Below are positions 1 through 64,000 of a stretch of DNA of 64,000 bases, piece after piece (the first letter of the stretch is position 1; each line of letters opens with the position of its first letter). The notes below the pieces were generated by a model, which saw only the letters and a program-made list of their open reading frames with translations, was not told the origin of the DNA and ran no database searches. Location: positions 1-64,000 of IMG/VR virus record IMGVR_UViG_3300021963_000074; one strand, 5' to 3'. The DNA comes from a virus. The translations under genes were made by a program, and so were the position numbers.

Positions 1-388
1 TACCATGAAAAGTTACTGAACGAACTTTTTCTTCAATAACACTTTGAGCCATGAAACGATAATCATTAACAAAATCACCACTTACTGTTTCAAAGTGAAT
101 GCTACTCAGTGCGTTAGGATCATCACGTGTACCTTTAACTACATTGATTTTAGCCTTCTCGTCATATTCATCAAAACTAAGAATAGTTTTAAGTTTACCT
201 AGATTAGGCATACCAACCACGCCGATAAACTCTGGATGCGGATTCTTAAATGTTCCACTTAGAATAACACTCTTATCTTCTGCAATAGCATTGATAGTTG
301 TTTCAGTATCAGTACCAGTTATTTTAACTAGTTCAATAAATCCCAATGCACTAGTATGTGCAATAATATCTTGTAAAATGTCTTTCAT
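1..388 (-). CDS. 45: Sliding clamp, T4 gp45-like (partial, 3' end cut by window)
   Basis: DNA polymerase processivity clamp that encircles DNA and, in T4, also activates late transcription. The reading frame is open from an ATG at 388 to the window edge (129 codons). The start is supported by an AAAGGAAAG Shine-Dalgarno just upstream. The visible part holds a clamp-like pattern, with a PNLGKLKTIL segment resembling the T4 gp45 region around its DLNGFLGIL motif, followed by acidic beta-strand turns. It lies immediately downstream of the polymerase gene with its own sigma70-type promoter, matching the T4 43/45 neighbourhood. Similarity is by pattern only and the C-terminal half is missing, so the family call is good but not certain. 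Confidence 0.7.
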   Translation of the reverse strand, partial: MKDILQDIIAHTSALGFIELVKITGTDTETTINAIAEDKSVILSGTFKNPHPEFIGVVGMPNLGKLKTILSFDEYDEKAKINVVKGTRDDPNALSSIHFETVSGDFVNDYRFMAQSVIEEKVRSVTFHG

Positions 389-434
389 TTCTTTCCTTTG
401 TATGTATAACACTATTTAGGTGTTCTATCTGTGC

Positions 435-463
435 ATTATAATGGAATATAATACACAAGTCAA
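435..463 (-). promoter_or_regulatory. Early sigma70-type promoter for the clamp gene
   Basis: On the minus strand the sequence reads TTGACT, 17 bases, TATAAT. It lies about 47 bases upstream of the clamp start codon and downstream of the polymerase stop. This is a near-consensus host-polymerase promoter, expected to be active early. Confidence 0.8.
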
Positions 464-470
464 CACTAAT

Positions 471-3188
471 TTAACCGAATGAGAATAAGTCATCAAATGT
501 TGATTTAACATCTGTACTATCTCGTATATCCCAACCCAAGACACCTAGTAAATTTTCAATCTTTTCGTCTACCAGTGTCTTTTCCATTTCTTCATCGTCA
601 AATGGTAGTTCAGTAAACCATTGTGGTAATCGTAGTTCATCTGTAGGGTATGCTATGCTTGTGAAACCTAATGGATTTGATTTCAATTTACAAACAATCA
701 CTTTCATACCATCAACAATTTTCATGCTATAATTATCTGAATTAACTTTGCGTAGATAATTGTAGTTCAATGAACCTCTAACGTGACCGGGCATATTAGC
801 ACGACCAGTGGTACTCTTAGCTTCTAGATCACCGTACATTGTTAGTTTGTTAACACCTTTTGGTGAGCCTTTAGTCCAGCTATCCTGTTTAGTTAGTACT
901 CGTTTAAATTCTTTGATTTTATCAACTACTTCTGCACGACCTTTACCTTGTTGGATAACCATTTCTAGTACACCCATTAAGAATTCTTGTATATATTTAG
1001 GAGTATCTGCTCGTTTCAAATCAAGACCCATAGCCTTAACATCACCTGCTTTGCCATCTTTATCTTTACGCTTGCCCTCTTTATCAAAGATATTGATAGC
1101 ATAGCGTTTCTTTGTAATAAAGATAGCACGGTCACCAATCAGTTCACGACCAGCTTTAATGATTGCACCATTCTTGCGAGGTGCATGAAATGCTTTCTCC
1201 ATGAATGCTGGAAAACTCTCATTCGCTTGGTCAGCAATATTATCATATAATGAAATGCACAATTCTTTGTCCCATTGTAATTCACCATTCTGTATTTGTG
1301 TTTGTAACACAGGGTAAGCACTGAAATAACAACTGTCAGTATCACCATACACAATTGCTTGTCCTTCGTGATTATACTCACCTGTAACACATTCATTAAT
1401 TTGGCTCATCATATGACGGACAATCTGACGGCCGCTTAGTGTAACACTTTGACCGATACGCTTGTCATAGAAACGACAATGCTCGTTCAACAGTGCGCCA
1501 TATGCAGAGTTAAGCAAAATCTTGCGTACCAGTTGTCGCTTATCCCAATACTCCCTGTCAGCTTGGGTCGTTGCTTCTTTTAGTTTCTTCTGCATTTCCT
1601 TACGATCACTATACCAACGAGTTAGCAATCCAGGTACAACACCCTCTTTCTCGTATGTAAAGATTGTACCGTTTGCACTAAGCATCCAGGGCTTATGACT
1701 ATCAAAGATTAGTTTCCATATCTCTGCCGCACTCATTTCCTCACTACGACCATCTTCATAATCAAGTGTGAGCATAGTACCCCGTTCTTGATTCATAATT
1801 GCAGTGTACTCTAATGCGCCAAATAGATTTTCCCACAGAATACTGCCAGTAACTGCATCATCGCCCTCTTTGTGGCGTTTCTTTTCTGATGCAAGTCTTT
1901 GACCTTTATCCGTCATGTATTTGTCAGTTAGTGTTTGTCTGACTTGACCAATGATGGTTTCGCCTGCCATGTTGATGGCTCTAATAACCGAGGGGTAGAG
2001 CGAGTTGATATCAACTGCTCCGACGTATTCGTGCATACCTTTTTTGGGCGTAGCAACATAGGCACCTGCCGCTTGTTGGACATCTTCTGCATTTTCTTTC
2101 CTTCGTTTTTTATCCGGGACAACTAAACCTCGTTCATGCGCTTCATTAAAAATTGCCATTTCAATCATAGCTACAGAACCCATTACTGTTGGCAGTAATA
2201 CTGTATTCTCATGTGCCAACTGATTAGCTAATTCTAAGAATTTTAATTTGTTATGAATCTTAACCAGCAACATAGTATCTTGACGGTTATACTCTAAGAA
2301 CTTTTCCCAGTCCTTGTTGTACAATTGGTCAAGTGTACCTTCGTATTGTGTTTTGTTTTCACCAACTTCCATTTCACCAATAGCATCTAGTTTATAGCTA
2401 TGGCGACTTTCATAGTTGTATTTCTTGTAAAGTTGAAGATAGTCCATATGAATACGACCAATCAAGTCGTAAGTCATTTCTGACTTACCGAATCGTTCAT
2501 ACTCTCTTGGCTTGGGTAGTTGACCCATTAAACAGAATTTGCGGGTATCGTCTTTACTCATTACACGGGTGACACGATTAACCATATATGGTATATCATA
2601 TCCTTCTGAATTCCAACCAGTTAACACATCAGCATCTTCAATCAATTCAAAGAATGTATCAAACATTTCCTTTTCACTTTTGAAAAGCAATGTGTTCTCA
2701 AACTTACGTGTGATTTCCCATGCTGTTTCATCACTCATGTGTTTGGGTGCAATACACAATGTTATCAATGTGTCTTGCCAATCCAAATACATACTGATTG
2801 CAGTTACTGGATTGAATGGATCGCTAGTAGGGCTGAAACCCTTCTCTGGATCAAAGTCTACTTCAATGTCAAAGAAACAAGTATGAAGTTTAGGTGCATC
2901 AACACCCAAATAGTTTTCGCTTAGACAACGAAATACTGGATTGATATCACTTTCAAAAAGTTCTTTCCCACTAAGTATTCTACGTTCTTTTTCAAATTCT
3001 TGACGCTTGCGTGTACTGAATCTAGATACAGGATTACCATAGATACTACGATGCTTACCTTTTGGATCAGGATAATAGAGAACATAGTTGGCAGGATATT
3101 CAGTGTAATGACGCTTACCGTCAGTACCTCGTTCAACTACATAAATTCTATCTTCATCCCGACTGTGTATCGCATCCACATAGGACAT
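471..3188 (-). CDS. 43: Family B replicative DNA polymerase, T4 gp43-like
   Basis: Replicative DNA polymerase with 3'-5' proofreading exonuclease, 905 aa, close to T4 gp43 (898 aa). Exonuclease motif I is FFDIE (D107, E109). Exo II is the GWNSEGYD region and Exo III the EYNRQD segment. Polymerase motif A is DINSLYPS near residue 395, motif B is the KILLNSAYG helix, and motif C is YGDTDS near residue 615. All catalytic acidic residues are visible, so it should be active. The ATG overlaps the stop of the upstream homing endonuclease (TAATG) and is preceded by GGAG, so translation is probably coupled. Its partners gp45 (downstream) and gp44 (34 kb) are also in the window. Confidence 0.97.
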   Translation of the reverse strand: MSYVDAIHSRDEDRIYVVERGTDGKRHYTEYPANYVLYYPDPKGKHRSIYGNPVSRFSTRKRQEFEKERRILSGKELFESDINPVFRCLSENYLGVDAPKLHTCFFDIEVDFDPEKGFSPTSDPFNPVTAISMYLDWQDTLITLCIAPKHMSDETAWEITRKFENTLLFKSEKEMFDTFFELIEDADVLTGWNSEGYDIPYMVNRVTRVMSKDDTRKFCLMGQLPKPREYERFGKSEMTYDLIGRIHMDYLQLYKKYNYESRHSYKLDAIGEMEVGENKTQYEGTLDQLYNKDWEKFLEYNRQDTMLLVKIHNKLKFLELANQLAHENTVLLPTVMGSVAMIEMAIFNEAHERGLVVPDKKRRKENAEDVQQAAGAYVATPKKGMHEYVGAVDINSLYPSVIRAINMAGETIIGQVRQTLTDKYMTDKGQRLASEKKRHKEGDDAVTGSILWENLFGALEYTAIMNQERGTMLTLDYEDGRSEEMSAAEIWKLIFDSHKPWMLSANGTIFTYEKEGVVPGLLTRWYSDRKEMQKKLKEATTQADREYWDKRQLVRKILLNSAYGALLNEHCRFYDKRIGQSVTLSGRQIVRHMMSQINECVTGEYNHEGQAIVYGDTDSCYFSAYPVLQTQIQNGELQWDKELCISLYDNIADQANESFPAFMEKAFHAPRKNGAIIKAGRELIGDRAIFITKKRYAINIFDKEGKRKDKDGKAGDVKAMGLDLKRADTPKYIQEFLMGVLEMVIQQGKGRAEVVDKIKEFKRVLTKQDSWTKGSPKGVNKLTMYGDLEAKSTTGRANMPGHVRGSLNYNYLRKVNSDNYSMKIVDGMKVIVCKLKSNPLGFTSIAYPTDELRLPQWFTELPFDDEEMEKTLVDEKIENLLGVLGWDIRDSTDVKSTFDDLFSFG

Positions 3189-3799
3189 TATTGTTTACTC
3201 CTACAATTATCACCGTGCCAACGAGTATGATTTGGTTTATCAATCGTCTTGTCACAATGAATACATGTCATTTTTATATTGGTTGGATTATTCATTAAAA
3301 ATTGGTTTCTTCTACTTTCTGTTTGTTTTGTTAACCCTTCAGGAGTATAATTTAATTTTTTACCTCTTCTGTTGAGATCCGCTTGTGTTCTTTTCTCGGT
3401 CCAATTTTTAGTTTTACCTCTAGTCGAATCACCGACTTTTTTAGCAGTAATGAGATTTTTCATTGGGTTTTTATCACCCTTCAAATCTTCTCTCGGACCT
3501 CCCTTAAGAAAATGATGCGTACCGTTTTCTATTCTTTTTTTAGCGGCCATGCTATTAAGTTTTGATATTTCTTCTGTGGTTTTATTCAACCTTAAACCTA
3601 TAAGTACACACGCATTCCAGTCTTCTTGCAAAGAATGGATATTATAGTGTTCTTGGATAGTAACCAATTGTAAATTAGAAATTTCATTGTTATTATGATT
3701 TCCATCAATATGATGTACTTCATAAGACCTACCGTCTAGGTCTTTTGGTATAGGACCGTTAACGGATTCCCAGACTAATCTGTGTTTTCTTGAACTCAT
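3188..3799 (-). CDS. HNH homing endonuclease, free-standing
   Basis: Site-specific endonuclease expected to spread its own gene into phage relatives that lack it. I start it at the ATG at 3799 (203 aa) because CGGAG precedes it and the family usually begins a few residues before the HRLVWESVNGPIP segment. The frame stays open to an ATG at 3898 that overlaps the upstream stop. HNH core: H29-H30 in the YEVHHIDGN segment, then conserved N residues and the QEHYNIH end. The C-terminus holds a CxxC...H...C zinc-finger-like knuckle. It sits directly upstream of the DNA polymerase gene, a classic homing site in T4-like phages. The basic middle (TRGKTKNWTEK, NRRGKK) probably binds DNA. Confidence 0.9.
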   Translation of the reverse strand: MSSRKHRLVWESVNGPIPKDLDGRSYEVHHIDGNHNNNEISNLQLVTIQEHYNIHSLQEDWNACVLIGLRLNKTTEEISKLNSMAAKKRIENGTHHFLKGGPREDLKGDKNPMKNLITAKKVGDSTRGKTKNWTEKRTQADLNRRGKKLNYTPEGLTKQTESRRNQFLMNNPTNIKMTCIHCDKTIDKPNHTRWHGDNCRSKQ

Positions 3800-3875
3800 T
3801 TTGATACTCCGAATAGTAATAGATGGGCTATCTGTGATTCGGCACAGAAAGGTAATTACTCCTGTTCGCCCTATA

Positions 3876-3883
3876 TTATTTAT
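3876..3883 (-). promoter_or_regulatory. Possible late promoter (ATAAATAA)
   Basis: ATAAATAA followed by T, about 75 bases upstream of the preferred homing-endonuclease start. It matches the late-promoter core less well than the ATAAATAC sites elsewhere in the window. Confidence 0.3.
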
Positions 3884-3897
3884 CAGAGGTAACACCA

Positions 3898-4161
3898 TTA
3901 TATTGTTTTACCCACTGTTTCCAAAATAGTGTTGAGTTGTTCGTGTTCTTGATTTGATTGTGTTAGGCTCGCTTTATGGGCCACTCTGATTGCTTTCTTA
4001 AGTACACTAGGTTTAACTTCTAGTTCTTCTGCAATTGCTTTGATAGTGTCTGTAAGACCACCATTTAATGTGTCAATTTCGTGCATTACTGCCATACCCT
4101 CATTGACAAGTTGGGTAAGTTTAATCTTCTGATCGCCGTTGAATGTTTTCACATCACTCAT
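3898..4161 (-). CDS. dsbA: DsbA-like double-stranded DNA-binding protein
   Basis: Small 87-aa protein resembling T4 DsbA (89 aa), a dsDNA-binding protein linked to late promoters. The arrangement fits: an acidic helical N-terminus, a middle with the LEVKPSVLKKAIRVAHK helix like T4's rigid DNA-binding helix, and a short acidic C-terminus. GGAG lies upstream of the ATG. It has its own near-consensus early promoter and ends in a TAATG overlap with the homing-endonuclease frame. The homology is inferred from length and layout; another small helical regulator is possible. Confidence 0.6.
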   Translation of the reverse strand: MSDVKTFNGDQKIKLTQLVNEGMAVMHEIDTLNGGLTDTIKAIAEELEVKPSVLKKAIRVAHKASLTQSNQEHEQLNTILETVGKTI

Positions 4162-4184
4162 AAATACTCCTTGAGAAAGTACTT

Positions 4185-4212
4185 ATTATACATGAAATCG
4201 TAAAGAAGTCAA
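4185..4212 (-). promoter_or_regulatory. Early sigma70-type promoter for the dsbA-like gene
   Basis: Minus strand: TTGACT, 16 bases, TATAAT, about 24 bases upstream of the start codon. It probably also feeds the homing endonuclease and DNA polymerase, since no terminator is visible between them. Confidence 0.8.
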
Positions 4213-4235
4213 ACTTTTTGTGTAAAGATTTACCC

Positions 4236-5525
4236 TTATCTTGCGTAACTTACTTGTCCTTGTCTGCTAATAGAAATATGTTCTGCTACCCACTCAGCAA
4301 CACCATGGTCTTCATCATTTCTACTACGCCACCCATAATTTTTCCAATAAGGATTAAAATATTTTTTTATATGATGAGCCATTATCAGACCTAAATTGTA
4401 ATAAGTTACAGGTTCATCCGACTCATTTGTATCATTCATTATATCAATAGCAATTTCTTTCATCTGTGATGGTGTTACTGCTAATGCACTTTTTATATCA
4501 ACCAAAAATCTTCTAGCATCATCATTATAATCAAAGTAGTCATTAATTTTAGGATTATCATGTATGACTTCCCAGATTTCGTCATCATCCATTTCATCAT
4601 TAATGATACCCATTTTTTTAGCGGTGTCTAATTGCCAGTCTTTAAAATAACTGTCATTGTCTTCCCAATCACTTGCCATTTGATAAACATGATCCATTGT
4701 TAAATCACGAATTTGTAAACCCATTGATGCTAATAAAGCATCATCTGTAAAAGGAACCAACTCTTTAACTTCAGGTTCTTTTGTAATGAAGTATTTGTAA
4801 AGGTCAGGGAATCTTTCAGTTAACAATTCGTATAAATTAATTGGGTCATCCTGTTCATCCATGAATTGGTCTGAACCAAAATGTAATTGATATTTTTCAC
4901 CATCATAGCTAGGTTGGGTAGGTAACAAAATATACAATGGTCTTTCTTTACTACTGTATCTACTAAAATAATTTGTTCCTTTTGTGGCTGCTGTACACCA
5001 ACGAGTACCTTGACCATAATAACAAGCAGCTTGTTCATTTTCTGGTATAACAACTCTTACATCATTATCTCTATAAACTTCTACTGCTTGCCCTTTATCT
5101 TTTAGTGGCTCTGCTGGAGGCTCATAGTTATTCATTATTGTGTAGAACTGAGGATAGGTCAACCGCATGATATCCTTAGCATCAGCACGAAAATCATTAC
5201 GCTTTTTATATTTGTCATAATCTGCTAACAATGGACCTAACACATGTGCATCTTCTAAACGTTTGATGTTTTGTTTAGCATACTCACGTGCTAACCATGG
5301 AACATATATTTTATTTTTAGTTGGATCTGCTTCTTCTAAGTTACGTAATACTTCTGCAAGTATTGCTTCTGTATTTGGTTGACCATCAGGAAATACAAAT
5401 GTTGTATTATAGAATTGATACTGTTGTTTGTCTCCGCCTGTTGCAAAGGCATTTATCAACTGCGGACCTACCATCTGTGCAGTTTTGGCTCTATTGTATT
5501 CAATTAAAAACTCACAGGCTCTCAT
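4236..5525 (-). CDS. Capsid-targeted protein of unknown function, last gene of a late operon
   Basis: 429 aa, not recognised as a named family. Residues 1-9 (MRACEFLIE) match the capsid-targeting propeptide pattern shared by several genes here, with a predicted prohead-protease cut after E9. The middle holds a motif GTRWCTAA followed by a Tyr/Ser-rich stretch, LYILLP and a YQLHFGSDQFMDEQDD segment. This W-C-T-A / LY / YQ / D-E-D-D layout recurs in other phage internal proteins as I remember them, but I know of no function. The C-terminal third is acidic and helical. It is the third gene of the operon from the late promoter at 8490, two bases after the upstream stop. No terminator is visible after it. 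Confidence 0.75.
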   Translation of the reverse strand: MRACEFLIEYNRAKTAQMVGPQLINAFATGGDKQQYQFYNTTFVFPDGQPNTEAILAEVLRNLEEADPTKNKIYVPWLAREYAKQNIKRLEDAHVLGPLLADYDKYKKRNDFRADAKDIMRLTYPQFYTIMNNYEPPAEPLKDKGQAVEVYRDNDVRVVIPENEQAACYYGQGTRWCTAATKGTNYFSRYSSKERPLYILLPTQPSYDGEKYQLHFGSDQFMDEQDDPINLYELLTERFPDLYKYFITKEPEVKELVPFTDDALLASMGLQIRDLTMDHVYQMASDWEDNDSYFKDWQLDTAKKMGIINDEMDDDEIWEVIHDNPKINDYFDYNDDARRFLVDIKSALAVTPSQMKEIAIDIMNDTNESDEPVTYYNLGLIMAHHIKKYFNPYWKNYGWRSRNDEDHGVAEWVAEHISISRQGQVSYAR

Positions 5526-5526
5526 T

Positions 5527-5970
5527 TTATTTTTCAGGTACTAGGTGCTGTGCATCACCCTTTTCATTCCATTTATGCCACATTTGTTTACCCATTTGAC
5601 TTTGATAAGGACTTGGTTTAATGTCATTCCCTAACATTTTAGCATAAGCATACATTGTACTTGCTACCCCTTTACTACGATATTTTTCTTCAACTTGTGT
5701 CTCGTCACTTTGAAGCCATTGTTGATTATCTTCTTCAGTATGAAGTACAAATACGGCCTGGCCTATATACTGTTTACCTACTGGTTGTCTTGGGTCGTAT
5801 GCACTTATTACTAATCCAGGTATATCACCTAATGCTAAGTAATGTTCTGCTTTATAGATGTATGGACCTATACGAACCTCATGCTCCCAACTTGGTCCAG
5901 AACTAGTATCATTAGGATCACCTAATGTTTCTGGATTAACCACCTCTGATACAAATTCTTTTGCTCTCAT
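5527..5970 (-). CDS. Capsid-targeted GNAT-like acetyltransferase
   Basis: 147 aa. Residues 1-9 (MRAKEFVSE) form a capsid-targeting propeptide with a predicted cut after E9. The body looks like a GNAT acyltransferase: beta strands with GQAVFVLH, then VEEKYRSKGVASTMYAYAK, where R98-x-x-G101-x-A103 is the acetyl-CoA pyrophosphate-binding motif A. The family-like ending is 'PS...Q...G...W'. The substrate is unknown. ATGA overlap with the upstream polyprotein implies coupled translation. If packaged and injected, it could acetylate a host target at the start of infection; that role is inference. Confidence 0.7.
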   Translation of the reverse strand: MRAKEFVSEVVNPETLGDPNDTSSGPSWEHEVRIGPYIYKAEHYLALGDIPGLVISAYDPRQPVGKQYIGQAVFVLHTEEDNQQWLQSDETQVEEKYRSKGVASTMYAYAKMLGNDIKPSPYQSQMGKQMWHKWNEKGDAQHLVPEK

Positions 5971-8483
5971 TGAAATATATCTGAATGTTCTTTACCGTAT
6001 ATTTTTATATACTTGCCTGCCATCATATCTGCTAGTGCTTCAATAGGACTTCCAGGATAGCTATCACCGTGCTTAATCATACCAAGTTGGTCTTGTCTAT
6101 GATGTACTAACTCATGGAATATAGTACGGAATATATCAACTAAATTTCTATTCTCAATATATACCCAAATTCTATCTCCAGTGTGCATTCCAGTGCGATG
6201 ACCTTTTTGTGCCTGTTCTGTATCTCTACTCAATGTAAATTTAGGATATGGCTTTTCTATATTCAATGTTATCATCGACCATTTAATAAAATTTTTAATT
6301 TTTTGCACATCATCTTTTTGTTCAATAGATTCACGTAAATGACTATTCGTGCCTGCTGCCCAACCCTTAAAGTCATATGCATCATCTCTTGGTAGTAGAA
6401 CAGACTGGCCCGTTTTATTGGTGAGTAAGACGTTATCAACTTCCTCATCATGATCAATATTCCAACCACGTTGTTGTAGTTGTGCCGTGATAAATTGTAA
6501 TTGATTTCTAGTACCAGAACCATATCCTTTTGGATCTAGTACGGCTGCTGAACCTCCATCTTCCATGTCAGCCCAGAACCAATCGTTAGCTAATTTCAAT
6601 ACATCTTTGGGTAACTTCTTCCAAGTAATACCGGCTGGTTTTTTAGCAATTGGCACAACGTTCTGACTAGTTGTGCGTTGTGTTACTTGTTTTTTCTTTT
6701 GTAATGGACTTACGTTAGGTTTAGTAGGTTGTTGCTTGTTGGGGAATTGCAACACTTCACCTTCTTTCATTCTCTCTTTTTTTTTAGCAATAGCAATAGC
6801 AGCTTGCATTGCAGGATTCTTTGCCTCAGCAATTTTTTGTTCAGCAATCATTGTTAATTGTTGTAATTCTTCAATAGATTCACAGTTCCATCTACGCAAT
6901 GCTTTGTTGATTGGGCTATCTGGATCTCGCTTAGTCTTGACACTAGCATTATGTTTCTTCATTCCACCCATTCTAGCACAGAAACTTTTACGACGGCTGG
7001 CAGCTTTACTGCCCTTCTTTAATTTACTTGGCTTAGTTGTTACAGCAGTCTTTAACTTACTACCTGGATTCTCTCTACGATATGCTTTAACTGCTTTGCC
7101 ACTCATGCCATCAGTCTTGTCACTCTTGTTGACTTTCTGCCAATCTTCCGCCACACCTTGCGTTTGTGTTGCTTTTGTAAATTGATTGGGTCTTACCATA
7201 TCTAATCTACGAGGATCATTCATTATAGAAGGATCTTTCATCAGTTCGCTTTTAGGATTAACCCAAAACCCAACCATTGTTCCTTTTAAAGGCAATGCAC
7301 CTTTTGGAACAACTACTGCTTCTTCAAATTCTCCACCTGCTTTTGCAGTAGGTTCGGCGTTTTTTGCCTTGGCCTTTGCAATATTTCTTGCCATTGGATC
7401 TGTGTTCTGTGATCTTGCCACTCCATTTTTTGTAAGATATGGATTGAATGCTAGTCCTTTGATATTTGTACTTTGACTTGTACCTAATGTTTTGAAATTA
7501 CTTTCAACTGCATTACGATCTAGTACTAATATTGCATCTCTACCAATGCTTACCATTTGTGTTTGTGCGTTAACACCATTAGCATAACCCCAATCTCTGG
7601 TTACACTTACTGTAGGCAGTTTGGTTTGCGCTGAGGTTGCTGCCTGTGGTGCTCTTGCTGATCGAATACTACCCGACGATAACATTCCTTTAAGACCACT
7701 CGCACTTGTAGCGTGATATAGATAGTTACCGCCTACTGCCTCATCTAAACCTTCCGCCACACCTTGCTCAACGCTTTCACTTTTGTATGTGGCCCCAGTG
7801 CATACCCAAGCAGGGCCTGTGTATCCTTGAGGGAATGCCTTCAAATGTTGAATAGTTCTGTGCCAACCTTCAATCAAATCATACCCGTTTGATAATTTAG
7901 CAACAATAATAGGTTCAGCACTTACGCCTTTTTGCTGAATCATTTGTGATTGTTGTGCATGTCTTTCGGCATCTCTTGGAACTTGAAAAGGATTAGAACT
8001 ACCACCTTCACGACTAGCAAGCATACGCTGAGTCTTTGGTGTAAAGATATCAAATGTTATAGGCAGTTTAGTCAGTGTCCATTTACAATTACCAAAGTCT
8101 TGTTTATTTCTTTTGAGAAAATCATCTAACTCTGCTTGGTCACGGATGCCCTTGGCTTGTGGATATAAGAAGTCTTTCAATACATAATCAGGCCAAGTAG
8201 GAAACTGTTGCTTCACAAAAGCAAATAAACTATTTCTAGCTTCTGACAAATCTTCCGCCACACCTTCTTCACCTAGCTTTTCTTTGTATTTTTTTATCCA
8301 GGTGTCTGGCGTATGACCGTATTTGCTCACAAATAAGTCATGTAATTTTTTGCCGGTGATCTTGTAACGCTTACTGATGCGTTGCATTAAATTGTCAATA
8401 GTACTGTAGTCTATTTTGCGTAGGCTAGGTAATTTCTTTTTTAATTCATCGACTGCGGATTCGTAAAGTAGTTCTGCTCTCAT
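5967..8483 (-). CDS. Capsid-targeted multidomain polyprotein: ParB-like, ADP-ribosyltransferase-like, basic domain, zincin
   Basis: 838 aa. It begins MRAELLYES, a capsid-targeting propeptide with a predicted cut after E8. Three GVAE linkers (near residues 74, 241 and 443) split it into modules. Module 1 is a basic helical domain. Module 2 (about 78-240) has an IIVAKLSNGYDLIEGWHRT core like ParB/sulfiredoxin folds. Module 3 (about 246-440) looks like an ADP-ribosyltransferase: NYLYHATSASGL, VSVTRD, then GGEFEEAVVV. Module 4 (about 445-560) is very basic with the SFCARMGGMKK segment, resembling the phage DUF6321 family as I remember it. Further linkers with KEGE and ESIE follow. The C-terminal module is a zinc metallopeptidase, HELVH at 790-794 with a likely third ligand E815. 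Its late promoter lies only 6 bases upstream, so the mRNA is nearly leaderless. Confidence 0.8.
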   Translation of the reverse strand: MRAELLYESAVDELKKKLPSLRKIDYSTIDNLMQRISKRYKITGKKLHDLFVSKYGHTPDTWIKKYKEKLGEEGVAEDLSEARNSLFAFVKQQFPTWPDYVLKDFLYPQAKGIRDQAELDDFLKRNKQDFGNCKWTLTKLPITFDIFTPKTQRMLASREGGSSNPFQVPRDAERHAQQSQMIQQKGVSAEPIIVAKLSNGYDLIEGWHRTIQHLKAFPQGYTGPAWVCTGATYKSESVEQGVAEGLDEAVGGNYLYHATSASGLKGMLSSGSIRSARAPQAATSAQTKLPTVSVTRDWGYANGVNAQTQMVSIGRDAILVLDRNAVESNFKTLGTSQSTNIKGLAFNPYLTKNGVARSQNTDPMARNIAKAKAKNAEPTAKAGGEFEEAVVVPKGALPLKGTMVGFWVNPKSELMKDPSIMNDPRRLDMVRPNQFTKATQTQGVAEDWQKVNKSDKTDGMSGKAVKAYRRENPGSKLKTAVTTKPSKLKKGSKAASRRKSFCARMGGMKKHNASVKTKRDPDSPINKALRRWNCESIEELQQLTMIAEQKIAEAKNPAMQAAIAIAKKKERMKEGEVLQFPNKQQPTKPNVSPLQKKKQVTQRTTSQNVVPIAKKPAGITWKKLPKDVLKLANDWFWADMEDGGSAAVLDPKGYGSGTRNQLQFITAQLQQRGWNIDHDEEVDNVLLTNKTGQSVLLPRDDAYDFKGWAAGTNSHLRESIEQKDDVQKIKNFIKWSMITLNIEKPYPKFTLSRDTEQAQKGHRTGMHTGDRIWVYIENRNLVDIFRTIFHELVHHRQDQLGMIKHGDSYPGSPIEALADMMAGKYIKIYGKEHSDIFQ
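7146..7160 (-). repeat. GVAE linker repeat, 838-aa polyprotein copy 3
   Basis: In-frame DNA word shared by at least seven places in the island, encoding TQGVAED here. It separates the ADP-ribosyltransferase-like module from the basic module. P3-P1 (V-A-E) fits the hydrophobic-x-Glu pattern seen at the N-terminal cut sites. Confidence 0.75.
7752..7766 (-). repeat. GVAE linker repeat, 838-aa polyprotein copy 2
   Basis: Identical to the 7146-7160 word. It encodes EQGVAEG and separates the ParB-like module from the ADP-ribosyltransferase-like module. Confidence 0.75.
8253..8266 (-). repeat. GVAE linker repeat, 838-aa polyprotein copy 1
   Basis: Same word except at its outer edge. It encodes EEGVAED and separates the N-terminal helical module from the ParB-like module. 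Confidence 0.7.
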
Positions 8484-8489
8484 AGTATA

Positions 8490-8497
8490 GTATTTAT
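8490..8497 (-). promoter_or_regulatory. Late promoter of the 8483-4236 operon
   Basis: Minus strand CATAAATAC, with the polyprotein ATG 6 bases downstream of the ATAAATAC core. Transcription should start almost at the ATG, giving a very short or leaderless message. No Shine-Dalgarno fits between them. Confidence 0.8.
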
Positions 8498-8570
8498 GCT
8501 CACTTTGATGAATTGGGTAGCGAATCCTATCATGCAGCCAGCAGCCGGCTACTCGGTCCTAAGGCGAGTT

Positions 8571-8642
8571 CTATACAGGGCTATATGGGTTCAAAGGTCT
8601 GTCCCATTCCCCTTCTTGTTCTGGATATACTGGATATTGCAT
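8571..8642 (-). other. Same-frame C-terminal extension or 23-codon small ORF after the 274-aa gene
   Basis: The upstream gene ends EWD then TAA. The next codons in the same frame are CAT and ATG, followed by 22 more sense codons before TAG. The peptide is Tyr/Pro-rich and again contains EWD. It could be a separate small gene, a readthrough extension, or a remnant of a once longer protein. Bases 8484-8570, between its stop and the late promoter, are richer in G+C than the surroundings and can fold (an ACTCG/CGAGT pair and an AGCC/GGCT pair). I see no gene there. Confidence 0.35.
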
Positions 8643-8645
8643 ATG

Positions 8646-9470
8646 TTAATCCCACTCTAAAAATCTTATTTCAAAGGTATTAATGTCAGTTGGTCTAATT
8701 AATATAGGACGTGTTTTATTGACGCTATTAGTCAATAACCAATCCTTATTGTTGCTATCTCTATACTTTAATACAGGATTGTATCTTAACTTCATAATCT
8801 GATCATACCCGTGTAATATATCTCCTGCTACCCCTAAAAACCAATCATTTTGATCTTTTCCTGAAGTTCTATCGTATTTAGGTGTATAACGAGAAAATTT
8901 ACCTGTTAATTTATCTGTGTATGCTTCATATCCGTGTAGTTTTAAATCGGTAACTAATTCTGCGGTATATTTCAACTTTTTACCACTACCGTGTGCCAAT
9001 ACTATTCTATATGTAGTGTATTCTGTTTCATCTGGATACATGATATCCAATAACATTGTATAAAAGAAATTTATTTTTTCAGGTTCATAACTATGATCAG
9101 TTTGGTCTACTGATTCAATCCCTGAATTTATAATACCACTATGTGACTTGGGTCTAAAGAATGTACAGTTATCATCTCCTTGCCAAGCCGCGGCAAACTT
9201 CTTAGTAATATTTTCATCCCCGTTATTACAACAAACCCATAATACTGAGAAATTACCTATATTCTTACCATGAACAAAAGGTATATTGTTATTTGGATTT
9301 TGCCCTATTGGAATATTTACATTTTCCTGCAATACATCAAATGTAACATTGTATTTTGATGTAGGGATTTTTTTATCAAATTTGATATAAACAAAATTGT
9401 CTTGTTCTCGTTCATCCCGCAAACCTGTCATTTGCAGTATTTTATTAGCAAAGTTTCTAAATCCACCCAT
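8646..9470 (-). CDS. Conserved-looking protein of unknown function in the internal-protein operon
   Basis: 274 aa, not recognised. It has mixed alpha/beta composition, no signal peptide, no membrane segment and no hydrophobic-x-Glu propeptide at the N-terminus (it begins MGGFRNFANK). Aromatic- and lysine-rich strands such as NFVYIKFDKK and YTTYRIVLAHGSGKKLKY suggest a beta-rich fold. GGGG lies a few bases before the ATG. It is the last long gene of the operon that starts at 15898, so it is late-expressed together with the capsid-targeted proteins. Confidence 0.7.
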   Translation of the reverse strand: MGGFRNFANKILQMTGLRDEREQDNFVYIKFDKKIPTSKYNVTFDVLQENVNIPIGQNPNNNIPFVHGKNIGNFSVLWVCCNNGDENITKKFAAAWQGDDNCTFFRPKSHSGIINSGIESVDQTDHSYEPEKINFFYTMLLDIMYPDETEYTTYRIVLAHGSGKKLKYTAELVTDLKLHGYEAYTDKLTGKFSRYTPKYDRTSGKDQNDWFLGVAGDILHGYDQIMKLRYNPVLKYRDSNNKDWLLTNSVNKTRPILIRPTDINTFEIRFLEWD

Positions 9471-9501
9471 ATATACCCCATTAATAACTTACTTAGTCTA
9501 A

Positions 9502-9924
9502 TTACAATGGTACTTTACATTTATTTAAAACTTTGCTGATTAGATTGAATTTCTCTGCTAATCCTACATAGAATATATCCGGTGGGCGCTCAGTATATGC
9601 TACTTGGTCATATGCTAGACAACCCATTTCTTTATAGTAATTGTTACTGGGCCAGCGATTTTTTGCTAATTCTAACCCATTGATTAATAGGCACTCATCT
9701 GCTACACTGCTTAGAACTTTCTTTCGTTGTTCAATGGGTAGGCGTGTACCTTCCATAATTTTGATACATACTGGTTCACGATTTAAGTTTGGATTATCTA
9801 AGTATCGTGCGAACAAATGAACCACGTAAGCCTCTACATTATGTTCTAAATTTACACAAAGTTTACTTTCGGCTTCAAGTATAACTTCATAGCTGTGTTT
9901 TACATAAGTTAGATAGTGGTTCAT
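9502..9924 (-). CDS. Hypothetical protein
   Basis: 140 aa, mostly helical, no recognised domain. It has several cysteines (four), a NREPVCIKIMEG segment and a C-terminal FNLISKVLNKCKVPL helix. GAGGAATA precedes the ATG. It lies six bases after the stop of the HRFGH protein in the same late operon. No capsid-targeting propeptide is present, although ILEAE near residue 17 contains the hydrophobic-x-x-Glu spacing. Function unknown. Confidence 0.65.
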   Translation of the reverse strand: MNHYLTYVKHSYEVILEAESKLCVNLEHNVEAYVVHLFARYLDNPNLNREPVCIKIMEGTRLPIEQRKKVLSSVADECLLINGLELAKNRWPSNNYYKEMGCLAYDQVAYTERPPDIFYVGLAEKFNLISKVLNKCKVPL

Positions 9925-9930
9925 TATTCC

Positions 9931-10800
9931 TCACATAATATATATTTTACCTACACTGGCGCGTAGCACAGAGTCAAACAAATTAGATAATACATTTGAT
10001 AATTCTAAGCTAGCTTCTCCGCGTAATAATTCATCATTTTGTAATTCAGGATTCAATCTCATAAACTTAGTTGTTCTACCCCATGCTTTTCTACCATAGT
10101 CTAATGAAACTGGTAGTGGATTTAACGTAATTCTACCGTCTTTTAGATATTGTGCAAATAATTCATACATAAATTCATATGGTCTTTTTATCTGTCCGGT
10201 GCGACTACTACGCTGTGTGCCTATAGCATTGAAAAAAGCACCGTATTCTTGTTGTAGGTTCCAATTAACAGCAGTATTAGTATACCTATGCTCTGCTGAT
10301 TTATTATAATAATCTTTTAGAATCTTATTGATATAATTAAAGAAATAACTCTCTGCCTTATTCCATGGATCAGCAATATTACCTCTTGATGTGCCATAAT
10401 TATTACGATTTGATGCAGTAATTGCATGACCAAATCTATGTGCCATTACCCACGGCGTCATCATAACTGCTCTGTCACCGGTGTTACCTATAAACACAAT
10501 AGTAATTGCATTTTCGTGCCTGTTAACAATTAAATCTGCTTGCTCTTTGCTAAAGATATTTTTAACTTCATTTGGATTTATTGCTCCGTATTCTTTAAAC
10601 TTTCGTAGTCCTGGACTATTATTAAAAAACAATCTAAAATTATAAGGTGTGTTCTCTAAAAATTTAATTGCTTTTGTTTGAGTAACAGGATGTGTAATCA
10701 GTTTACGGTCTACTGGATTAAACTGCCCTTTCTTTTCAAAATCACCCAATGGTACATAATCTTGTAATGGGGCTTCTGTGATGAACTCTGTTGCTCTCAT
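9931..10800 (-). CDS. Capsid-targeted zincin-like protein with a degenerate HRFGH active site
   Basis: 289 aa. MRATEFITE forms a clear capsid-targeting propeptide (predicted cut after E9, next residue Ala, as in T4 internal proteins). The body looks like a metallopeptidase fold. PWVMAHRFGHAI (H121-H125) occupies the place of HExxH, but the catalytic Glu is Arg. Downstream acidic helices (EYGAFF, and EFMYELFAQYLKDG with E209/E213) resemble the third-ligand region. It could bind zinc without normal peptidase activity, or have a different chemistry. Its start overlaps the upstream GH19 gene (ATGA). Confidence 0.75.
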   Translation of the reverse strand: MRATEFITEAPLQDYVPLGDFEKKGQFNPVDRKLITHPVTQTKAIKFLENTPYNFRLFFNNSPGLRKFKEYGAINPNEVKNIFSKEQADLIVNRHENAITIVFIGNTGDRAVMMTPWVMAHRFGHAITASNRNNYGTSRGNIADPWNKAESYFFNYINKILKDYYNKSAEHRYTNTAVNWNLQQEYGAFFNAIGTQRSSRTGQIKRPYEFMYELFAQYLKDGRITLNPLPVSLDYGRKAWGRTTKFMRLNPELQNDELLRGEASLELSNVLSNLFDSVLRASVGKIYIM

Positions 10801-11426
10801 AATATTCTATAATAATCTATAAAGTTTTCGTGTCTATCTTTAAGTCCACGCATTGCTGGATTAATATATTTGGTAACAGTAGCAGTATCTTTGAAATTAG
10901 TTATATTAGGTCTAACTCTAGTTTTCCAATACCATATAGCAATCTTGGCAGCAATGTCAGGTCTGGCTGCATATTCAGGATGATTGATTAAATCTATATT
11001 CAATGCTTGGCTAGCCATTCTATAATTATCACGACCAGTCAACTGTACAAACCCTCTGCCATGATATTTTTCACCATCTCCTGGACGAGTGTTTCCTAAT
11101 ATTCTTGCTGTCTTGGGTGCATATTGAACACCGTATCTTTTTTCAAAATAGCCTTTACCCATTGGCTTTTCTTTTAGTCGTTCAAAGTTCCATGATTCGT
11201 GTTTCATCTGAGCCAAGAATTGAGCCAATTCTGGTCCTTTTAATCCTGAGCCTATTGCAACTTTTTGCAAAGTGATTTCGTTCTGTGGGTTGTTACTTAA
11301 TACATTGAAATCTGTGGGCATTTTTAAGCCTAGTGAGGCTTGTGCTCCTGTGGCTGCTCCGGCACCCATTGCACCAAGAAACCCTCTGCGAGTTAAATCT
11401 TCTGCAATGATTTCTGATGCTCTCAT
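10797..11426 (-). CDS. Capsid-targeted GH19-like peptidoglycan hydrolase with an internal Tat signal
   Basis: 209 aa, glycoside hydrolase family 19 (chitinase/lysozyme-like): KHES with E77, and the GRGFVQLTGR motif at 123-132. Residues 1-9 (MRASEIIAE) form a capsid-targeting propeptide with a cut after E9. Immediately after comes LTRRGFLGAM with twin Arg13-Arg14, a Gly/Ala-rich hydrophobic stretch and A28-Q29-A30, a textbook Tat signal with a signal-peptidase site. Removal of the propeptide would expose the Tat signal at the new N-terminus. Inference: packaged, injected, then exported to the periplasm. The window holds a second GH19 enzyme (40952-41578) without these signals. TAATG overlap with dps upstream. 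Confidence 0.85.
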   Translation of the reverse strand: MRASEIIAEDLTRRGFLGAMGAGAATGAQASLGLKMPTDFNVLSNNPQNEITLQKVAIGSGLKGPELAQFLAQMKHESWNFERLKEKPMGKGYFEKRYGVQYAPKTARILGNTRPGDGEKYHGRGFVQLTGRDNYRMASQALNIDLINHPEYAARPDIAAKIAIWYWKTRVRPNITNFKDTATVTKYINPAMRGLKDRHENFIDYYRIL

Positions 11427-11866
11427 TATGCTCGTTCTTTTTTAAGAACACTGCGAATCATCCACTGATGTTTTTCGTGTGCATCTAATCTTTCTGCGAT
11501 AAAATTAGCAATGCCTTGTTTGTTTTCTTCTGTAGCTGATTGAAAACACATATTTAGAAAATCAATCATCTTAGCGTTGTCCGTTAGCAATTCAGTAAAC
11601 ATCAATTCAGCACGTGGAATCTTAGTTTGATCTGGAATAATACTAAGTTCAGCATAGCGTGTTAAACTACCTGGGGTATAGCTATCTAAGGTACGAATAT
11701 ATTCTGCAACTCTATCTACTGAACCGTATACCTCTGTATAGAAATTGTCAAAGAAACTATGATATTGTGGGAAGTCGGCACCTTCAACATTCCAATGAAA
11801 GTTTTGTGCTTTGATAGCAAGTGCATTTGTACTTGCTAATAGTATTTTTAAGTTATCAGTTAACAT
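11426..11866 (-). CDS. dps: Dps-like ferritin (DNA-protection protein)
   Basis: 146-aa Dps-family mini-ferritin, which oxidises and stores iron and shields DNA from peroxide. The ferroxidase residues are all present with the family's spacing: H24, H36, D40, D51 and E55, within KAQNFHWNVEG and following helices. It lacks the long basic N-terminal tail of E. coli Dps, so direct DNA binding is uncertain. No capsid-targeting propeptide. It is expressed late within the internal-protein operon, preceded by GGGGAAATAAT. It may protect packaged or replicating DNA or buffer iron; which of these is not shown by the sequence. Confidence 0.92.
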   Translation of the reverse strand: MLTDNLKILLASTNALAIKAQNFHWNVEGADFPQYHSFFDNFYTEVYGSVDRVAEYIRTLDSYTPGSLTRYAELSIIPDQTKIPRAELMFTELLTDNAKMIDFLNMCFQSATEENKQGIANFIAERLDAHEKHQWMIRSVLKKERA

Positions 11867-11867
11867 A

Positions 11868-11927
11868 TTATTTCCCCGGTGGGGTTCCTTTGTTCTTTAA
11901 GTAAAAATCAATTACGCCTCTGTCCAT
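11868..11927 (-). CDS. Possible 19-aa small ORF between the GP88 gene and dps
   Basis: ATG at 11927 to TAA at 11868, encoding a short basic peptide (MDRGVIDFYLKNKGTPPGK). It fills the 63-base gap and its last codons contain the Shine-Dalgarno of dps. It may be a leader peptide coupling translation, or chance. No independent evidence. Confidence 0.3.
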   Translation of the reverse strand: MDRGVIDFYLKNKGTPPGK

Positions 11928-11929
11928 AT

Positions 11930-13381
11930 TTAGTGCTTCAATAATAATGTACTTAATACACCAGTATCATTTGCAGTCAAGTCTGGTTCACCGGGAGCAA
12001 TAATAACATTCCATTTCATATTAGGAATCTTTTGACCTTTAGTAGCCCACTCGTCATAACTTAATATTGAATTAGCACTTAATCCATACTCGGTAGCTAA
12101 ACGTTGTTTTAATTCAGGTAACTTTTCAGGTATGATTTGCCATTGTCCTTCACTACCCTTATCTAAATTACCCTTAGCATCTTTAACTAATAAGTCTTGG
12201 AATAGTCCAGTTGGTACAATACGACTATTTTTAGTTGTATCTAATTTAGGATCAGCTGCCTTAACTTGTTTCTCTTGGCTTGTATGAGCACCCTCACTCC
12301 AATTGATAATGAAGTTATCGGGTTTCTGTGCTAGTGCGGCACCAGCCATCTTTGTATAAGCGTAGAATTTAACATCAGGTAAGCTGTTTGCTAACTTGAA
12401 TGCTAAGTCTAAGTATTCTGGACTAAAGAAGTCGCCAGCGTCATGCCAACGAATAGTTACATTATAACCGCCCTTTTTACCTAATTTTTCTTCTTTAGCA
12501 ATTTCATTTGCTAGTTGCTCAAAGAAACCATCTGGGTTGTTCAATAGATATGTAATGATGCGTCCGTCACTTAACCAAGCCGCTTCAAACTGAATCTTGC
12601 CGCCCTTCATAGCAAAGCAATCTATTTTACAGCTGCCAGCGCCAGGACATGTATTAACAACAATTAAATTGTTTGTGTTCTCGTCTAATGCAATACCAAC
12701 TAATGCGGCAAAACCAATATTGAAGAACTGTTCTAAGTCTCCATTACTGTGCTTCATCTTTTCATTTTGCTTTAGTAATTTCTTTGGACGTACTGCTAAT
12801 GCTTGTTTAACATCTTCTTCACGGTATCTGTTACCTGCAGGATCATAGTACTTGACTACACTACTACGGTGAATATAAGGCATACGATATTTGTCTTGTT
12901 TTGTTTTTCCAGACACATATTTTTCTTTGCCTTTTTTATCTAACTTTACTTGACCTGTCTTTTTATCAATGTCAGGAGTGCCAGCAATTCGTGTCATATA
13001 ATCTTGAAATTCTTGTCCACCTATATCACGCTGGTCGATAGGAAGTTTAGTTGCTTCAGGTATCATACCTTTACCGGCAAGTTTTTCTAGTTCTAAATAT
13101 TGTTGTTTTAACTTTTCCCAAGTTTCTGAGTCGCGCCTTTTATTGGCATCTAACATTTTACTATGTAATACATCAGCTTTTGCCAAATAATCATTCATTT
13201 GTATCCTGTTAATTCTACTACTAATTGGCTCGGTAGTATTTTCATCAACTTCTTCATTACCATCTACAAAATCATCGGCTTCAGGATCAGAAACAAACTG
13301 GTCAACTGACATAATTTTAATGCCACTAGGGGCTCCAGGTAATTTGGGTTCTGCACCTTCGTATAATTCTGTTATTTTCAT
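11930..13381 (-). CDS. Capsid-targeted GP88-family protein
   Basis: 483 aa. The N-terminus MKITELYE fits a capsid-targeting propeptide (cut after E8, next residue Gly). Residues from about 170 to the C-terminus resemble the phage GP88 family. They include a cysteine cluster CPGAGSCKIDC near residues 243-255, then IRWHDAGDFFSPEYLDLAFK and VKFYAYTKM. The clustered cysteines suggest metal or iron-sulfur binding, but the biochemical role of GP88 is unknown to me. The first 170 residues are charged and probably flexible. TAA/ATG spacing to the upstream gene is one base. Confidence in the family is moderate, in the propeptide good. Confidence 0.75.
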   Translation of the reverse strand: MKITELYEGAEPKLPGAPSGIKIMSVDQFVSDPEADDFVDGNEEVDENTTEPISSRINRIQMNDYLAKADVLHSKMLDANKRRDSETWEKLKQQYLELEKLAGKGMIPEATKLPIDQRDIGGQEFQDYMTRIAGTPDIDKKTGQVKLDKKGKEKYVSGKTKQDKYRMPYIHRSSVVKYYDPAGNRYREEDVKQALAVRPKKLLKQNEKMKHSNGDLEQFFNIGFAALVGIALDENTNNLIVVNTCPGAGSCKIDCFAMKGGKIQFEAAWLSDGRIITYLLNNPDGFFEQLANEIAKEEKLGKKGGYNVTIRWHDAGDFFSPEYLDLAFKLANSLPDVKFYAYTKMAGAALAQKPDNFIINWSEGAHTSQEKQVKAADPKLDTTKNSRIVPTGLFQDLLVKDAKGNLDKGSEGQWQIIPEKLPELKQRLATEYGLSANSILSYDEWATKGQKIPNMKWNVIIAPGEPDLTANDTGVLSTLLLKH

Positions 13382-13885
13382 TTAATTCTCCAAATCTTCA
13401 TGGGACCATGATATGTAACTTTTCCCGTTTGTGTCCCCTGCACGTACTACAAACACGCCACCATTATCATAACTACCTTCATCTTCACCGATTTCCCAGC
13501 CCATACTTGCTAGTGTGCGTTCAGCACGAATCATGTCTTGTTCAGTACCTAACCACCATTGTTTAGCTAATTGGCGTAAAATTTCTTCACCATCTTGTCC
13601 ACCATTATCACCGTCACCAGTATCAGCAAATTCTTTTAGTCCCTTAAGGTGCTTCTTTATATCAACGATAGGTGTGAATAAGTGATTAAGAATCTGTCTT
13701 TTCTTTTGCTCTGTTTGAAAACTTTCATTTTTCATTATAGGGCATTTCCATATGCCTTCAGTTTTAGTTGGATAAAAAGGAAAATGCTGTTGAACTTTCA
13801 ATGCACTATTTTTATCTTGGTTATCAACTTGGTAATATAAGTTTTTACCAAACGCACCTTCAACTAAAACATCAGTTATTTTCAC
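13382..13885 (-). CDS. Capsid-targeted protein, unknown function
   Basis: 167 aa beginning MKITDVLVE, a predicted capsid-targeting propeptide (cut after E9, next Gly). A mature N-terminal half has aromatic beta strands (NLYYQVDNQDK). The second half contains a DGDNGGQDGEEILRQLAKQWWLGTEQDM segment shared in style with other phage internal proteins, then RAERTLASMGWEIGEDEG and a C-terminal VVRAG. I do not recognise a catalytic motif. It overlaps the upstream polyprotein by four bases (ATGA). Confidence 0.7.
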   Translation of the reverse strand: MKITDVLVEGAFGKNLYYQVDNQDKNSALKVQQHFPFYPTKTEGIWKCPIMKNESFQTEQKKRQILNHLFTPIVDIKKHLKGLKEFADTGDGDNGGQDGEEILRQLAKQWWLGTEQDMIRAERTLASMGWEIGEDEGSYDNGGVFVVRAGDTNGKSYISWSHEDLEN

Positions 13886-15876
13886 TTTGCTGACTTTCTT
13901 AATGCATCAGCAGTCGGTGCACCTTTACTACCTGGCTTACGCATGTGTTCTCCGCTACCATGTTTAATACGTTCACGTTTAGCATGTATGTTAGCCCATA
14001 AGCCTTTGCTTTCCTCCGCCACACCTTTTGGTTTTAATTTTCTAACTGTCCAAGACCCATCGTTGTTGATTCGGTCTAATTCATACTTGTGGTATTTTGC
14101 ATCGCCTTGAGGATCTAAGTCTTCGCCAGCTATATCACGCACATACTCATCGTATAGTGCTGGATCTGAATTGTAAATTGCTGGATCAAGTATTACAACA
14201 TGGTCTGCATAATAAATCTTATTGCCTTTAATTGTTGGTCCGGTAGTAGAACCTTCCGCCACACCTTTAGTTAATCCTGGTACTTCATTTTTGAGCACAC
14301 TCATGGCTCGCTGTAGACTTGAATAAGTGTCAATGTGCTTACCGTTGGCGTGAATCATGAAGTCTGTGGGACTGGACTGAATGATTTCATATTTGCCACC
14401 ATCAGCACCGGTGCCCGAAAACACAACTTGTCCGTCCGTGCCTTCCGCCACACCTTGCTGACCACGTTGTGCTTGAAATGCTTGTGCTTTTTCATCGCTA
14501 CTTTGTTTTGATCCTTTGAACATTAACATTGCCGCAAATAACATTAGTGTTACAGGAATCAATCCTAGAATACTACCAGATGCTACTGCGCCTCCTACTT
14601 CGCCTGCGGCTGCGTGTGCCAATACACCATCAATCATTCCCATAGCATTCATCCACATTGTAGATAAAATGCTGCCGCCACCTACTGCCAATCCACCAAG
14701 TTGTTTCGTCATACCCGATTCGGCGACTGTGGCAGACTGACCTGCTGCCAATTGTTCCATCTTTTGTTTAACTTCTTTACCAGACTTGCTGGTCTTCAGA
14801 ATTTCAATCAATTGTGGCTTGTATTGTTGTGCCATTTGATAATATTTGCCAATGCCAGGAATCTTCTTGACTAATGCTGTAATAGTTTCAATAGCACCTT
14901 CATCTAACTGGTAGCCCTCCGCCACACCTTGCTCTTTAACTTTACCTTTGTTGTGTGCTTTCCATGCAGTAGCATAAGCAATACTTTTCTCTTTAGGACT
15001 TAGTTTACCATCTTTGCTATAACTCTTTTTGATGTGTTTTACCATGCGTTCTGCTTTAGCTCCGGGAGGTGCAACTTCTGCCATACCCTGTCCGTTATCC
15101 AAACGCTTAATCAAATCTAATAATTTTTCGTAGCGCATACGATTATTATTCCACGTAGACCAAGAACCATAGTGGTCTGCATATTGGTCATGACTGTTCT
15201 GAGCCAACCATGCTTTTAATGCGTTTGCTTCCTGAGTGTATTCATCTCTCTTTGAACCAGTATTTTCATCTATCGTATAGACATTGCCACGTTCATGCTG
15301 ACTAATCATATAATCCATGACAGTAACCATAATAGATTTGGCTACTGCAATTTTCTCTTGTACCCATTCTGGTAAATTTTCATCTGCTTGTAATTCGTTG
15401 CCCAAATGACCTGATACTCTAACAATAGTATGTAGATTATTTTGCACCATGTCTACTTCATCATTGTATTCACCGCCGCCGTCGAATTCTTCTTTTGCCA
15501 TGATATCACGGTCTTCTGGTCTATTACCTATGTCACGGGCTTTTGATTTGTTAAAGAATTCTTTTCTTTTTGATTTTGCTAGTAATTGTTCTTCGCTGAT
15601 ATCATCTTCGCTTATTGCTTCTTCTTTAATACCAGCTTTTCTGCTGTTTGGAAACTTTTCGCTAGAACTGATGCCTTGAAACATACTACCTTTACCCCTA
15701 CGTTGCATACTTCCCATGGGCTGTGCTACTGTAGCAATAGAACCTGAAGTAGTTTCTTCAATCTTTTCATCTTCTAACACGTTTGGATCACGACCAAATT
15801 TAGGTGCTTGTTGACTCTGTAGTCCTGAAGGACTGCTAACTGTCGTTGTCATTTCAAAAAGAGAGGATATTTTCAT
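13882..15876 (-). CDS. Capsid-targeted multidomain polyprotein with hydrophobic segments
   Basis: 664 aa, first gene of the island operon. It starts MKISSLFE (predicted cut after E8). One QGMAEV and four GVAE linkers (near residues 263, 317, 474, 538 and 618) delimit modules. Module 1 includes EYNDEVDMVQNNLHTIVRVS and a LPEWVQEKIA helix. Module 2 is a short basic domain (AERMVKHIKKSYSK). Module 3 has two long hydrophobic stretches (GGLAVGGGSILSTMW and ILGLIPVTLMLFAAMLMF) suited to membrane insertion. Modules 4 and 5 are small beta-rich domains. Module 6 is a basic tail with GLWANIHAKRERIK and MRKPGSKGAP, a C-terminal module I remember from other phage proteins. All modules could be released by the prohead protease. 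Confidence 0.8.
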   Translation of the reverse strand: MKISSLFEMTTTVSSPSGLQSQQAPKFGRDPNVLEDEKIEETTSGSIATVAQPMGSMQRRGKGSMFQGISSSEKFPNSRKAGIKEEAISEDDISEEQLLAKSKRKEFFNKSKARDIGNRPEDRDIMAKEEFDGGGEYNDEVDMVQNNLHTIVRVSGHLGNELQADENLPEWVQEKIAVAKSIMVTVMDYMISQHERGNVYTIDENTGSKRDEYTQEANALKAWLAQNSHDQYADHYGSWSTWNNNRMRYEKLLDLIKRLDNGQGMAEVAPPGAKAERMVKHIKKSYSKDGKLSPKEKSIAYATAWKAHNKGKVKEQGVAEGYQLDEGAIETITALVKKIPGIGKYYQMAQQYKPQLIEILKTSKSGKEVKQKMEQLAAGQSATVAESGMTKQLGGLAVGGGSILSTMWMNAMGMIDGVLAHAAAGEVGGAVASGSILGLIPVTLMLFAAMLMFKGSKQSSDEKAQAFQAQRGQQGVAEGTDGQVVFSGTGADGGKYEIIQSSPTDFMIHANGKHIDTYSSLQRAMSVLKNEVPGLTKGVAEGSTTGPTIKGNKIYYADHVVILDPAIYNSDPALYDEYVRDIAGEDLDPQGDAKYHKYELDRINNDGSWTVRKLKPKGVAEESKGLWANIHAKRERIKHGSGEHMRKPGSKGAPTADALRKSAK
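14014..14027 (-). repeat. GVAE linker repeat, 664-aa polyprotein copy 5
   Basis: Encodes PKGVAEE before the C-terminal basic module. The DNA word differs from the commonest form at one base. Confidence 0.7.
14254..14267 (-). repeat. GVAE linker repeat, 664-aa polyprotein copy 4
   Basis: Encodes TKGVAEG between two small beta-rich modules. Confidence 0.7.
14443..14457 (-). repeat. GVAE linker repeat, 664-aa polyprotein copy 3
   Basis: Encodes QQGVAEG, identical in DNA to the copies at 7146 and 7752. It follows the hydrophobic module. Confidence 0.75.
14917..14931 (-). repeat. GVAE linker repeat, 664-aa polyprotein copy 2
   Basis: Encodes EQGVAEG between the short basic module and the hydrophobic module. 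Confidence 0.75.
15076..15090 (-). repeat. Divergent GMAE linker, 664-aa polyprotein copy 1
   Basis: Encodes GQGMAEV. The position and flanks match the GVAE linkers, but the DNA and the P3 residue have diverged. Confidence 0.55.
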
Positions 15877-15905
15877 AATACAAATTCCATATATTATGTA
15901 TTTAT
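15877..15905 (-). promoter_or_regulatory. Late promoter of the internal-protein island with an overlapping inverted repeat
   Basis: ATAAATAC at 15898-15905 (minus strand). AATACA inside the promoter can pair with TGTATT directly before the ATG (15877-15882). A transcript starting at this promoter would lack most of the left arm, while read-through RNA would contain both arms. It drives the operon from 15876 down to about 8571. Confidence 0.65.
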
Positions 15906-15921
15906 CGTTTTTGGATAGTTG

Positions 15922-16605
15922 TCAAGGTAAATTAAAAAGTATCATTTCTGAATCATCAGGGCTAGTTATTTCTAACATGTTTTCTTGCTCAAACATATAT
16001 CCATCACCCTCAACTGATTCATTCCCATTGATAGTAGCTTTACCTGTAATTATATACAAGTAATATTTACAAGTGGGGTCTAGATTTTCAGTATACGATT
16101 CTGTAAAAATACCAGCTTTTACTATAGCATCACTTTGTATAGTAACTGGACTACCTTTTTGACTAGCAATATTTGCAAACTTGTTTAATTTATCTTCTCT
16201 AGTAAACTGATATCCATCATATTTAGGGGGTATTCCCATTTTATTGGGGCGCAACCATATCTGCAAATAACGAATAGGTTTATCTGAATTATTACCCTCA
16301 ATATGCCAAATACCAGACCCAGCTGTCATATGTTGAACTGAGCCTGTCGGTACTTGTAGTATATTGCGTAAGTTGTCGTTATGATAGCATGGACCATTAA
16401 TTACATAGCCCAGTATCTCCATATCCATGTGTTGATGTACGGGTACAAAATGTCTTGGTTGAACTCTATCATCATTGATTACTTCTAATATAGAGTAATT
16501 GATATAGTTTGTATCCCAGTAACTGTTATTGCTAAATGAACGATATGTTTCAAACCATCCAACATTCATATGTTTTCTGGTATCTTTTGGTCTATGTTTA
16601 ATCAT
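15922..16605 (-). CDS. Pirin-like bicupin protein
   Basis: 227 aa, pirin/YhhW family of double-stranded beta-helix metal proteins; some members oxidise quercetin, others act as redox-sensing cofactors. The N-terminal cupin holds the metal ligands H57, H59, H101 and E103 (VHQHMDMEILGY and TAGSGIWHIE), matching the known ligand spacing. The second cupin (KYYLYIITGKATING) is shorter. It is probably a host-derived auxiliary gene. It has its own late promoter, and 64 bases separate it from the LamG gene upstream. The substrate or regulatory role in infection is not evident. Confidence 0.88.
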   Translation of the reverse strand: MIKHRPKDTRKHMNVGWFETYRSFSNNSYWDTNYINYSILEVINDDRVQPRHFVPVHQHMDMEILGYVINGPCYHNDNLRNILQVPTGSVQHMTAGSGIWHIEGNNSDKPIRYLQIWLRPNKMGIPPKYDGYQFTREDKLNKFANIASQKGSPVTIQSDAIVKAGIFTESYTENLDPTCKYYLYIITGKATINGNESVEGDGYMFEQENMLEITSPDDSEMILFNLP

Positions 16606-16631
16606 TTAAAATAACTTATAAAATTTATTGT

Positions 16632-16639
16632 TATTTATA
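16632..16639 (-). promoter_or_regulatory. Late promoter of the pirin gene
   Basis: Exact TATAAATA on the minus strand, 26 bases before the ATG. AATAAC overlapping its end can pair with GTTATT near the start codon. The leader is very AT-rich, so the pairing may be chance. Confidence 0.7.
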
Positions 16640-16669
16640 GTAAATTAATTGGTTATATTTATTATAATC

Positions 16670-18055
16670 TTATAGACCGTATGTTGACCTGTTAGCGTTA
16701 AAGTTCTGTAGTACTTGGTTAGCGGTTAGTGCGGCATTGTACAATCTTGTTATACCTATACGGCCGGTAAAATACTGACTATATTCTCCATTGTTGTAAC
16801 TGCCTAGATACAAGTTAGATGGTGTATTTAATAGGCTAGATAGGGTATGTGACACCGAACCTATGCTAGAACCGTTAATGTAAGTTACTAGTGTTTTAGT
16901 GGCACCGTTTGTCCAAACATACACAATATGTACCCAAGTATTAAGCGACATTGTGTAACTTGTACTGTTGACGTAGTTACCTAGACCATCACCCATCTGA
17001 GCGAACGCGGTGGCTGTAGCTATACGTATTGAATATGACACATCTTGTGAGCCACCTCCGGGATCAAATTTACCTAGAATAGTTTTGGTTCCTCCACCTG
17101 TGTTACTAAGATAAGCCCAGGCTTCCATAGTCCAACTTCCAGATCCAGGTTCTAATAATGCATTATCCGGAATATTAACCTGACTACTTGTTCCATTATA
17201 TGTAAAGTACGGATCAGTATAAGTGATGTTGCTCATTGTACCATTTAATCCGTTGCCGGAAATATCAAACAATGTTGTTCCTGTTCCCGGATAACTTGTA
17301 GTTAAATCAGGATTGTAATAAGCGACTAAATTAGTAGTTACACTGAAATATTTAAGAGATAATGCATTATAGTTTTGTGTTATTTCATCCGCAGATAGTG
17401 CCCGTCCATATACAGCAGTCATACCAATGTCTCCGTACCAGTAGTTGTCACCTAAAGCTACATATTCTCCACTGTTGGCGCTATATTGAGCAAATGTTAC
17501 ACCAGTGTTAGTTCCCACAGGTTGTCCGTTGAGATAATAAGTTACTAGTCCGCCGGTGGTATGCGTAATTGCGATAACAAGCCACTGCATATATGCTATT
17601 GATAGATTGTTGCTAAAACCTCCAACGCCATTGGCACTGTAATGTAGTTTAAAGTTTGATCCATCAAAGTACATATAGGTATTAAAATTTCTAGTGCCAC
17701 CATTGGTGCCAAACAAGCAACGGTATGTGCCGGTTGAAAAAGAACTGTTAGCCATTCTTGCGGCCACTATAACAGTTTTACCAGTGTAGGCAACATTAAA
17801 CTTACTTGCTGTTGTTGAAGCATACTGTGCACCTGTACCACTAAAAGTAAAATAACTGGCGGCGCCAGCACTGGTGAAGGTAGGGCTATTTACTAATGTA
17901 GCATTACTAGCATTGTCTGATAAACCAGTCCAGGCTGTTCCTGTGCCAGGATAGCTGGCAGTGTTGCCAGCATCTACATACAACAACGCACCGTTACTAT
18001 TAAACGAATTGTCATATACTGTTAGACCTTGTAAAGTTACACCTTGTATAATCAT
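16670..18055 (-). CDS. Virion adhesin with two tandem LamG/concanavalin-like domains
   Basis: 461 aa. After a short N-terminus come two repeats of a LamG/ConA-like jelly-roll (about 20-235 and 245-460). Each has the paired features LYVDAGN..YPGTGTAW / AYYNPDL..YPGTGTTL, then YMYFDGSNFKL or TMEAWAYLSN, WLVIAITHT / WVHIVYVWT, TYYLNGQPVG / TYINGSSIG, and a closing Y.RALSADEITQNYNA / YNAALTANQVLQNFNA. Such domains bind carbohydrate, so this is a likely receptor-binding tip protein. Its start overlaps the stop of the long fibre gene upstream (TAATG), suggesting the two act together. Confidence 0.85.
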   Translation of the reverse strand: MIIQGVTLQGLTVYDNSFNSNGALLYVDAGNTASYPGTGTAWTGLSDNASNATLVNSPTFTSAGAASYFTFSGTGAQYASTTASKFNVAYTGKTVIVAARMANSSFSTGTYRCLFGTNGGTRNFNTYMYFDGSNFKLHYSANGVGGFSNNLSIAYMQWLVIAITHTTGGLVTYYLNGQPVGTNTGVTFAQYSANSGEYVALGDNYWYGDIGMTAVYGRALSADEITQNYNALSLKYFSVTTNLVAYYNPDLTTSYPGTGTTLFDISGNGLNGTMSNITYTDPYFTYNGTSSQVNIPDNALLEPGSGSWTMEAWAYLSNTGGGTKTILGKFDPGGGSQDVSYSIRIATATAFAQMGDGLGNYVNSTSYTMSLNTWVHIVYVWTNGATKTLVTYINGSSIGSVSHTLSSLLNTPSNLYLGSYNNGEYSQYFTGRIGITRLYNAALTANQVLQNFNANRSTYGL

Positions 18056-21000
18056 TAGATTAATCTCTCAATTGAAATCATGTTGTTGTTGAAACTAGCG
18101 CCTATTTGTAGTGTGATACGATAGGCCCTACTATTTGTAGTATCAGTTAAGATATAAGTTGATGTATCACCGGTACTGGTGAAGCCCCAATTAAATATTG
18201 AGGCAGTAGCAGTTGTTGTCAATGTTCCTGTACCAGCACTGCCGCCACTAGCGGGTGTTGCCATACCATAAGTACCACCTATACTGTATGCAACTGTTCC
18301 GGTTGTTGTTGCTAAACTTAATCCACGATTACCGCTTGATGTGACTGTGGCTTTGATAAGATCCATGGTTACAAAAGTACCGGCATTAACTAATCCGCTG
18401 ACACGATTGTTAAGCAAGGTTCCAACACCTGAGCTGGCTTGACTCAAATCAATATAAGCACCTTTGGTACTGCCGTCAAAGAATCTCAATCTATCTTGGT
18501 AAACATCAAGAACTACCCGAGTTGATAGTGTAGTATTGGATGCAGGAATGCCTAAATTAATCTCACCACCTTCATCACCGCCCATTCTTGGTAAGGTTAA
18601 GATACCAGTGTTGTCAAAAGTCATTGTATAACTGCCTGCAACCAATGAAACATTTGGACTAGTTCCTATTACATTACCTGTGATAGAAATATTACCACTA
18701 AAATTCGTTGCGGTGACATTACCAGTAACTGCAAGCCCAGTATTAGCAAATGTAGCAACAATATTACTTGATGTTACCCCACCTGCAAAAATCTTAACTG
18801 TCTTACTAGCAACCGTTGTACCAATTGCTAAGTTACCGCCTGACTGTCCGGTAGCACTAGCATTACCTTGAGCATATATGTATGTGTCAGCCGCATACAC
18901 AATATTACCTAAACTGTTCGTAGGTGTGTTAGCATCGTAACCGCTATTGATAATACCAAAGTCAGCGTAGTTTACTGTGTCACTACCATTATCAGCAGTT
19001 ATTACAAAATCAGCAGTGGCGTCAGTACCAGTACTCTTATTTTGTAATGTAACTTGAGTATAGTAATTTACGTTACTATTAAAACTTGTTACTGTATTTG
19101 CTAATGGTGTTGTAGTTACACCAACGTTCAATGCTCCAATACCAGTATTTGTAGTTCCTAATATGTTTGCACCACTAGCACCGGTAACATTCAACTGAGT
19201 AGTGATATTAGCAGTTGGAATGTTAGCACCGTTGTTATTTAATGTAATAGACCCTGCGCCGCCCGGGCTTTGTAATATACCACTGCCACCAACTTTAATA
19301 CCACCTGAATATGTTGTTAATATTGTTGATCCGTTAACGTTAGTAACTACATTACCTGCTGCCACAGCAATAGTTATATTACTATTACCGTTAGCAAGAG
19401 TACCTATAAAATTACCTGCACTAACATTACCTGTCGTACTGATTGTATTACTACCAAAACTTGCTAAGAATGTTGCTACATTACTATTTGCATAACTAGT
19501 ACCTGCTGTTATTCCAGTTAACAGCGATCCATTACCAGTAAAGTAGTTTGCTGTTACTAAGTTACCTAAATCAGCATTACCACTAGTAATATTAGCAGTT
19601 ATTGTTAAGCTACTTAATGCACCCAATGATGTGATATTTGGTTGAGCATTTGTATAGACAGTACCTGCTATCAATGCATTACCAACTTGACCACTTACAT
19701 TACCGCCGGTTATAGATGTTAATACACTACCATTACCAATGAAATAGTTGCCGGTAATATTACCTGTGGATGGTTCAACGGTAGCATAGTTTACATATTT
19801 TATAGTGCCATCATATGTCATTATGCTCATAGCACCGGTAGAGGTGATATCTTGTGTAACTACTGGGGCTGGTAATCCTGTCAATTGACTACCATCACCA
19901 ATAAAGTAATTTGCAGAAACATTACCTGTGTAAGTTGGAAGATAGTTAGCAACGTCAGCATTACTATAGCTGCCTCCTAATGATACTTGTGTGCCGTTAG
20001 AATAATTAACTGCAAATATGTCACCTGGTAATGTTAAATTACCATCTGTGCCAAAGTTCCAAGTATGTGTGCCACTAGCATTACCGGATTGTATAGACAC
20101 ATTGCCATCAACATTGACAGTGACATTAGCAAAGTCATCAGTTCCAAGAATTACAGTTTCGCCGTTTCCAGCAATATGAATGTCTGGGCCACCGGTTAGA
20201 TAGATATCTAAATAAGCACTACTATTAGTAGAATCAGGTTGTAACTTTAAGTTGCTAGTACCTATAACAATATTATCGTCAAATGTAACATTACCTGTAT
20301 TACTGCCTCCACCAATTGATACTTGAGTTCCGTTAGCATAGTTAACAGCAAATGTGTTACCTGGTAATGTTAAATTACCATCTATGTCAAATACCCAGTT
20401 GGATTCAATAAAGTTGTTGTTGCCTTGATTGGCTTGTTCATTGTATTGGGTGATAACAAATGTGCCACCGGTGCCTCCAGACACGGTAATAACATCACCA
20501 TCAACATATCCTGTGCCCGGATCTACTACATCGGCATTTGTTAATTGGTTACTCAATCCATAGCCTATGCCCACTGTCATTCCTGTGCCTGAACCACCAG
20601 TGGTTGCCTTCAAAGCACTTCCAGTATCATATCCACTGCCGCCAGTGAGTATGGTACAAATATTAAATTGTCCGCCAGCTGTTAAGGTTAACCCTTCTAG
20701 ATTGATCAATCTGCCATCTGTTCCAAAGGTCCAAGTTGCTGTGTCATACGGGGAAGTTGGTTGGGATGCTTGTACTTCTACATTGCCACCATTGACTAAT
20801 TTAACATATTGATAATCACTGCCGAGATACAGTTCAGTTGGTCCGCCGCCTGCGGTTAAGTGTATGTGATCACCTTCAGCGGTGCCTGTGGGATAAATCA
20901 ATAACGCTTGGTTATCATTAGCACCGCCAGCAGGTGTGAGTTTTATAGCACCAGTAAGTCCACCACCTTCTGCAATAGTACCACCCGCGGGTAATGTCAA

Positions 21001-22329
21001 GTTACCATCATTACCAAATTCCCAAGTGTTGTCATTACTACTGATAGAAACATTGCCGCCTTGAATAGTTAAGTCAGTATATGTACCAACCCCTACAGCA
21101 TTGCCGCCACTAACATAAGCAGTCCAAGTTGTGCCATCTACTGGTGTTGTTAATGTAGCATCTGTATAAAGTTGAAATTCATTTAGTTCTGTTGCTTGGT
21201 AACCCCAAACACCGTTAGCTTCTGTTGTGCCAGTCACCCCTGAGATTGTTACTGTTCCTGAGAATGGATCTCCAAACACCAAATCTGCTAGAGTGACAAT
21301 TACTGTAGCATTGCCAGTGGTGATACCTGTTATTGCTGAACTAAACGCTGGGCTAATAGTAGCTGATTCAATATTACCTTCTGGTACTATTAAGTTACCG
21401 GGTAATGTTAAATTACCGTTGCCGTCAAATATCCATTGTTTTGTGTTTGCATCTTGATTGGTGACTATGTTAACTGGAGCGGCATAATTACCTGAATCTT
21501 CAGTCCAAGCACGAACGGTTATGCCATCATTGTCTTGGCGAACTTGACTGTTCACACCGTTGACATTAGCACCATAATCCCATACTAGACCACGATTAAC
21601 ACCTGCGCCTGCTACATTCCCTTCAAATACAACATTGCCGTCAATATCTAGTGCAAATGAATTGTTACCGTTAACTAAACTGTTCCCAGCCACACCTATA
21701 GGCACAACACTACCATTTGCATAAAAATAATTATCAGTGTAAATTGCATTAGCAGTTAAATTACCACTAACATTAGCAGTTGTCAATGATGTTAATCCAG
21801 TACTACTAATATTATAAATGTAAGCGGTGTTTGATATTATTAAATTGCTGCCATTTACATTACCTGTATAGGTAGGCAAGTAATTAGCAACATTAGTGTT
21901 GCCATAATTTAAATTAATATCAGTCCACGATATATTACCAAGACCATCAGTAGTTAATACATCTCCTATATTACCACCTGTAATTTTTAACTTAGTTGTG
22001 TTTGTTGTAAGTCTACCTAAAATCTCGCCGCTTACTCGTATATTGCCTAATACGCTAAGTGTTCTTATTTTAGCATTCCAAACTAAATTATTATCGCCAC
22101 CAAATCTATTACCTTTGTTGAATTGTACTTGTCCGTTGGAACCACCAGGATCGTTGAATATCTGTAACTCAGGAGTTCCGTATAAAGGAGGATCCGTGTA
22201 ATCAATGATTACTGTCTTTTTCTCTCTTGTATCATAATCAGCCACATTGGAGGTTAATGTGTTATTTGGTTGAGGTGATAAACCTGGATCTTGATTTGGG
22301 TCTATTATTGTTCTTGGATCCGTTGCCAT
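18055..22329 (-). CDS. Large tail-fibre protein with Gly/Asn-rich beta repeats
   Basis: 1424 aa. The N-terminal region (GSNGQVQFNKGNRFGGDNNL) is typical of T4-like fibre proteins. The rest is dominated by short repeats of the type GNVSGNY/GNLTLPGN and WNFGTDGNLTLPG, suggesting a long beta-structured shaft. One inserted domain (TVTISGVTGTTEANGVW) matches a domain repeated four times in the other fibre (41588-46024). Both fibres also share an AQPNITS.G.L segment. The C-terminus (TSTYILTDTTNSRAYRITLQIG) looks like a beta-rich tip domain. It is preceded by AAGGAAATAT and is co-transcribed with the nucleotidyltransferase gene upstream and the LamG adhesin downstream. Confidence 0.85.
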   Translation of the reverse strand: MATDPRTIIDPNQDPGLSPQPNNTLTSNVADYDTREKKTVIIDYTDPPLYGTPELQIFNDPGGSNGQVQFNKGNRFGGDNNLVWNAKIRTLSVLGNIRVSGEILGRLTTNTTKLKITGGNIGDVLTTDGLGNISWTDINLNYGNTNVANYLPTYTGNVNGSNLIISNTAYIYNISSTGLTSLTTANVSGNLTANAIYTDNYFYANGSVVPIGVAGNSLVNGNNSFALDIDGNVVFEGNVAGAGVNRGLVWDYGANVNGVNSQVRQDNDGITVRAWTEDSGNYAAPVNIVTNQDANTKQWIFDGNGNLTLPGNLIVPEGNIESATISPAFSSAITGITTGNATVIVTLADLVFGDPFSGTVTISGVTGTTEANGVWGYQATELNEFQLYTDATLTTPVDGTTWTAYVSGGNAVGVGTYTDLTIQGGNVSISSNDNTWEFGNDGNLTLPAGGTIAEGGGLTGAIKLTPAGGANDNQALLIYPTGTAEGDHIHLTAGGGPTELYLGSDYQYVKLVNGGNVEVQASQPTSPYDTATWTFGTDGRLINLEGLTLTAGGQFNICTILTGGSGYDTGSALKATTGGSGTGMTVGIGYGLSNQLTNADVVDPGTGYVDGDVITVSGGTGGTFVITQYNEQANQGNNNFIESNWVFDIDGNLTLPGNTFAVNYANGTQVSIGGGSNTGNVTFDDNIVIGTSNLKLQPDSTNSSAYLDIYLTGGPDIHIAGNGETVILGTDDFANVTVNVDGNVSIQSGNASGTHTWNFGTDGNLTLPGDIFAVNYSNGTQVSLGGSYSNADVANYLPTYTGNVSANYFIGDGSQLTGLPAPVVTQDITSTGAMSIMTYDGTIKYVNYATVEPSTGNITGNYFIGNGSVLTSITGGNVSGQVGNALIAGTVYTNAQPNITSLGALSSLTITANITSGNADLGNLVTANYFTGNGSLLTGITAGTSYANSNVATFLASFGSNTISTTGNVSAGNFIGTLANGNSNITIAVAAGNVVTNVNGSTILTTYSGGIKVGGSGILQSPGGAGSITLNNNGANIPTANITTQLNVTGASGANILGTTNTGIGALNVGVTTTPLANTVTSFNSNVNYYTQVTLQNKSTGTDATADFVITADNGSDTVNYADFGIINSGYDANTPTNSLGNIVYAADTYIYAQGNASATGQSGGNLAIGTTVASKTVKIFAGGVTSSNIVATFANTGLAVTGNVTATNFSGNISITGNVIGTSPNVSLVAGSYTMTFDNTGILTLPRMGGDEGGEINLGIPASNTTLSTRVVLDVYQDRLRFFDGSTKGAYIDLSQASSGVGTLLNNRVSGLVNAGTFVTMDLIKATVTSSGNRGLSLATTTGTVAYSIGGTYGMATPASGGSAGTGTLTTTATASIFNWGFTSTGDTSTYILTDTTNSRAYRITLQIGASFNNNMISIERLI

Positions 22330-22337
22330 ATATTTCC

Positions 22338-24566
22338 TTATTTTCTCAACAAGGGAGGAATTCCTGCCCTACTTACTTTAAAATTAAATGCTTTTGCATT
22401 CTTCTTAATTGTATCTGGTTTAACATCTACTGTTAATGCAGTTTTAAATCTTGGGTCGTTCTTTTCTTTTTCACTTGGGATATAGCCTGATGCTTCCGAA
22501 ACATCTTCTTTTTTTACTTGTTGTCTTGGTATATCACGCACAAGACTATGTTCGCCATTGTAGTGCCATCCTGGGAAGTATTTAGGTGCTACTCGGAAGA
22601 AACGTTGATACATCATTAATTGTCTTTTTCCTGCACCCTGAATAATAATTTCATCAATCTCAGTGTTGTATTCAGTGATAAATTTACGAATAGCATTGAT
22701 TACAGTGGAATAGATTAAGAATTGATTTTTATTTTTAGCAGTTAAATCTGTGTTCATCTCATCCCCAAAACTATAATCGTCTTGTTCTTCTCTTACACCA
22801 AATGCTACATTCACTGCATTCCAGTTCGACTTTTTACCAAAAGCAGGAGCACCCTTTACGGTGAAGTTTATTAAGAATTTGTTTTTACCAGACTTAAACT
22901 TCATAACTTTGTAGGTAACTTGTTTACGGTCATTGGTGTTTACAAGGTCTTTTGGTTCTTTAACTTTAAGACTGGAATTAGCTAATTCTTCTAAAGGCTC
23001 TTCCGTAACTTCTTGATTTATCTTACTCAGTTCGTATCGTACTATCGTGCCGGTATCAGCACGGAACGCTCTATATCCTAACTCTTTGGCATAACGCTGA
23101 ACTAGTCTGTCGTACAAATTGGCACGGCTTTCAGGATTCGCATTGGCACCGTACTGAACCATATCAGCTTCGGGTTTTTTGCTGGCCGTAAAAAATAACG
23201 TTTGTGGTTGATATTTCTTAATAAATTTTTGTATGGCTGCTAATACAGTAGCAAAGATTCTTTGAGCATCGCCCTCACCAGTTACTTCTTGACTGTTGTT
23301 TCTGTAAAACTCAACACCCCAGATCTCATCTACAATATCTGCTCGGCTGAACATGATGCTTAAATTTGATCCATCTGGTAGTTTGGCCAACATATCAACA
23401 TCGCCATACTCACTCTTTTCTGATTTGGTTTTGTAAGGTTGGTCAAATACTTCATTTACATTATATGTAGGATCGGTCTTCTGACGAGGTATACTTTTAG
23501 GTTGATTTGGATCAACTGGATCAATATCTGTTGTTGTTAATCCAGTCTTCTTTAAAGCATCAATATACTTATGTTCTTCTTCTTCACTGCCAAACGCCAT
23601 AATAGTGCTAGGAGGTCCCTTACCAAAGTCATGTTTACCTAATCCTTTAAGATTACTGATATGTTGACCTAACTTATACCAATCATACACATCGCTAACA
23701 TCTACTTTGACTGTACCTGCAGGCATAGTTGGTTTAGTCTCTGGACCAGGAGGAGGTCCATTTGGATCGTAATCTTCTTCAGTTTTAAATCTAGTAAACT
23801 CATTAGCCAAACTATCTGCTAAATCATTTCTTTTTACTTTTCTAATTACTTTATTTTCAGGTAAACTTAGTCTTTCACTATGTAACTCATCTAGTTTTTC
23901 ATATAGTCTTTTAATAATACCCTGTGTACGCAATGCTTTGAATGCTAAATTCTCTGGTCCAAACTCACCATTTAAATCTAATCCAGCTTGGCGATATTTC
24001 TTAATAGTTTTCAATACGCCCTGTATCTTTTCATAACTATTAGAACGTAGGGCAAATTCTGCTAGTTTGGCTATTTTCTTAAATTTTGCTTTGGCTGCTA
24101 CTTGGTCAAGGTTAGCTTTACGCTTTCTAGGTAATTTAATCCATTTATTGTTTAATATACTATACTCACCCAAACTTATTACAGGTTCATTTGCATCCTG
24201 TACATATAATTCTACTTCATACCCGTTAATTACTATATCATGTTGGTCATTATATACTATCTTTTTAGCGTCAAATAACTCACGGTATACGTCATCGTCA
24301 GTAAAACCAGTCATATCAACTAAAATATGTAGGTCTATATCGCTGTGTTTAGTATACGAATAGGCTGCGTTGCTTCCAGATAATGTTATATCCTTAACGT
24401 CTAAATCGTCTATTCCCAGATGTTCTATGAAATCGTCAGCTATAATTAGTAATTGTTGGCGAACTTCGTCATTCATATGATCACCGTCAAATATAGCTTG
24501 ATTTAAATCGGTATGAAAGTATAATGCGTCACTTAGCTTGAAATCGTGTAATTCTTTAAGGTCCAT
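22338..24566 (-). CDS. Nucleotidyltransferase-domain internal-protein relative
   Basis: 742 aa from the ATG at 24566. The frame extends 9 codons further, but the late promoter lies inside that extension, so 24566 is the start. Residues 60-125 form a polymerase-beta-type nucleotidyltransferase: SGSN at 63-66, D76-x-D78, third acid E119 in GYEVELYVQD. The middle is proline-rich and charged. Residues about 380-690 hold two copies of one domain, comparing EIWGVEFYRN...FATVLAAIQKFIKKY with VNVAFGVREE...YSTVINAIRKFITEY. VSEASGY near the C-terminus contains a hydrophobic-x-Glu-Ala cut-like site. Relatives I remember begin with a capsid-targeting propeptide; this one does not. Confidence 0.75.
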   Translation of the reverse strand: MDLKELHDFKLSDALYFHTDLNQAIFDGDHMNDEVRQQLLIIADDFIEHLGIDDLDVKDITLSGSNAAYSYTKHSDIDLHILVDMTGFTDDDVYRELFDAKKIVYNDQHDIVINGYEVELYVQDANEPVISLGEYSILNNKWIKLPRKRKANLDQVAAKAKFKKIAKLAEFALRSNSYEKIQGVLKTIKKYRQAGLDLNGEFGPENLAFKALRTQGIIKRLYEKLDELHSERLSLPENKVIRKVKRNDLADSLANEFTRFKTEEDYDPNGPPPGPETKPTMPAGTVKVDVSDVYDWYKLGQHISNLKGLGKHDFGKGPPSTIMAFGSEEEEHKYIDALKKTGLTTTDIDPVDPNQPKSIPRQKTDPTYNVNEVFDQPYKTKSEKSEYGDVDMLAKLPDGSNLSIMFSRADIVDEIWGVEFYRNNSQEVTGEGDAQRIFATVLAAIQKFIKKYQPQTLFFTASKKPEADMVQYGANANPESRANLYDRLVQRYAKELGYRAFRADTGTIVRYELSKINQEVTEEPLEELANSSLKVKEPKDLVNTNDRKQVTYKVMKFKSGKNKFLINFTVKGAPAFGKKSNWNAVNVAFGVREEQDDYSFGDEMNTDLTAKNKNQFLIYSTVINAIRKFITEYNTEIDEIIIQGAGKRQLMMYQRFFRVAPKYFPGWHYNGEHSLVRDIPRQQVKKEDVSEASGYIPSEKEKNDPRFKTALTVDVKPDTIKKNAKAFNFKVSRAGIPPLLRK

Positions 24567-24569
24567 AAT

Positions 24570-24577
24570 GTATTTAT
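24570..24577 (-). promoter_or_regulatory. Late promoter, leaderless type
   Basis: ATAAATAC followed by only ATT before the ATG at 24566. A transcript starting at the usual distance would begin at the start codon. It abuts the terminator at 24579-24601. It drives the nucleotidyltransferase, fibre and LamG genes. Confidence 0.8.
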
Positions 24578-24578
24578 G

Positions 24579-24601
24579 AAAAAAGGCTGTCAATGACAGC
24601 C
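24579..24601 (-). terminator. Rho-independent terminator after the glycosyltransferase gene
   Basis: Minus strand: GGCTGTC, loop ATT, GACAGCC, then six T. A 7-bp stem with a U run placed directly between the upstream operon and the late promoter at 24570. Confidence 0.85.
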
Positions 24602-24628
24602 CTTTAAGGTTAGTTTAAATTTTAAAGT

Positions 24629-25627
24629 TTAAATTTTCTTGCTAGCAGCTTTTTTAGCAGTAGCTTTCTTTGGAGTAGCATCTACTGGAGCAGCTACAGC
24701 AGGAACACTAGGTTGCTCTACAGCTGGAGCCTGTGCTTGTTGTGCTTCTAGTGCTTGCTTCTTCTTCAATTCTTCAATGTACATAGGACCAATTGTGTTC
24801 AACAAGTTGTCCTGATTTTCCATACAGAATACATAACTACCACTGTGGCGTAACAATACACGCTTGTCAACATATACCTTACCGCCGATATCACGCCAGT
24901 TTTCACAGAATGTCCAGTCTTCGCTGTAGTAACGACCTTGACGCACTGCTGTGTCAAAGTATGTTTTCAAGTGTTGGTCAAACTTGGGGTCAAGTCCGAT
25001 ATCATTCTTATACGGCTTAACTGCTGGATGAGATTTAAGTTTATCAAATACATGACGCTTCATCAACAAGAATCCTGTACCTGCTTTACTTACTTCTTGG
25101 AATCCATCTGGGCCTTCTTCTGCACCCTCAAATCCATTGACTACCCACTTGATCGGCATAGTCTTCATTGGATATAGTCCACCGATAACATCAACGTTAC
25201 GATTCAACAATACTAGCAAGTGCCATGGCTCCCAACCAATATCTGCGTCAACAAAGAACAAGTGTGTTGATTCTTTTTGATCTAAGAACTTAGCAGTTAG
25301 TGTATTACGGGCACGACTGATAAGACTTTCATTAACCATTGTTTCCAATGTCCAGTCAATACCAAGTTGACGGGCTGTATTTGCCCACTTAATAAATGAC
25401 ATGAATGTACTCTCAGTCAACATGCCACCATAGCAGGGCATTGCGATGTGTACACGGGTAGTACGTAGATAATCTACATCTACTTGCACTTGACCCGGTT
25501 GCGGGGCTTGCTGTGCGGGTTGTTGTGCTTGGTCAGCTATTTCCTGAACCTTTTCGACGGGTACAGTTTTTGCTTCTTTTGTTGCTGCCTTTGCGGTAGC
25601 TTTTGTAGTTGGTTTCTTTGTTGCCAT
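24629..25627 (-). CDS. GT-A glycosyltransferase-like protein with Lys/Ala-rich tails
   Basis: 332 aa. The core (about 55-290) looks like a GT-A family glycosyltransferase: VHIAMPCYGGML, a QLGIDWTLE strand, then FFVDADIGW with the D127-x-D129 metal motif, IGGLYP, and GTGFLLMKRHVF. The substrate could be DNA, sugar or host surface; not visible. Both ends are unlike a normal enzyme. Residues 1-20 (KKPTTKATAKAATKEAK) and the last 20 (TPKKATAKKAASKK) are Lys/Ala/Thr repeats like histone H1 tails, joined by Gln/Pro/Ala linkers, so the enzyme may bind nucleic acid. AGAGGACC precedes the ATG. Last gene of the operon from 27277, followed by a terminator. Confidence 0.8.
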   Translation of the reverse strand: MATKKPTTKATAKAATKEAKTVPVEKVQEIADQAQQPAQQAPQPGQVQVDVDYLRTTRVHIAMPCYGGMLTESTFMSFIKWANTARQLGIDWTLETMVNESLISRARNTLTAKFLDQKESTHLFFVDADIGWEPWHLLVLLNRNVDVIGGLYPMKTMPIKWVVNGFEGAEEGPDGFQEVSKAGTGFLLMKRHVFDKLKSHPAVKPYKNDIGLDPKFDQHLKTYFDTAVRQGRYYSEDWTFCENWRDIGGKVYVDKRVLLRHSGSYVFCMENQDNLLNTIGPMYIEELKKKQALEAQQAQAPAVEQPSVPAVAAPVDATPKKATAKKAASKKI

Positions 25628-25677
25628 ATGGTCCTCTTAAATGATAGTAATATTTACAACTTGAGGGCCAAGCCGAA

Positions 25678-26733
25678 TTATTTTTCTTCTAAGTAGTCGG
25701 CAGTAATATCTATATCTTCTTTTACAGGTTGATTAGTTGTTGTTACTTCAAAATAAGAATGTATACGATTATACAATTCCATATCATTTCTACTGAATTT
25801 TTCTTTCGGCTTATTAAATTCTGGATAATATTTTTTAATCATAAAATCAATTAATGCCGGTACTGTCTTGTATGGTATACTATTAGCAATGTTGGCTCTT
25901 TTGCCCTCACGTGCTAATTTTTGATTAACAAAGTATAAATTTACTCTTTCAGATGGATCAGAAAAATGTATCTTAGCCTCAGCTTCATCTATCTTTTTAG
26001 TTTTTAATGATGTTGCTTCTTTGATTAATTGTAGTATACGAATCTTTTGTTCAGTAGTTGCTTCATGCAATAGTGGACGTAACTTATGTATGATTGCTTT
26101 AGCACTTTCGCTTAGTTGTAGATTCTTATCAAAGACAGGTTTGATTAATCCAGCAGCCTTACCATACAAATCAGTTAATATTCTATTTCTTAGTTCTTCA
26201 TCACCCTTGGCATAGCTTGCTCGTATTGCACTAGCATCACGAATTGGTTTGCCTGCTATGGGAAACTCTGCTACATCAGTGCTTACAACGTATGCATGTT
26301 TAGTCATTGGTTCTAATGGACCTTTGACATATTTTTGCAGATAACTAGGTTGCCCACTTTTAGTTGGTTTAAATGTAAATCTAGGATCAGGTGGAATGTT
26401 TAACTCCGGTACACCTTCCATATCCTTTTTACTTACACCAAACACCATGATAGTTTGGTCCGGGTCTATGCCTGCTTTGCGAAATCGCTCTGCGTATTCT
26501 TCTTTACCGTAGGGATTAGCTACACTGATAATATTCTTTCTAGGAATGCCTAATGCCATAGCCATTTTAGCACGATCCTCTGCACTAAATGGGTTCTTTG
26601 GTAATTCTTGTTTTTGACTTAAAGCAAGGTAGGTATTATTAATACCAAATGTATCTGCTAATTGCTTAAAGCTGGCAGCATGTCCTTTATGAAAAGGATG
26701 AAATCTACCAGGATAAATGGCAATAGTCTGCAT
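25678..26733 (-). CDS. Nucleotidylyltransferase, NMNAT/NadM-like
   Basis: 351 aa. The N-terminus is a HIGH-superfamily nucleotidylyltransferase: GRFHPFHKGH with HxGH at 15-18, and an IRDASAIRASY segment around residues 165-175 in place of the ISSTxIR motif. The likely reaction is NMN + ATP to NAD+, as in NadM-type NMNAT, but other adenylyl or cytidylyl transfers are possible. The C-terminal 150 residues are helical and charged, with LLHEATTEQ and KIDEAEAK containing hydrophobic-x-Glu-like sites; they belong to no family I know. It overlaps the upstream gene (TAATG). An NAD+-making enzyme would support ADP-ribosylation or ligase activity. Confidence 0.8.
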   Translation of the reverse strand: MQTIAIYPGRFHPFHKGHAASFKQLADTFGINNTYLALSQKQELPKNPFSAEDRAKMAMALGIPRKNIISVANPYGKEEYAERFRKAGIDPDQTIMVFGVSKKDMEGVPELNIPPDPRFTFKPTKSGQPSYLQKYVKGPLEPMTKHAYVVSTDVAEFPIAGKPIRDASAIRASYAKGDEELRNRILTDLYGKAAGLIKPVFDKNLQLSESAKAIIHKLRPLLHEATTEQKIRILQLIKEATSLKTKKIDEAEAKIHFSDPSERVNLYFVNQKLAREGKRANIANSIPYKTVPALIDFMIKKYYPEFNKPKEKFSRNDMELYNRIHSYFEVTTTNQPVKEDIDITADYLEEK

Positions 26734-27089
26734 TAATAACTTACCTTGATATTTTGCACTACACCAGCACTAAAGTTATTAAGTTTAGCACGTAGCCAAA
26801 CATAATTTCCTGTGATATTTGTATATCCGTTTTCACTTAATGCTTCTACAGAATTAAGATAAACTGTGAACCAATCACTGTCCGTAGCTTCATTAGGCGC
26901 GGTCAACAATGTTGCTTGTATAATAATAGTACCAGTTACACCACTCAAACTCCATGTAACTGTCTGCAAATCTGCGTTGCCTAAATAATAAGCAGCGGCG
27001 GGCTGTTTAATGCCCCTAACAACCGGATTAGGAGATCCAGCGTTATATGCTGTTTGCCCCAATAATTGCAATGTAGTAGATTGTGCCAT
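26733..27089 (-). CDS. Small beta-rich protein, probably virion structural
   Basis: 118 aa, Gly/Thr/Asn-rich with alternating hydrophobic residues (TGTIIIQATLL, YVWLRAKLNNF), typical of a beta-sandwich decoration or fibre-associated protein. No catalytic motif. It is late-expressed, with TAATG overlaps on both sides, between a 55-aa gene and the NMNAT-like gene. Structural role is inference from composition and promoter class. Confidence 0.7.
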   Translation of the reverse strand: MAQSTTLQLLGQTAYNAGSPNPVVRGIKQPAAAYYLGNADLQTVTWSLSGVTGTIIIQATLLTAPNEATDSDWFTVYLNSVEALSENGYTNITGNYVWLRAKLNNFSAGVVQNIKVSY

Positions 27090-27256
27090 TATGGTTTCAC
27101 AACCTCTACAACTACAGAATCCCCTACTAATTCTTGGGCTACTTGTTCTAGTGCTTGATGAACGTCAGAACCAGCAATGGGAGAACTATCTCCCTCACTA
27201 TCCTTAACAATCTTGCTGAATTTGATGACTAATACATCTTCTACAATTTTTGCCAT
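27089..27256 (-). CDS. Small acidic conserved protein, 55 aa
   Basis: ATG at 27256 to a TAA that overlaps the next ATG by one base. The protein is acidic with a regular pattern (MAKIVEDVLVIKFSKIVKD, then a helix ALEQVAQELVGD, ending VVVEVVKP), resembling small conserved proteins of T4-like aquatic phages as I remember them. Function unknown. GGAG of its ribosome binding site lies inside the right arm of a perfect 8-bp inverted repeat. Confidence 0.75.
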   Translation of the reverse strand: MAKIVEDVLVIKFSKIVKDSEGDSSPIAGSDVHQALEQVAQELVGDSVVVEVVKP

Positions 27257-27258
27257 GA

Positions 27259-27284
27259 AAATACTCCATTAATAGAGTATTTAT
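27259..27284 (-). promoter_or_regulatory. Late promoter fused to a ribosome-binding-site hairpin
   Basis: ATAAATAC at 27277-27284 (minus). AAATACTC (27275-27282), part of the promoter, pairs perfectly with GAGTATTT (27259-27266), which carries the GGAG Shine-Dalgarno; loop TATTAATG. Read-through RNA can hide the site, while RNA starting at the late promoter lacks the left arm. Confidence 0.8.
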
Positions 27285-27985
27285 CATTGTTCTGGGCGTT
27301 TCTCTAGTTTAAATCTACTCTTAACCATATCCCCAAACATAATACTAATCAAAGTAGTGATAGAATCATCGTTATAATCAATAAAATAATGACTAGAACA
27401 ATAGGGGCCATACCAGTAATATTGTTTAGATTTACCTAGTAACCAGTTATTTAGTGCATTACTGGGAACAATCACAGTTTCAGTATCTTTATATCTATCT
27501 ATAAATTTATATAAATCATCTTTAAATTTATCATCAACTCTTTTAGATTTTAAATAGATCCTATATTTGTGAGTGGGTTCTTTAACAAAATACTTAGTAC
27601 CCTTAGGTACCTCAGTGTCAACTTCGGTATAGTCAAACTCGCAATCAAAATTTTCTACCTGCTTTAAAAAATCTAAATCATTAGAAAATACAGATGCAAT
27701 ATTACCTTCCATACGTATTGTATGTGTGCGATCTTTACCAATAGGCAAAGAACTTTTCCAATCTAAAAATTTCTTAATACTTTCTATATTAGCATTTTTC
27801 CATCTAGTATTTCTATTAGAAAGGTATTCGTCAATGTTATGCGCTGATTTCACAAACCAGCACATTGTTATACCCTCACAATAAATCCTAGCCCTATAAT
27901 TATATTTGCCGTAATACAGACTACCGCGATTATCAATGTAGCCTACGCCATCATTGCGGATCGGTGTTAACTTTAATAATCCCAT
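27284..27985 (-). CDS. Conserved hypothetical protein downstream of clpA
   Basis: 233 aa, not recognised. It begins MGLLKLTPIRNDGVGYI and overlaps the 3' end of the ClpA gene by 35 bases; GGGGAAG precedes this ATG. It is rich in aromatic and basic residues, with KYRIYLKSKRVDDKFKDDLYKFIDRY as a clear beta-alpha unit and an HYFIDYNDD strand near the end. No membrane segment or propeptide. It is probably an early gene, translated from the DnaJ-ClpA message. The end overlaps the late promoter of the next operon by one base. Confidence 0.7.
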   Translation of the reverse strand: MGLLKLTPIRNDGVGYIDNRGSLYYGKYNYRARIYCEGITMCWFVKSAHNIDEYLSNRNTRWKNANIESIKKFLDWKSSLPIGKDRTHTIRMEGNIASVFSNDLDFLKQVENFDCEFDYTEVDTEVPKGTKYFVKEPTHKYRIYLKSKRVDDKFKDDLYKFIDRYKDTETVIVPSNALNNWLLGKSKQYYWYGPYCSSHYFIDYNDDSITTLISIMFGDMVKSRFKLEKRPEQ

Positions 27986-30233
27986 CTTCCCCTACCTCTG
28001 CTGTTAATTTAGGTTGTACATCAAAAACAATTTCGTCATTCTCAATTCGTGTAAAAATTACGCTATTCTTAATCTTTTCAAATATGATTTTCTTACTCAA
28101 CGGTACTCTAATCAATGAATCAATCTTTCGTGCTAATGGTCTAGCACCCATTTTACTATCATATCCCTTTTCAGCTAGATATTCTACAACAGGTTCGCTT
28201 AATTGTAAGCTAATGTCGTGTGTATCTTTTAATGATTTCTTCAAGTCATCGGTAAATTTAATAACGATTTTTTTGATTGCTAGCATATCTAGTTTACCAA
28301 ACTTACAAATCAAGTCAATGCGATTCCTGAATTCAGGCTTGAAGAAATCTTTAAGTGCTTTATCATCTTCTCCGGTACGTTCTTGATTACCAAAGCCTAT
28401 CTGATTACGCTCACTATCACTTGCTCCCAAGTTACTGGTCATAATAATGATACAGTTTTTAGCATTAACTTCTTTGCCATTGGTACCAGTAACACGACCA
28501 TCATCAAGTAATTGCAAGAAGATGTTAAAGATATCTGGGTGTGCTTTTTCTACTTCATCAAATAGTAGAATACTATGCGGGTTCTTACTTAGGTCATTGA
28601 TAAGTTTACCACCACCCAAACTACCCTCACCGAATCCTACATATCCAGGGGGTGCGCCCAACAATGCTGACACATTGAACTTCTCTGAGTACTCACTCAT
28701 ATCATATTTCAATAATGTCATATCAAGATTCTTGCTTAATAGTCGAGCCAATTCTGTTTTACCAGTACCAGTTGGGCCTAAGAATAAGAAACTTGCCATT
28801 GGCTTAGTTTGAGTTCCAATACCTGCAAAACTTACATATATACGCTCAAGTACTTTATCTACTGTTTCCTCTTGTCCGTATAATCTATCTTTGATATTAC
28901 TCTCCAAAGCATGAATTCTATCATAGTTATCATCTTTGAGTTTATCTGCGGGCACACCAGCAATTCGTTCTACTTGCTCGTAAATCAATTCTTTAGTAAT
29001 ATCTGCACCCTTGTTTTCCAACACACGTTGTTTAGCACATGCCGCATCTAACAAATCAATTGACTTGTCTGGATTTTTACGGTCATGAATATAACGTGTA
29101 GCACTTTCTACTGCGGCAGTGATTGCATCATCAGTAATGTTTACATTATGAAATTCATTAAGCCTAACACTCAATCCAGTTAAGATTTTGATTGTGCTTT
29201 CAGTTGAAGGTTCATCAATACTGACCCTATAGAACCTGCGCATCAACGCACGATCTTTCTCAAAACTCTCGTAGTATTCTTCCCAAGTTGTGCTAGCAAT
29301 AACTTTTAGATTACCCTTAGTAATCGCTGGTTTAATCATGTTGGCAAAGTCTACTGAGCCGTTACTAGCACTTCCTGAACCCTTCATAGTATGTGCTTCG
29401 TCAATAAACAATATTGCTTTCTTCTTAGCTACCAGTGCTTCTAGTACTGCTTTGATTTTTTCTTCAAAGTCTCCCCGATACTTGCTACCGGCAAGTAAAT
29501 TGCCAACTTCAATACTGTATACTTCATGGTCTAACAAGAACTCGGGAACATTACCGTCTGAAATTTGCTGTGCAAGTCCTTCAGCAATTGCTGTTTTACC
29601 TACACCAGGATCACCAACCATCAATACATTTGACTTGAATCGTTTAGCTAGTACATTGATAATGTCATTCAATTCTGAACTACGACCGATCAATGGGTCT
29701 AATTTACCAGTACGTGCTAATTCGCTTAGATTGATAGTGTACTCATCCAAGATTTCGTTAGCTTGGCTATCAGTCAATTTAGCTGGTGTGTCGCTATTTT
29801 TATAATGTTTCTGCCAATATGGTACAAACTCATTTTTAGTTAAACCATATTTTAACAAGAAATAATGTGCATGGCTATTTGTTTCTGCACTGATACTTAG
29901 ATACAAGTCAATAGTAGTTACAACTTTTCTTCCTGTAAATAGTACCTGAGTGATACTACGATTCATTACACGTTCTAATGCATTAGTTTTACGTGGTTGA
30001 ATCTCTATCCCCGTAATATTTTTCTGTTCAATTGCTCGTAGATTATCAACATAGTTGACTAGTTCTTTGGTCATTGTTTCAGTATCAACACCATAATTAT
30101 CTAAACACTTTTTAAATGGTGCATGAGTTACTAATGATAGTAATAGATGTTCTATTGTGCAATATTCATGGCTACGTGCTTTAGCCAAATTAACGGCTTG
30201 TTCAATGATAACCTCAATTTCAGGACTGTTCAT
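27951..30233 (-). CDS. clpA: ClpA-like AAA+ unfoldase
   Basis: 760 aa, the same size as bacterial ClpA. It has an N-terminal Clp repeat domain (EQAVNLAKARSHEYCTIEHLLLSL) and two AAA+ modules. Walker A sites are GDPGVGKTAIA (near 205) and GPTGTGKTELA (near 486); Walker B sites are ILFIDEAH and LLFDEVEKAH. IGFGNQ near residue 611 corresponds to the IGL/IGF loop that docks on ClpP, so it should feed host ClpP. No ClpP or ClpS is in the window. It lies downstream of dnaJ under an early promoter, with AAAAGGAAACA before the ATG. Probable role: redirecting host proteolysis or remodelling host proteins. Confidence 0.95.
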   Translation of the reverse strand: MNSPEIEVIIEQAVNLAKARSHEYCTIEHLLLSLVTHAPFKKCLDNYGVDTETMTKELVNYVDNLRAIEQKNITGIEIQPRKTNALERVMNRSITQVLFTGRKVVTTIDLYLSISAETNSHAHYFLLKYGLTKNEFVPYWQKHYKNSDTPAKLTDSQANEILDEYTINLSELARTGKLDPLIGRSSELNDIINVLAKRFKSNVLMVGDPGVGKTAIAEGLAQQISDGNVPEFLLDHEVYSIEVGNLLAGSKYRGDFEEKIKAVLEALVAKKKAILFIDEAHTMKGSGSASNGSVDFANMIKPAITKGNLKVIASTTWEEYYESFEKDRALMRRFYRVSIDEPSTESTIKILTGLSVRLNEFHNVNITDDAITAAVESATRYIHDRKNPDKSIDLLDAACAKQRVLENKGADITKELIYEQVERIAGVPADKLKDDNYDRIHALESNIKDRLYGQEETVDKVLERIYVSFAGIGTQTKPMASFLFLGPTGTGKTELARLLSKNLDMTLLKYDMSEYSEKFNVSALLGAPPGYVGFGEGSLGGGKLINDLSKNPHSILLFDEVEKAHPDIFNIFLQLLDDGRVTGTNGKEVNAKNCIIIMTSNLGASDSERNQIGFGNQERTGEDDKALKDFFKPEFRNRIDLICKFGKLDMLAIKKIVIKFTDDLKKSLKDTHDISLQLSEPVVEYLAEKGYDSKMGARPLARKIDSLIRVPLSKKIIFEKIKNSVIFTRIENDEIVFDVQPKLTAEVGEDGIIKVNTDPQ

Positions 30234-30254
30234 ATTGTTTCCTTTTAATGGTAT

Positions 30255-31049
30255 TTACTTGCGTTTATATTGCAAAATGCTGTCAGTTATATGACTGTCT
30301 ATTGTATCAGGGATAAAGGGTTTAAGCAAGATGTATTGGTCACCAAATGATCCATTGAATGGTAATCCTTCTTTAGCCAAACGTAATTTGCTTCCAGGCT
30401 GTGATTTTTCTGGGACGGTAACATCTAATAGTTTACCCGAAACAGTATGAAACTTAAATGAAGAACCTACAATCAAATCAAAGATATCAATTTCATGTAC
30501 TGAATATAGATGCGGACCTTCTCTTTCAAATCTGTTATGAGGCATTACTCTAAATTCTACTAGAAGAATTCCATCTTTAATAAGATTATCATAGCGCATT
30601 GTTGCACCATCGTCTACCCCTACGGGTATCTGAATCTTAATGATTTCAGGTCCTTGCGGAGAGTTGAATTGTAATACTTGCTCACCGCCGGTATATACTT
30701 GTTCCAATGTAACTTGAACTGTGGTTCTATAGTTTGGTCTCATGTTTCTATGTTGTTGACCAAACATCTGACCAAAGATATCGTTCATATTGAAACCATT
30801 CATATGAAACTGAAATCCTCCGGGGAATCCTCCAGGCATACCACCTCCGGGTCCAAAAGGATTTGGATTATCATATTGTTGTTTTTTTCCAGGATCGCTT
30901 AATGTTTCATAAGCCTGCTGAATTTTTTGAAATTCGGCAGTGTCTCCACCTTTGTCAGGATGGTGAATTCCTGCCATTCGTCTGTATGCTTTTTTAATGT
31001 CATCTGGGGTGGCGTTTTTAGCAACGCCCAATGTTGAGTAGTGGTCCAT
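30255..31049 (-). CDS. dnaJ: DnaJ/CbpA-type co-chaperone
   Basis: 264 aa. J domain at 1-60 with HPD at 30-32, which stimulates host DnaK ATPase. Then a Gly/Phe/Met-rich linker and two C-terminal substrate-binding domains (TVQVTLEQVYTGGEQ; EIDIFDLIVGSSFKFHTVSGK). The zinc-finger domain of type A DnaJ is absent, so it is CbpA-like (type B). It is driven by a near-consensus early promoter and precedes clpA. Together with the GroES-like protein it suggests active takeover of host protein quality control. Confidence 0.95.
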   Translation of the reverse strand: MDHYSTLGVAKNATPDDIKKAYRRMAGIHHPDKGGDTAEFQKIQQAYETLSDPGKKQQYDNPNPFGPGGGMPGGFPGGFQFHMNGFNMNDIFGQMFGQQHRNMRPNYRTTVQVTLEQVYTGGEQVLQFNSPQGPEIIKIQIPVGVDDGATMRYDNLIKDGILLVEFRVMPHNRFEREGPHLYSVHEIDIFDLIVGSSFKFHTVSGKLLDVTVPEKSQPGSKLRLAKEGLPFNGSFGDQYILLKPFIPDTIDSHITDSILQYKRK

Positions 31050-31056
31050 AATATTG

Positions 31057-31085
31057 ATTATAGCACGTTAAATGTGCTAAGTCAA
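31057..31085 (-). promoter_or_regulatory. Early sigma70-type promoter for dnaJ-clpA
   Basis: Minus strand TTGACT, 17 bases, TATAAT. The spacer contains an inverted repeat TAGCAC...GTGCTA that could be an operator. A late-like CATAAATATT overlaps its upstream side. Confidence 0.8.
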
Positions 31086-31088
31086 TAT

Positions 31089-31724
31089 TTATGAAGCTAC
31101 TCCGGCTACTTTTTCTTTTGTACGACCGTATGCGGCGATACCTAGAACTGCACCCATTGCAATATGGTACAAACCAGCGCCTTGCAATGTTAATGGTTGC
31201 CATTGACTTGTAACTTGACCCTTACTCAGTGCTTGTAATAAACTCCATAGAACAGGGAATATAACAAAGTCACAAGTGCATGTCAACATATAGATCCAAC
31301 CCATCATTGGGCGCATTTTCTTATTGATCCAATCTGTAGAACCTTGATCTAATGCTACAGTTGATTCTGCCCCACCCTTTACAGCGGCTTCTGCTCCTGC
31401 GGTGAGGTTAGGTGTTGGGCTAGATGGTGCTGCTCCAGCTCCAAAGCTACTTCCACTTCCGCCTCCCAATGGTTGTGATCCAAAACTATTTGTGACTGGG
31501 GGTACTGCACCAAAACCTGGGCTGGTGGTACCGAATCCTGTTGACGCAGGCGCGCCAAATGTTGAAGCGCTGGTTGTTGTGCTGGCTGTTGCATTGGTTT
31601 CTCCGAATGAACTACCCTGAGGGAATTGATTTATATTAGGATCAGTTGCTAATGCATCATGGTGTTCATCATCGGTTGCAATAGGAACTTCTTGTCCTGC
31701 TTTTTTTGCTAGTAATGTAGCCAT
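31089..31724 (-). CDS. Holin-like membrane protein with an FG-rich N-terminal region
   Basis: 211 aa. The C-terminal 80 residues resemble the three-TM holin family of gene-transfer agents: INKKMRPMMGWIYML, a hydrophobic stretch TCDFVIFPVLWSLL, then a W...LTLQGAGLYHIAMGAVLGIAAYGR segment. It would form the membrane lesion that lets the endolysin out. The N-terminal 110 residues are disordered Ser/Thr/Ala/Pro/Gly with six FG dipeptides (SSFG, STFG, TGFG, PGFG, NSFG, SSFG). It is the last gene of the late operon starting at 32893. The endolysin (40952) is elsewhere. The holin assignment is by pattern. Confidence 0.75.
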   Translation of the reverse strand: MATLLAKKAGQEVPIATDDEHHDALATDPNINQFPQGSSFGETNATASTTTSASTFGAPASTGFGTTSPGFGAVPPVTNSFGSQPLGGGSGSSFGAGAAPSSPTPNLTAGAEAAVKGGAESTVALDQGSTDWINKKMRPMMGWIYMLTCTCDFVIFPVLWSLLQALSKGQVTSQWQPLTLQGAGLYHIAMGAVLGIAAYGRTKEKVAGVAS

Positions 31725-31725
31725 A

Positions 31726-32265
31726 TTATAATCCTGCCTTTGCTATAAAATCTTTTAATATACTATCTGGCTGACTATAAATCTTTTTCTGATTCATACC
31801 AGATAAATTACGCATCTCATTTAAATCTGTTTCTTTTGTTTTACGATATTCATGTGGACTCAATATCATAACAGATTTCAACTGTGAAGCATCACAATCA
31901 TATTGATTATCTTCGTAATTGACTGTCCATTCTTTTAATGGCAAATCAGTTAATGTTGCCATATCATCAATTAATTCACAAATTCTTTCAGGTACAGATG
32001 TTCTTCTGTCCATTTCTACAAATACTAAATATTTGCCGGAACTTATTTCTCCGTCACTTACTTGTGAATCCAATACCCAATCATATCCTCTTTCAAACCA
32101 ATCAACTAAATCTTCTCCAACTTGACGACCTTTAACAGTAAATGCTAATGTAACAATTTCGTCATCATCGCCCATTTTAGCGGCATATTCATCAACTGTT
32201 ATTTCTGGTACTATCTGATCTACTAAATCATGGTAATCAAAACCTTCATTAAGAATCTTAGACAT
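31726..32265 (-). CDS. Conserved T4-like phage protein, unknown function
   Basis: 179 aa, acidic. IVPEITVDEYAAKMG, DWFERGYDWVLDSQVSDGEI and KYLVFVEMDRRTSVPERI resemble a conserved protein of aquatic T4-like phages that I recall from structural neighbourhoods; no function is known to me. The end (DSILKDFIAKAGL) is an amphipathic helix. It is co-transcribed from the late promoter at 32893, and TAATG overlaps the gene upstream. Confidence 0.75.
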   Translation of the reverse strand: MSKILNEGFDYHDLVDQIVPEITVDEYAAKMGDDDEIVTLAFTVKGRQVGEDLVDWFERGYDWVLDSQVSDGEISSGKYLVFVEMDRRTSVPERICELIDDMATLTDLPLKEWTVNYEDNQYDCDASQLKSVMILSPHEYRKTKETDLNEMRNLSGMNQKKIYSQPDSILKDFIAKAGL

Positions 32266-32888
32266 TACATGCCTCCCATTGCCGGTGCTTGTCCGGGTGC
32301 TGGAGGTAACCCTCCCATAGCGCCCAGATCTGGGCCGGCCCCTTGAGTTTGACTATCTTCAGTTTCACTACCTTCAGTATCTAAATCATTTTCGTATGCT
32401 GAATCTAATTCATCCAAGTCAATGTTTTGACCAGCTAAATCAATACTTCCCTCACGAATGTCATTCATCAAGTCTTTTGGCATTTCAATGCGGATAAGCC
32501 AAATTTCACGTTCTATCATCTTAGGATAATGAGTTCCGGGCTTAAAGTCACTTGGATTTTTAATCTCAATAGGAACTTTGATTTTTGTCTTTTTGAATTT
32601 GATGTTGCACCCTACAGATAACAATCTTTTAGCACCCCTTGGATCGGGCATAAGTTTTAGTGGATACATAAAGGTACAATCAACACTATACCTTTTAACA
32701 TTAGGGCCAGCAACTAATTCACCCAATTCCCAATTACGGTATGCATATAAGTCGCTTTCATCCAAAACTCGTTCAAAATCAAGCAAGGTGCTCATTGATC
32801 CATCACTAGTGTAGATGCCCTTAATGGTACTGACGATACTCTCAAAATTGATATCGTCAAAGAATTCGTCTGCTTTTAATTTGCTCAT
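32265..32888 (-). CDS. Conserved T4-like phage protein, unknown function
   Basis: 207 aa from the ATG at 32888. The frame opens 5 codons earlier, but the late promoter lies there. The body is a beta-rich domain (VKRYSVDCTFMYPLKLMPDPRG; GCNIKFKKTKIKVPIEIK) followed by an acidic stretch and a Gly/Pro/Met-rich flexible tail (GAMGGLPPAPGQAPAMGGM). First gene of the holin operon. No catalytic motif seen. A structural or assembly role is likely but unproven. Confidence 0.75.
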   Translation of the reverse strand: MSKLKADEFFDDINFESIVSTIKGIYTSDGSMSTLLDFERVLDESDLYAYRNWELGELVAGPNVKRYSVDCTFMYPLKLMPDPRGAKRLLSVGCNIKFKKTKIKVPIEIKNPSDFKPGTHYPKMIEREIWLIRIEMPKDLMNDIREGSIDLAGQNIDLDELDSAYENDLDTEGSETEDSQTQGAGPDLGAMGGLPPAPGQAPAMGGM

Positions 32889-32892
32889 AGTT

Positions 32893-32900
32893 GTATTTAT
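32893..32900 (-). promoter_or_regulatory. Late promoter, leaderless type, for the holin operon
   Basis: ATAAATAC with only AACT before the ATG at 32888. No Shine-Dalgarno is possible on a transcript starting at the usual distance. Confidence 0.8.
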
Positions 32901-33055
32901 CACATAATGCTATTTGTGTAAGCATTTAAATTTTTAAGATTAGCCTAATATTTATCAAAAAACTTTCAGTAAAGACTATCATACTATGACGCTGGCCATT
33001 GCCTTTAAATAACATTGAGTTTTATGAGAACTCATGCTCTACAAAGGAGAATATT

Positions 33056-33838
33056 TTGAGCAAAAGAAAGACAGGCGCTTTACGCAATCAGGAACAAGAC
33101 ACAAGATACTCACACAGCAAAAAACACGATTCACACACATTTTATGTAAAGGAAAATAAAACAATCAACTTCGACCAAAGTCGTATTAAATTGGACAAAA
33201 GACCAATTCAATTAATACCAAAATCAGTTAATCAAGAAAAATACATACTCGCACTACTTGACCAAAATACAGATATTGTTGTGGTTGGTGGTCCAGCGGG
33301 TACAGGTAAAACTTATCTAGCAATGCTGGCTGCTATCAAAGCACTAAAAGCAGGAGAGGTTGACCGTATTATTCTTACAAGACCAGCTGTAGGTGTTGAA
33401 GATGAAAAACATGGATTCTTGCCCGGCGATCTAAATCAAAAAATGGAGCCGTGGACTAGACCTTTGTTAGATGTTTTACGTGAGTATTATACGGTAAGGG
33501 AAATCGCCCACATGCTAGAAGAACAGATAGTCGAAATTGCACCCCTAGCATTCTGTCGAGGTCGAAACTTTAAAAATAGCTATATCGTATTGGATGAAGC
33601 GCAAAATGCAACACCTGGTCAACTCAAGATGATTATGACTAGAATCGGCGTTGGTAGTAAGATTGTAATTACTGGCGACATTGAACAAGCCGATAGAAAA
33701 ACAGCCGACAATGGGCTACTAGACTTACAAAATCGATTGAGAAAGGGGGTGATACCAGGGTTGCAGATATGTCAATTTGAACTAAAAGATGTTCAACGAC
33801 ACAAAATAATAGAGCATGTACTAAACTTGTACAGTTAA
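33056..33838 (+). CDS. phoH: PhoH-family ATPase
   Basis: 260 aa from a TTG start with AAAGGAG six bases upstream; the frame extends 19 codons further without a ribosome site. It is a P-loop ATPase of the PhoH family, common in marine phages, linked to phosphate stress in bacteria but of unknown role in phages. Walker A GPAGTGKT at 79-86, Walker B in SYIVLDEAQN, and a GSKIVITGD sensor strand. The N-terminal basic region (SKRKTGALRNQ) may bind RNA. Divergent from the holin operon and alone on the plus strand here; it ends at a bidirectional terminator. Confidence 0.93.
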   Translation: MSKRKTGALRNQEQDTRYSHSKKHDSHTFYVKENKTINFDQSRIKLDKRPIQLIPKSVNQEKYILALLDQNTDIVVVGGPAGTGKTYLAMLAAIKALKAGEVDRIILTRPAVGVEDEKHGFLPGDLNQKMEPWTRPLLDVLREYYTVREIAHMLEEQIVEIAPLAFCRGRNFKNSYIVLDEAQNATPGQLKMIMTRIGVGSKIVITGDIEQADRKTADNGLLDLQNRLRKGVIPGLQICQFELKDVQRHKIIEHVLNLYS

Positions 33839-33862
33839 AAAAAGGGGCATTCGCCCCTTTTT
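33839..33862. terminator. Bidirectional terminator between phoH and the clamp-loader cluster
   Basis: Perfect 10-bp stem AAAAAGGGGC/GCCCCTTTTT with loop ATTC. T runs on both strands. It ends phoH (+) and overlaps the last codon of the convergent gene (-). Confidence 0.92.
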
Positions 33863-34121
33863 ATTCGTCATTATCACTGAATTGTTTCTCTATCCGATCA
33901 ATCGCATCAGGATAAACTTGGTAAAAGTAATTACGCAATCTTTCCCAATCGGTATCTAATTTTTTACCTTGGATTATGCATTTCACTACTTTCTTTTCTT
34001 CAAAGTCCATAATTACATTACAGGTTTGATGGTCCCTATCCTTAATAGTTTTTGAAATCTCCACTTGTTCATCAATCTGTCCAGTTGCTTTGAACAAGTA
34101 AGTAATTAATATATATCTCAT
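33861..34121 (-). CDS. Conserved small protein next to the clamp loader
   Basis: 86 aa. RYILITYLFKATGQIDEQVEIS, CNVIMDFEEKKVVKCIIQGK and a C-terminal RLRNYFYQVYPDAIDRIEKQ helix match a small protein that I remember beside clamp-loader genes of aquatic T4-like phages. Function unknown. It occupies the position of gp62 but is too short and dissimilar to be called that. CAGGATAAAATT precedes the ATG. Last gene of the cluster, ending at the terminator. Confidence 0.8.
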   Translation of the reverse strand: MRYILITYLFKATGQIDEQVEISKTIKDRDHQTCNVIMDFEEKKVVKCIIQGKKLDTDWERLRNYFYQVYPDAIDRIEKQFSDNDE

Positions 34122-34125
34122 AATT

Positions 34126-35049
34126 TTATCCTGTAAGTTCTATTAGTGTAGCAGCCAAACTAATCTCAGGTATTCCGACTAAACTCAAATTAGCCAAACC
34201 ATTGCGAATGACAATAATACTAGCATCACGTTTCTCATTTGTATTGCCCCACAATTCTAAATTATTGTACATCCAACGATATAAATCTTCTAGTCGGCTA
34301 GGATACAAACTTAGATATTGTAACAGTATCTGTCGTCCTTCATAAATCTTACCACTCTTAAACAATGAAGTTGCTTCTACTAGTAATTCATCTTCACTGT
34401 TAGTTTGATTAGAAGTTGATATTAATTTACCACTACTACTATTTACTTGTAATTGATTTAAACACTTACGCAAATCTGGATAAGTAGCACTTACATAGTT
34501 ATCCAATGCATCTAAATCAAACTCAATATTCTCAGTTACCAACACAGTAGCCGCACGTGCAGTAAATTCAGTCTTATCTGTTTTACTGATGTGAAATTCA
34601 TGGCATCTGCTCTTAAGTGCAGGGATAATTCTATGTTGATAATTACAAGTCAAAATGAATCGTGCAGTCATATGATATGCTTCCATATCATTACGCAATG
34701 CTGCCTGACCTGCTGGGGTCAAATAATCTGCTTCGTCAAGCAATACAACTTTAAACTTGCCAAAAGGCATAGTCTGCACAAATCCTACAATACGGTCACG
34801 CACAACATCAACACTATTTTCACGACTAGCATTGATTTCTAGAATATCATATTCTTCAATACCAAGTTCATTAATAAGTACTTTTGCAAGAGTAGTTTTA
34901 CCAGTACCCGGGTCACCGCTTAACAATAGATGAGGAATGCTTCCATCTTTGATCCAACCCTCTACTTGCTGTTTCTGATTCTCATTAACAAAAACATAAT
35001 CTTCTACTGTTTTAGGGCGATACTTTTCTACCCAAAGTTGATTCTTCAT
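34126..35049 (-). CDS. 44: Clamp-loader ATPase subunit, T4 gp44-like
   Basis: 307 aa AAA+ clamp-loader ATPase that opens and loads the gp45 clamp. Walker A GDPGTGKT at 45-52, Walker B LLDEAD (105-108), sensor TCNY, and the SRC arginine-finger motif at 147-149. Length is close to T4 gp44 (319 aa). It overlaps the upstream gene (ATGA). A recognisable gp62 small subunit is not present in the window. Confidence 0.95.
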   Translation of the reverse strand: MKNQLWVEKYRPKTVEDYVFVNENQKQQVEGWIKDGSIPHLLLSGDPGTGKTTLAKVLINELGIEEYDILEINASRENSVDVVRDRIVGFVQTMPFGKFKVVLLDEADYLTPAGQAALRNDMEAYHMTARFILTCNYQHRIIPALKSRCHEFHISKTDKTEFTARAATVLVTENIEFDLDALDNYVSATYPDLRKCLNQLQVNSSSGKLISTSNQTNSEDELLVEATSLFKSGKIYEGRQILLQYLSLYPSRLEDLYRWMYNNLELWGNTNEKRDASIIVIRNGLANLSLVGIPEISLAATLIELTG

Positions 35050-35324
35050 TTGCGTAACATTTCATAAGTTATAATGTGTGCGATACTTTGACCCAAGTCT
35101 TGGTCACTAGTGATGATATGCAATCTACGGTCGTTTCTGTCATTCTTTTCATCGTACTGACTATACTGCATAATATGCCCACCAACTGCACTCATAATAG
35201 TAAAATTCATACCATTTCCCTCAATTTCCCTATCTCTAATTGAGATTAAACGACTGGATTTTGTTTGCTCCACTACATCTTCTTCAAAAATCCAACTGCG
35301 TAATTTACGTTTTAACCAATTCAT
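35046..35324 (-). CDS. Conserved hypothetical protein in the replication cluster
   Basis: 92 aa, basic start (MNWLKRKLRSWIF) then a compact alpha/beta domain (MNFTIMSAVGGHIMQYSQYD; RRLHIITSDQDLGQSIAHIITYEMLRK). No family recognised. Coupled by ATGA overlaps to the genes on both sides, so it is made together with the clamp loader. Confidence 0.75.
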   Translation of the reverse strand: MNWLKRKLRSWIFEEDVVEQTKSSRLISIRDREIEGNGMNFTIMSAVGGHIMQYSQYDEKNDRNDRRLHIITSDQDLGQSIAHIITYEMLRK

Positions 35325-35854
35325 TCTTCTTCCTTTTTACCTTCTTTTGGTTTATCAAAGGGCCATTTGGCTGTTTCAATAGTGGACGCAAGTTCGGGTC
35401 CAAATGGCCACTGAGTGGGTTTTTCTAGCATTGCTATTGCCTCAGCATCATTAGAACTTTCAACTACTTCCCCAGTGTCTACGTTTTCAATGATTAGGTC
35501 ACAATCAATAATCATTTCACATTCATCCTGACTCCAACCATGTTCTTCTAAGTCAAGCCAGCTATTACCTTCTTCAAAGAATTCTTCTAGCCATGCTTGT
35601 GTTTCTTCGTCACACTCATCCATGTCGTGTTCTTCCCAACATCCGTCACTTGTTTCAACAAGTTCAGCCTCGTATCCACAATTGTAGATATCTACTCCGG
35701 ATTCAATGTCTGGTGGATTGTCATCGTCTGTATAAACAGTAAATTCTCCCCAGCGCCAGCCAGTTTCAATCATTACTCTGTTATCATCTTTTGTAAAGTA
35801 ATTACGTTCAATGATTGATTTTTTCCATTCAGGTTTAACACTCCACGTTGCCAT
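35321..35854 (-). CDS. Highly acidic protein, unknown function
   Basis: 177 aa from the ATG at 35854 (preceded by AAAGGAG). The frame opens 16 codons earlier inside the co-chaperonin gene. The middle is exceptionally rich in Asp/Glu/Trp/Cys (WEEHDMDECDEETQAW; WLDLEEHGWSQDECEMIID). Such strong acidity could mimic DNA or bind a basic host protein, but no homologue is recognised. It lies between the GroES-like and clamp-loader genes, so early expression is likely. Confidence 0.75.
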   Translation of the reverse strand: MATWSVKPEWKKSIIERNYFTKDDNRVMIETGWRWGEFTVYTDDDNPPDIESGVDIYNCGYEAELVETSDGCWEEHDMDECDEETQAWLEEFFEEGNSWLDLEEHGWSQDECEMIIDCDLIIENVDTGEVVESSNDAEAIAMLEKPTQWPFGPELASTIETAKWPFDKPKEGKKEEE

Positions 35855-35855
35855 T

Positions 35856-36224
35856 TTAATCTCCTTTGTCTGAAATGTATTCGTCTTGCATAGGTTCGTC
35901 ACTAACTAGCAGTATATCATTAGAATCAACTCTACGCAACGTCTTTTTACCCTCTTCATCTTCAATATCAATTCCTCTTGTCCAGCGACCGTGAGCAATA
36001 CAAATATATTGACCAATTTTCAAATCACCGTCATACTCTGGTCCAAACTTATAAATCTGTGCCCAACGAGGACGAATGCCAGTACCCTTCATATCATCAT
36101 TCAACAAAATAATACCACTTGTAGTAATACGCTGGTCAAAATGCATATCGGTTACAACAATATAATCCTTAATAGGCTTAAATTGTTCTTTATTAAATTT
36201 ATGTGCTTCAAATGCTAATTTCAC
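35856..36224 (-). CDS. GroES/gp31-like co-chaperonin
   Basis: 122 aa with a GroES-type pattern: FKPIKDYIVVTDM, then the SGIILL edge of the mobile loop, IYKFGPEYDGDLKIGQYICIAHG, and a closing RRVDSNDILLVSDEP. T4 gp31 replaces GroES on GroEL so that the major capsid protein can fold; the same role is likely. It starts with GTG, overlapping the upstream TGA (GTGA), with GAGGATATT upstream. The roof loop differs from GroES, as in gp31. Confidence 0.78.
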   Translation of the reverse strand: MKLAFEAHKFNKEQFKPIKDYIVVTDMHFDQRITTSGIILLNDDMKGTGIRPRWAQIYKFGPEYDGDLKIGQYICIAHGRWTRGIDIEDEEGKKTLRRVDSNDILLVSDEPMQDEYISDKGD

Positions 36225-36523
36225 TTTTTAATATCCTCATCGTTATCAAATAATTCTTTCTCTTCCGAAGTCAAATCTTCTATTGCACTGGGCTTTGGAA
36301 TATTCACTGGCTTATTAACAGCATTTGGCTGTCGCTGACCAATTGCTTTTTGATAGTTGTTTTTCACACGTTTGGTACTGTCTTTAATAACTTGGTTGTT
36401 ACTATCAACAATGTCACCACGGGCGTTTACATTCATATTTCCCACTGCTCTGACTTTTTCATTCTTTGCGGCTAAACGGCTCATATCAACCATTTTGCCC
36501 TGTGCTGTTCTATATGCTGGCAT
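36221..36523 (-). CDS. Conserved T4-like phage protein, unknown function
   Basis: 100 aa, basic and probably disordered. YRTAQGKMVDMSRLAAKNEKVRAVGN, MNVNARGDIVDSNN and an acidic C-terminus recall a small protein common to T4-like phages that I cannot name. TAGGAGAAAATT precedes the ATG. Confidence 0.75.
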   Translation of the reverse strand: MPAYRTAQGKMVDMSRLAAKNEKVRAVGNMNVNARGDIVDSNNQVIKDSTKRVKNNYQKAIGQRQPNAVNKPVNIPKPSAIEDLTSEEKELFDNDEDIKK

Positions 36524-36532
36524 AATTTTCTC

Positions 36533-37051
36533 CTATTTTAAAAATTCATCTATTGATAAATCATAATGTATGCTATTTATTCTGTGGATCCCTATCAAAT
36601 ACAGAACATAACTGCTAACACTACTGCCCCTACCTACTCCCCAAACAATATTATGTTCACGCATCGTATCCACTAGATACTTGCAGTAACGCAATAGTGG
36701 GAACATATCACGTTCTAAAAATAGAATTAATTCACTTCCAGTTCGTTGTAGTTCTTCATCTGTTTTACACTTATCTAAAACATATTTGGCTATGTCTAAC
36801 TCTTTGTATTCTTCGGGTACAAACCAGTTATTCTGATTTAGTGTATCAAATGTTTCAATATCTATATCTAACTCAGAGTATGTGACTAGATTTGGAAACA
36901 CCATATCTATAGGTGATAGCAAATCTAACTCTGGGTTATTAATAGGTGATTCTATGATTGCGTTTTTAACGATTATGGTAGGGTCAGCTAAAAAAATATG
37001 ACATAGGTCATTTTCATTTAGAATTTGTCTACTGTACTTGTCAATTCGCAT
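36533..37051 (-). CDS. DnaE-like fragment (DNA polymerase III alpha, palm start only)
   Basis: 172 aa from the ATG at 37051 (a TTG two codons earlier is possible). The C-terminal third, WGVGRGSSVSSYVLYL then YDLSIDEFLK, matches the start of the palm domain of bacterial DNA polymerase III alpha (GPGRGS..GSLVAYAL..ITD..PL.FDLLFERFL). The protein stops just before the catalytic DFDxDF motif, so it cannot polymerise DNA. It probably works as a binding or decoy protein. A weak promoter-like TTGCAT-17-TATAGT sits just upstream. Confidence 0.65.
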   Translation of the reverse strand: MRIDKYSRQILNENDLCHIFLADPTIIVKNAIIESPINNPELDLLSPIDMVFPNLVTYSELDIDIETFDTLNQNNWFVPEEYKELDIAKYVLDKCKTDEELQRTGSELILFLERDMFPLLRYCKYLVDTMREHNIVWGVGRGSSVSSYVLYLIGIHRINSIHYDLSIDEFLK

Positions 37052-37088
37052 ACACAACTATAACACGTTTGTGTGTATGATGCAACCT

Positions 37089-37691
37089 CTATTTGTCCGT
37101 TTTCTCAAACGAGGCATACAATATTTCGGAAGCGTCAGAGGTAACTTTCTTGTCTTTCCAATTCAATGATATCTCATCCCAGTTGCTAACTGTTTTGGTT
37201 AACTTAACAATTTTCTTTTTGGATTTAATCATCTTGTTGGTTATCTTTAAATTATTTTCACGCCACCAACCTTTAGTTCCGAAAGGACCTGTATTTTCTT
37301 CAATGCTATGTAAGCAACTTACACCATCACTCATTTTGCTTGTGATTTGGATATCATGTATTAACAATCTACCCTCAGTAATAGCATTTAACTTTACTAA
37401 CAACATGATACCAATAATTTGATCGTATGGTTCTTCTGGTAGAACACATATCTTCAAACCTGCATCATTCAACTGTTCTATTATCTCTGTATTTTGGTCG
37501 TGAACAAATACAGCGTTTTCTAATACTACATGAATAAAGTATTTTATTCTATCCAATGCTATGTTTTGTTCTTGGATAGATTCGGACTCTACAGTACAAT
37601 TGATATCAATATCATAAATGTTCATGTAAAATTCATTTTCATAATACATACCAGATACAAACTGGAAATCTTTTTGAATTCTAGCGGTCAT
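37089..37691 (-). CDS. Conserved hypothetical protein
   Basis: 200 aa. FYMNIYDIDINCTVESES, ALDRIKYFIHVVLENAVFV, ILPEEPYDQIIGIMLL-like strands and GPFGTKGWWRENNL form an alpha/beta pattern that I recall among conserved T4-like phage proteins of unknown function. The C-terminus is lysine-rich. TAAATGA overlap with the upstream 78-aa gene. Confidence 0.75.
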   Translation of the reverse strand: MTARIQKDFQFVSGMYYENEFYMNIYDIDINCTVESESIQEQNIALDRIKYFIHVVLENAVFVHDQNTEIIEQLNDAGLKICVLPEEPYDQIIGIMLLVKLNAITEGRLLIHDIQITSKMSDGVSCLHSIEENTGPFGTKGWWRENNLKITNKMIKSKKKIVKLTKTVSNWDEISLNWKDKKVTSDASEILYASFEKTDK

Positions 37692-37924
37692 TTATTGTCT
37701 TTGCTAATATTAATTTTGTTTCCTAAATTTTGCTTCTTATAGACTTCATCTATACGTTTGCTATATTCTACTTTATAGCTTTCTAAAACCATAAGCATTT
37801 GCTGAATCATAGGTCCGTTCTGAGACCTATATACAAAATTTAGTTTTTTTGTTAAATCCTGAATGGTATTTTGCAATTCTTCAATTGTCTTACCACCTAG
37901 ATCGTTAATGAAAGGATGTTGCAT
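37688..37924 (-). CDS. Small helical conserved phage protein
   Basis: 78 aa, almost entirely helical (TIEELQNTIQDLTKKLNFVY; IQQMLMVLESYKVEYSKRIDEVYKKQN). It resembles a small conserved protein of T4-like phages; function unknown. The ATG overlaps a perfect 10-bp palindrome that contains an exact late promoter, so it is expected to be late and leaderless. Confidence 0.75.
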   Translation of the reverse strand: MQHPFINDLGGKTIEELQNTIQDLTKKLNFVYRSQNGPMIQQMLMVLESYKVEYSKRIDEVYKKQNLGNKINISKDNK

Positions 37925-37944
37925 TCACATATTTATATGTGAAT
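37923..37944 (-). promoter_or_regulatory. Late promoter inside a perfect palindrome overlapping the start codon
   Basis: ATTCACATAT-AA-ATATGTGAAT, a perfect 10-bp inverted repeat. It contains exact TATAAATA at 37930-37937 (minus), and its right end overlaps the ATG at 37924. Read-through RNA would bury the start codon; a late transcript would start at or next to the ATG. Confidence 0.8.
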
Positions 37945-37957
37945 GTATTGATGGAAA

Positions 37958-38758
37958 TTAAACTGCGGTTAGTGCCACTTTGCCCCAAATAGTAGAAGAA
38001 CCATTATATGTACCTACGCACACATATAGATACGAACCGTCTGTGCAAATTTGACCAGGCCCATCTCCGGGTAATCCCAAACTTGTAGGTGCTCTAACTG
38101 GAATCTGACTTCCTTTTTGATTTCTATTTGTGGGTTGAACATCTAATGTTGTTCCACAATCTAGGGTAGAGAAGTTATATGTTAACTTAGTTACTCCATT
38201 TGGTATTGAAACTACGTTAGTATATGTGGTACTAGGAGTCACTGTACCATTTGAATAATAGTTTTCTAATAATCTAGCACTTGGTAACATACCAGCACTG
38301 ACATTCCCACCTACATTTACAGTTGAACTAGGGAATGTAATATACGCACTACTGTTAGCCACAGTTAACATCAATTGAACATTACTTTGTGTACCTGATG
38401 GGGCCCAACCACCAAATGAGATTGCTGTATTCTGCGTGATAGTTCCATACTGAACGTCGCCTTTACTCACATCAATAGTAACGGTACTCGGTAAATTACT
38501 TCCTAAGTTATAAGTTTTAGCACGGAAACCTTGAACGGCAGCATTACTTATCAAAGTATTTGCCATATCATTATTCAATGTAGAATTTGTAAGTGCAGAC
38601 TTTACAACTGCTTTAGATTGTAGGTCAGTTAACTCAGTACCAGCAGTATCTAGATTAGTTTTGATGCTGGTAAAATTATCTCTAAAACCCTGTGTGCTGT
38701 TGTTGACACCAGGTACTGGATAGGTAGTGTCAATTGAATTGGTGTTTATGTTGCTCAT
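37958..38758 (-). CDS. Fibre-associated virion protein
   Basis: 266 aa. The N-terminus (TYPVPGVNNSTQGFRDNFTSIKTN) is of the same type as the 1478-aa fibre N-terminus (RAAFQKIQNNF). Then comes a beta-rich Gly/Thr/Ser domain (GSNLPSTVTIDVSKGDVQYG; AISFGGWAPSG). The C-terminal segment (LGLPGDGPGQICTDGSYLYVCVG) looks like a small beta-sandwich tip found in phage tail proteins. Separate late promoter at 38775. Confidence 0.78.
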   Translation of the reverse strand: MSNINTNSIDTTYPVPGVNNSTQGFRDNFTSIKTNLDTAGTELTDLQSKAVVKSALTNSTLNNDMANTLISNAAVQGFRAKTYNLGSNLPSTVTIDVSKGDVQYGTITQNTAISFGGWAPSGTQSNVQLMLTVANSSAYITFPSSTVNVGGNVSAGMLPSARLLENYYSNGTVTPSTTYTNVVSIPNGVTKLTYNFSTLDCGTTLDVQPTNRNQKGSQIPVRAPTSLGLPGDGPGQICTDGSYLYVCVGTYNGSSTIWGKVALTAV

Positions 38759-38774
38759 TTTGTTATTCCGTTAT

Positions 38775-38782
38775 GTATTTAT
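38775..38782 (-). promoter_or_regulatory. Late promoter for the 266-aa virion protein
   Basis: ATAAATAC on the minus strand, 16 bases before the ATG at 38758, with a weak GGA ribosome site between. It overlaps the stop codon of the upstream gene. Confidence 0.75.
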
Positions 38783-40950
38783 TACTCTATATTCTTAGGT
38801 AAAATAGTTTTTCTAGGAAATAGTACAGGAATGTCGTATACATTCATTGGATCTGGTGTAGGATAACCTCCTGGAAATTCATTCCAATTCGGCTTAACTA
38901 ATTTAACATTATAGTTAAAGGATGCGCTCTTGTCTATTATAAATCTATCAACAGAGAAATCAATTTCATTTAGTCTATGAGTCCAATAATTATCTATTAC
39001 ATATTTTATCATTTCGCTTTTACCAGGTAAAGTATATGCTATTACCCATGCTTGAACAAATCCTAAAGTATTCCCATCTGCCTGCTGTGAAGTCATCCAT
39101 CTTGGTAATAAACCTTGATCGTCAGTATATTCTAAGTGATTGGTTAGTTCTACTCGCATGTTTGTTAAACTAGCCGGATATAAATCTCTGATATATCCCG
39201 GACTATAACTAGTATAAATGCTTTCATCAGTAGTATATTTGTTATCATTGGAAACGTAATACGGGCCTTGATCCATACTTATTTTTCTAGGCCACTGTAT
39301 TTTAATAGGGATACTTACCCCTTCTGGGTTAATTAAGTCATCTATGATAGACGAATAAACTACTTCATATATAATTTCATTATTGCTATCCCTTGCTATA
39401 GCAGTTTTAATTTCACCTAATACTAATTTTCTGTTATAGTGATTTTTTTGTATAGCATTAATATAATGTGATAGGTCAGTAGAATCTACACCGTATATAT
39501 GTACATATTTTACTTCTGATGCTTTTCCAAAATAAGCATCATCAGGTCTATATAAGAAATTAGTAGGTATTAATTGTTCATTGGTTAATAACGAATTTAT
39601 AATTTGTCGTCCAGCTACATTTGGTGTAGCTTTTAGATATATGTTATCTGTTGGGTTAGCAAATTTTTGATATACTGTTAATGTAAATTCTCTAGTAGAC
39701 TGTACTACTGGAAACTGAGGATTATATGCCTGCACAGTAAAGGTGTATGTTGTCGAATCACCTTGCGATAATAAGGCACCTGTTGGTTGATAAGGTACTC
39801 TACCAGTTATTTGACCATTTTCTAATAAAGTTAGATTTGGTGGTAAACTTCCTGCCCTAAGGATATAACTTACATTTCTAACAGAAGTTGCTTCTAAGTA
39901 TAGTTCGCTTATTGAACCATTATTTATAATACCTAAATCACTTGAAGTAGTCCAAACAATATCTTGTTCAATGTGGTTGGTTACTATCATTGTATAGGTT
40001 TCAAAACTGCTTCGTATACTAGGTATATCTTTTTTACATACTGCTATATCAAAGGTGTACTTACTTATAGAATTATTTGGTAGAATGGGTGTACCAGTTA
40101 TCCAACCAGTATTCAAATCTCCAGTAAGTCCCGGAGGCAATACACCATACAAATACGTTAATGTATTTTTATCAAAATCATGACCTAATATCTTAAATGA
40201 AAAATATTCATTTGCTCTTACTGTAGGTATTTTATTATCTTCCGGTAAGTAATATGTATAGTACGGATCATTAACATCTAATGGTAGTTGCAACGGAGTA
40301 TTATTCAATATAACAGGCACTCTAGTGTTTGGTGGTCTATTGATATTTTGATTTCTAACTACAATACTAAATGATTTGCTATCATTGCCTGCTTGACTAA
40401 TTAATTGAACAGAAAAATTATAAGTCTCTGTAGTTGGGAAACCTAAAGCTGTTAGGGGTGGAGTAGGATAACCTTGAATTAATCCTGCATTGCTCATATA
40501 TAGACCAGGTGGCAGATTGCCAGATGATATTACTATCCCATACTCATTTGTTGCAACAGGATTGTATACCTGTATTTGATAATTTACATACACACTATCA
40601 AGGGTATTCAATAATTGTCCATTTGGAGTAGTGATGTGTACTCCTTGTAAACCATACACTCTAATAGAAAATGTTCTATCACGTATATTACCAAAATTGT
40701 CAGTAGCACGAACAGTAAATGTATAAGTTGTTTCTACAATAACATCTAATGGTTTGCCAGTAATATAGCCAGTATTATTTAACGTTACTAGATTTGATGT
40801 TATGCCAGGTGGCAATGTTCCATTAAGAAGCGTGTAAGTTACTGATATACTAGGGGACACGGGTTGTGCAACTAACTGAACCCCTAAATCAAAACCTGCA
40901 GGGAATACGCCTAAATCTCCTGCAGGGGTAATCCATACTGGTTGTGCCAT
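38782..40950 (-). CDS. Virion protein with repeated Ig/cadherin-like (He_PIG-type) domains
   Basis: 722 aa. About five tandem beta-sandwich repeats with the signature LPPGIT/LPPGLY/LPPNLT, then G.ITG.P, then TYTFTVRATDN / TYNFSVQLIS / TYTFTVQAYN. These are putative-Ig He_PIG-type modules used in phage tail fibres and adhesins. The C-terminal 250 residues are a distinct domain (YHIYGVDST-like, RKLVLGEIKTAIARD). It is last in an operon with the endolysin and the 1478-aa fibre. Confidence 0.82.
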   Translation of the reverse strand: MAQPVWITPAGDLGVFPAGFDLGVQLVAQPVSPSISVTYTLLNGTLPPGITSNLVTLNNTGYITGKPLDVIVETTYTFTVRATDNFGNIRDRTFSIRVYGLQGVHITTPNGQLLNTLDSVYVNYQIQVYNPVATNEYGIVISSGNLPPGLYMSNAGLIQGYPTPPLTALGFPTTETYNFSVQLISQAGNDSKSFSIVVRNQNINRPPNTRVPVILNNTPLQLPLDVNDPYYTYYLPEDNKIPTVRANEYFSFKILGHDFDKNTLTYLYGVLPPGLTGDLNTGWITGTPILPNNSISKYTFDIAVCKKDIPSIRSSFETYTMIVTNHIEQDIVWTTSSDLGIINNGSISELYLEATSVRNVSYILRAGSLPPNLTLLENGQITGRVPYQPTGALLSQGDSTTYTFTVQAYNPQFPVVQSTREFTLTVYQKFANPTDNIYLKATPNVAGRQIINSLLTNEQLIPTNFLYRPDDAYFGKASEVKYVHIYGVDSTDLSHYINAIQKNHYNRKLVLGEIKTAIARDSNNEIIYEVVYSSIIDDLINPEGVSIPIKIQWPRKISMDQGPYYVSNDNKYTTDESIYTSYSPGYIRDLYPASLTNMRVELTNHLEYTDDQGLLPRWMTSQQADGNTLGFVQAWVIAYTLPGKSEMIKYVIDNYWTHRLNEIDFSVDRFIIDKSASFNYNVKLVKPNWNEFPGGYPTPDPMNVYDIPVLFPRKTILPKNIE

Positions 40951-40951
40951 A

Positions 40952-41578
40952 TTATCCGTGATGTTCTAATAAATCTAGTGCTAAGTGATAGTGATGTTTT
41001 CTATCTTCTAATCCAATAGTACCACCATTAATACGTTTGGTTAATGTTACAAAATCGTCCTTATCACAATATTGATTTAGATTATTATTATCCCAGAACC
41101 AACCAGCAGAACTAACTGCACCTGCCGGTGTTTCTAAATATGCAACAGTTTCTTCTATACTGATTCCCAAATCTTCTGCAAACTTTGTATAGTTAGCACG
41201 ACCAGTCAATTGAATCAACCCACGACCACAGAATCTATATCCATCGCCGCTAGCTTCATCACCGTTAGCCATACGATTTGCGTATACACGATTAGCAATC
41301 TTTTCTGGTTTGCGTTCATATTGTTTTGCTAAATCTTCTGTAGGGAAATACTTTTTAAAAGTCCCCATCAATCCTTTAGCACTGTAGTTTAGATTCTCTT
41401 TAACAAAGTTAAAGCCACCACTTTCATGTGCAGTTTGTGCTACAAATGCTGCCGCACGATGCATGTTTACATACATATCGTAATATTCAGCTACTTCGTG
41501 TAAAGGTCCTGCATATAATTGCAATACGTTTACCTTTGTTTTTGGGCATAATTTTTGTAATAATTCTAATGTTATCAT
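40952..41578 (-). CDS. Endolysin, GH19 chitinase/lysozyme family
   Basis: 208 aa, single GH19 domain. AHESGGF with catalytic-type E52, a second acidic region, and GRGLIQLTGR at 118-127. It cleaves the glycan backbone of peptidoglycan at lysis. No signal peptide or propeptide, so it needs a holin (candidate at 31089). AAGGAAATACA precedes the ATG. It lies between two tail-fibre-type genes in one late operon, which is unusual for a lysis gene. A second GH19 enzyme (10797) carries export and capsid signals. Confidence 0.93.
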   Translation of the reverse strand: MITLELLQKLCPKTKVNVLQLYAGPLHEVAEYYDMYVNMHRAAAFVAQTAHESGGFNFVKENLNYSAKGLMGTFKKYFPTEDLAKQYERKPEKIANRVYANRMANGDEASGDGYRFCGRGLIQLTGRANYTKFAEDLGISIEETVAYLETPAGAVSSAGWFWDNNNLNQYCDKDDFVTLTKRINGGTIGLEDRKHHYHLALDLLEHHG

Positions 41579-41587
41579 TGTATTTCC

Positions 41588-44500
41588 TTATCCATAAACT
41601 CCAACCATTGTGTACCATTGTGAGGTAGTGGCTGCTACTATCATTAATCTTGCTCCTGCCCCTAATGGGAAAGATATATTGGTTGTTAAACCATCAATCT
41701 GTGATCCGTTTGCCGGAAACACTTTAAGAGTAGATGCTGTCGTATTAATAATAATAACTTGTTGACCAACTGTAGCTCCTGGCAATCTTACAGAATCATT
41801 AACTCCAGGATTAACAGTGCCTATAACATTGATTGATTTAGTTAATGCAGTAGCTCCTGCAAGTGTAGTTCCTGAAGCTGAAATTCCTGATTGAACACTA
41901 ACTAATACTTTGCTAAATGTAGCATCTTGATCTGTTGCAGTTAATGCTCCAGATAATGTCAATCCAGTTAGTGTACCCGTACTTGTAATATTTGGTTGTG
42001 CAGCACTTGTTACTGTTGTTGAAATTAGTGCATTGGCTACTTGACCAACAATACTACCTGCTTGTAAGTTGGTTATACTAGCACCATTTCCACTAAACAA
42101 TGTTGCAGTAAATGTGTTGCCACTAACATTACCAGTAGCACCTGCATTGATATCACCTGTAGTATTAATTGAACCTATGTTTGCAACACCTTGCAATATC
42201 ATTTGTGTGCCAGATGTTCTTGCAAACCCACCTAGAGTTACTACACCACTGGTGCTATTGTTATATGTAACGTGCGTAGTATTTGAACTAGCGACTGTTA
42301 CTGTCCCATTAAACCCAGCTGGTGCTAAACCACTAACAATAATAGTTGTTCCAGTTGGGAACGGTGGGATAGTTTGTGTCGTAGAGAAAGCTAAAGTTGC
42401 AACTGATCCATTACCACTAGAACCCGATGCTTGAATCTGTACATTATAACCAATATTTACAGCACCTGCTGTGGTTATACCTGCATTTGCTGTAACTCTA
42501 TCCATTGATGCGTTACCACTAACTGATAGATAACCACGTGATATTAAATTACCACCGGAACTATCACCAGTGACGTTAGCAGAAGTAAGATTTGCATTTC
42601 CTATATTTGCGTTTGCGCCATTCAAGTTTAAGAAACCACTGCTACTCATTGTAATAAAGTTAGCAGTAGCCACATTTGATTGAAAACTTGCAGCCTCAAG
42701 ATTTATTATACTAGCATTACCTCTAATATTTAAAGATGTTCCACCTGTACGAATACGACCTAACGCACCAGAAGCACCTGAGGTAGTATCACTATATTTT
42801 ACAAATCCTACGTTAGCTTCTGTTACTACGAATTCTCCATTGTACGCAGTTGTTGCTACACCACTAATGATTACGTTGCTTCCTACTGGGAAAGGAGGGA
42901 AACTCTGTGCAGAATAATTTGCAGTTACAACTGATCCAGTACCAGCGATTGCAGTAAGACTTAAATTTGCACCTACAGTTAATGATGAACCAATAGTAGC
43001 ATTCTGATTAATAGTTATTGTACCACTAGCAGATATATTTCCACCTGCAGAAATATTTGTATTAGCAGTTAGATTACCTGCCGTAGTAGTACCAGTAACA
43101 CTTAGAGTACTTTGTATTTCCATGCTCTGTGCATTTGCAATACCATTAATCAACATTGCATTACTGTTTAATGTTCCAAAGTTAGCCGTAGCTGATTGAG
43201 CATTTAATGTTGCCCCTAGTACTTCAAGGCTAGACATAGTTGCATTACCTTGAACACGCAGTCCTAATCCACCTGTTATTATTCTTGCTGACGCTACACC
43301 ACCAGTACCTGATGTACTACTTGTAAATGTAACCGCAGTGAGATTTCCAGATACAGCAGTATATGTTCCGTTATAACCAGTTGTAGTTGTTACACCTGAT
43401 ATTACTACTGTCCCGCCAGCTGGGAAAGGTATAGTACTTTGAGAAGTAAATGTAACTGTTACTAGATTTGTTGGTCCACCTGTACCACTGATTGCTGATA
43501 TTGCTAAATTTGCACCAACGTTAACGCTAGATGCAATACTTGCAGTATTTTGAATGACTAAAGAATTATTTGATACAATGTTTCCTATTGTAGCATTGCC
43601 TACTACTGTCAAGAATTGACCAATATTAGCATTTGCACTGGTCATATTTCCGATAACATTTAGTAGTTGTGATTCCATTCTGGTTGCACCAGTTAGTTCA
43701 CCATTCAATGCAATAGCTGTAGTTTCTACTGAATTCAAATTAGCTACAGAGTTTACTCTTAATGTGCCGCCAGTTTCTAAATTGCCAGCTGTAACTTTGC
43801 CTGTAGCAGATATTAAACCCACTGATGTAATATTACCTAATGAAGTATTGCCGGCAGACAATGTGCCGGCAGTCGATAATGCGGCTGCACTTAATATATT
43901 TGCTGTTATATTTCCTGTAGTTGTCTCACCTAGTGTAGTAGTGCCGGCATTTAGTGCACCGCTTGTAGATAACCCAAGCGCACTAAAGTAATTTGCTGTT
44001 ACATTACCTGTAGTAGTATCACCTAATGTAGTGGTACCCGCAGTCAATGTACCACTAGTAGATAGATTACCACCAGTTAAAGTACCAGTCGCACTTAATA
44101 TATTTGCAGTTAATGTCCCTGAAACAAATGCATTTAATGTATCAACATTACCAGTTGTAGTAATATTTGCACCAGACACGTTTCCGGTTGCAGATATATA
44201 TGATCCTGCAGTAATAAATGTACTTGCAGCCATACTAGCACTTGTTGCTAATGTTGCGGCTGAAACAAATCCGCTAGTAGTTAAATTGCCTACGTTAGCA
44301 TTACCGTCTACTCGTAATACACCACTAGCAACTAAGTTTGCACCTTCAACGTTACCTGATACACTTACTATGGTACCATCAACCCTAGTAGTGGTTATAT
44401 TTCCTACACTTGCATTACCAATTACGGTTAAGAATCCGTTTGTTACTATGTTGCCACCACCTCGTACTCTGCCTAATGTTACAACTGATGTAGTAATTGC

Positions 44501-46024
44501 ACTAGTAACTGCTGCCGTAGATGTGGTACCTGCAAGAACTGTCCATACTCCGTTATAAGAAGTAGGAGACATACCAGTGACATTGATAGTTGTCCCAGTA
44601 TCAAAAGGTATAATATCTTGTGTAGCAAAGTTTAAAATAAATCTGTTAATACCGTATGTAACAGATGTAATTGCTAAGTTAGCACCAGAACTTACACCTG
44701 CACTAGTTGATACAATACCAACCGTGAATACATTAGCACCTATAATATTACCTGATGCTGTTACTTGAGTAACTCCTAAATTACCTACGTTGGCATTTCC
44801 AGTTACTGACAATGCTCCGGATGTAGTAAGATTACCGCCAGACACGTTACCTGAAATACTTAACAAGTTACTTGCTCTATTGAAAGTCAAGCCCGGAACT
44901 GCGGCTGCATTACCGTTATCGTTAAATGTAATTTGCCCGTCTGAACCCGGGGCCTGTAATGTAGCATCACCTGTTACCGTAACGCCGCCACCAGTAATTG
45001 TTGTTTGATTTACCCCTGAGCCAACTGTAATACTAGTAACCGCTAATGCACCAGCATCAATATCACCAACAACCGATAACGTTCCTCCTGTAGTTACATT
45101 GCCCACCACTGCTAAATCAGTCAATGGGCCTAAACTTGTAACTAATGGTTGATTTGGAGTATTGATAGTACCAGTTAAATAAACGGCAGTTAAATTACCT
45201 ACATTAATGTTGTTATTAACAACTACGCTTTGCATAACAACGGCGCCACCTGATTCTTCTATTGTTGCGCCACCTAATCTTAATGTATTTCCACTTAACC
45301 ACAAATCTTTCCATCTTTGTGTTTCACTACCCAAATCATATTGATTATTTCCAGCTGGTACAAAGTTACCAGTTACATTACCACTAACCAATAAGTTGCC
45401 AGCAGTAATATTAGCACTATTAATATTACCAGTAACTGTAATATTACCACCATTAATAGTAGTTGAAGTAAGAGTACTAGCTACGGTTACGTTTGTAAAA
45501 TTTATAGTAGTTGTGTTTGACCCAATAGTTTGAGAACCTAAGTACAATGTAGAGCCACTTAAGTATAAATCTCTCCAGCGATTAGTAGGAGTACCTAAAT
45601 CATATGTTATATTTGCACTAGGTACTAATGCTGATGTTACAAAATTAGCTACATTTAAATTACTTGTGCGTACATTACCTGATAGATTTGCATTCCCCGT
45701 AGTAATAGTATTAGCTAAATTCAATACGAAAGGTGTGTTATAACTTGAACTGGTCGCTGTATTACTTGTGGCAGCGCCAATGCCGACTAATAAGCTATTA
45801 GATGTATTAATACTAATATTAGGAAAAGAAGTTGTAATATAAATATTACCAGTTGTTCTATTCTGTGCAAGTCCGGGACCTACTGTAACTTCTGACACAC
45901 CTGAAGTTAATGTAGTGTTGTATAAATCTGAAAAGTTGTTTTGTATTTTTTGGAATGCCGCTCGAATTGGGTCCGCCGCTGGATCATTAGGGAAACTACC
46001 AAAATCAATAAATTGTTGGGCCAT
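41588..46024 (-). CDS. Large repetitive tail-fibre protein
   Basis: 1478 aa. The N-terminal attachment-like region (FIDFGSFPNDPAADPIRAAF) precedes a long shaft of short repeats such as GNVTGNF, TSGTLTAGTTTLGDTTTGN and SATGNVSGANI. Four copies of a compact inserted domain are visible, each with a (V/I)SG...YNG...V start and an RI(I/R)TGG-like end. Gly/Asn/Thr-rich repeats imply a trimeric beta-helical fibre. The C-terminal 100 residues (GVNDSVRLPGATVGQQVIIIN, FPANGSQIDG) look like a tip domain. First gene of a late operon that includes the endolysin. Confidence 0.87.
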   Translation of the reverse strand: MAQQFIDFGSFPNDPAADPIRAAFQKIQNNFSDLYNTTLTSGVSEVTVGPGLAQNRTTGNIYITTSFPNISINTSNSLLVGIGAATSNTATSSSYNTPFVLNLANTITTGNANLSGNVRTSNLNVANFVTSALVPSANITYDLGTPTNRWRDLYLSGSTLYLGSQTIGSNTTTINFTNVTVASTLTSTTINGGNITVTGNINSANITAGNLLVSGNVTGNFVPAGNNQYDLGSETQRWKDLWLSGNTLRLGGATIEESGGAVVMQSVVVNNNINVGNLTAVYLTGTINTPNQPLVTSLGPLTDLAVVGNVTTGGTLSVVGDIDAGALAVTSITVGSGVNQTTITGGGVTVTGDATLQAPGSDGQITFNDNGNAAAVPGLTFNRASNLLSISGNVSGGNLTTSGALSVTGNANVGNLGVTQVTASGNIIGANVFTVGIVSTSAGVSSGANLAITSVTYGINRFILNFATQDIIPFDTGTTINVTGMSPTSYNGVWTVLAGTTSTAAVTSAITTSVVTLGRVRGGGNIVTNGFLTVIGNASVGNITTTRVDGTIVSVSGNVEGANLVASGVLRVDGNANVGNLTTSGFVSAATLATSASMAASTFITAGSYISATGNVSGANITTTGNVDTLNAFVSGTLTANILSATGTLTGGNLSTSGTLTAGTTTLGDTTTGNVTANYFSALGLSTSGALNAGTTTLGETTTGNITANILSAAALSTAGTLSAGNTSLGNITSVGLISATGKVTAGNLETGGTLRVNSVANLNSVETTAIALNGELTGATRMESQLLNVIGNMTSANANIGQFLTVVGNATIGNIVSNNSLVIQNTASIASSVNVGANLAISAISGTGGPTNLVTVTFTSQSTIPFPAGGTVVISGVTTTTGYNGTYTAVSGNLTAVTFTSSTSGTGGVASARIITGGLGLRVQGNATMSSLEVLGATLNAQSATANFGTLNSNAMLINGIANAQSMEIQSTLSVTGTTTAGNLTANTNISAGGNISASGTITINQNATIGSSLTVGANLSLTAIAGTGSVVTANYSAQSFPPFPVGSNVIISGVATTAYNGEFVVTEANVGFVKYSDTTSGASGALGRIRTGGTSLNIRGNASIINLEAASFQSNVATANFITMSSSGFLNLNGANANIGNANLTSANVTGDSSGGNLISRGYLSVSGNASMDRVTANAGITTAGAVNIGYNVQIQASGSSGNGSVATLAFSTTQTIPPFPTGTTIIVSGLAPAGFNGTVTVASSNTTHVTYNNSTSGVVTLGGFARTSGTQMILQGVANIGSINTTGDINAGATGNVSGNTFTATLFSGNGASITNLQAGSIVGQVANALISTTVTSAAQPNITSTGTLTGLTLSGALTATDQDATFSKVLVSVQSGISASGTTLAGATALTKSINVIGTVNPGVNDSVRLPGATVGQQVIIINTTASTLKVFPANGSQIDGLTTNISFPLGAGARLMIVAATTSQWYTMVGVYG

Positions 46025-46033
46025 GTCTATATC

Positions 46034-46052
46034 TACCTTATTAAGTATTTAT
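46034..46052 (-). promoter_or_regulatory. Late promoter with ribosome-binding-site hairpin, 1478-aa fibre operon
   Basis: ATAAATAC at 46045-46052 (minus). TACTT at its 3' side can pair with AGGTA (one G-U), the latter being the Shine-Dalgarno region; loop AATA. Short but in the same layout as 27259 and 58050. Confidence 0.65.
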
Positions 46053-46076
46053 CGTTTTTAAATTAGATGTAGCATC

Positions 46077-46106
46077 CAAAAAAATAGCCCGGCGAACCAG
46101 GCTATT
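46077..46106 (-). terminator. Rho-independent terminator after the 808-aa gene
   Basis: Minus strand AATAGCC, ten-base loop, GGCTATT, then a T run. It separates the 46123-49363 gene group from the fibre operon. Confidence 0.85.
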
Positions 46107-46122
46107 AAAAATACGGTTTTTA

Positions 46123-48549
46123 TTATTTTATACCGCTTAATTTCTTCCACTCGTTTAGAGATTCTCTAACTGAAACACGGGTCGGATTCCCTACTGTTTG
46201 GTCTGATTTCATCTTATGTAAATCACCACCCATTGATAACAATGCTTTTAGTTTCATTAATTCTGTATCACCCATAGCATCACCGCCTGCGTCATTTGAG
46301 AAACCTTCTTCTACTTGTTCTTCACATGTATGACCTTCATACATCATTCCACCGCATTCATTACACATTTCGTGGTCATGACCTTCTTTAACTTTTTCCA
46401 TGTCCCCATCACCGTCTAAGTCGGCTTCTTCTTTACCTTGGGCACGTGCTTTTGCTAGATTACCAGTAAACTTATTACCTTCTTCTACGTCATCTTCTTT
46501 GACTGGATATTGTTTTCCACCTACAGAGAATTTTTGACCTTTGTCAGGAATATTGTCTGATTTTGCTTTAGCTACTGCACCTGAGAAAGCATTGCCTTCG
46601 TCAGTTTTTTCTTCCTCACCGGAATCTTCTGCGTCATCTTGTTGTTCATCACCTTCTTCGTCACCGGCTGGTTGTAATGCAGTATCATCAGAACCTGCTT
46701 CATCTTCATAGTCTTGTGAACCTTCTTCACCACCCATATCAATACCTGACATTTTCTTAATCAATGCTAGCATATCACTATCATCACCAACTACGTCAGG
46801 ACTCATTTGTGGTTCAGTACCAGTACCTGTTGGTTCTTCTTCACCTTGAGATACTACACCATAACCAACTGCAGGCTTGTCGTTTCCACCAAACACACCA
46901 ATACCAGCGTTACGCAATACGCCCATTAGTTGTTCTGCATCAGCGTCAGTAGCACTAATGGTTACTGAATCTGGAGCACCTTGTTGTCCTGTACTGCTAG
47001 AAACAGTGATACCTTCATTTAGAATGTTGTTTAGCTGATTTTCCCAGCTTTCATATTGTACGTCTTTCATTTCTTCTGTGCTTTCTAATCTAGTTTTTGG
47101 TTTACGCAATCCTGATATAAAATTAACTGCTCTATCGGTTGCGGCATTAATAGGATCTACACTCCACGGAGTTGGCTTTTCAACTGGTTTATTAGTAGCT
47201 TGAATTCTACTAGGCTTAAACATACTAATATCGCCTGGCTTGCTATCCATACCATGTGTTGTATGTAAATCTTTACTTGGATGAGGAATTAAATCACCTT
47301 CTTCTAAACTTTCGTCAAAGTTAACAAAGCCAAAGTGTTCTAAGGCCGCATCACGCATCTGGTCTTTATAAGAACCTGCCATGCTTCTGAATCTACCATG
47401 TGCTAATGTCTTATTGATTACAGATGTTGCTAATGCTTTATCTTTTAATTCCATTGCAGGTTTGATGTTATAACCTTTTGGTCCTAATTCTAACTCGTCA
47501 AAGAACTTAGTCATTTGTTCTTTTTGACCTTCTGTTAATACCACATCAGTAGCTTCTAGACTCTCATGCATTTTATCTTCTTTACTACTATACTTAGCAC
47601 GAATGTTTTGCTTAGTCTTTTCGCTAGCATGTTTTTGTCCAGCTTGTCGTAATGCATTCATACCATCTTTGCCGTATTTCTTGTTACCCAAATATGCTTG
47701 TAATCCTGATTCATCAACTGCATCTTCAGCCATTGTTTGATCATCAGTATTCAAACTCATTTCACCTTTACCAATTGACTGTTTAATCTGTGCAGCCAAC
47801 TGAGGATTATTAACTGTGCCTAATGTTTTATTGCCTTGCTGAATAACTTGTGTGTTAGTTTGACTAGCTGGTTTGATTTGAACAGGTTGTTGCGTGTTCA
47901 TATCTTCATCTACACCTTTGTGTATTCCAATGCCTTGGTTACTACCAGGAGTTATTCCTTTAGCACGTGCGTCTTTTACTGCGGCTGCGGCTGCATTTCT
48001 GTGTGCTTGTGTTTGAGGGTTGTGAATCCAATCTGAGTCTGGATTGGCTGCTTTACGTCCGGCAACTTGGCTTGCACTTTTGTAACGTACCGTGCTACCT
48101 TTATGTCCAGGCATACCTGTTTTCCCAGTAGGGTCTCTATAAGCTATACGCACTGCTTCTTCAACACTTTGTTCACCTTCATTAACTATTGTAGTTTGAA
48201 GTTCATCAATATATTCTTTTAAGCTGTGCTTTTTAGAAACTTTACCAACTTCTTTCTTTGGCTTCTTACCGCCACCAAATACATCACCAACGCTAGTAGT
48301 GTCATATTTCTTTACTTCACCAGAATCATCTGCACCCTTTTTAGGGCGGCCGCGGCCCTTTTTAGGTGCTTCTTTTTTAGCTTCAGCATCTTTATTAATT
48401 TTACCGACTTTATGTCCGTATTGGTCGCGTACATCTTCTTTACCATGACTTGAACCGTAATCACCTTTATGGACTCGTCCTTTTGGTGTTTCTTTTGTTT
48501 CACCTTCGGAAAGGGAACTCATTGCTTGTAATAGGTTTCTAAAATCCAT
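46123..48549 (-). CDS. Multisegment acidic internal-type virion protein with an AT-hook
   Basis: 808 aa, not recognised as a named family. GRGRPKKG at 65-72, flanked by Lys clusters, is an AT-hook type minor-groove DNA-binding motif. The chain is split by many (I/L/V)xE-G sites: TTIVNEG, NILNEG, SLEEG and DEGNAF, which fit the prohead-protease pattern. There are repeated pieces (EGNAFSGAVAKAKSD and EGNKFTGNLAKARAQ). It has a long Asp/Glu-rich region, then a Cys/His segment (HEMCNECGGMMYEGHTCEE), a possible zinc knuckle. A role in the capsid core or on packaged DNA is likely. It overlaps the small membrane gene upstream (ATGA-type). Confidence 0.72.
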   Translation of the reverse strand: MDFRNLLQAMSSLSEGETKETPKGRVHKGDYGSSHGKEDVRDQYGHKVGKINKDAEAKKEAPKKGRGRPKKGADDSGEVKKYDTTSVGDVFGGGKKPKKEVGKVSKKHSLKEYIDELQTTIVNEGEQSVEEAVRIAYRDPTGKTGMPGHKGSTVRYKSASQVAGRKAANPDSDWIHNPQTQAHRNAAAAAVKDARAKGITPGSNQGIGIHKGVDEDMNTQQPVQIKPASQTNTQVIQQGNKTLGTVNNPQLAAQIKQSIGKGEMSLNTDDQTMAEDAVDESGLQAYLGNKKYGKDGMNALRQAGQKHASEKTKQNIRAKYSSKEDKMHESLEATDVVLTEGQKEQMTKFFDELELGPKGYNIKPAMELKDKALATSVINKTLAHGRFRSMAGSYKDQMRDAALEHFGFVNFDESLEEGDLIPHPSKDLHTTHGMDSKPGDISMFKPSRIQATNKPVEKPTPWSVDPINAATDRAVNFISGLRKPKTRLESTEEMKDVQYESWENQLNNILNEGITVSSSTGQQGAPDSVTISATDADAEQLMGVLRNAGIGVFGGNDKPAVGYGVVSQGEEEPTGTGTEPQMSPDVVGDDSDMLALIKKMSGIDMGGEEGSQDYEDEAGSDDTALQPAGDEEGDEQQDDAEDSGEEEKTDEGNAFSGAVAKAKSDNIPDKGQKFSVGGKQYPVKEDDVEEGNKFTGNLAKARAQGKEEADLDGDGDMEKVKEGHDHEMCNECGGMMYEGHTCEEQVEEGFSNDAGGDAMGDTELMKLKALLSMGGDLHKMKSDQTVGNPTRVSVRESLNEWKKLSGIK

Positions 48550-48767
48550 TATCGTGATCCTCGTTTATCTAATTTATCTTCCATACGTGTAAGTTGTCTT
48601 TGCAACTCTACAATTCGTTCGTTTGTATCTTCAACTTTTGCATGTGTTACAGCAACTTTTTTGTCAATGTTTTTTACATTGTCATTCATTGTAATGTATC
48701 CCGTGCCACCTATTCCCATGGCCCCAACCAAAATCCATGTAAGTTGACCGGTGTTGAATTCGATCAT
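48549..48767 (-). CDS. Small single-TM coiled-coil protein
   Basis: 72 aa. Residues 8-27 (QLTWILVGAMGIGGTGYITM) form one membrane segment. The rest is a charged coiled coil (VEDTNERIVELQRQLTRMEDKLDKR). This layout fits a small holin-like, spanin-like or membrane-anchor protein; I cannot decide. ATG overlaps on both sides tie its translation to the packaging and internal genes. Confidence 0.75.
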   Translation of the reverse strand: MIEFNTGQLTWILVGAMGIGGTGYITMNDNVKNIDKKVAVTHAKVEDTNERIVELQRQLTRMEDKLDKRGSR

Positions 48768-49363
48768 TATTTTCTAGCTCCTGTGCTAGGTAGTTGTGGT
48801 CTTGTCACTTTAGTCATGGGGCTAACTGTGTTGATACCTTCTTTACTCTTATTAGGACTTGCTGGTGTAGCTTTACCTGCATATGGAATATTAATACTTG
48901 GCTTCTTAGGCATCACACGATCTAAATATTGCCCTGCATATTCTTTGCTAGCTTCTTTACCATTATCTCCTAACTCTGTGTTTAACAACAATGGCTCATC
49001 TTTTTGTTCATTAGCATAACCTTCGGCTTCACTATTAATACTATCATCATAGTCGGTAGTAACTACTCTGACATTGTTTATGTTACAACCGCAATGTTGA
49101 GCGCATTGTTGAATCATTGGCTCAGTTGCAGGATATTTAAATTCAGCTTTGATAATAGTAATAGACTGATTCTGCAAATCAGGAAATCCGTATGGATCTT
49201 TCTGAATTGGCGTAGTTTTTGGATCGTCAATTTTGACTGGGTCAAACTTAGACAAATTGTGCTTGAATAATTCCAAAAAGTTTTTTTCACAATCGCCGGC
49301 AATCTTAATTGTATAGCGATATGTTCTAACACTTTCGGTTAAATATTGACGTAGGCTTTTCAT
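48767..49363 (-). CDS. Capsid-targeted internal protein, conserved in T4-like phages
   Basis: 198 aa. MKSLRQYLTE is a clear capsid-targeting propeptide (cut after E10, next residue Ser), much like T4 internal proteins (MKTYQEFIAE). Then comes a ferredoxin-like alpha/beta domain (YRYTIKIAGDCEKNFLELFKHNL; TTPIQKDPYGFPDL; AEFKYPATEPMIQQCAQHCG) that I remember in related phages without a function. The C-terminal 60 residues are Pro/Lys-rich and flexible. It lies downstream of the terminase small subunit, with AGGAATACAACA before the ATG. Confidence 0.78.
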   Translation of the reverse strand: MKSLRQYLTESVRTYRYTIKIAGDCEKNFLELFKHNLSKFDPVKIDDPKTTPIQKDPYGFPDLQNQSITIIKAEFKYPATEPMIQQCAQHCGCNINNVRVVTTDYDDSINSEAEGYANEQKDEPLLLNTELGDNGKEASKEYAGQYLDRVMPKKPSINIPYAGKATPASPNKSKEGINTVSPMTKVTRPQLPSTGARK

Positions 49364-49381
49364 TGTTGTATTCCTGTTCTA

Positions 49382-49389
49382 TTATTTAT
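49382..49389 (-). promoter_or_regulatory. Possible late promoter (ATAAATAA)
   Basis: GATAAATAAT on the minus strand, 18 bases before the ATG at 49363 and overlapping the terminase small-subunit stop. One base off the usual ATAAATAC. Confidence 0.5.
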
Positions 49390-49874
49390 CAATTTACTGG
49401 TTTTTTGTTTGCCAAAATACTTTTGAGAAGTTCGTTACGATCCACTAAGCTACCTTCACCAAGTGGAACGTTCTCAATCTCTTTATCTTTTTCAACATTT
49501 TTTTGATCTAGGCTTGCTTTTTTCAACTGCAAATCAATCATTTTCAATTTCTTATTGATCTTAGCTGTTTTAGCAGTTATAGCATGTCCTAACATTGTAC
49601 CAGCACTATTGAATATCTCACTAGCAAATCTACTATCAACTTGCATCCCTAAATCCATTAAATCTTTATAACTGTCTTGAGCCAGTCTTGCCAACTCATC
49701 CATCTCAGAATCGCTTGCTTCCAAACCGCGGACTTGAGGTAATGCTTGTTCTATCTTGTCTAAAGTAGAATAAGTTTCTTGCGTTACTAAATCCATATCT
49801 TTGCCGAGTATGGGTTCAGTTAATGATGATTCCTCTGTAGGTAAATCAAACAATTCTGATAATTTTTTTGTCAT
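49389..49874 (-). CDS. 16: Terminase small subunit, T4 gp16-like
   Basis: 161 aa, helical, similar in length to T4 gp16 (164 aa). The central helices (ARLAQDSYKDLMDLGMQVD and ASEIFNSAGTMLGHAITAKTAKINKKLKMIDLQLKK, a coiled-coil pair) match the gp16 layout that forms the DNA-recognition ring. It regulates the gp17 motor during DNA packaging; gp17 is not in the window. The gene has its own late promoter, with an inverted repeat between promoter and start codon. Confidence 0.82.
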   Translation of the reverse strand: MTKKLSELFDLPTEESSLTEPILGKDMDLVTQETYSTLDKIEQALPQVRGLEASDSEMDELARLAQDSYKDLMDLGMQVDSRFASEIFNSAGTMLGHAITAKTAKINKKLKMIDLQLKKASLDQKNVEKDKEIENVPLGEGSLVDRNELLKSILANKKPVN

Positions 49875-49902
49875 GCTATTTGTCCATAATAGCAGTATTT
49901 AT
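49875..49902 (-). promoter_or_regulatory. Late promoter plus inverted repeat before the terminase gene
   Basis: ATAAATAC at 49895-49902 (minus). Downstream, GCTATT (49888-49893) can pair with AATAGC (49875-49880), which touches the ATG; the GGAC ribosome-site candidate is in the loop. Confidence 0.65.
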
Positions 49903-50339
49903 TACTTACGTCTACCGTTGTAAAACAAGTCATCTTCTGTAATAACACGAAATGTAAATCCATATTGTTTGCAATATGCTTTAGCACTAGCCCACTTAGC
50001 ATGATTTATAGCAACAACTGCTATATCTCTGGCACTTGCTTTTCTGCTTTCAATTAGGCTTTGTTTTTTAGGTTTGATTTCTACTATTTCGGCAAACTGT
50101 TTTCCAAACTTGTTTTCATATAGTATAAAGAAGTCTGGAATATAATTAGTAACTTTACCTGTTAATGGGTGACGATAGGGAATACGGATTGATTCACTTG
50201 CCCATTTGATTACATTCTTGTTGCCGTCACAGAATTGCATGAATGTGAATTCCCATCCACTGCGATATCTAGGTCTGTGGTTACCAATGTATTTGTCAGG
50301 ATTTCTAGGCACAAATATGCCTTGTGCAAAGTTTGACAT
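49902..50339 (-). CDS. 4: Head-completion nuclease-fold protein, T4 gp4-like
   Basis: 145 aa with a TnsA-type endonuclease fold: YRSGWEFTFMQF (first acid), then IPDFFI (Asp), and EIKPKKQ (E-x-K). T4 gp4 completes DNA-filled heads before tails join. It is conserved in T4-like phages; cleavage activity is possible given the intact acidic residues. It overlaps the 121-aa gene upstream by one base. Confidence 0.88.
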   Translation of the reverse strand: MSNFAQGIFVPRNPDKYIGNHRPRYRSGWEFTFMQFCDGNKNVIKWASESIRIPYRHPLTGKVTNYIPDFFILYENKFGKQFAEIVEIKPKKQSLIESRKASARDIAVVAINHAKWASAKAYCKQYGFTFRVITEDDLFYNGRRK

Positions 50340-50704
50340 TATATTACAGCGTTTCTAGCTACTACTTGATTAGGTTGAGGAATAGAACTAACACCATATA
50401 ATGTTGTTTTACTTTTTAAACTGTTTAGATAATATGCAACTAATGCATTTGCAGTAGACAACCCATTAGAACCTTTAATTTCTTCTAACAATATCAATGG
50501 ATTTTCACCTGTAATATTAGAGATTCTAAAAATGATTGTTGTAAAATTTTTAGCTACATTTTCACTTTTAGACAATGAATAGAAATAGCTATGTATAAGT
50601 TCATACTGATTAGCCTCTACAACTAAATCAAAATTGTAAAATTGATCAAACACACGTACTGTGTTATCTAACTGACTTCTTGGTGCATCTATTGTTTGTG
50701 CCAT
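50339..50704 (-). CDS. Conserved virion-neighbourhood protein
   Basis: 121 aa. YNFDLVVEANQYELIHSYFYSL and FTTIIFRISNITGENPLILLEEIKG are the conserved-looking parts; mixed alpha/beta. No name recognised. It lies between tail-tube-type and head-completion genes, so an assembly role is likely. Late promoter with a ribosome-site hairpin. Confidence 0.72.
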   Translation of the reverse strand: MAQTIDAPRSQLDNTVRVFDQFYNFDLVVEANQYELIHSYFYSLSKSENVAKNFTTIIFRISNITGENPLILLEEIKGSNGLSTANALVAYYLNSLKSKTTLYGVSSIPQPNQVVARNAVI

Positions 50705-50707
50705 AAT

Positions 50708-50728
50708 ATACCTCGTAGAAGTATTTAT
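50708..50728 (-). promoter_or_regulatory. Late promoter with ribosome-binding-site hairpin
   Basis: ATAAATAC at 50721-50728 (minus). ATACTTC (50718-50724) pairs with GAGGTAT (50708-50714, one G-U), which is the Shine-Dalgarno; loop TAC. Same arrangement as at 27259, 46034 and 58050. Confidence 0.75.
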
Positions 50729-51903
50729 GTAACTTGTTTAGGTGATGACCTAATGTTTTGATATGACCCGTTGATAGAATTAGGAGCATTTCTAATTGCA
50801 CTAGCAGCTTGTGTAGGGAAATTGAATGCAGTATTTCTATTGGGAGTGCCTTGTAATGCATCTGTTGCAATACCTAAGGCTTCTGACTTAGCAATTCTTA
50901 ATATATTTTGAGGATTTTTAAAAGTATTGGCTGCTGTTCCTGCTTTTTGAACTGCACCTACAATATTACCATTTTCTAAATCATCTAAGATACCACCGGC
51001 AGCATCAACAAGACCACCTTGGCCTAATATAGTTGCATTTGATCCTGGACGAGCAATAGGACTTAATACAGTATCATAGTGATCATTACTACCAAATCCA
51101 GTAACTATATCATATGGTTTACGACCATCAACTGCACCTTCATAGTACTTTACAGTTTCGTAATTTAAAGTCATCTGATTTTCCATTACGCCACCTCCCT
51201 CACTGTAATTGTAAGTATCGTGACTGAAACTTTCAATCATAGGGTTGATTAGTCTATACAAAGAAAAATTATGTTGGTTGAATCCATATATATTAATTGC
51301 CTTAAAGAAAGGCGCTTTACTTATACCTAGATTTGCGGCTGAGTTAGTAGCCGGGCTTTTACCGGTCTCACCAATATATCCCCAATCATCATTACCAGTG
51401 ATAGTAGGGTCGTATATATTTCTACGATTTAAGTTATATCTAACTGCATTATCACCACCTACACCACTAATAGTTGTATTAGTATTACTATCCATCTGTG
51501 TTGCATCTTTATAGTAGTATGTGTAATACGTATACCATAATTTTTTAATTAAATTTTGATTATCATCATGGAATACAACGTTAATAGGATCGTATTTAAT
51601 TTTAGTTTGCACTACCCGTTTACGATTATATTGGTTTAGTGTAGCTAATTCAAACGTGTATTTTGGTAGTTGTATATTTTTGACTGCTAATCCAAAGTTT
51701 TGATCTTGTGGCCAAGATTGAGTAGCACCGATGTAGTCTTTGTTTATATCAAAATAAACATGAAATAGAAACTTAAACTTGGGTGAATACCCATAAGCAT
51801 TTGTTCTAAATGTTTTACTTGCGTGTTGGTAATCACGCAAGTATTCATTTGTAAAGAACGATGTTGCGGCGTCAGTTAATAGGTTTTGAACGAACCCAGC
51901 CAT
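50725..51903 (-). CDS. Tail-tube-like or tube-initiator protein (gp19/gp48/gp54 type)
   Basis: 392 aa. The N-terminal half looks like a tail-tube fold: PKFKFLFHVYFDINKDY, VKNIQLPKYTFELATLNQYNRKRVVQTKI, INVVFHDDNQNLIKKLWYTYY, then a loop-rich insert and INIYGFNQHNFSLYRLINPMIESF. This is the pattern of tube proteins and their baseplate-side caps gp48/gp54. The C-terminal 110 residues are helical (IARPGSNATILGQGG, NPQNILRIAKSEALGIA). It directly follows the gp19 gene. Which tube-related member it is cannot be settled here. Confidence 0.72.
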   Translation of the reverse strand: MAGFVQNLLTDAATSFFTNEYLRDYQHASKTFRTNAYGYSPKFKFLFHVYFDINKDYIGATQSWPQDQNFGLAVKNIQLPKYTFELATLNQYNRKRVVQTKIKYDPINVVFHDDNQNLIKKLWYTYYTYYYKDATQMDSNTNTTISGVGGDNAVRYNLNRRNIYDPTITGNDDWGYIGETGKSPATNSAANLGISKAPFFKAINIYGFNQHNFSLYRLINPMIESFSHDTYNYSEGGGVMENQMTLNYETVKYYEGAVDGRKPYDIVTGFGSNDHYDTVLSPIARPGSNATILGQGGLVDAAGGILDDLENGNIVGAVQKAGTAANTFKNPQNILRIAKSEALGIATDALQGTPNRNTAFNFPTQAASAIRNAPNSINGSYQNIRSSPKQVT

Positions 51904-51915
51904 TAATTGCTCTTA

Positions 51916-52542
51916 TTAACCAATACCAGTAACTGCTGTACCACCAAATGCACGACCTACATTTGTACCGACACCAGAAGTCAATGGTGACTGAATTGCA
52001 TTATCAAATCTTACGCTCAACTGAATTGTAGCTGGATCACTTGTTTTGTAATCCAAGTTATTATAGTTGGCTGTTTTAATAAAGCATCCATACAATTCCC
52101 AGGTTTCTAATACAGAAGGTGTAAGAACACCGTTACCACCGTCAAGAATTTCATAATTGATTTGAAATTTATAATCTTGTGCAGTTGCGGCACTTGCTTG
52201 TTCAACAAAGTCCATTTGTTTCTGAATTTGTTGACCAACTAATTTACTAACGTTGCCCTGTGCATCATCACGTAGATTAATTGTAGTTTCTTGCCATGCA
52301 TGTTTACCTGCAAGATAAATTCTTGAGTTATATACATCTAAAGTTACTTCATCAAATTGAACTTGTGGACGAGTAATATCCATTACTTGTTTTGTTAGTT
52401 CTGTAGTGGAACCACCTACACCAAAGTTTAAGAACAATGCTCTAAAACGATATTGTAGTTTAGGCATCAATAGACCCTGTGCGTTGGTAGCATTATCCGC
52501 TGCAACGGTCATATTGAACAATGATTGTGAGGCTGTTGCCAT
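51916..52542 (-). CDS. 19: Tail tube protein, T4 gp19-like
   Basis: 208 aa, slightly longer than T4 gp19 (163). LQYRFRALFLNFGVG, DITRPQVQFDEVTLDVYNSRIYLAGKH and INLRDDAQGNVSKLV follow the tube pattern; TWELYGCFIKTANYNNLDY matches the conserved C-terminal strand region. It forms the inner tube through which DNA passes. Late promoter and a TAGGAG ribosome site upstream. It follows the sheath gene, as in T4. Confidence 0.9.
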   Translation of the reverse strand: MATASQSLFNMTVAADNATNAQGLLMPKLQYRFRALFLNFGVGGSTTELTKQVMDITRPQVQFDEVTLDVYNSRIYLAGKHAWQETTINLRDDAQGNVSKLVGQQIQKQMDFVEQASAATAQDYKFQINYEILDGGNGVLTPSVLETWELYGCFIKTANYNNLDYKTSDPATIQLSVRFDNAIQSPLTSGVGTNVGRAFGGTAVTGIG

Positions 52543-52561
52543 ATTTTATTCTCCTATATCT

Positions 52562-52569
52562 TTATTTAT
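52562..52569 (-). promoter_or_regulatory. Late promoter for the tail tube gene
   Basis: GATAAATAAAG on the minus strand, 19 bases before the ATG, with TAGGAG between. Confidence 0.6.
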
Positions 52570-52576
52570 CTTTAAT

Positions 52577-52598
52577 TCACCCCTGTCTCCAGGGGTGA
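52577..52598 (-). terminator. Strong stem-loop after the sheath gene
   Basis: Perfect 9-bp stem TCACCCCTG/CAGGGGTGA with a GAGA (GNRA) tetraloop on the minus strand. It lacks a full U run, so it may be a weak terminator or an mRNA 3'-end stabiliser that sets the sheath/tube ratio. Confidence 0.65.
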
Positions 52599-52603
52599 TT
52601 ATC

Positions 52604-55600
52604 TTACTGAGCATTTGCTAATTCACCTGTATTCAATACACGAACTGGGATGTAAATGAATTCAGCTGCCTTGACTGGTTCAATAGCAACGTCAATCCAC
52701 AATTCATTTCTATCAATACGAGCAGGTGTGTTATTGCTCTCATCGCATACAACCAAATAATCATATAAACCACGTTTTGCAACTAAGTCTACAAATAATG
52801 ATTGAACTACTCCGCTAATTTCATTACGAGTTACTGCATCGTTAGGTTCGAATACGAACGGACGAGCCGCAATCTGTAATCTTTCACGAATGTAGCACAC
52901 TAATCTCGCTACGTTAATACGATCCAATGCTGATTGACTATCAAATGAGTTCTTATTACCGTAGTTCAATAAACCAACACCAGTAAAGTATGCTAATGGA
53001 TTGATTTGATTTGTGTATAACACATCACGAATACTCATACGATTCTTAACAGTCTGGAACTCACCAGTAGTAGCATTTAGGTAGCCAATGTTTGTAGCAT
53101 TGTCAATTGTACCACGGCGTGTACCTGCTGGAGCTAACCAAGGATAAGCAATAGAATCATTACGTAAGAATGTGCGTAACATCATATGACTTGCTGGAAC
53201 AACAACTGCTGCACCTGTCAAGTCTGTAGTGATACCACTTGGATAGAATACACCCAAATAACTATCACGTGTTACCCATCCTTCTTCGCCTGTACTTGTA
53301 GCACCGGCTGCATTGGTTGCCCAATTTGTTAGATCAGTTGCTTGATCGGGCAAACGTAATGGAGTGTCACCGATGATATATGCAGTATTGTTACGGTCAT
53401 TGTTCAATGTAACCATGTCTGGTTGTAACTCAGGATACCCTGGAGCTGCGATAAGATTGAAGAATGTATCTTCTTCTCTTATGCTTTGATTTGTACCAAT
53501 AGCCGCTTTAATTGATTGAACAACTAGATTACGCTGTGCTTTACGTCCCATATATGCTGCACCATTAGACTGCAATCCACTAACACTTACCCATGTATAT
53601 GAATATGTTGGTAGTACAGCAGGTGATGGATAATTTGCTGAGGTAAAATAATTTGTTCTAAATTGTTTTACGTTATAACCACTACGGCGTGTGTTGAATA
53701 ACAACATACCTTGTGGATATAGTGCTGGATCCGGTGCATCTAAATCTAAATAATTACTTTCAAGTAATGTTTCAATACTTACTAGAGGATCATTTACTGG
53801 ATCAACAGTTCCTACATTACCCCAACGTGCATCAGCAAACAGTATACCATTTTGACTTGTTTGGTCAGATGTATCAATACTTACCCACTGATTCGTGCCA
53901 TCAACTTGTTCCCAACGATATAGTTTAGGATAATTTTCTAAATCACCACTATCAATCCACAAATCACCATATACAAGTGCAGTACCGTCGCTTTGACCTG
54001 TTAATGGATCTGGTTCTGTTGGACTAATGATTGGTCCAGCAGGGTCAGTAGTATTAGAACCGCCTGCTGCTGGATTACCTGTACTGTCATAATTTACATT
54101 TCTATAACCATACCAATCACCATCTTTGTTTACCATGATATCTACTTCAGATGCTGTACTGTAGTACCAATTTGTGCCATTAACTGGATTGGTTGCAGGA
54201 GCACCTTCATTGGCAACATATGTTGTTAATTCCCATGCTGACAATTGTGCCCAATAATTTTGTCTAGGAGTTCCACTATAATATGCCCAATCAATAATAG
54301 CGCCAAGACCGCTTACTGACTTTACTATAATAGATAAATCATTTGTACTATTTGCACCACCTATATCGGATCCTGCAAATGTTACAATTTCATCTACCAC
54401 GTAGTCAACACCGGGGGTAACTTTGCTTATAGAATAAAATAATCCGTTTGAAGTTATACTAAATGTTGCACCGCTACCAGATCCTGAAGTATCATCTTGA
54501 GAAACAGATGAGTTAGTATAACCTGCTAAAAATCCATAAGCTATACCAGTATCACTTAGACTAAAACCTATATCTGCTAACATACCATTACTTTGACCAT
54601 CAATGTAGTCAGTTAAGTAAATTATTCCACCCAATGTATGCTCTAAAACAATTGCACCTGAAATAGATACACTTGCAGTAGTATTAGGAATATTAGCGGC
54701 TAGCCATGCTGTTACAAAATCTGTTGCTGTAGTTCCTGCTGGAGATACCACATATGGATTAATTGAAATGTCTCCATTTACATCAGTAATTTGAACTACA
54801 AGACTATCTAATGGATTAATTGTAGGATTCGTGACTGAACCAGTAAATGTACTTGCGCCTATACTTGTCTTGTTCCAGTATTGAATAGAAGACCACGGTG
54901 CAACAATTGAACTATAGCCATATGTAGCGACTACAGTGTCAGTTGGAATATCGCTTCCACCAACTGAACTTAAATCTGCTATAGCACGATCTAAACCCAT
55001 ATATTTATTAACAGTTTTACTTATCCATGTATCAGTAGATGTGTTATAAGTAGACATTAATAAATTCATTCCTGAACCTAATACACTTGTTTTAATCCAT
55101 ACACTACCTGTTGGGTGTGGGCTTACTTGACTTGCTGTCCATAATGGCATACTAGATGATGGTCCATAATATGTATCAGGTGCAAAATATTGCTTAGGTA
55201 AGATACCCATATCAGCTAGAGGTGTGTTTACACCTTCTGATAGAGTCAGATATCTATTTGTATTTGGTTCACCGTATGCTATACTTAATTTATTATCAAT
55301 TATTCTAGCACTTAGATATGTTATATTCAACCCATTAATAGTATTTGATACATCAGTGACGGTATCGCCTGCCGCAATTTCAATAGTAACAGTTAATAAA
55401 CCGTTAATGTTAATAGTAAACGTATCACCAGTTGTTAGTACTGGATTTGATACTGTGCCAGTAACTACAGGTACAGATGCTTTCCAGTCAGGGGAACCTA
55501 ATTGAACCCAAGTATTTACTGAATTTTTATAAAAATATGTAGCATCTGAATATTGCCCATCTTGAATTTCAGTTGCTATCACTGCATAACCACCTACATT

Positions 55601-56140
55601 ACCTAATGAATCAATTGGATATCCATCTGCAATATATTCTGAATCTGTAATTACTATTGGTGTTTGATTGACAAATTTACCAGTTGAACTATTAAATTCA
55701 TAAATTCCCCAAGTAGAGTTGGTAGTATCTAACCAATATGTACCATCTGTTGGATCACCTAGAGGGCGACTCAATGATCCAACTAAGCTACCTAAATCAA
55801 TGTCTGCTCTTAATACATAGCAACGATTTGTGGCACCTAATAATGAATATGTTGCTAACAAGCCATATTCATTTAATTCGTAACCCTGAATTGAAGTACC
55901 ATTTGTAGTCTTATAAAAGAACGGGGTACCAAACAAGTTAACCAAGTCACGTTGACTTGTTACTTGATATAATTTATTTGCATTTGCGGCTGTTGTTGCT
56001 GCCGCTACTCCTGTACCAGCCGCATTAGCTTTGTTTTGTGCTGTGGCTAAGACTACAAGAGGAACTGAACTTGAGGCTGCTGGTAAATATTGACTCTGGT
56101 CAATGATTGTTACTTCTACGCCTGGTGATACTAGTGCCAT
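52604..56140 (-). CDS. 18: Tail sheath protein, T4 gp18-like, strongly enlarged
   Basis: 1178 aa, against 659 in T4 gp18. The N-terminus (SPGVEVTIIDQSQYLPAASS) and early domain (TSQRDLVNLFGTPFFYKT; NEYGLLATYSLLGATNRCYVLRA) are typical sheath. The C-terminal domain (INVARLVCYIRERLQIAARP, FEPNDAVTRNEI, KRGLYDYLVVCDESNNTPARI, WIDVAIEPVKAAEFI) is intact. Residues about 130-860 hold long insertions with repeated beta units such as DGTYWLDTTNSTWGIYEFN, GDLWIDSGDLENYPKLYRWE and WYYSTASEVDIMVNKDGDWYG, which would project from the sheath surface. Upstream are AAGGAAATTTA and a CTAAATA late-like box near 56193-56199, with a small AGGG/CCCT hairpin in the leader. Confidence 0.93.
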   Translation of the reverse strand: MALVSPGVEVTIIDQSQYLPAASSSVPLVVLATAQNKANAAGTGVAAATTAANANKLYQVTSQRDLVNLFGTPFFYKTTNGTSIQGYELNEYGLLATYSLLGATNRCYVLRADIDLGSLVGSLSRPLGDPTDGTYWLDTTNSTWGIYEFNSSTGKFVNQTPIVITDSEYIADGYPIDSLGNVGGYAVIATEIQDGQYSDATYFYKNSVNTWVQLGSPDWKASVPVVTGTVSNPVLTTGDTFTININGLLTVTIEIAAGDTVTDVSNTINGLNITYLSARIIDNKLSIAYGEPNTNRYLTLSEGVNTPLADMGILPKQYFAPDTYYGPSSSMPLWTASQVSPHPTGSVWIKTSVLGSGMNLLMSTYNTSTDTWISKTVNKYMGLDRAIADLSSVGGSDIPTDTVVATYGYSSIVAPWSSIQYWNKTSIGASTFTGSVTNPTINPLDSLVVQITDVNGDISINPYVVSPAGTTATDFVTAWLAANIPNTTASVSISGAIVLEHTLGGIIYLTDYIDGQSNGMLADIGFSLSDTGIAYGFLAGYTNSSVSQDDTSGSGSGATFSITSNGLFYSISKVTPGVDYVVDEIVTFAGSDIGGANSTNDLSIIVKSVSGLGAIIDWAYYSGTPRQNYWAQLSAWELTTYVANEGAPATNPVNGTNWYYSTASEVDIMVNKDGDWYGYRNVNYDSTGNPAAGGSNTTDPAGPIISPTEPDPLTGQSDGTALVYGDLWIDSGDLENYPKLYRWEQVDGTNQWVSIDTSDQTSQNGILFADARWGNVGTVDPVNDPLVSIETLLESNYLDLDAPDPALYPQGMLLFNTRRSGYNVKQFRTNYFTSANYPSPAVLPTYSYTWVSVSGLQSNGAAYMGRKAQRNLVVQSIKAAIGTNQSIREEDTFFNLIAAPGYPELQPDMVTLNNDRNNTAYIIGDTPLRLPDQATDLTNWATNAAGATSTGEEGWVTRDSYLGVFYPSGITTDLTGAAVVVPASHMMLRTFLRNDSIAYPWLAPAGTRRGTIDNATNIGYLNATTGEFQTVKNRMSIRDVLYTNQINPLAYFTGVGLLNYGNKNSFDSQSALDRINVARLVCYIRERLQIAARPFVFEPNDAVTRNEISGVVQSLFVDLVAKRGLYDYLVVCDESNNTPARIDRNELWIDVAIEPVKAAEFIYIPVRVLNTGELANAQ

Positions 56141-56249
56141 GTTAAATTTCCTTTATGTTATGATTATGAGGGTTAACGCCCTAACGTATTAATATTTAGT
56201 GCATATCATAAAAAAAGCACCAATAACCGTACCTTTAAAGGTTTCTGGG

Positions 56250-56257
56250 TTAAATAC
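56250..56257 (+). promoter_or_regulatory. Possible late promoter, leaderless type
   Basis: TTAAATAC on the plus strand with TGT before the ATG at 56261. It resembles the leaderless late promoters on the minus strand but lacks the second-position A. A CCTTTAAAGG palindrome lies about 10 bases upstream. Confidence 0.4.
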
Positions 56258-56260
56258 TGT

Positions 56261-56608
56261 ATGATTAGACCTGTTTGCAAAGAATGCAATAAAAATCTAT
56301 GTGCAGTAAATTATATACGCAATGAAAAGACATACTATAGGAGTATGTGTGATGAGTGTGGCAGAAAGAAAAATAAGAAAAAGCCAAGAATACCGAGTTG
56401 GCAAAAAGCAGGGTATAAGAAAAAACCCGCATGTGATGTTTGCGGGTTTAAATTTCTATATCCTTCACAAGCTACAGTGTACCATACTGACGGTAAACTT
56501 GAAAATAATCAGTATACCAATCTACGAACAGTCTGTTTGAATTGTATAGAAGTTATAAAACGAAAAGAAGTTACTTGGCGTAAGGGGGACTTAGAGGTTG
56601 ATTATTGA
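56261..56608 (+). CDS. Small zinc-ribbon / HNH-like protein
   Basis: 115 aa. Two Cys pairs: CKECNKNLC / CDECG at the N-terminus, and CDVCG ... CLNC at the C-terminus. The stretch YHTDGKLENNQYTNLRTVC has the H-x-D-G-x-L-x-N-x(5)-N-L layout of HNH nucleases. It resembles a small conserved protein of aquatic T4-like phages. It could be an HNH endonuclease or a zinc-finger regulator. Single plus-strand gene between gp18 and gp1; its 3' end overlaps the convergent dNMP kinase by 18 bases. Confidence 0.78.
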   Translation: MIRPVCKECNKNLCAVNYIRNEKTYYRSMCDECGRKKNKKKPRIPSWQKAGYKKKPACDVCGFKFLYPSQATVYHTDGKLENNQYTNLRTVCLNCIEVIKRKEVTWRKGDLEVDY

Positions 56609-57226
56609 TTTGACTTTAGTATGCAAGTCATCTATCGAACCATTATTGTCTATGTAATGGTCATATTTTAATCCAACACTACTGTACTCACTTGCATGTA
56701 CTTTTTGTTTGTCTAATTTAGTTTTACTTAAGGCCCACATACTATTGCCATTAGCACCGCGATTAAATGCTACTGCGGCATCATACCATTTAGGTCTCTC
56801 ACCGCGTTCTACCCTCATTGTGATTCCACCTGCATTTTTAATAGCGTTTACTTCGTTGGCAAAACGACAGTCAGTAATAACAATATTGTCTTTAGTCTTG
56901 CGTAATTGATTTTCTACACTTGCTACCCAGATATCATTGTGAAATCCATTGCGACAAACTTCTGTTCCCCATTGTTGCAATACCCATCTAGGAGTAAGTT
57001 CAGGGATGTTTAATCGTTCACTCCACCACACATCTAATTGCTCTCGCCATTCTCTACTAGACTTTGTAGTTCCCTCTAGTAATTCTCGGTCCCAACCAAA
57101 AACTGCGGAACAAGCATCTTTGAGTGTACCTGCAAAACTAATTCTTTTATACCCGTGAAATGTAGTAAGATAGTCAGCAATAGTGTCTTTGCCGCTACCA
57201 ATAAACCCAGTGATACCTATAATCAT
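56591..57226 (-). CDS. 1: Deoxynucleoside monophosphate kinase, T4 gp1-like
   Basis: 211 aa P-loop kinase phosphorylating dNMPs for DNA synthesis. Walker A GFIGSGKDT at 7-15, the FAGTLKDACSAVFGWDR segment, a LTPRWVLQQWGTEVCR motif and DCRFANEV (Walker-B-like) all match T4 gp1. CAGGAG precedes the ATG. Early-type promoter upstream. Confidence 0.93.
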   Translation of the reverse strand: MIIGITGFIGSGKDTIADYLTTFHGYKRISFAGTLKDACSAVFGWDRELLEGTTKSSREWREQLDVWWSERLNIPELTPRWVLQQWGTEVCRNGFHNDIWVASVENQLRKTKDNIVITDCRFANEVNAIKNAGGITMRVERGERPKWYDAAVAFNRGANGNSMWALSKTKLDKQKVHASEYSSVGLKYDHYIDNNGSIDDLHTKVKSIINL

Positions 57227-57245
57227 TTATCAACTCCTGTACAAT

Positions 57246-57274
57246 ATTATATTACAGGACTATGAAAAAGTAAA
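57246..57274 (-). promoter_or_regulatory. Early promoter for dNMP kinase
   Basis: Minus strand TTTACT, 17 bases, TATAAT. The -10 box lies in the loop of a CCTGTA...TACAGG inverted repeat that might serve as an operator. Confidence 0.6.
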
Positions 57275-57281
57275 CCTTCAT

Positions 57282-58043
57282 TTAACCAATTACAAATGAT
57301 AGCGGTTGACTATAATCTACAAAACGCTTTAAGTCTTCCAATAATTGGTCTTGCATTGCTTTGCCTTCAGCCTTTAATGTAGCTCCATTAAGTGTGGTGC
57401 CACCACCCGGACCTGCAATACTAGCAAACTTTTCACGGGCTTCACCTAACATTAATTTTAATTGGCTAAGTGTCCAGTCACCTATCCAAATGCCAGCACC
57501 AGGATCCTGCAATAAAACTTGTTCAGGCTTTTGAATATCTGCCCATATCAATACTTGTTCTCCGCTACCTTTAGGGTCACGGACAATACGCAATTCTTTT
57601 GTTACAGGATTGAATGTGAATATAACATATCCACCGAACATACGTGCCGCTAATTCAATATACTGAGCATAGAAGTCATAGGTAGCTAAACCACCTGCTT
57701 GGTTATAATTTAGCAAATAGGTATTAAGAATGGCACTACTAAAAGGGTCGAAACTGCTTGCGGCAGGGCCTGTCTCTAAACCAACCGTTCTACGAAATAA
57801 TTGTCTTACATTAATGAATTCCGAAGGTAATGTATATACATCTACATTTCTTTCTATCTTTAATAGGGTATAAGATTCTTGTGTAGAATTCTGAGCCCGT
57901 TGTCTATAAATTTTAACTGCATATTGATATGCAGCCTCATAGTGTTCAGGGTCTAATTCCACATCAACTATTCCGCCACCAAGACGTAAATTTAAATTTC
58001 TAAATAGGTCTTCTTTTAATTCGTCCAGCGTAGTACCAGCCAT
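57282..58043 (-). CDS. 13: Neck protein, T4 gp13-like
   Basis: 253 aa. The N-terminal DELKEDLFRNLNLRLGGGIVDVELDPEHYEAA and AVKIYRQRAQNS helices, then IWIGDWTLSQLKLMLGEAREKFASI and GTTLNGATLKAEGKAMQDQLLEDL, are the conserved gp13 neck-protein layout that closes the head-tail joint. Its gp14 and gp15 partners are on the plus strand at 60.8-64 kb. CTGGAG ribosome site, held in a hairpin with the late promoter. Confidence 0.87.
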   Translation of the reverse strand: MAGTTLDELKEDLFRNLNLRLGGGIVDVELDPEHYEAAYQYAVKIYRQRAQNSTQESYTLLKIERNVDVYTLPSEFINVRQLFRRTVGLETGPAASSFDPFSSAILNTYLLNYNQAGGLATYDFYAQYIELAARMFGGYVIFTFNPVTKELRIVRDPKGSGEQVLIWADIQKPEQVLLQDPGAGIWIGDWTLSQLKLMLGEAREKFASIAGPGGGTTLNGATLKAEGKAMQDQLLEDLKRFVDYSQPLSFVIG

Positions 58044-58049
58044 AATGTT

Positions 58050-58074
58050 CTCCAGATAGTGTATTTATCTGGAG
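58050..58074 (-). promoter_or_regulatory. Late promoter / ribosome-site hairpin switch for gp13
   Basis: Perfect 9-bp repeat: CTCCAGATA (58066-58074 on the minus strand) and TATCTGGAG (58050-58058), loop of 7. ATAAATAC (58061-58068) begins in the left arm and runs into the loop; CTGGAG in the right arm is the Shine-Dalgarno. Early MazG read-through RNA would hide the site; late-start RNA would not. Confidence 0.85.
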
Positions 58075-58085
58075 AACCGTTCATC

Positions 58086-58517
58086 TTACAAATCGCCTTC
58101 TTTACGATTCTCTGAGTAATGAACGTCAAACTCACCACCAGGATAACGTGCTTTAAGTTTCTCTACGTTCTCAGCAATAACTTCGTTAGGGTCTAGGTTA
58201 AGTGCCCTACAAGCATTGATCCAGTACCACATGATATCACCTAACTCACGTTTCATGTGAAAGAGATTTTCTTCATTGAGTGGTTTACCTTGAAAGAAAA
58301 TCTTTTTAGGGATCTCAGTAAATTCTCCTGACTCTGATGCAAGTCCGAGACATGCAGTAAGCAACAGAGGCACATTAACATCAGGGCCATGTTGTCCATC
58401 ACCTACATAATTTCCGTCTAGTTCATCACACCGATTCATAAAAGTTGTCAAGTCGTTGCTTGGTTGACTTGTGACAGCCTCTACAAATTCGCTATATTTT
58501 TTCAAATCTACATTCAT
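58086..58517 (-). CDS. mazG: MazG-like nucleotide pyrophosphohydrolase
   Basis: 143 aa from the ATG at 58517 (GGAG before it; the frame extends 4 codons further from a TTG). MazG metal site: E62-x-x-E65 in ASESGEFTE, then E91-x-x-D94 in KRELGDIMWYW. It hydrolyses dNTP or NTP; phage versions have been linked to (p)ppGpp control and dNTP sanitation, though the substrate here is unknown. Start overlaps the upstream small membrane gene (ATGA). Early promoter. Confidence 0.92.
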   Translation of the reverse strand: MNVDLKKYSEFVEAVTSQPSNDLTTFMNRCDELDGNYVGDGQHGPDVNVPLLLTACLGLASESGEFTEIPKKIFFQGKPLNEENLFHMKRELGDIMWYWINACRALNLDPNEVIAENVEKLKARYPGGEFDVHYSENRKEGDL

Positions 58518-58690
58518 GGCATGCTCCAAGCATCAAATGCAAGAACGAATCCCACAAATAGTAAAATAAATCCAGTACTGGTTTGTCCAATTGCTAGTGA
58601 GGCAATACCACATAGCATATTTCCAATACCTAAGGTGTAGCCTACCTTTTTACGATTTTCACCTAACCAAAATACAAGTTTGTTCATCAT
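58514..58690 (-). CDS. Small two-helix membrane protein (58 aa)
   Basis: ATG at 58690 with AAGGAG eight bases upstream; it ends in an ATGA overlap with mazG. A hydrophilic start (NKLVFWLGENRKK) is followed by two short hydrophobic helices (YTLGIGNMLCGIASLAIG and TGFILLFVGFVLAF). No homologue is recognised. It may be an early membrane protein, for example affecting superinfection or host transport, but this is only a guess from topology. Confidence 0.8.
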   Translation of the reverse strand: MMNKLVFWLGENRKKVGYTLGIGNMLCGIASLAIGQTSTGFILLFVGFVLAFDAWSMP

Positions 58691-58711
58691 TTTAATAACT
58701 CCTTATGCGCT

Positions 58712-58740
58712 ATTATACACAAGAATCCATATAATTTCAA
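58712..58740 (-). promoter_or_regulatory. Early sigma70-type promoter for the small membrane gene and mazG
   Basis: Minus strand TTGAAA, 17 bases, TATAAT, about 22 bases before the ATG. Confidence 0.8.
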
Positions 58741-58776
58741 ATAAATTGGACTAAATATAAGTGTAGTTCGCGGAAC

Positions 58777-58786
58777 GGGAATTCCC
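58777..58786. repeat. Perfect palindrome GGGAATTCCC upstream of the GIY-YIG gene
   Basis: 10-bp palindrome between the early promoter (minus) and the homing-endonuclease start (plus). It could be an operator or RNA hairpin. The rest of 58741-58816 shows only a CTAAATATA late-like box and the AAGGAG site of the plus gene. Confidence 0.4.
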
Positions 58787-58816
58787 AACTACTTTAACGC
58801 TTGAAGGAGCATCAAC

Positions 58817-59518
58817 ATGATATTTAGCAAAAATAACTATCCGACGGGATTTTATGTGTACGCATATCTGCGTAATAATGGAACACCGTACTATATCGGA
58901 AAAGGTAAAAGTAAACGGGCAATTGAAAAACACTCCGTCAGTGTACCGAAAAACTTTGAAAAAATAATAATACTTGAAAAAGATTTATCTGAATTAGGTG
59001 CCTTTGCCATTGAAAGAAGAATGATTCGTTGGTATGGGAGAAAAGACTTGGGAACCGGTGTACTGCTGAACCGCACCAACGGGGGTGAGGGTAATTCAGG
59101 GATAGTTCAGACTGAGGAGTCAAAACGAAAACGGTCTGAAAAATTAAAGGGGAAACCTAGTGCTAGACAAAACTACAAAACTTCTGACAAAACTAAAGAA
59201 AAGTTAAGAGTGGTATTGACTGGGAAAACAAGAAGTGACCAACATAAAATTAATAATGCTATGGCTAACAAGGGTAAGAAAAGGTCTGCTGAACAAAATG
59301 AAGCTAACCGAATAAGAAATTTAGGGCAGAGCAATGCAAATTATGACGCTACCATGTATTCGTTTACTCATCTTAATGGCGTGATTGAAACATGCACTAG
59401 AAACAAGTTTAGTAAAAAGTATAGTATTCCGGTCGGAGATATAGGAAGAGTTACTTCTGGAAAATTAAAAAAGATTAAGGGATGGTTTATCACCCCTTAT
59501 CTTCTTACCAAGCCTTAA
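58817..59518 (+). CDS. GIY-YIG homing endonuclease (Seg/NUMOD3 type)
   Basis: 233 aa. GFYVY (11-15) and YYIGKG (25-30) are the GIY-YIG core, with a conserved Arg at 34 and the catalytic-type Glu in [11 protein letters not shown]. The C-terminal part has repeated NUMOD3-like DNA-binding motifs ([44 protein letters not shown]). AAGGAG precedes the ATG. Plus-strand insertion; its 3' end overlaps the convergent 386-aa gene by 14 bases. Independent of the HNH element at 3188. Confidence 0.92.
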
Positions 59519-60665
59519 GAACAATCATATTGTCATTTGTCCTACCATTAGGGGTAGTACCCACAGCCTTCACTTCGTCAAAGAACTTTCTACCCGCGGG
59601 CTTACCTAACTTCATAAATTCTTTTAGCTGGTCTCCGGGTTTCCGCAAAGTCTTAGATTGGCTCTTGTTGATGTCGATACCTAGAATTGCAGTTCCCTTG
59701 ACAGTAAATGACTTACTATACTCATCCGCAACTAGATAAACTAGTTTACGCTTTACTGTATCATACAGATAACATTCACTAGAGCCATGAAGTTTAGTTG
59801 GATGCACACTAATCAAATCCAATTTATTGATTGGATCCTTGAATTCTTTCAAGTACTTCAATTTAGCTACAATCTTCTCAATAGGTACCGCTTTCTTTTT
59901 ACGTGGTGCTTTGCTGGCTTTCTTAATTGAGATATAGCTATTAAGGTCACTCAACACCTGCTCAATAAATTTAAGTGTATTACGCAATTTAACTTTGCCC
60001 AAATAATTATAGGCTTCTGCCAATTGCTCATCCTCACCCTGAGAAACCATATCAAATTCTTGTTGTTTACGTTTCCAGATTTCAACAATCAATGGGATAT
60101 GCTGGGGCATGACATTAAACTTAGCAACAATGTCAACTGTTTTTTGTGTGACTTTCTGGTCAGTGATCCATTCATCAAAAATAGATTCTAGTTCACCTGC
60201 GGCTTCTAGTGCTTTTTCACGCATAATCTCTTGCACATTAGGACGATTGCTAGGTTCTTTTTCTTTTTCAACCACTTCGGGTTTGTTGACCAATTTGTAC
60301 AAACGGCTTATCTCATTTTCAAGGGTAGTTGATTCATGTTCATTAAGTTCCAGTCCACGCAATGTCATGCGGGCTAGCCAGCACAATGTCATCAAAAACT
60401 CAGATTCGTGAACCTTACGCAAATGTTTGGCTTCAACAATGCGATTATGATATTCTAAGTATGAACAAAGCAACTCTTTGGCATCTTTTTTACCATAAAA
60501 ACGATTGTACCATGTAAAACTTTGTGTCAATGCCAAAGTTCTACGATCACTATCGGGTTGCAATGGGAAGAAGGGTTCTTCACCCATATATTTTGTGTCA
60601 GCATCACGTGGATTTAGTGCTTTGACAAAGTGGTCAGAAGTTGGTTTGGGTTTACGTGTCGCCAT
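59505..60665 (-). CDS. Conserved T4-like phage protein, unknown function
   Basis: 386 aa, charged and helical. [20 protein letters not shown] and [21 protein letters not shown] mark a conserved N-terminus that I recall from aquatic T4-like phages. The middle is a long acidic helix region. The C-terminus ([41 protein letters not shown]) is beta-rich. No catalytic motif. It has a perfect consensus sigma70 promoter and so is strongly early, suggesting a takeover or replication role. Confidence 0.8.
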
Positions 60666-60689
60666 GTGTTCTCCTATTACGATTCATGT

Positions 60690-60718
60690 ATTATATATGA
60701 TATTCCATTATTTGTCAA
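60690..60718 (-). promoter_or_regulatory. Perfect consensus early promoter
   Basis: Minus strand TTGACA, exactly 17 bases, TATAAT: full match to the sigma70 consensus, with AGGAG and the ATG shortly downstream. Confidence 0.9.
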
Positions 60719-60741
60719 GTTCTATAGGTAATACTTTAGAC

Positions 60742-60749
60742 ATAAATAC
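60742..60749 (+). promoter_or_regulatory. Late promoter for gp14-gp15
   Basis: CATAAATACT on the plus strand, 19 bases upstream of the ATG at 60769; the leader contains AACGGATAAC. It lies back-to-back with the early promoter at 60690. Confidence 0.8.
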
Positions 60750-60768
60750 TAAGTAAACGGATAACAAC

Positions 60769-62700
60769 ATGCCTAGACTCTCATTATATCGTCCACAGAA
60801 ATCAAATGATTATAGATTCCTTGATAGAACAATCAAGGAGATGTTTGTCGTGGGAGGAACGGATTTATATGTTCACAAGTATTTAGGCATACCAGATACC
60901 GGGGCTAGTGCTGATTTGACACAACCTCAATACGATACTCTGGACCCGACTAACATACAGGATTTACTATTCTTAGAAAATCGTGATAGAAAGTATGATA
61001 CTAGCATTTATAGAATTCGTGGTCACTATAATGTAATGAATTTAGACTTTGACCTAAGTCAGTTTGGATTGTTTCTAAACAATGATATCATTTTTATAAC
61101 TATACATTATAATGATATGATAGAACTAATAGGTCGTAAATTAATGGTAGGTGACGTATTAGAGTTGCCTCACTTGACTGACTATCATCCACTCAATGAA
61201 ACTATACCAGTAGGGTTGCGTAGATATTATCAAGTTACTGATGGTAACTTTGCTAGTGAAGGTTTTAGTCAAACATGGTACCCACACTTGTGGCGTGTGA
61301 AATGTGAACCATTAGTTGATAGTCAAGAATTTAGCAACATATTAAGTCAGCCGTTAGAAAAAGATAACTTCTTAGGTGATTGGGATCCTACTAAAACATA
61401 TATCATTCCTGCAGGACAAACATATACAATTCAATATGGTGACAAGACTTATACAATCACCGGGGCAAGTCCAGGTGGCACCACAGTACCTGCAGGGGTC
61501 GCCCCAACGGATCCGTTATATTGGCAGCTTAGTACTGCTGATAATCTACGTGATATTATAGGTAGATACAATAAGAACATTGAAATCAATGATGCAGTGA
61601 TTGCAGAAGCAAGTAGATTATTACCTAAGACAGGTTACGATAGAAGTCAATTGTATCTTGTACCTACATTAGATGGTGAACCGGAACCTCCAGTCAATAT
61701 TATTGCACCAACTGGAAATCCTGTACCAACTAGAGCTACTGTATTCTTAATGTCAAATCCTATGTACAAGAATCCAAGTCCAGTGCTTAGAATAGGTGCT
61801 GAGGCTCGTAAAAAATTATGGAGTTTAACCGGCAACGATGCTGATAAATTACGTGAACAACTTGCAATCACTCTAAAGACTGCAAAATTAGCGCCACAAC
61901 GTACTGACACCGGTAGTGGTCAGGTAGATGGTACATTAGTGTTGTTGGCTAAAGCTACTGGACCTGTCTCTGCTCCATATGGTACAGCAGATAATACATA
62001 TAGTACCGCAGACAACTTCCCGACATTCACTCTTACGTCACTAGCAGTACCAATTGGAAGTACCGTTATTAGTGTGCAACCTTTAAATGTTACTCAAGAC
62101 ATTGCACCATTGAACAATCTATCAGCGTTTATTTCATCAGTAAATGGTACAAGAACAGATATATTTGACTATGGTACACGAATTGTTAGTGTGGATAGAG
62201 TAAACAACACATTTGTTGTAGATATTCCTACAGTAGCCTTTATGCCAGCTGGTACTGAGATTACAATTGAACCTAATTTCCCATATACAATTAGTCAACA
62301 AATGGATTTCCGTGCTGACTGTGATCCTAGATTTGTATATGTAACCCGATCAAGCCCACAAGGATTTGGTTATACAGATGGTTACATGATCGGGGACGGG
62401 ACAGCACCTAATGGATTCCCAGTTGGATCAGGTATAACTTTCCCTGTACAACCCGCAGTAGGAGATTACTTCTTACGTACAGATTATCTACCTAACTTAT
62501 TATATCGTTGGGACGGTTCACTATGGATTAGAATTGGTCAGAGTTCACGTGCAGGAGTAGCATTTGATTCTACTGTACCAGGACAACAATCACAATTGTC
62601 ATCTTTCATCAACAATACACAAACATTAACATTAACAGATGGTACAGTAGTACCACAACAGCAACCATTGTCAACACTATTGACGATACAACCAGATTAA
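60769..62700 (+). CDS. 14: Neck protein, T4 gp14-like, enlarged
   Basis: 643 aa, against 256 for T4 gp14. The N-terminal 200 residues follow the gp14 layout (RTIKEMFVVGGTDLYVHKYLG; LSQFGLFLNNDIIFITIHYN; GRKLMVGDVLELPHL; YYQVTDG...WYPHLWRVKCEPL). Extra domains follow: a beta insert (KTYIIPAGQTYTIQYGDKTY), a helical region, and a C-terminal domain (YFLRTDYLPNLLYRWDGSLW) like the beta units of the enlarged sheath. It closes the head-tail neck with gp13 and gp15. AAGG at its stop serves the next gene. Confidence 0.75.
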   Translation: MPRLSLYRPQKSNDYRFLDRTIKEMFVVGGTDLYVHKYLGIPDTGASADLTQPQYDTLDPTNIQDLLFLENRDRKYDTSIYRIRGHYNVMNLDFDLSQFGLFLNNDIIFITIHYNDMIELIGRKLMVGDVLELPHLTDYHPLNETIPVGLRRYYQVTDGNFASEGFSQTWYPHLWRVKCEPLVDSQEFSNILSQPLEKDNFLGDWDPTKTYIIPAGQTYTIQYGDKTYTITGASPGGTTVPAGVAPTDPLYWQLSTADNLRDIIGRYNKNIEINDAVIAEASRLLPKTGYDRSQLYLVPTLDGEPEPPVNIIAPTGNPVPTRATVFLMSNPMYKNPSPVLRIGAEARKKLWSLTGNDADKLREQLAITLKTAKLAPQRTDTGSGQVDGTLVLLAKATGPVSAPYGTADNTYSTADNFPTFTLTSLAVPIGSTVISVQPLNVTQDIAPLNNLSAFISSVNGTRTDIFDYGTRIVSVDRVNNTFVVDIPTVAFMPAGTEITIEPNFPYTISQQMDFRADCDPRFVYVTRSSPQGFGYTDGYMIGDGTAPNGFPVGSGITFPVQPAVGDYFLRTDYLPNLLYRWDGSLWIRIGQSSRAGVAFDSTVPGQQSQLSSFINNTQTLTLTDGTVVPQQQPLSTLLTIQPD

Positions 62701-62708
62701 GGTTTATA

Positions 62709-64000
62709 ATGGCACAGTTTTTTTACGACAATCAAATAAGAAGATTCTTAATTCAGTTTGCAAGAATTTTCAGCAATTGGCAAGTAACTAAAGGCAAAGA
62801 CCCTGCAGGTAATGACATACTTATACGTGTCCCTATTCAGTATGGTGATTCAAGTCGTATGGCTAGTACGCAAATTGCACAGAATAGTCCTAGCAGTTTA
62901 CCTAGCGCGCCTTTGATTACGTATTACATTAGTGGATTAGAATATGATCAGAAAAGAACACAGGATCCTTATTTTATTGATAAGGTAAGTGTTCGTCAAC
63001 GTCAGTATAATACAGAGACTCAAAGTTATCAAACAACACAAGGGCAAGCATTTACAGTAGAACGTGTAATGCCAGTTCCTTATACATTACGAATAACAGT
63101 AGATTTTTGGACAACTAACTATTTGCAAAAATTAGAATTGATAGAACAACTAGGTGTATTATTCAATCCTAGTATGGAACTACAAAGCACAGATAACTTT
63201 ATTGATTGGACCAGTTTAAGTGTTGTATATCAAGATGGATTGACATTCAGTAGTAGAACAATACCACAAGGTACTGGCAACCCTATTGATGTGTTGACTT
63301 GGAAGTTTTATATGCCAATCTGGATTAGCAGTCCTGCTAAGATTAAGAAACTTGGTGTTATTCATAAAATTATTGCTAGTATATTTAAGGGCAATGCTCT
63401 TACAGATATGCAAGATGATGATATGTTATTGGGAACTAGACAAAAGATTACCCCCTATGGTTATAAAATATTGTTCATAGGTAACACATTACAAATATTA
63501 CCTAGCAACGAGGCTTTTTATCCAAGAAATACAGACTTAGATTTACCAACTAACCCTGATACAACCGTGTATTGGCAAAGCGTATTGAATGTATATGGCA
63601 CTGTACGCCCCGGTATCAGTCAGATTTGGTTACAGAATCCATATATGGATACCGAGATTGTAGGTACAATTGCGTTTAATCCAACTGATGATAGATTATT
63701 AATATATGACATTGACGTTGACACATTGCCAGAAAATACTTTGCAGGCTGTAGATAGTGTTGTCAACCCGTTACTAAAAGGTCCAGGTCATGGATTGCCA
63801 GAGGCTGAATCAGGTCAGCGTTATCTTATTGTAGAGGCTATTGGCAGTGAATTGAATACTGATCCATCTATTGCATGGGGTAATGTAGTTGCTAATGCTA
63901 ATGACATTATTGAATTTGATGGTCTTGATTGGGTAGTAAGTTTTGATAGTGTTAACACATTGAATCTTGAATATGTTACTAACCTAACGACTGAAGTTCA
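62709..64000 (+). CDS. 15: Tail terminator/sheath stabiliser, T4 gp15-like (partial, cut by window)
   Basis: At least 430 aa; T4 gp15 has 272. The N-terminus (FFYDNQIRRFLIQFARIFSNWQV, IRVPIQYGDSSRMA) and the YTLRITVDFWTTNYLQKLELIEQLGVLFNPSMELQ region match the gp15 pattern; the conserved tail WKFYMPIWISSPAKI follows. The extra C-terminal part contains GLPEAESGQRYLIVEAIG and WVVSFD, a beta-sandwich add-on. The frame is open to the window edge. It is translated from a Shine-Dalgarno at the gp14 stop, under the same late promoter. Confidence 0.82.
   Translation, partial: MAQFFYDNQIRRFLIQFARIFSNWQVTKGKDPAGNDILIRVPIQYGDSSRMASTQIAQNSPSSLPSAPLITYYISGLEYDQKRTQDPYFIDKVSVRQRQYNTETQSYQTTQGQAFTVERVMPVPYTLRITVDFWTTNYLQKLELIEQLGVLFNPSMELQSTDNFIDWTSLSVVYQDGLTFSSRTIPQGTGNPIDVLTWKFYMPIWISSPAKIKKLGVIHKIIASIFKGNALTDMQDDDMLLGTRQKITPYGYKILFIGNTLQILPSNEAFYPRNTDLDLPTNPDTTVYWQSVLNVYGTVRPGISQIWLQNPYMDTEIVGTIAFNPTDDRLLIYDIDVDTLPENTLQAVDSVVNPLLKGPGHGLPEAESGQRYLIVEAIGSELNTDPSIAWGNVVANANDIIEFDGLDWVVSFDSVNTLNLEYVTNLTTEV

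Follow-up and report, generated by a model that had tools for sequence, protein, structure and literature searches.

A Repeated In-Frame DNA Word at Module Boundaries of Putative Prohead-Cargo Polyproteins in T4-Like Phages

Two long genes of a T4-like virus are divided into modules by a DNA word of about 15 nt that is kept in one reading frame, is restricted to module boundaries in the genes examined, and carries a hydrophobic-x-Glu signature that is under selection at the protein level. About half of the internal breakpoints between near-identical polyprotein genes coincide with this repeated word, with crossovers located inside it, and the modules on either side exchange neighbors rapidly. 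Judged from the sequences, the word is probably the cut site for the phage's own head protease; cleavage is inferred, in the absence of virion proteomics.

The explanation we favor, with a probability of roughly 0.72, is that these genes encode prohead-cargo polyproteins cut into their modules by gp21, the cut site being held as a DNA word that serves as crossover homology. Both genes, together with one or more others in the window (the whole stretch of 64,000 nt that was analyzed), would encode cargo polyproteins of a T4-like phage, in which a short N-terminal leader of the capsid-targeting type would carry the whole chain into the prohead core. A gp21-type prohead protease would then cut behind hydrophobic-x-Glu, both where the leader ends and at every boundary between modules, and the freed modules would be separate effector proteins, injected along with the DNA. 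The boundary site would be standardized in this group of uncultured T4-like phages as one 15-nt word, (x)AAGGTGTGGCGGAAG, encoding V-A-E in a fixed frame. Since all boundaries share this word and its frame, recombination between words would move, delete or insert whole modules with the reading frame intact and a cleavage site at each new junction. Targeting to the head, gp21 cleavage and injection are inferred; there are no cleavage, packaging or injection data.

The Word and the Polyprotein Genes of the Window

The window is part of a 90.7-kb fragment of a T4-like virus and encodes a tail sheath, a tail tube and a family-B DNA polymerase. The first-pass annotation had claimed that the same in-frame word of about 15 bases occurs at least seven times in two genes, three times in one of 838 aa and four times in one of 664 aa, with a divergent GMAE copy in addition. 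This was confirmed by a scan with GGTGTGGCGGA, which has seven exact matches in the window against 0.35 expected, distributed between the two genes as claimed, all on the minus strand and every one an in-frame GVAE. Allowing one mismatch revealed no copy of GGTGTGGCGGA in the window beyond these seven, and scanning the remainder of the 90.7-kb record revealed no additional one.

The conserved unit, (x)AAGGTGTGGCGGAAG, has sharp edges that both lie inside codons (xAA...Gxx): conservation sets in with base 2 of the preceding codon and stops with base 1 of the next. GVAE is preceded by Q, E or K (codon xAA) and usually followed by G, A, D or E (Gxx), so that of the (Q)GVAE(G) linker originally described the GVAE stands, with flanking residues that are not limited to Q and G. 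Because the flanking residues vary while the xAA/Gxx codon pattern stays, the conserved unit is a DNA word. A preceding E is encoded by GAA in 35 of 36 cases and a preceding K by AAA in 28 of 28, yet xAG is common elsewhere in these polyprotein genes. The 664-aa gene is laid out as follows.

13882..15876, minus strand: 664-aa polyprotein gene, leader MKISSLFE plus six modules (ORF)
15853..15876, minus strand: putative head-targeting leader MKISSLFE, ending L-F-E (sequence and comparison with leaders of relatives; targeting inferred)
15076..15087, minus strand: divergent linker GMAE before module VAPPGAKAERMVKHIKK
14917..14928, minus strand: linker word 1, QGVAE (left end of the L062 deletion)
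14455..14916, minus strand: module GYQLDEGAIETI..., with predicted-looking hydrophobic segments (same module with a different neighbor in L017)
14443..14454, minus strand: linker word 2, QGVAE (exact word match)
14266..14442, minus strand: module GTDGQVVFSGTG..., about 58 aa (in L062 and L171 located in the other polyprotein gene)
14254..14265, minus strand: linker word 3, KGVAE (exact word match)
14026..14253, minus strand: module STTGPTIKGNKIYY... (relatives fetched by module similarity)
14014..14025, minus strand: linker word 4, KGVAE (right-hand limit of the deletion in L062; has 15 nt in common with word 1)
13882..14013, minus strand: C-terminal module ESKGLWANIHAKRERIK... (matches phrog_16028)

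No Pfam family was matched by the 664-aa protein; its ESKGLWANIHAKRERIK module occurs as a free-standing 55-aa protein in Limnohabitans phage DC33. The 838-aa gene has the same architecture.

5967..8483, minus strand: 838-aa polyprotein gene, leader MRAELLYE plus modules (ORF; DUF6321 at residues 455-532)
8460..8483, minus strand: putative head-targeting leader MRAELLYE, ending L-Y-E (sequence and comparison with leaders of relatives; targeting inferred)
8253..8264, minus strand: linker word, EGVAE (breakpoint relative to L062 and L171)
7764..8252, minus strand: module of 163 aa, weakly ParB/sulfiredoxin-like (39 related loci)
7752..7763, minus strand: linker word, QGVAE (exact word match)
7158..7751, minus strand: module GLDEAVGGNYLYHAT..., 198 aa (9 related loci)
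7146..7157, minus strand: linker word, QGVAE (breakpoint relative to L062 and L171)
5967..7145, minus strand: DUF6321 module, then C-terminal HELVHHRQ metallopeptidase-like module (Pfam; HExxH motif)

The AlphaFold2 model of the 163-aa module (pLDDT 85.6) resembles ParB and sulfiredoxin only weakly: these are its best PDB matches, with probabilities up to 1.00, but with an E value of 0.0036 and a TM score of about 0.35. A Pfam search with the 198-aa GLDEAVGGNYLYHAT module gave no match; an ADP-ribosyltransferase-like motif in it is possible and unconfirmed, the structure model reaching a pLDDT of only 36.

Both genes are modular polyproteins, as first described, yet they are only two of at least three such chains in the window, the third being a gene of 751 aa. 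They lie in a minus-strand gene array, many members of which start with a leader (MRATEFITE, MRASEIIAE, MRAKEFVSE, MKISSLFE, MRAELLYE); a leader of about 8-10 residues ending in hydrophobic-x-Glu is present in both polyprotein genes and in neighboring genes.

22338..24593, minus strand: third polyprotein, 751 aa, nucleotidyltransferase-like head, word-less junctions
13382..13885, minus strand: single gene, leader MKITDVLVE (its latter half occurs as a polyprotein module in relatives)
11930..13381, minus strand: GP88-family protein, leader MKITELYE (PF17338, E 1.4e-23)
10797..11426, minus strand: GH19 glycoside hydrolase (chitinase/endolysin), leader MRASEIIAE (PF00182, E 3e-13)
9931..10800, minus strand: single gene, leader MRATEFITE (ORF, leader comparison)
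5527..5970, minus strand: single gene, leader MRAKEFVSE (its homologue in L065 is a module preceded by GVAE)
4236..5525, minus strand: single gene, leader MRACEFLIE (ORF, leader comparison)
3188..3898: HNH gene, an ordinary homing endonuclease in appearance

The MKITDVLVE gene is also found in L062 and L170, and was matched against a polyprotein module of L044.

Distribution of the Word in Other Genomes

Scanning viral sequences with the 14-mer CAAGGTGTGGCGGA returned at least 119 loci; among the matches listed, most belong to long reading frames in which the frame of the word is identical, and a viral locus carries up to five copies. The word joins modules in at least 172 deduplicated genes of related viral contigs, in which copies with at most one mismatch occur 371 times in frame and 0 times in the other two frames, with a median spacing of 85 residues. 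Across 20 related records there are about 57 matches to the word versus about 3 to the reversed pattern. It should be noted that loci fetched by the exact word are a biased set, and only those fetched by module similarity are free of this bias.

A search of 257 Gb of bacterial and archaeal genomes found no contig with several copies, and we rejected the idea that the word belongs to host or bacterial genomes, the 26 scattered single matches (nearly all GC-rich) being at chance level. In six genomes of cyanophages and other isolates the word is absent except for one match in total. The search of relatives for the linker with different module orders, which the first-pass annotation had proposed, was successful: the linker is common and its neighbors differ. 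Its conservation in relatives holds for the cut signature at the same junction and fails for the exact GVAE peptide in distant relatives.

Module Exchange at the Word

The same annotation had suggested that modules could be swapped by short-homology recombination. Comparison with near-identical relatives shows such swapping directly, the crossovers lying within the 15-nt word. One of them, L062, is 96.9-98.7% identical to the window in the flanks and carries an exact deletion from word 1 to word 4 of the 664-aa gene; the two words share AAGGTGTGGCGGAGG (15 nt), and the L062 junction has the sequence of word 1 on its left and of word 4 on its right. The TDGQVV module deleted there is found again in L062, inside the other polyprotein gene and bordered on either side by linker sequence. 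When all genes were compared with one another, high-identity blocks had 205 internal ends, and 98 of these coincided with a word in each of the two genes; random positions do so in 0.1% of cases. If each context is counted once, the figure is 86 of 169 breakpoints.

Neighbors also turn over rapidly. Among modules at least 97% identical, the neighbor across the word is homologous in 68-73% of junction pairs, and this falls to 2-4% for modules that are 90-97% identical, which means that a neighbor is exchanged before the module itself has diverged by a few percent. With more than 3% difference between modules, about 95% of neighbors across the word are unrelated.

The word is also maintained as DNA. 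At loci fetched by module and not by word, the fourfold-degenerate sites of GGT GTG GCG are 95-97% identical, whereas those of the adjacent modules are 42-63% identical (at less than 95% protein identity). Such upkeep can be explained either by a recognized DNA site or passively, if only exact words pair, and the two were not separated; they are inseparable here because old unshuffled junctions are almost absent. That a phage endonuclease or recombinase recognizes the word and directs exchange actively, in place of passive short homology, is an unlikely reading, which nevertheless accounts for a unit of about 15 nt with sharp edges inside codons, for a word that stays exact beside saturated synonymous sites and for extremely fast neighbor turnover. 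No dedicated enzyme was identified for it, the HNH gene listed above resembling an ordinary homing endonuclease, and passive recombination that pairs only exact words would equally keep the word exact. An extended form, in which an enzyme would cut or pair at the word and recombine an in-frame effector repertoire in every infection while the word guarantees module release, can be entertained only tentatively.

The Cleavage Signature at the Protein Level

Crossovers at the word, and the far higher conservation of its synonymous sites than of those in the modules, could also be understood if the word were a recombination junction only, with GVAE a harmless soluble spacer in a protein that stays a whole multidomain chain; a precedent for the latter is the N4 virion RNA polymerase, which has a metallopeptidase domain and is packaged unprocessed (PMC5512222). 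We consider this improbable on three grounds. First, a spacer needs neither the final Glu nor a hydrophobic residue two positions before it, but both are kept in 98 of 106 protein-changing word variants with one or two mismatches, where random mutation predicts 51%; these variants include 7 changes of the Glu and 42 of the residue preceding it, and where the hydrophobic position has changed it is mostly Met or Leu. Second, junctions that lack the word retain the signature: at 345 homologous word-less junctions, hydrophobic-x-Glu ends exactly at the junction in 114, 22-fold over a background of about 5 per position. Third, the position of the junction is also where the leader of single-domain homologues ends, with a peak at the GVAE residue (24 of 72, background about 1.3).

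Individual alignments illustrate these correspondences (a slash marks the junction). MRAQEFVAE/AFDRPYAM (L173) aligns with QGVAE/AFDQPYAT (L040), MRATEFITE/DWNKVN (L097) with QGVAE/DWQKVN, and MKISDILSE/VTLGDY (L111) with GVAE/VSLGDY (L094), and some polyproteins retain both sites (QGVAEG-LSE/SRNSLF compared with MRAQEF-LTE/SRGSLF). The 751-aa gene of the window has the word-less junctions VNE/VFDQPY, VTE/EPLEE and VSE/ASGYIPSEKE, and its VNE and VSE junctions are homologous to GVAE junctions of relatives. Isolated cyanophages without the word at their DWQ junctions have GLSE (S-SRM01) or VIGE (DSL-LC02) before DWQSVN, and a module homologous to VAPPGAKAERMVKHIKK is preceded by LEE in cyanophage Sf-CH1b and by IKE in Sf-CH11.

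V-A-E had been proposed to fit the hydrophobic-x-Glu cut pattern of the leaders, and this is upheld by the selective retention of the signature in variants, word-less junctions and leader ends. The further proposal that a protease releases the modules gains support from evolutionary evidence only, cleavage and head packaging themselves remaining inferred. Within modules we found no clear depletion of hydrophobic-x-Glu (L/I-x-E observed/expected 1.15, compared with 1.30 in control ORFs); such a depletion would be expected if gp21 cut everywhere possible, and was dropped as support. The selectivity of cutting would consequently have to come from accessibility.

Leaders and the Prohead Protease

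In T4, the gp21 cut site follows L/I-X-E, and internal proteins are directed into the head by leaders of this type, ten residues long (PMC9026906). The 93 leader-like N-termini found in relatives have V at the third position before the cut in 17 cases. The strict leader pattern fits 20 of 115 polyprotein genes with a complete 5' end, and many other polyproteins have a short N-terminus ending in LFE, LLE or similar. T4 gp21 prefers L or I at the third position before the cut and the linker has V, a point against cutting by gp21.

Searches of the 90.7-kb fragment for gp21 and gp23 found neither, most likely because the fragment is incomplete. Both families are present in 5 of 20 related word-carrying records. 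The gp21 homologue of a related record was matched to 5jbl, the structure of T4 gp21 (E 5e-13), and the gp23 precursors of related records have L-K-E or L-S-E at the expected position. The T4-type portal (gp20; Portal_T4) is found in 8 of 24 related records, the remaining records being fragments.

Module Functions and Processing within the Chain

Pfam searches found matches in 41 polyproteins. Their modules include GNAT, deaminase, ParB_N, amidoligase, GH19 and SLT (lysozyme-type) families, together with LysM, RMF, nucleotidyltransferase, GP88 and DUF6321; cytidylyltransferases are found among polyprotein modules as well. A homologue in phage S-P4 that contains DUF6321 is annotated as a structural protein. 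A cytidylyltransferase (T4-GC190) has been detected in purified cyanophage virions (PMC3037559), and the types of activity among the modules are the kinds listed for injected polyvalent proteins (PMC5512222).

The chains could accordingly be polyvalent proteins as in Iyer et al. (2017), with a metallopeptidase domain of the chain itself doing the cutting. The 838-aa protein does end in the HELVHHRQ metallopeptidase-like module, and GNAT, ParB, lysozyme-type and nucleotidyltransferase functions overlap with those of polyvalent proteins (PMC5512222), but an HExxH motif occurs in only 10 of 172 polyproteins and nowhere in the 664-aa protein, and peptidase-free single-domain proteins have leader ends that match the signature. 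We rejected autoproteolysis of this kind as a general rule on the HExxH count, and hold the reading as a whole to be very improbable.

That the mosaicism is an artefact of metagenome assemblers joining unrelated sequences at a repeated word can practically be dismissed even with all data being metagenomic contigs, since the word of 15-16 nt is below the usual assembly k-mer and read length (both are normally longer than this), the module order recurs at 99.97% identity in record IMGVR_UViG_3300021962_005476 (L170/L200), and neither the frame that is always kept nor selection on a codon-level signature is expected from chimeras.

Comparison with Known Systems

By analogy, the closest known class would be the polyvalent proteins, and the T4 internal proteins a model for delivery. 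Polyvalent proteins combine 2-15 disparate effector domains and are often virion-borne and injected (Iyer et al. 2017, PMC5512222); the Helicobacter jhp1044 family among them shows domain mosaicism with up to 50 combinations (PMC5512222). They share with the chains described here the length, the many effectors, the mosaicism and ParB, GNAT, lysozyme, nucleotidyltransferase and metallopeptidase domains (PMC5512222). Their proposed processing is by a metallopeptidase within the chain, however, whereas here there is a standard short boundary site with the signature of a prohead protease, and "linker" is not mentioned in the text of that paper (PMC5512222).

T4 cargo is described as having a terminal propeptide and one functional protein per gene, with Alt carrying a propeptide at each end (PMC9026906, PMC9958956). 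The T4 internal proteins and Alt resemble the putative cargo chains in being head cargo with a short leader ending in hydrophobic-x-Glu and a gp21-type protease (here in related records), but one leader would here serve at least three unrelated cargo modules. The T4 scaffold proteins gp22, gp67 and gp68 are each cut by gp21 into several fragments (PMC9026906), which are core debris that mostly leaves the head and not separate effectors. DarA, DdrB and DarB of P1 are head-internal and injected, the N-terminus of DarA being processed by the prohead protease and DdrB being ParB-like (PMC12810830, PMC5512222). Unlike the putative cargo chains, the Dar proteins are not known to be partitioned by a recurring site. 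Mobile promoter/stem-loop cassettes reportedly shuffle genes in T4-type phages (Arbiol et al. 2010). There too a short repeated DNA element allows modules to be exchanged by recombination, but those cassettes are intergenic and contain a promoter, whereas the word is intragenic and codes in frame for a protein feature.

Polyprotein cleavage at a standard site is well known in RNA viruses and retroviruses. In open-access PubMed Central we found no report of tailed phages cutting injected effectors from polyproteins at one standard linker. A search there for the peptide returned mainly alpha-synuclein papers, with no phage work among the 20 listed, and the literature found there on polyproteins and prohead proteases and on polyvalent proteins does not describe this linker. 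What appears new is the standard dual-use linker and, by inference, processing by the head protease in place of a metallopeptidase within the chain.

If the prohead-cargo explanation is true, the word, or hydrophobic-x-Glu at module edges, would provide a simple marker for delimiting unknown effector domains in viral metagenomes, and the arrangement would suggest a ready-made way of loading several proteins into T4-type heads. A single word would then solve three problems, namely the targeting of many effectors by one leader, their release and their in-frame swapping. It would also explain the fast turnover of head cargo in T4-like phages in their contest with host defenses, and would mean that the set of proteins injected into bacteria can be reassembled very rapidly.

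A Further Polyprotein That Lacks the DNA Word

The window encodes a third polyprotein, which lacks the DNA word (the ~15-nt in-frame linker read as GVAE):

22338-24593 (-), 751 aa, nucleotidyltransferase-like at its head

Its module junctions are VNE/VFDQPY, VTE/EPLEE, and VSE/ASGYIPSEKE (slashes mark the boundaries), and at two of these three QGVAE is found in relatives. An acidic protein was also noted:

46123-48549 (-), 808-aa protein, acidic and of low complexity

Its start, MDFRNLLQAMSSLSEG, resembles the heads of polyproteins from related contigs L005 and L011; the GVAE word is absent from it, and no family match was obtained.

Leader Genes and Other Loci

Two genes of the leader-gene array stand out:

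10797-11426 (-), GH19 chitinase/endolysin, leader MRASEIIAE
11426-11866 (-), ferritin-like (Dps-type) DNA-binding protein (PF00210, phrog_3636)

Immediately after the GH19 leader comes a twin-arginine-like stretch, DLTRRGFLGAMGAGAA, a pattern that recurs in related locus L093, there behind QGVAE (GSLEEIDRRGFL); the ferritin-like gene lies within the array and has no recognizable leader.

3188-3898 (-), HNH homing-type endonuclease, adjoining the family-B DNA polymerase gene
25678-26733 (-), cytidylyltransferase-like gene (PF01467)

Polyproteins of L068, L118, and L147 begin with domains related to the latter, and cytidylyltransferase is among the known proteins of cyanophage virions (PMC3037559). 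Beyond the window, the same record holds two neighboring genes (G000 69687-70387; L127) resembling iron-sulfur assembly proteins, which by eye look like an IscU/NifU-like and IscA-like pair.

The word-bearing phages include jumbo-size records, L199 (374 kb), L075 (343 kb), and L004 (300 kb), with T4-type portal genes present in L199 and L004.
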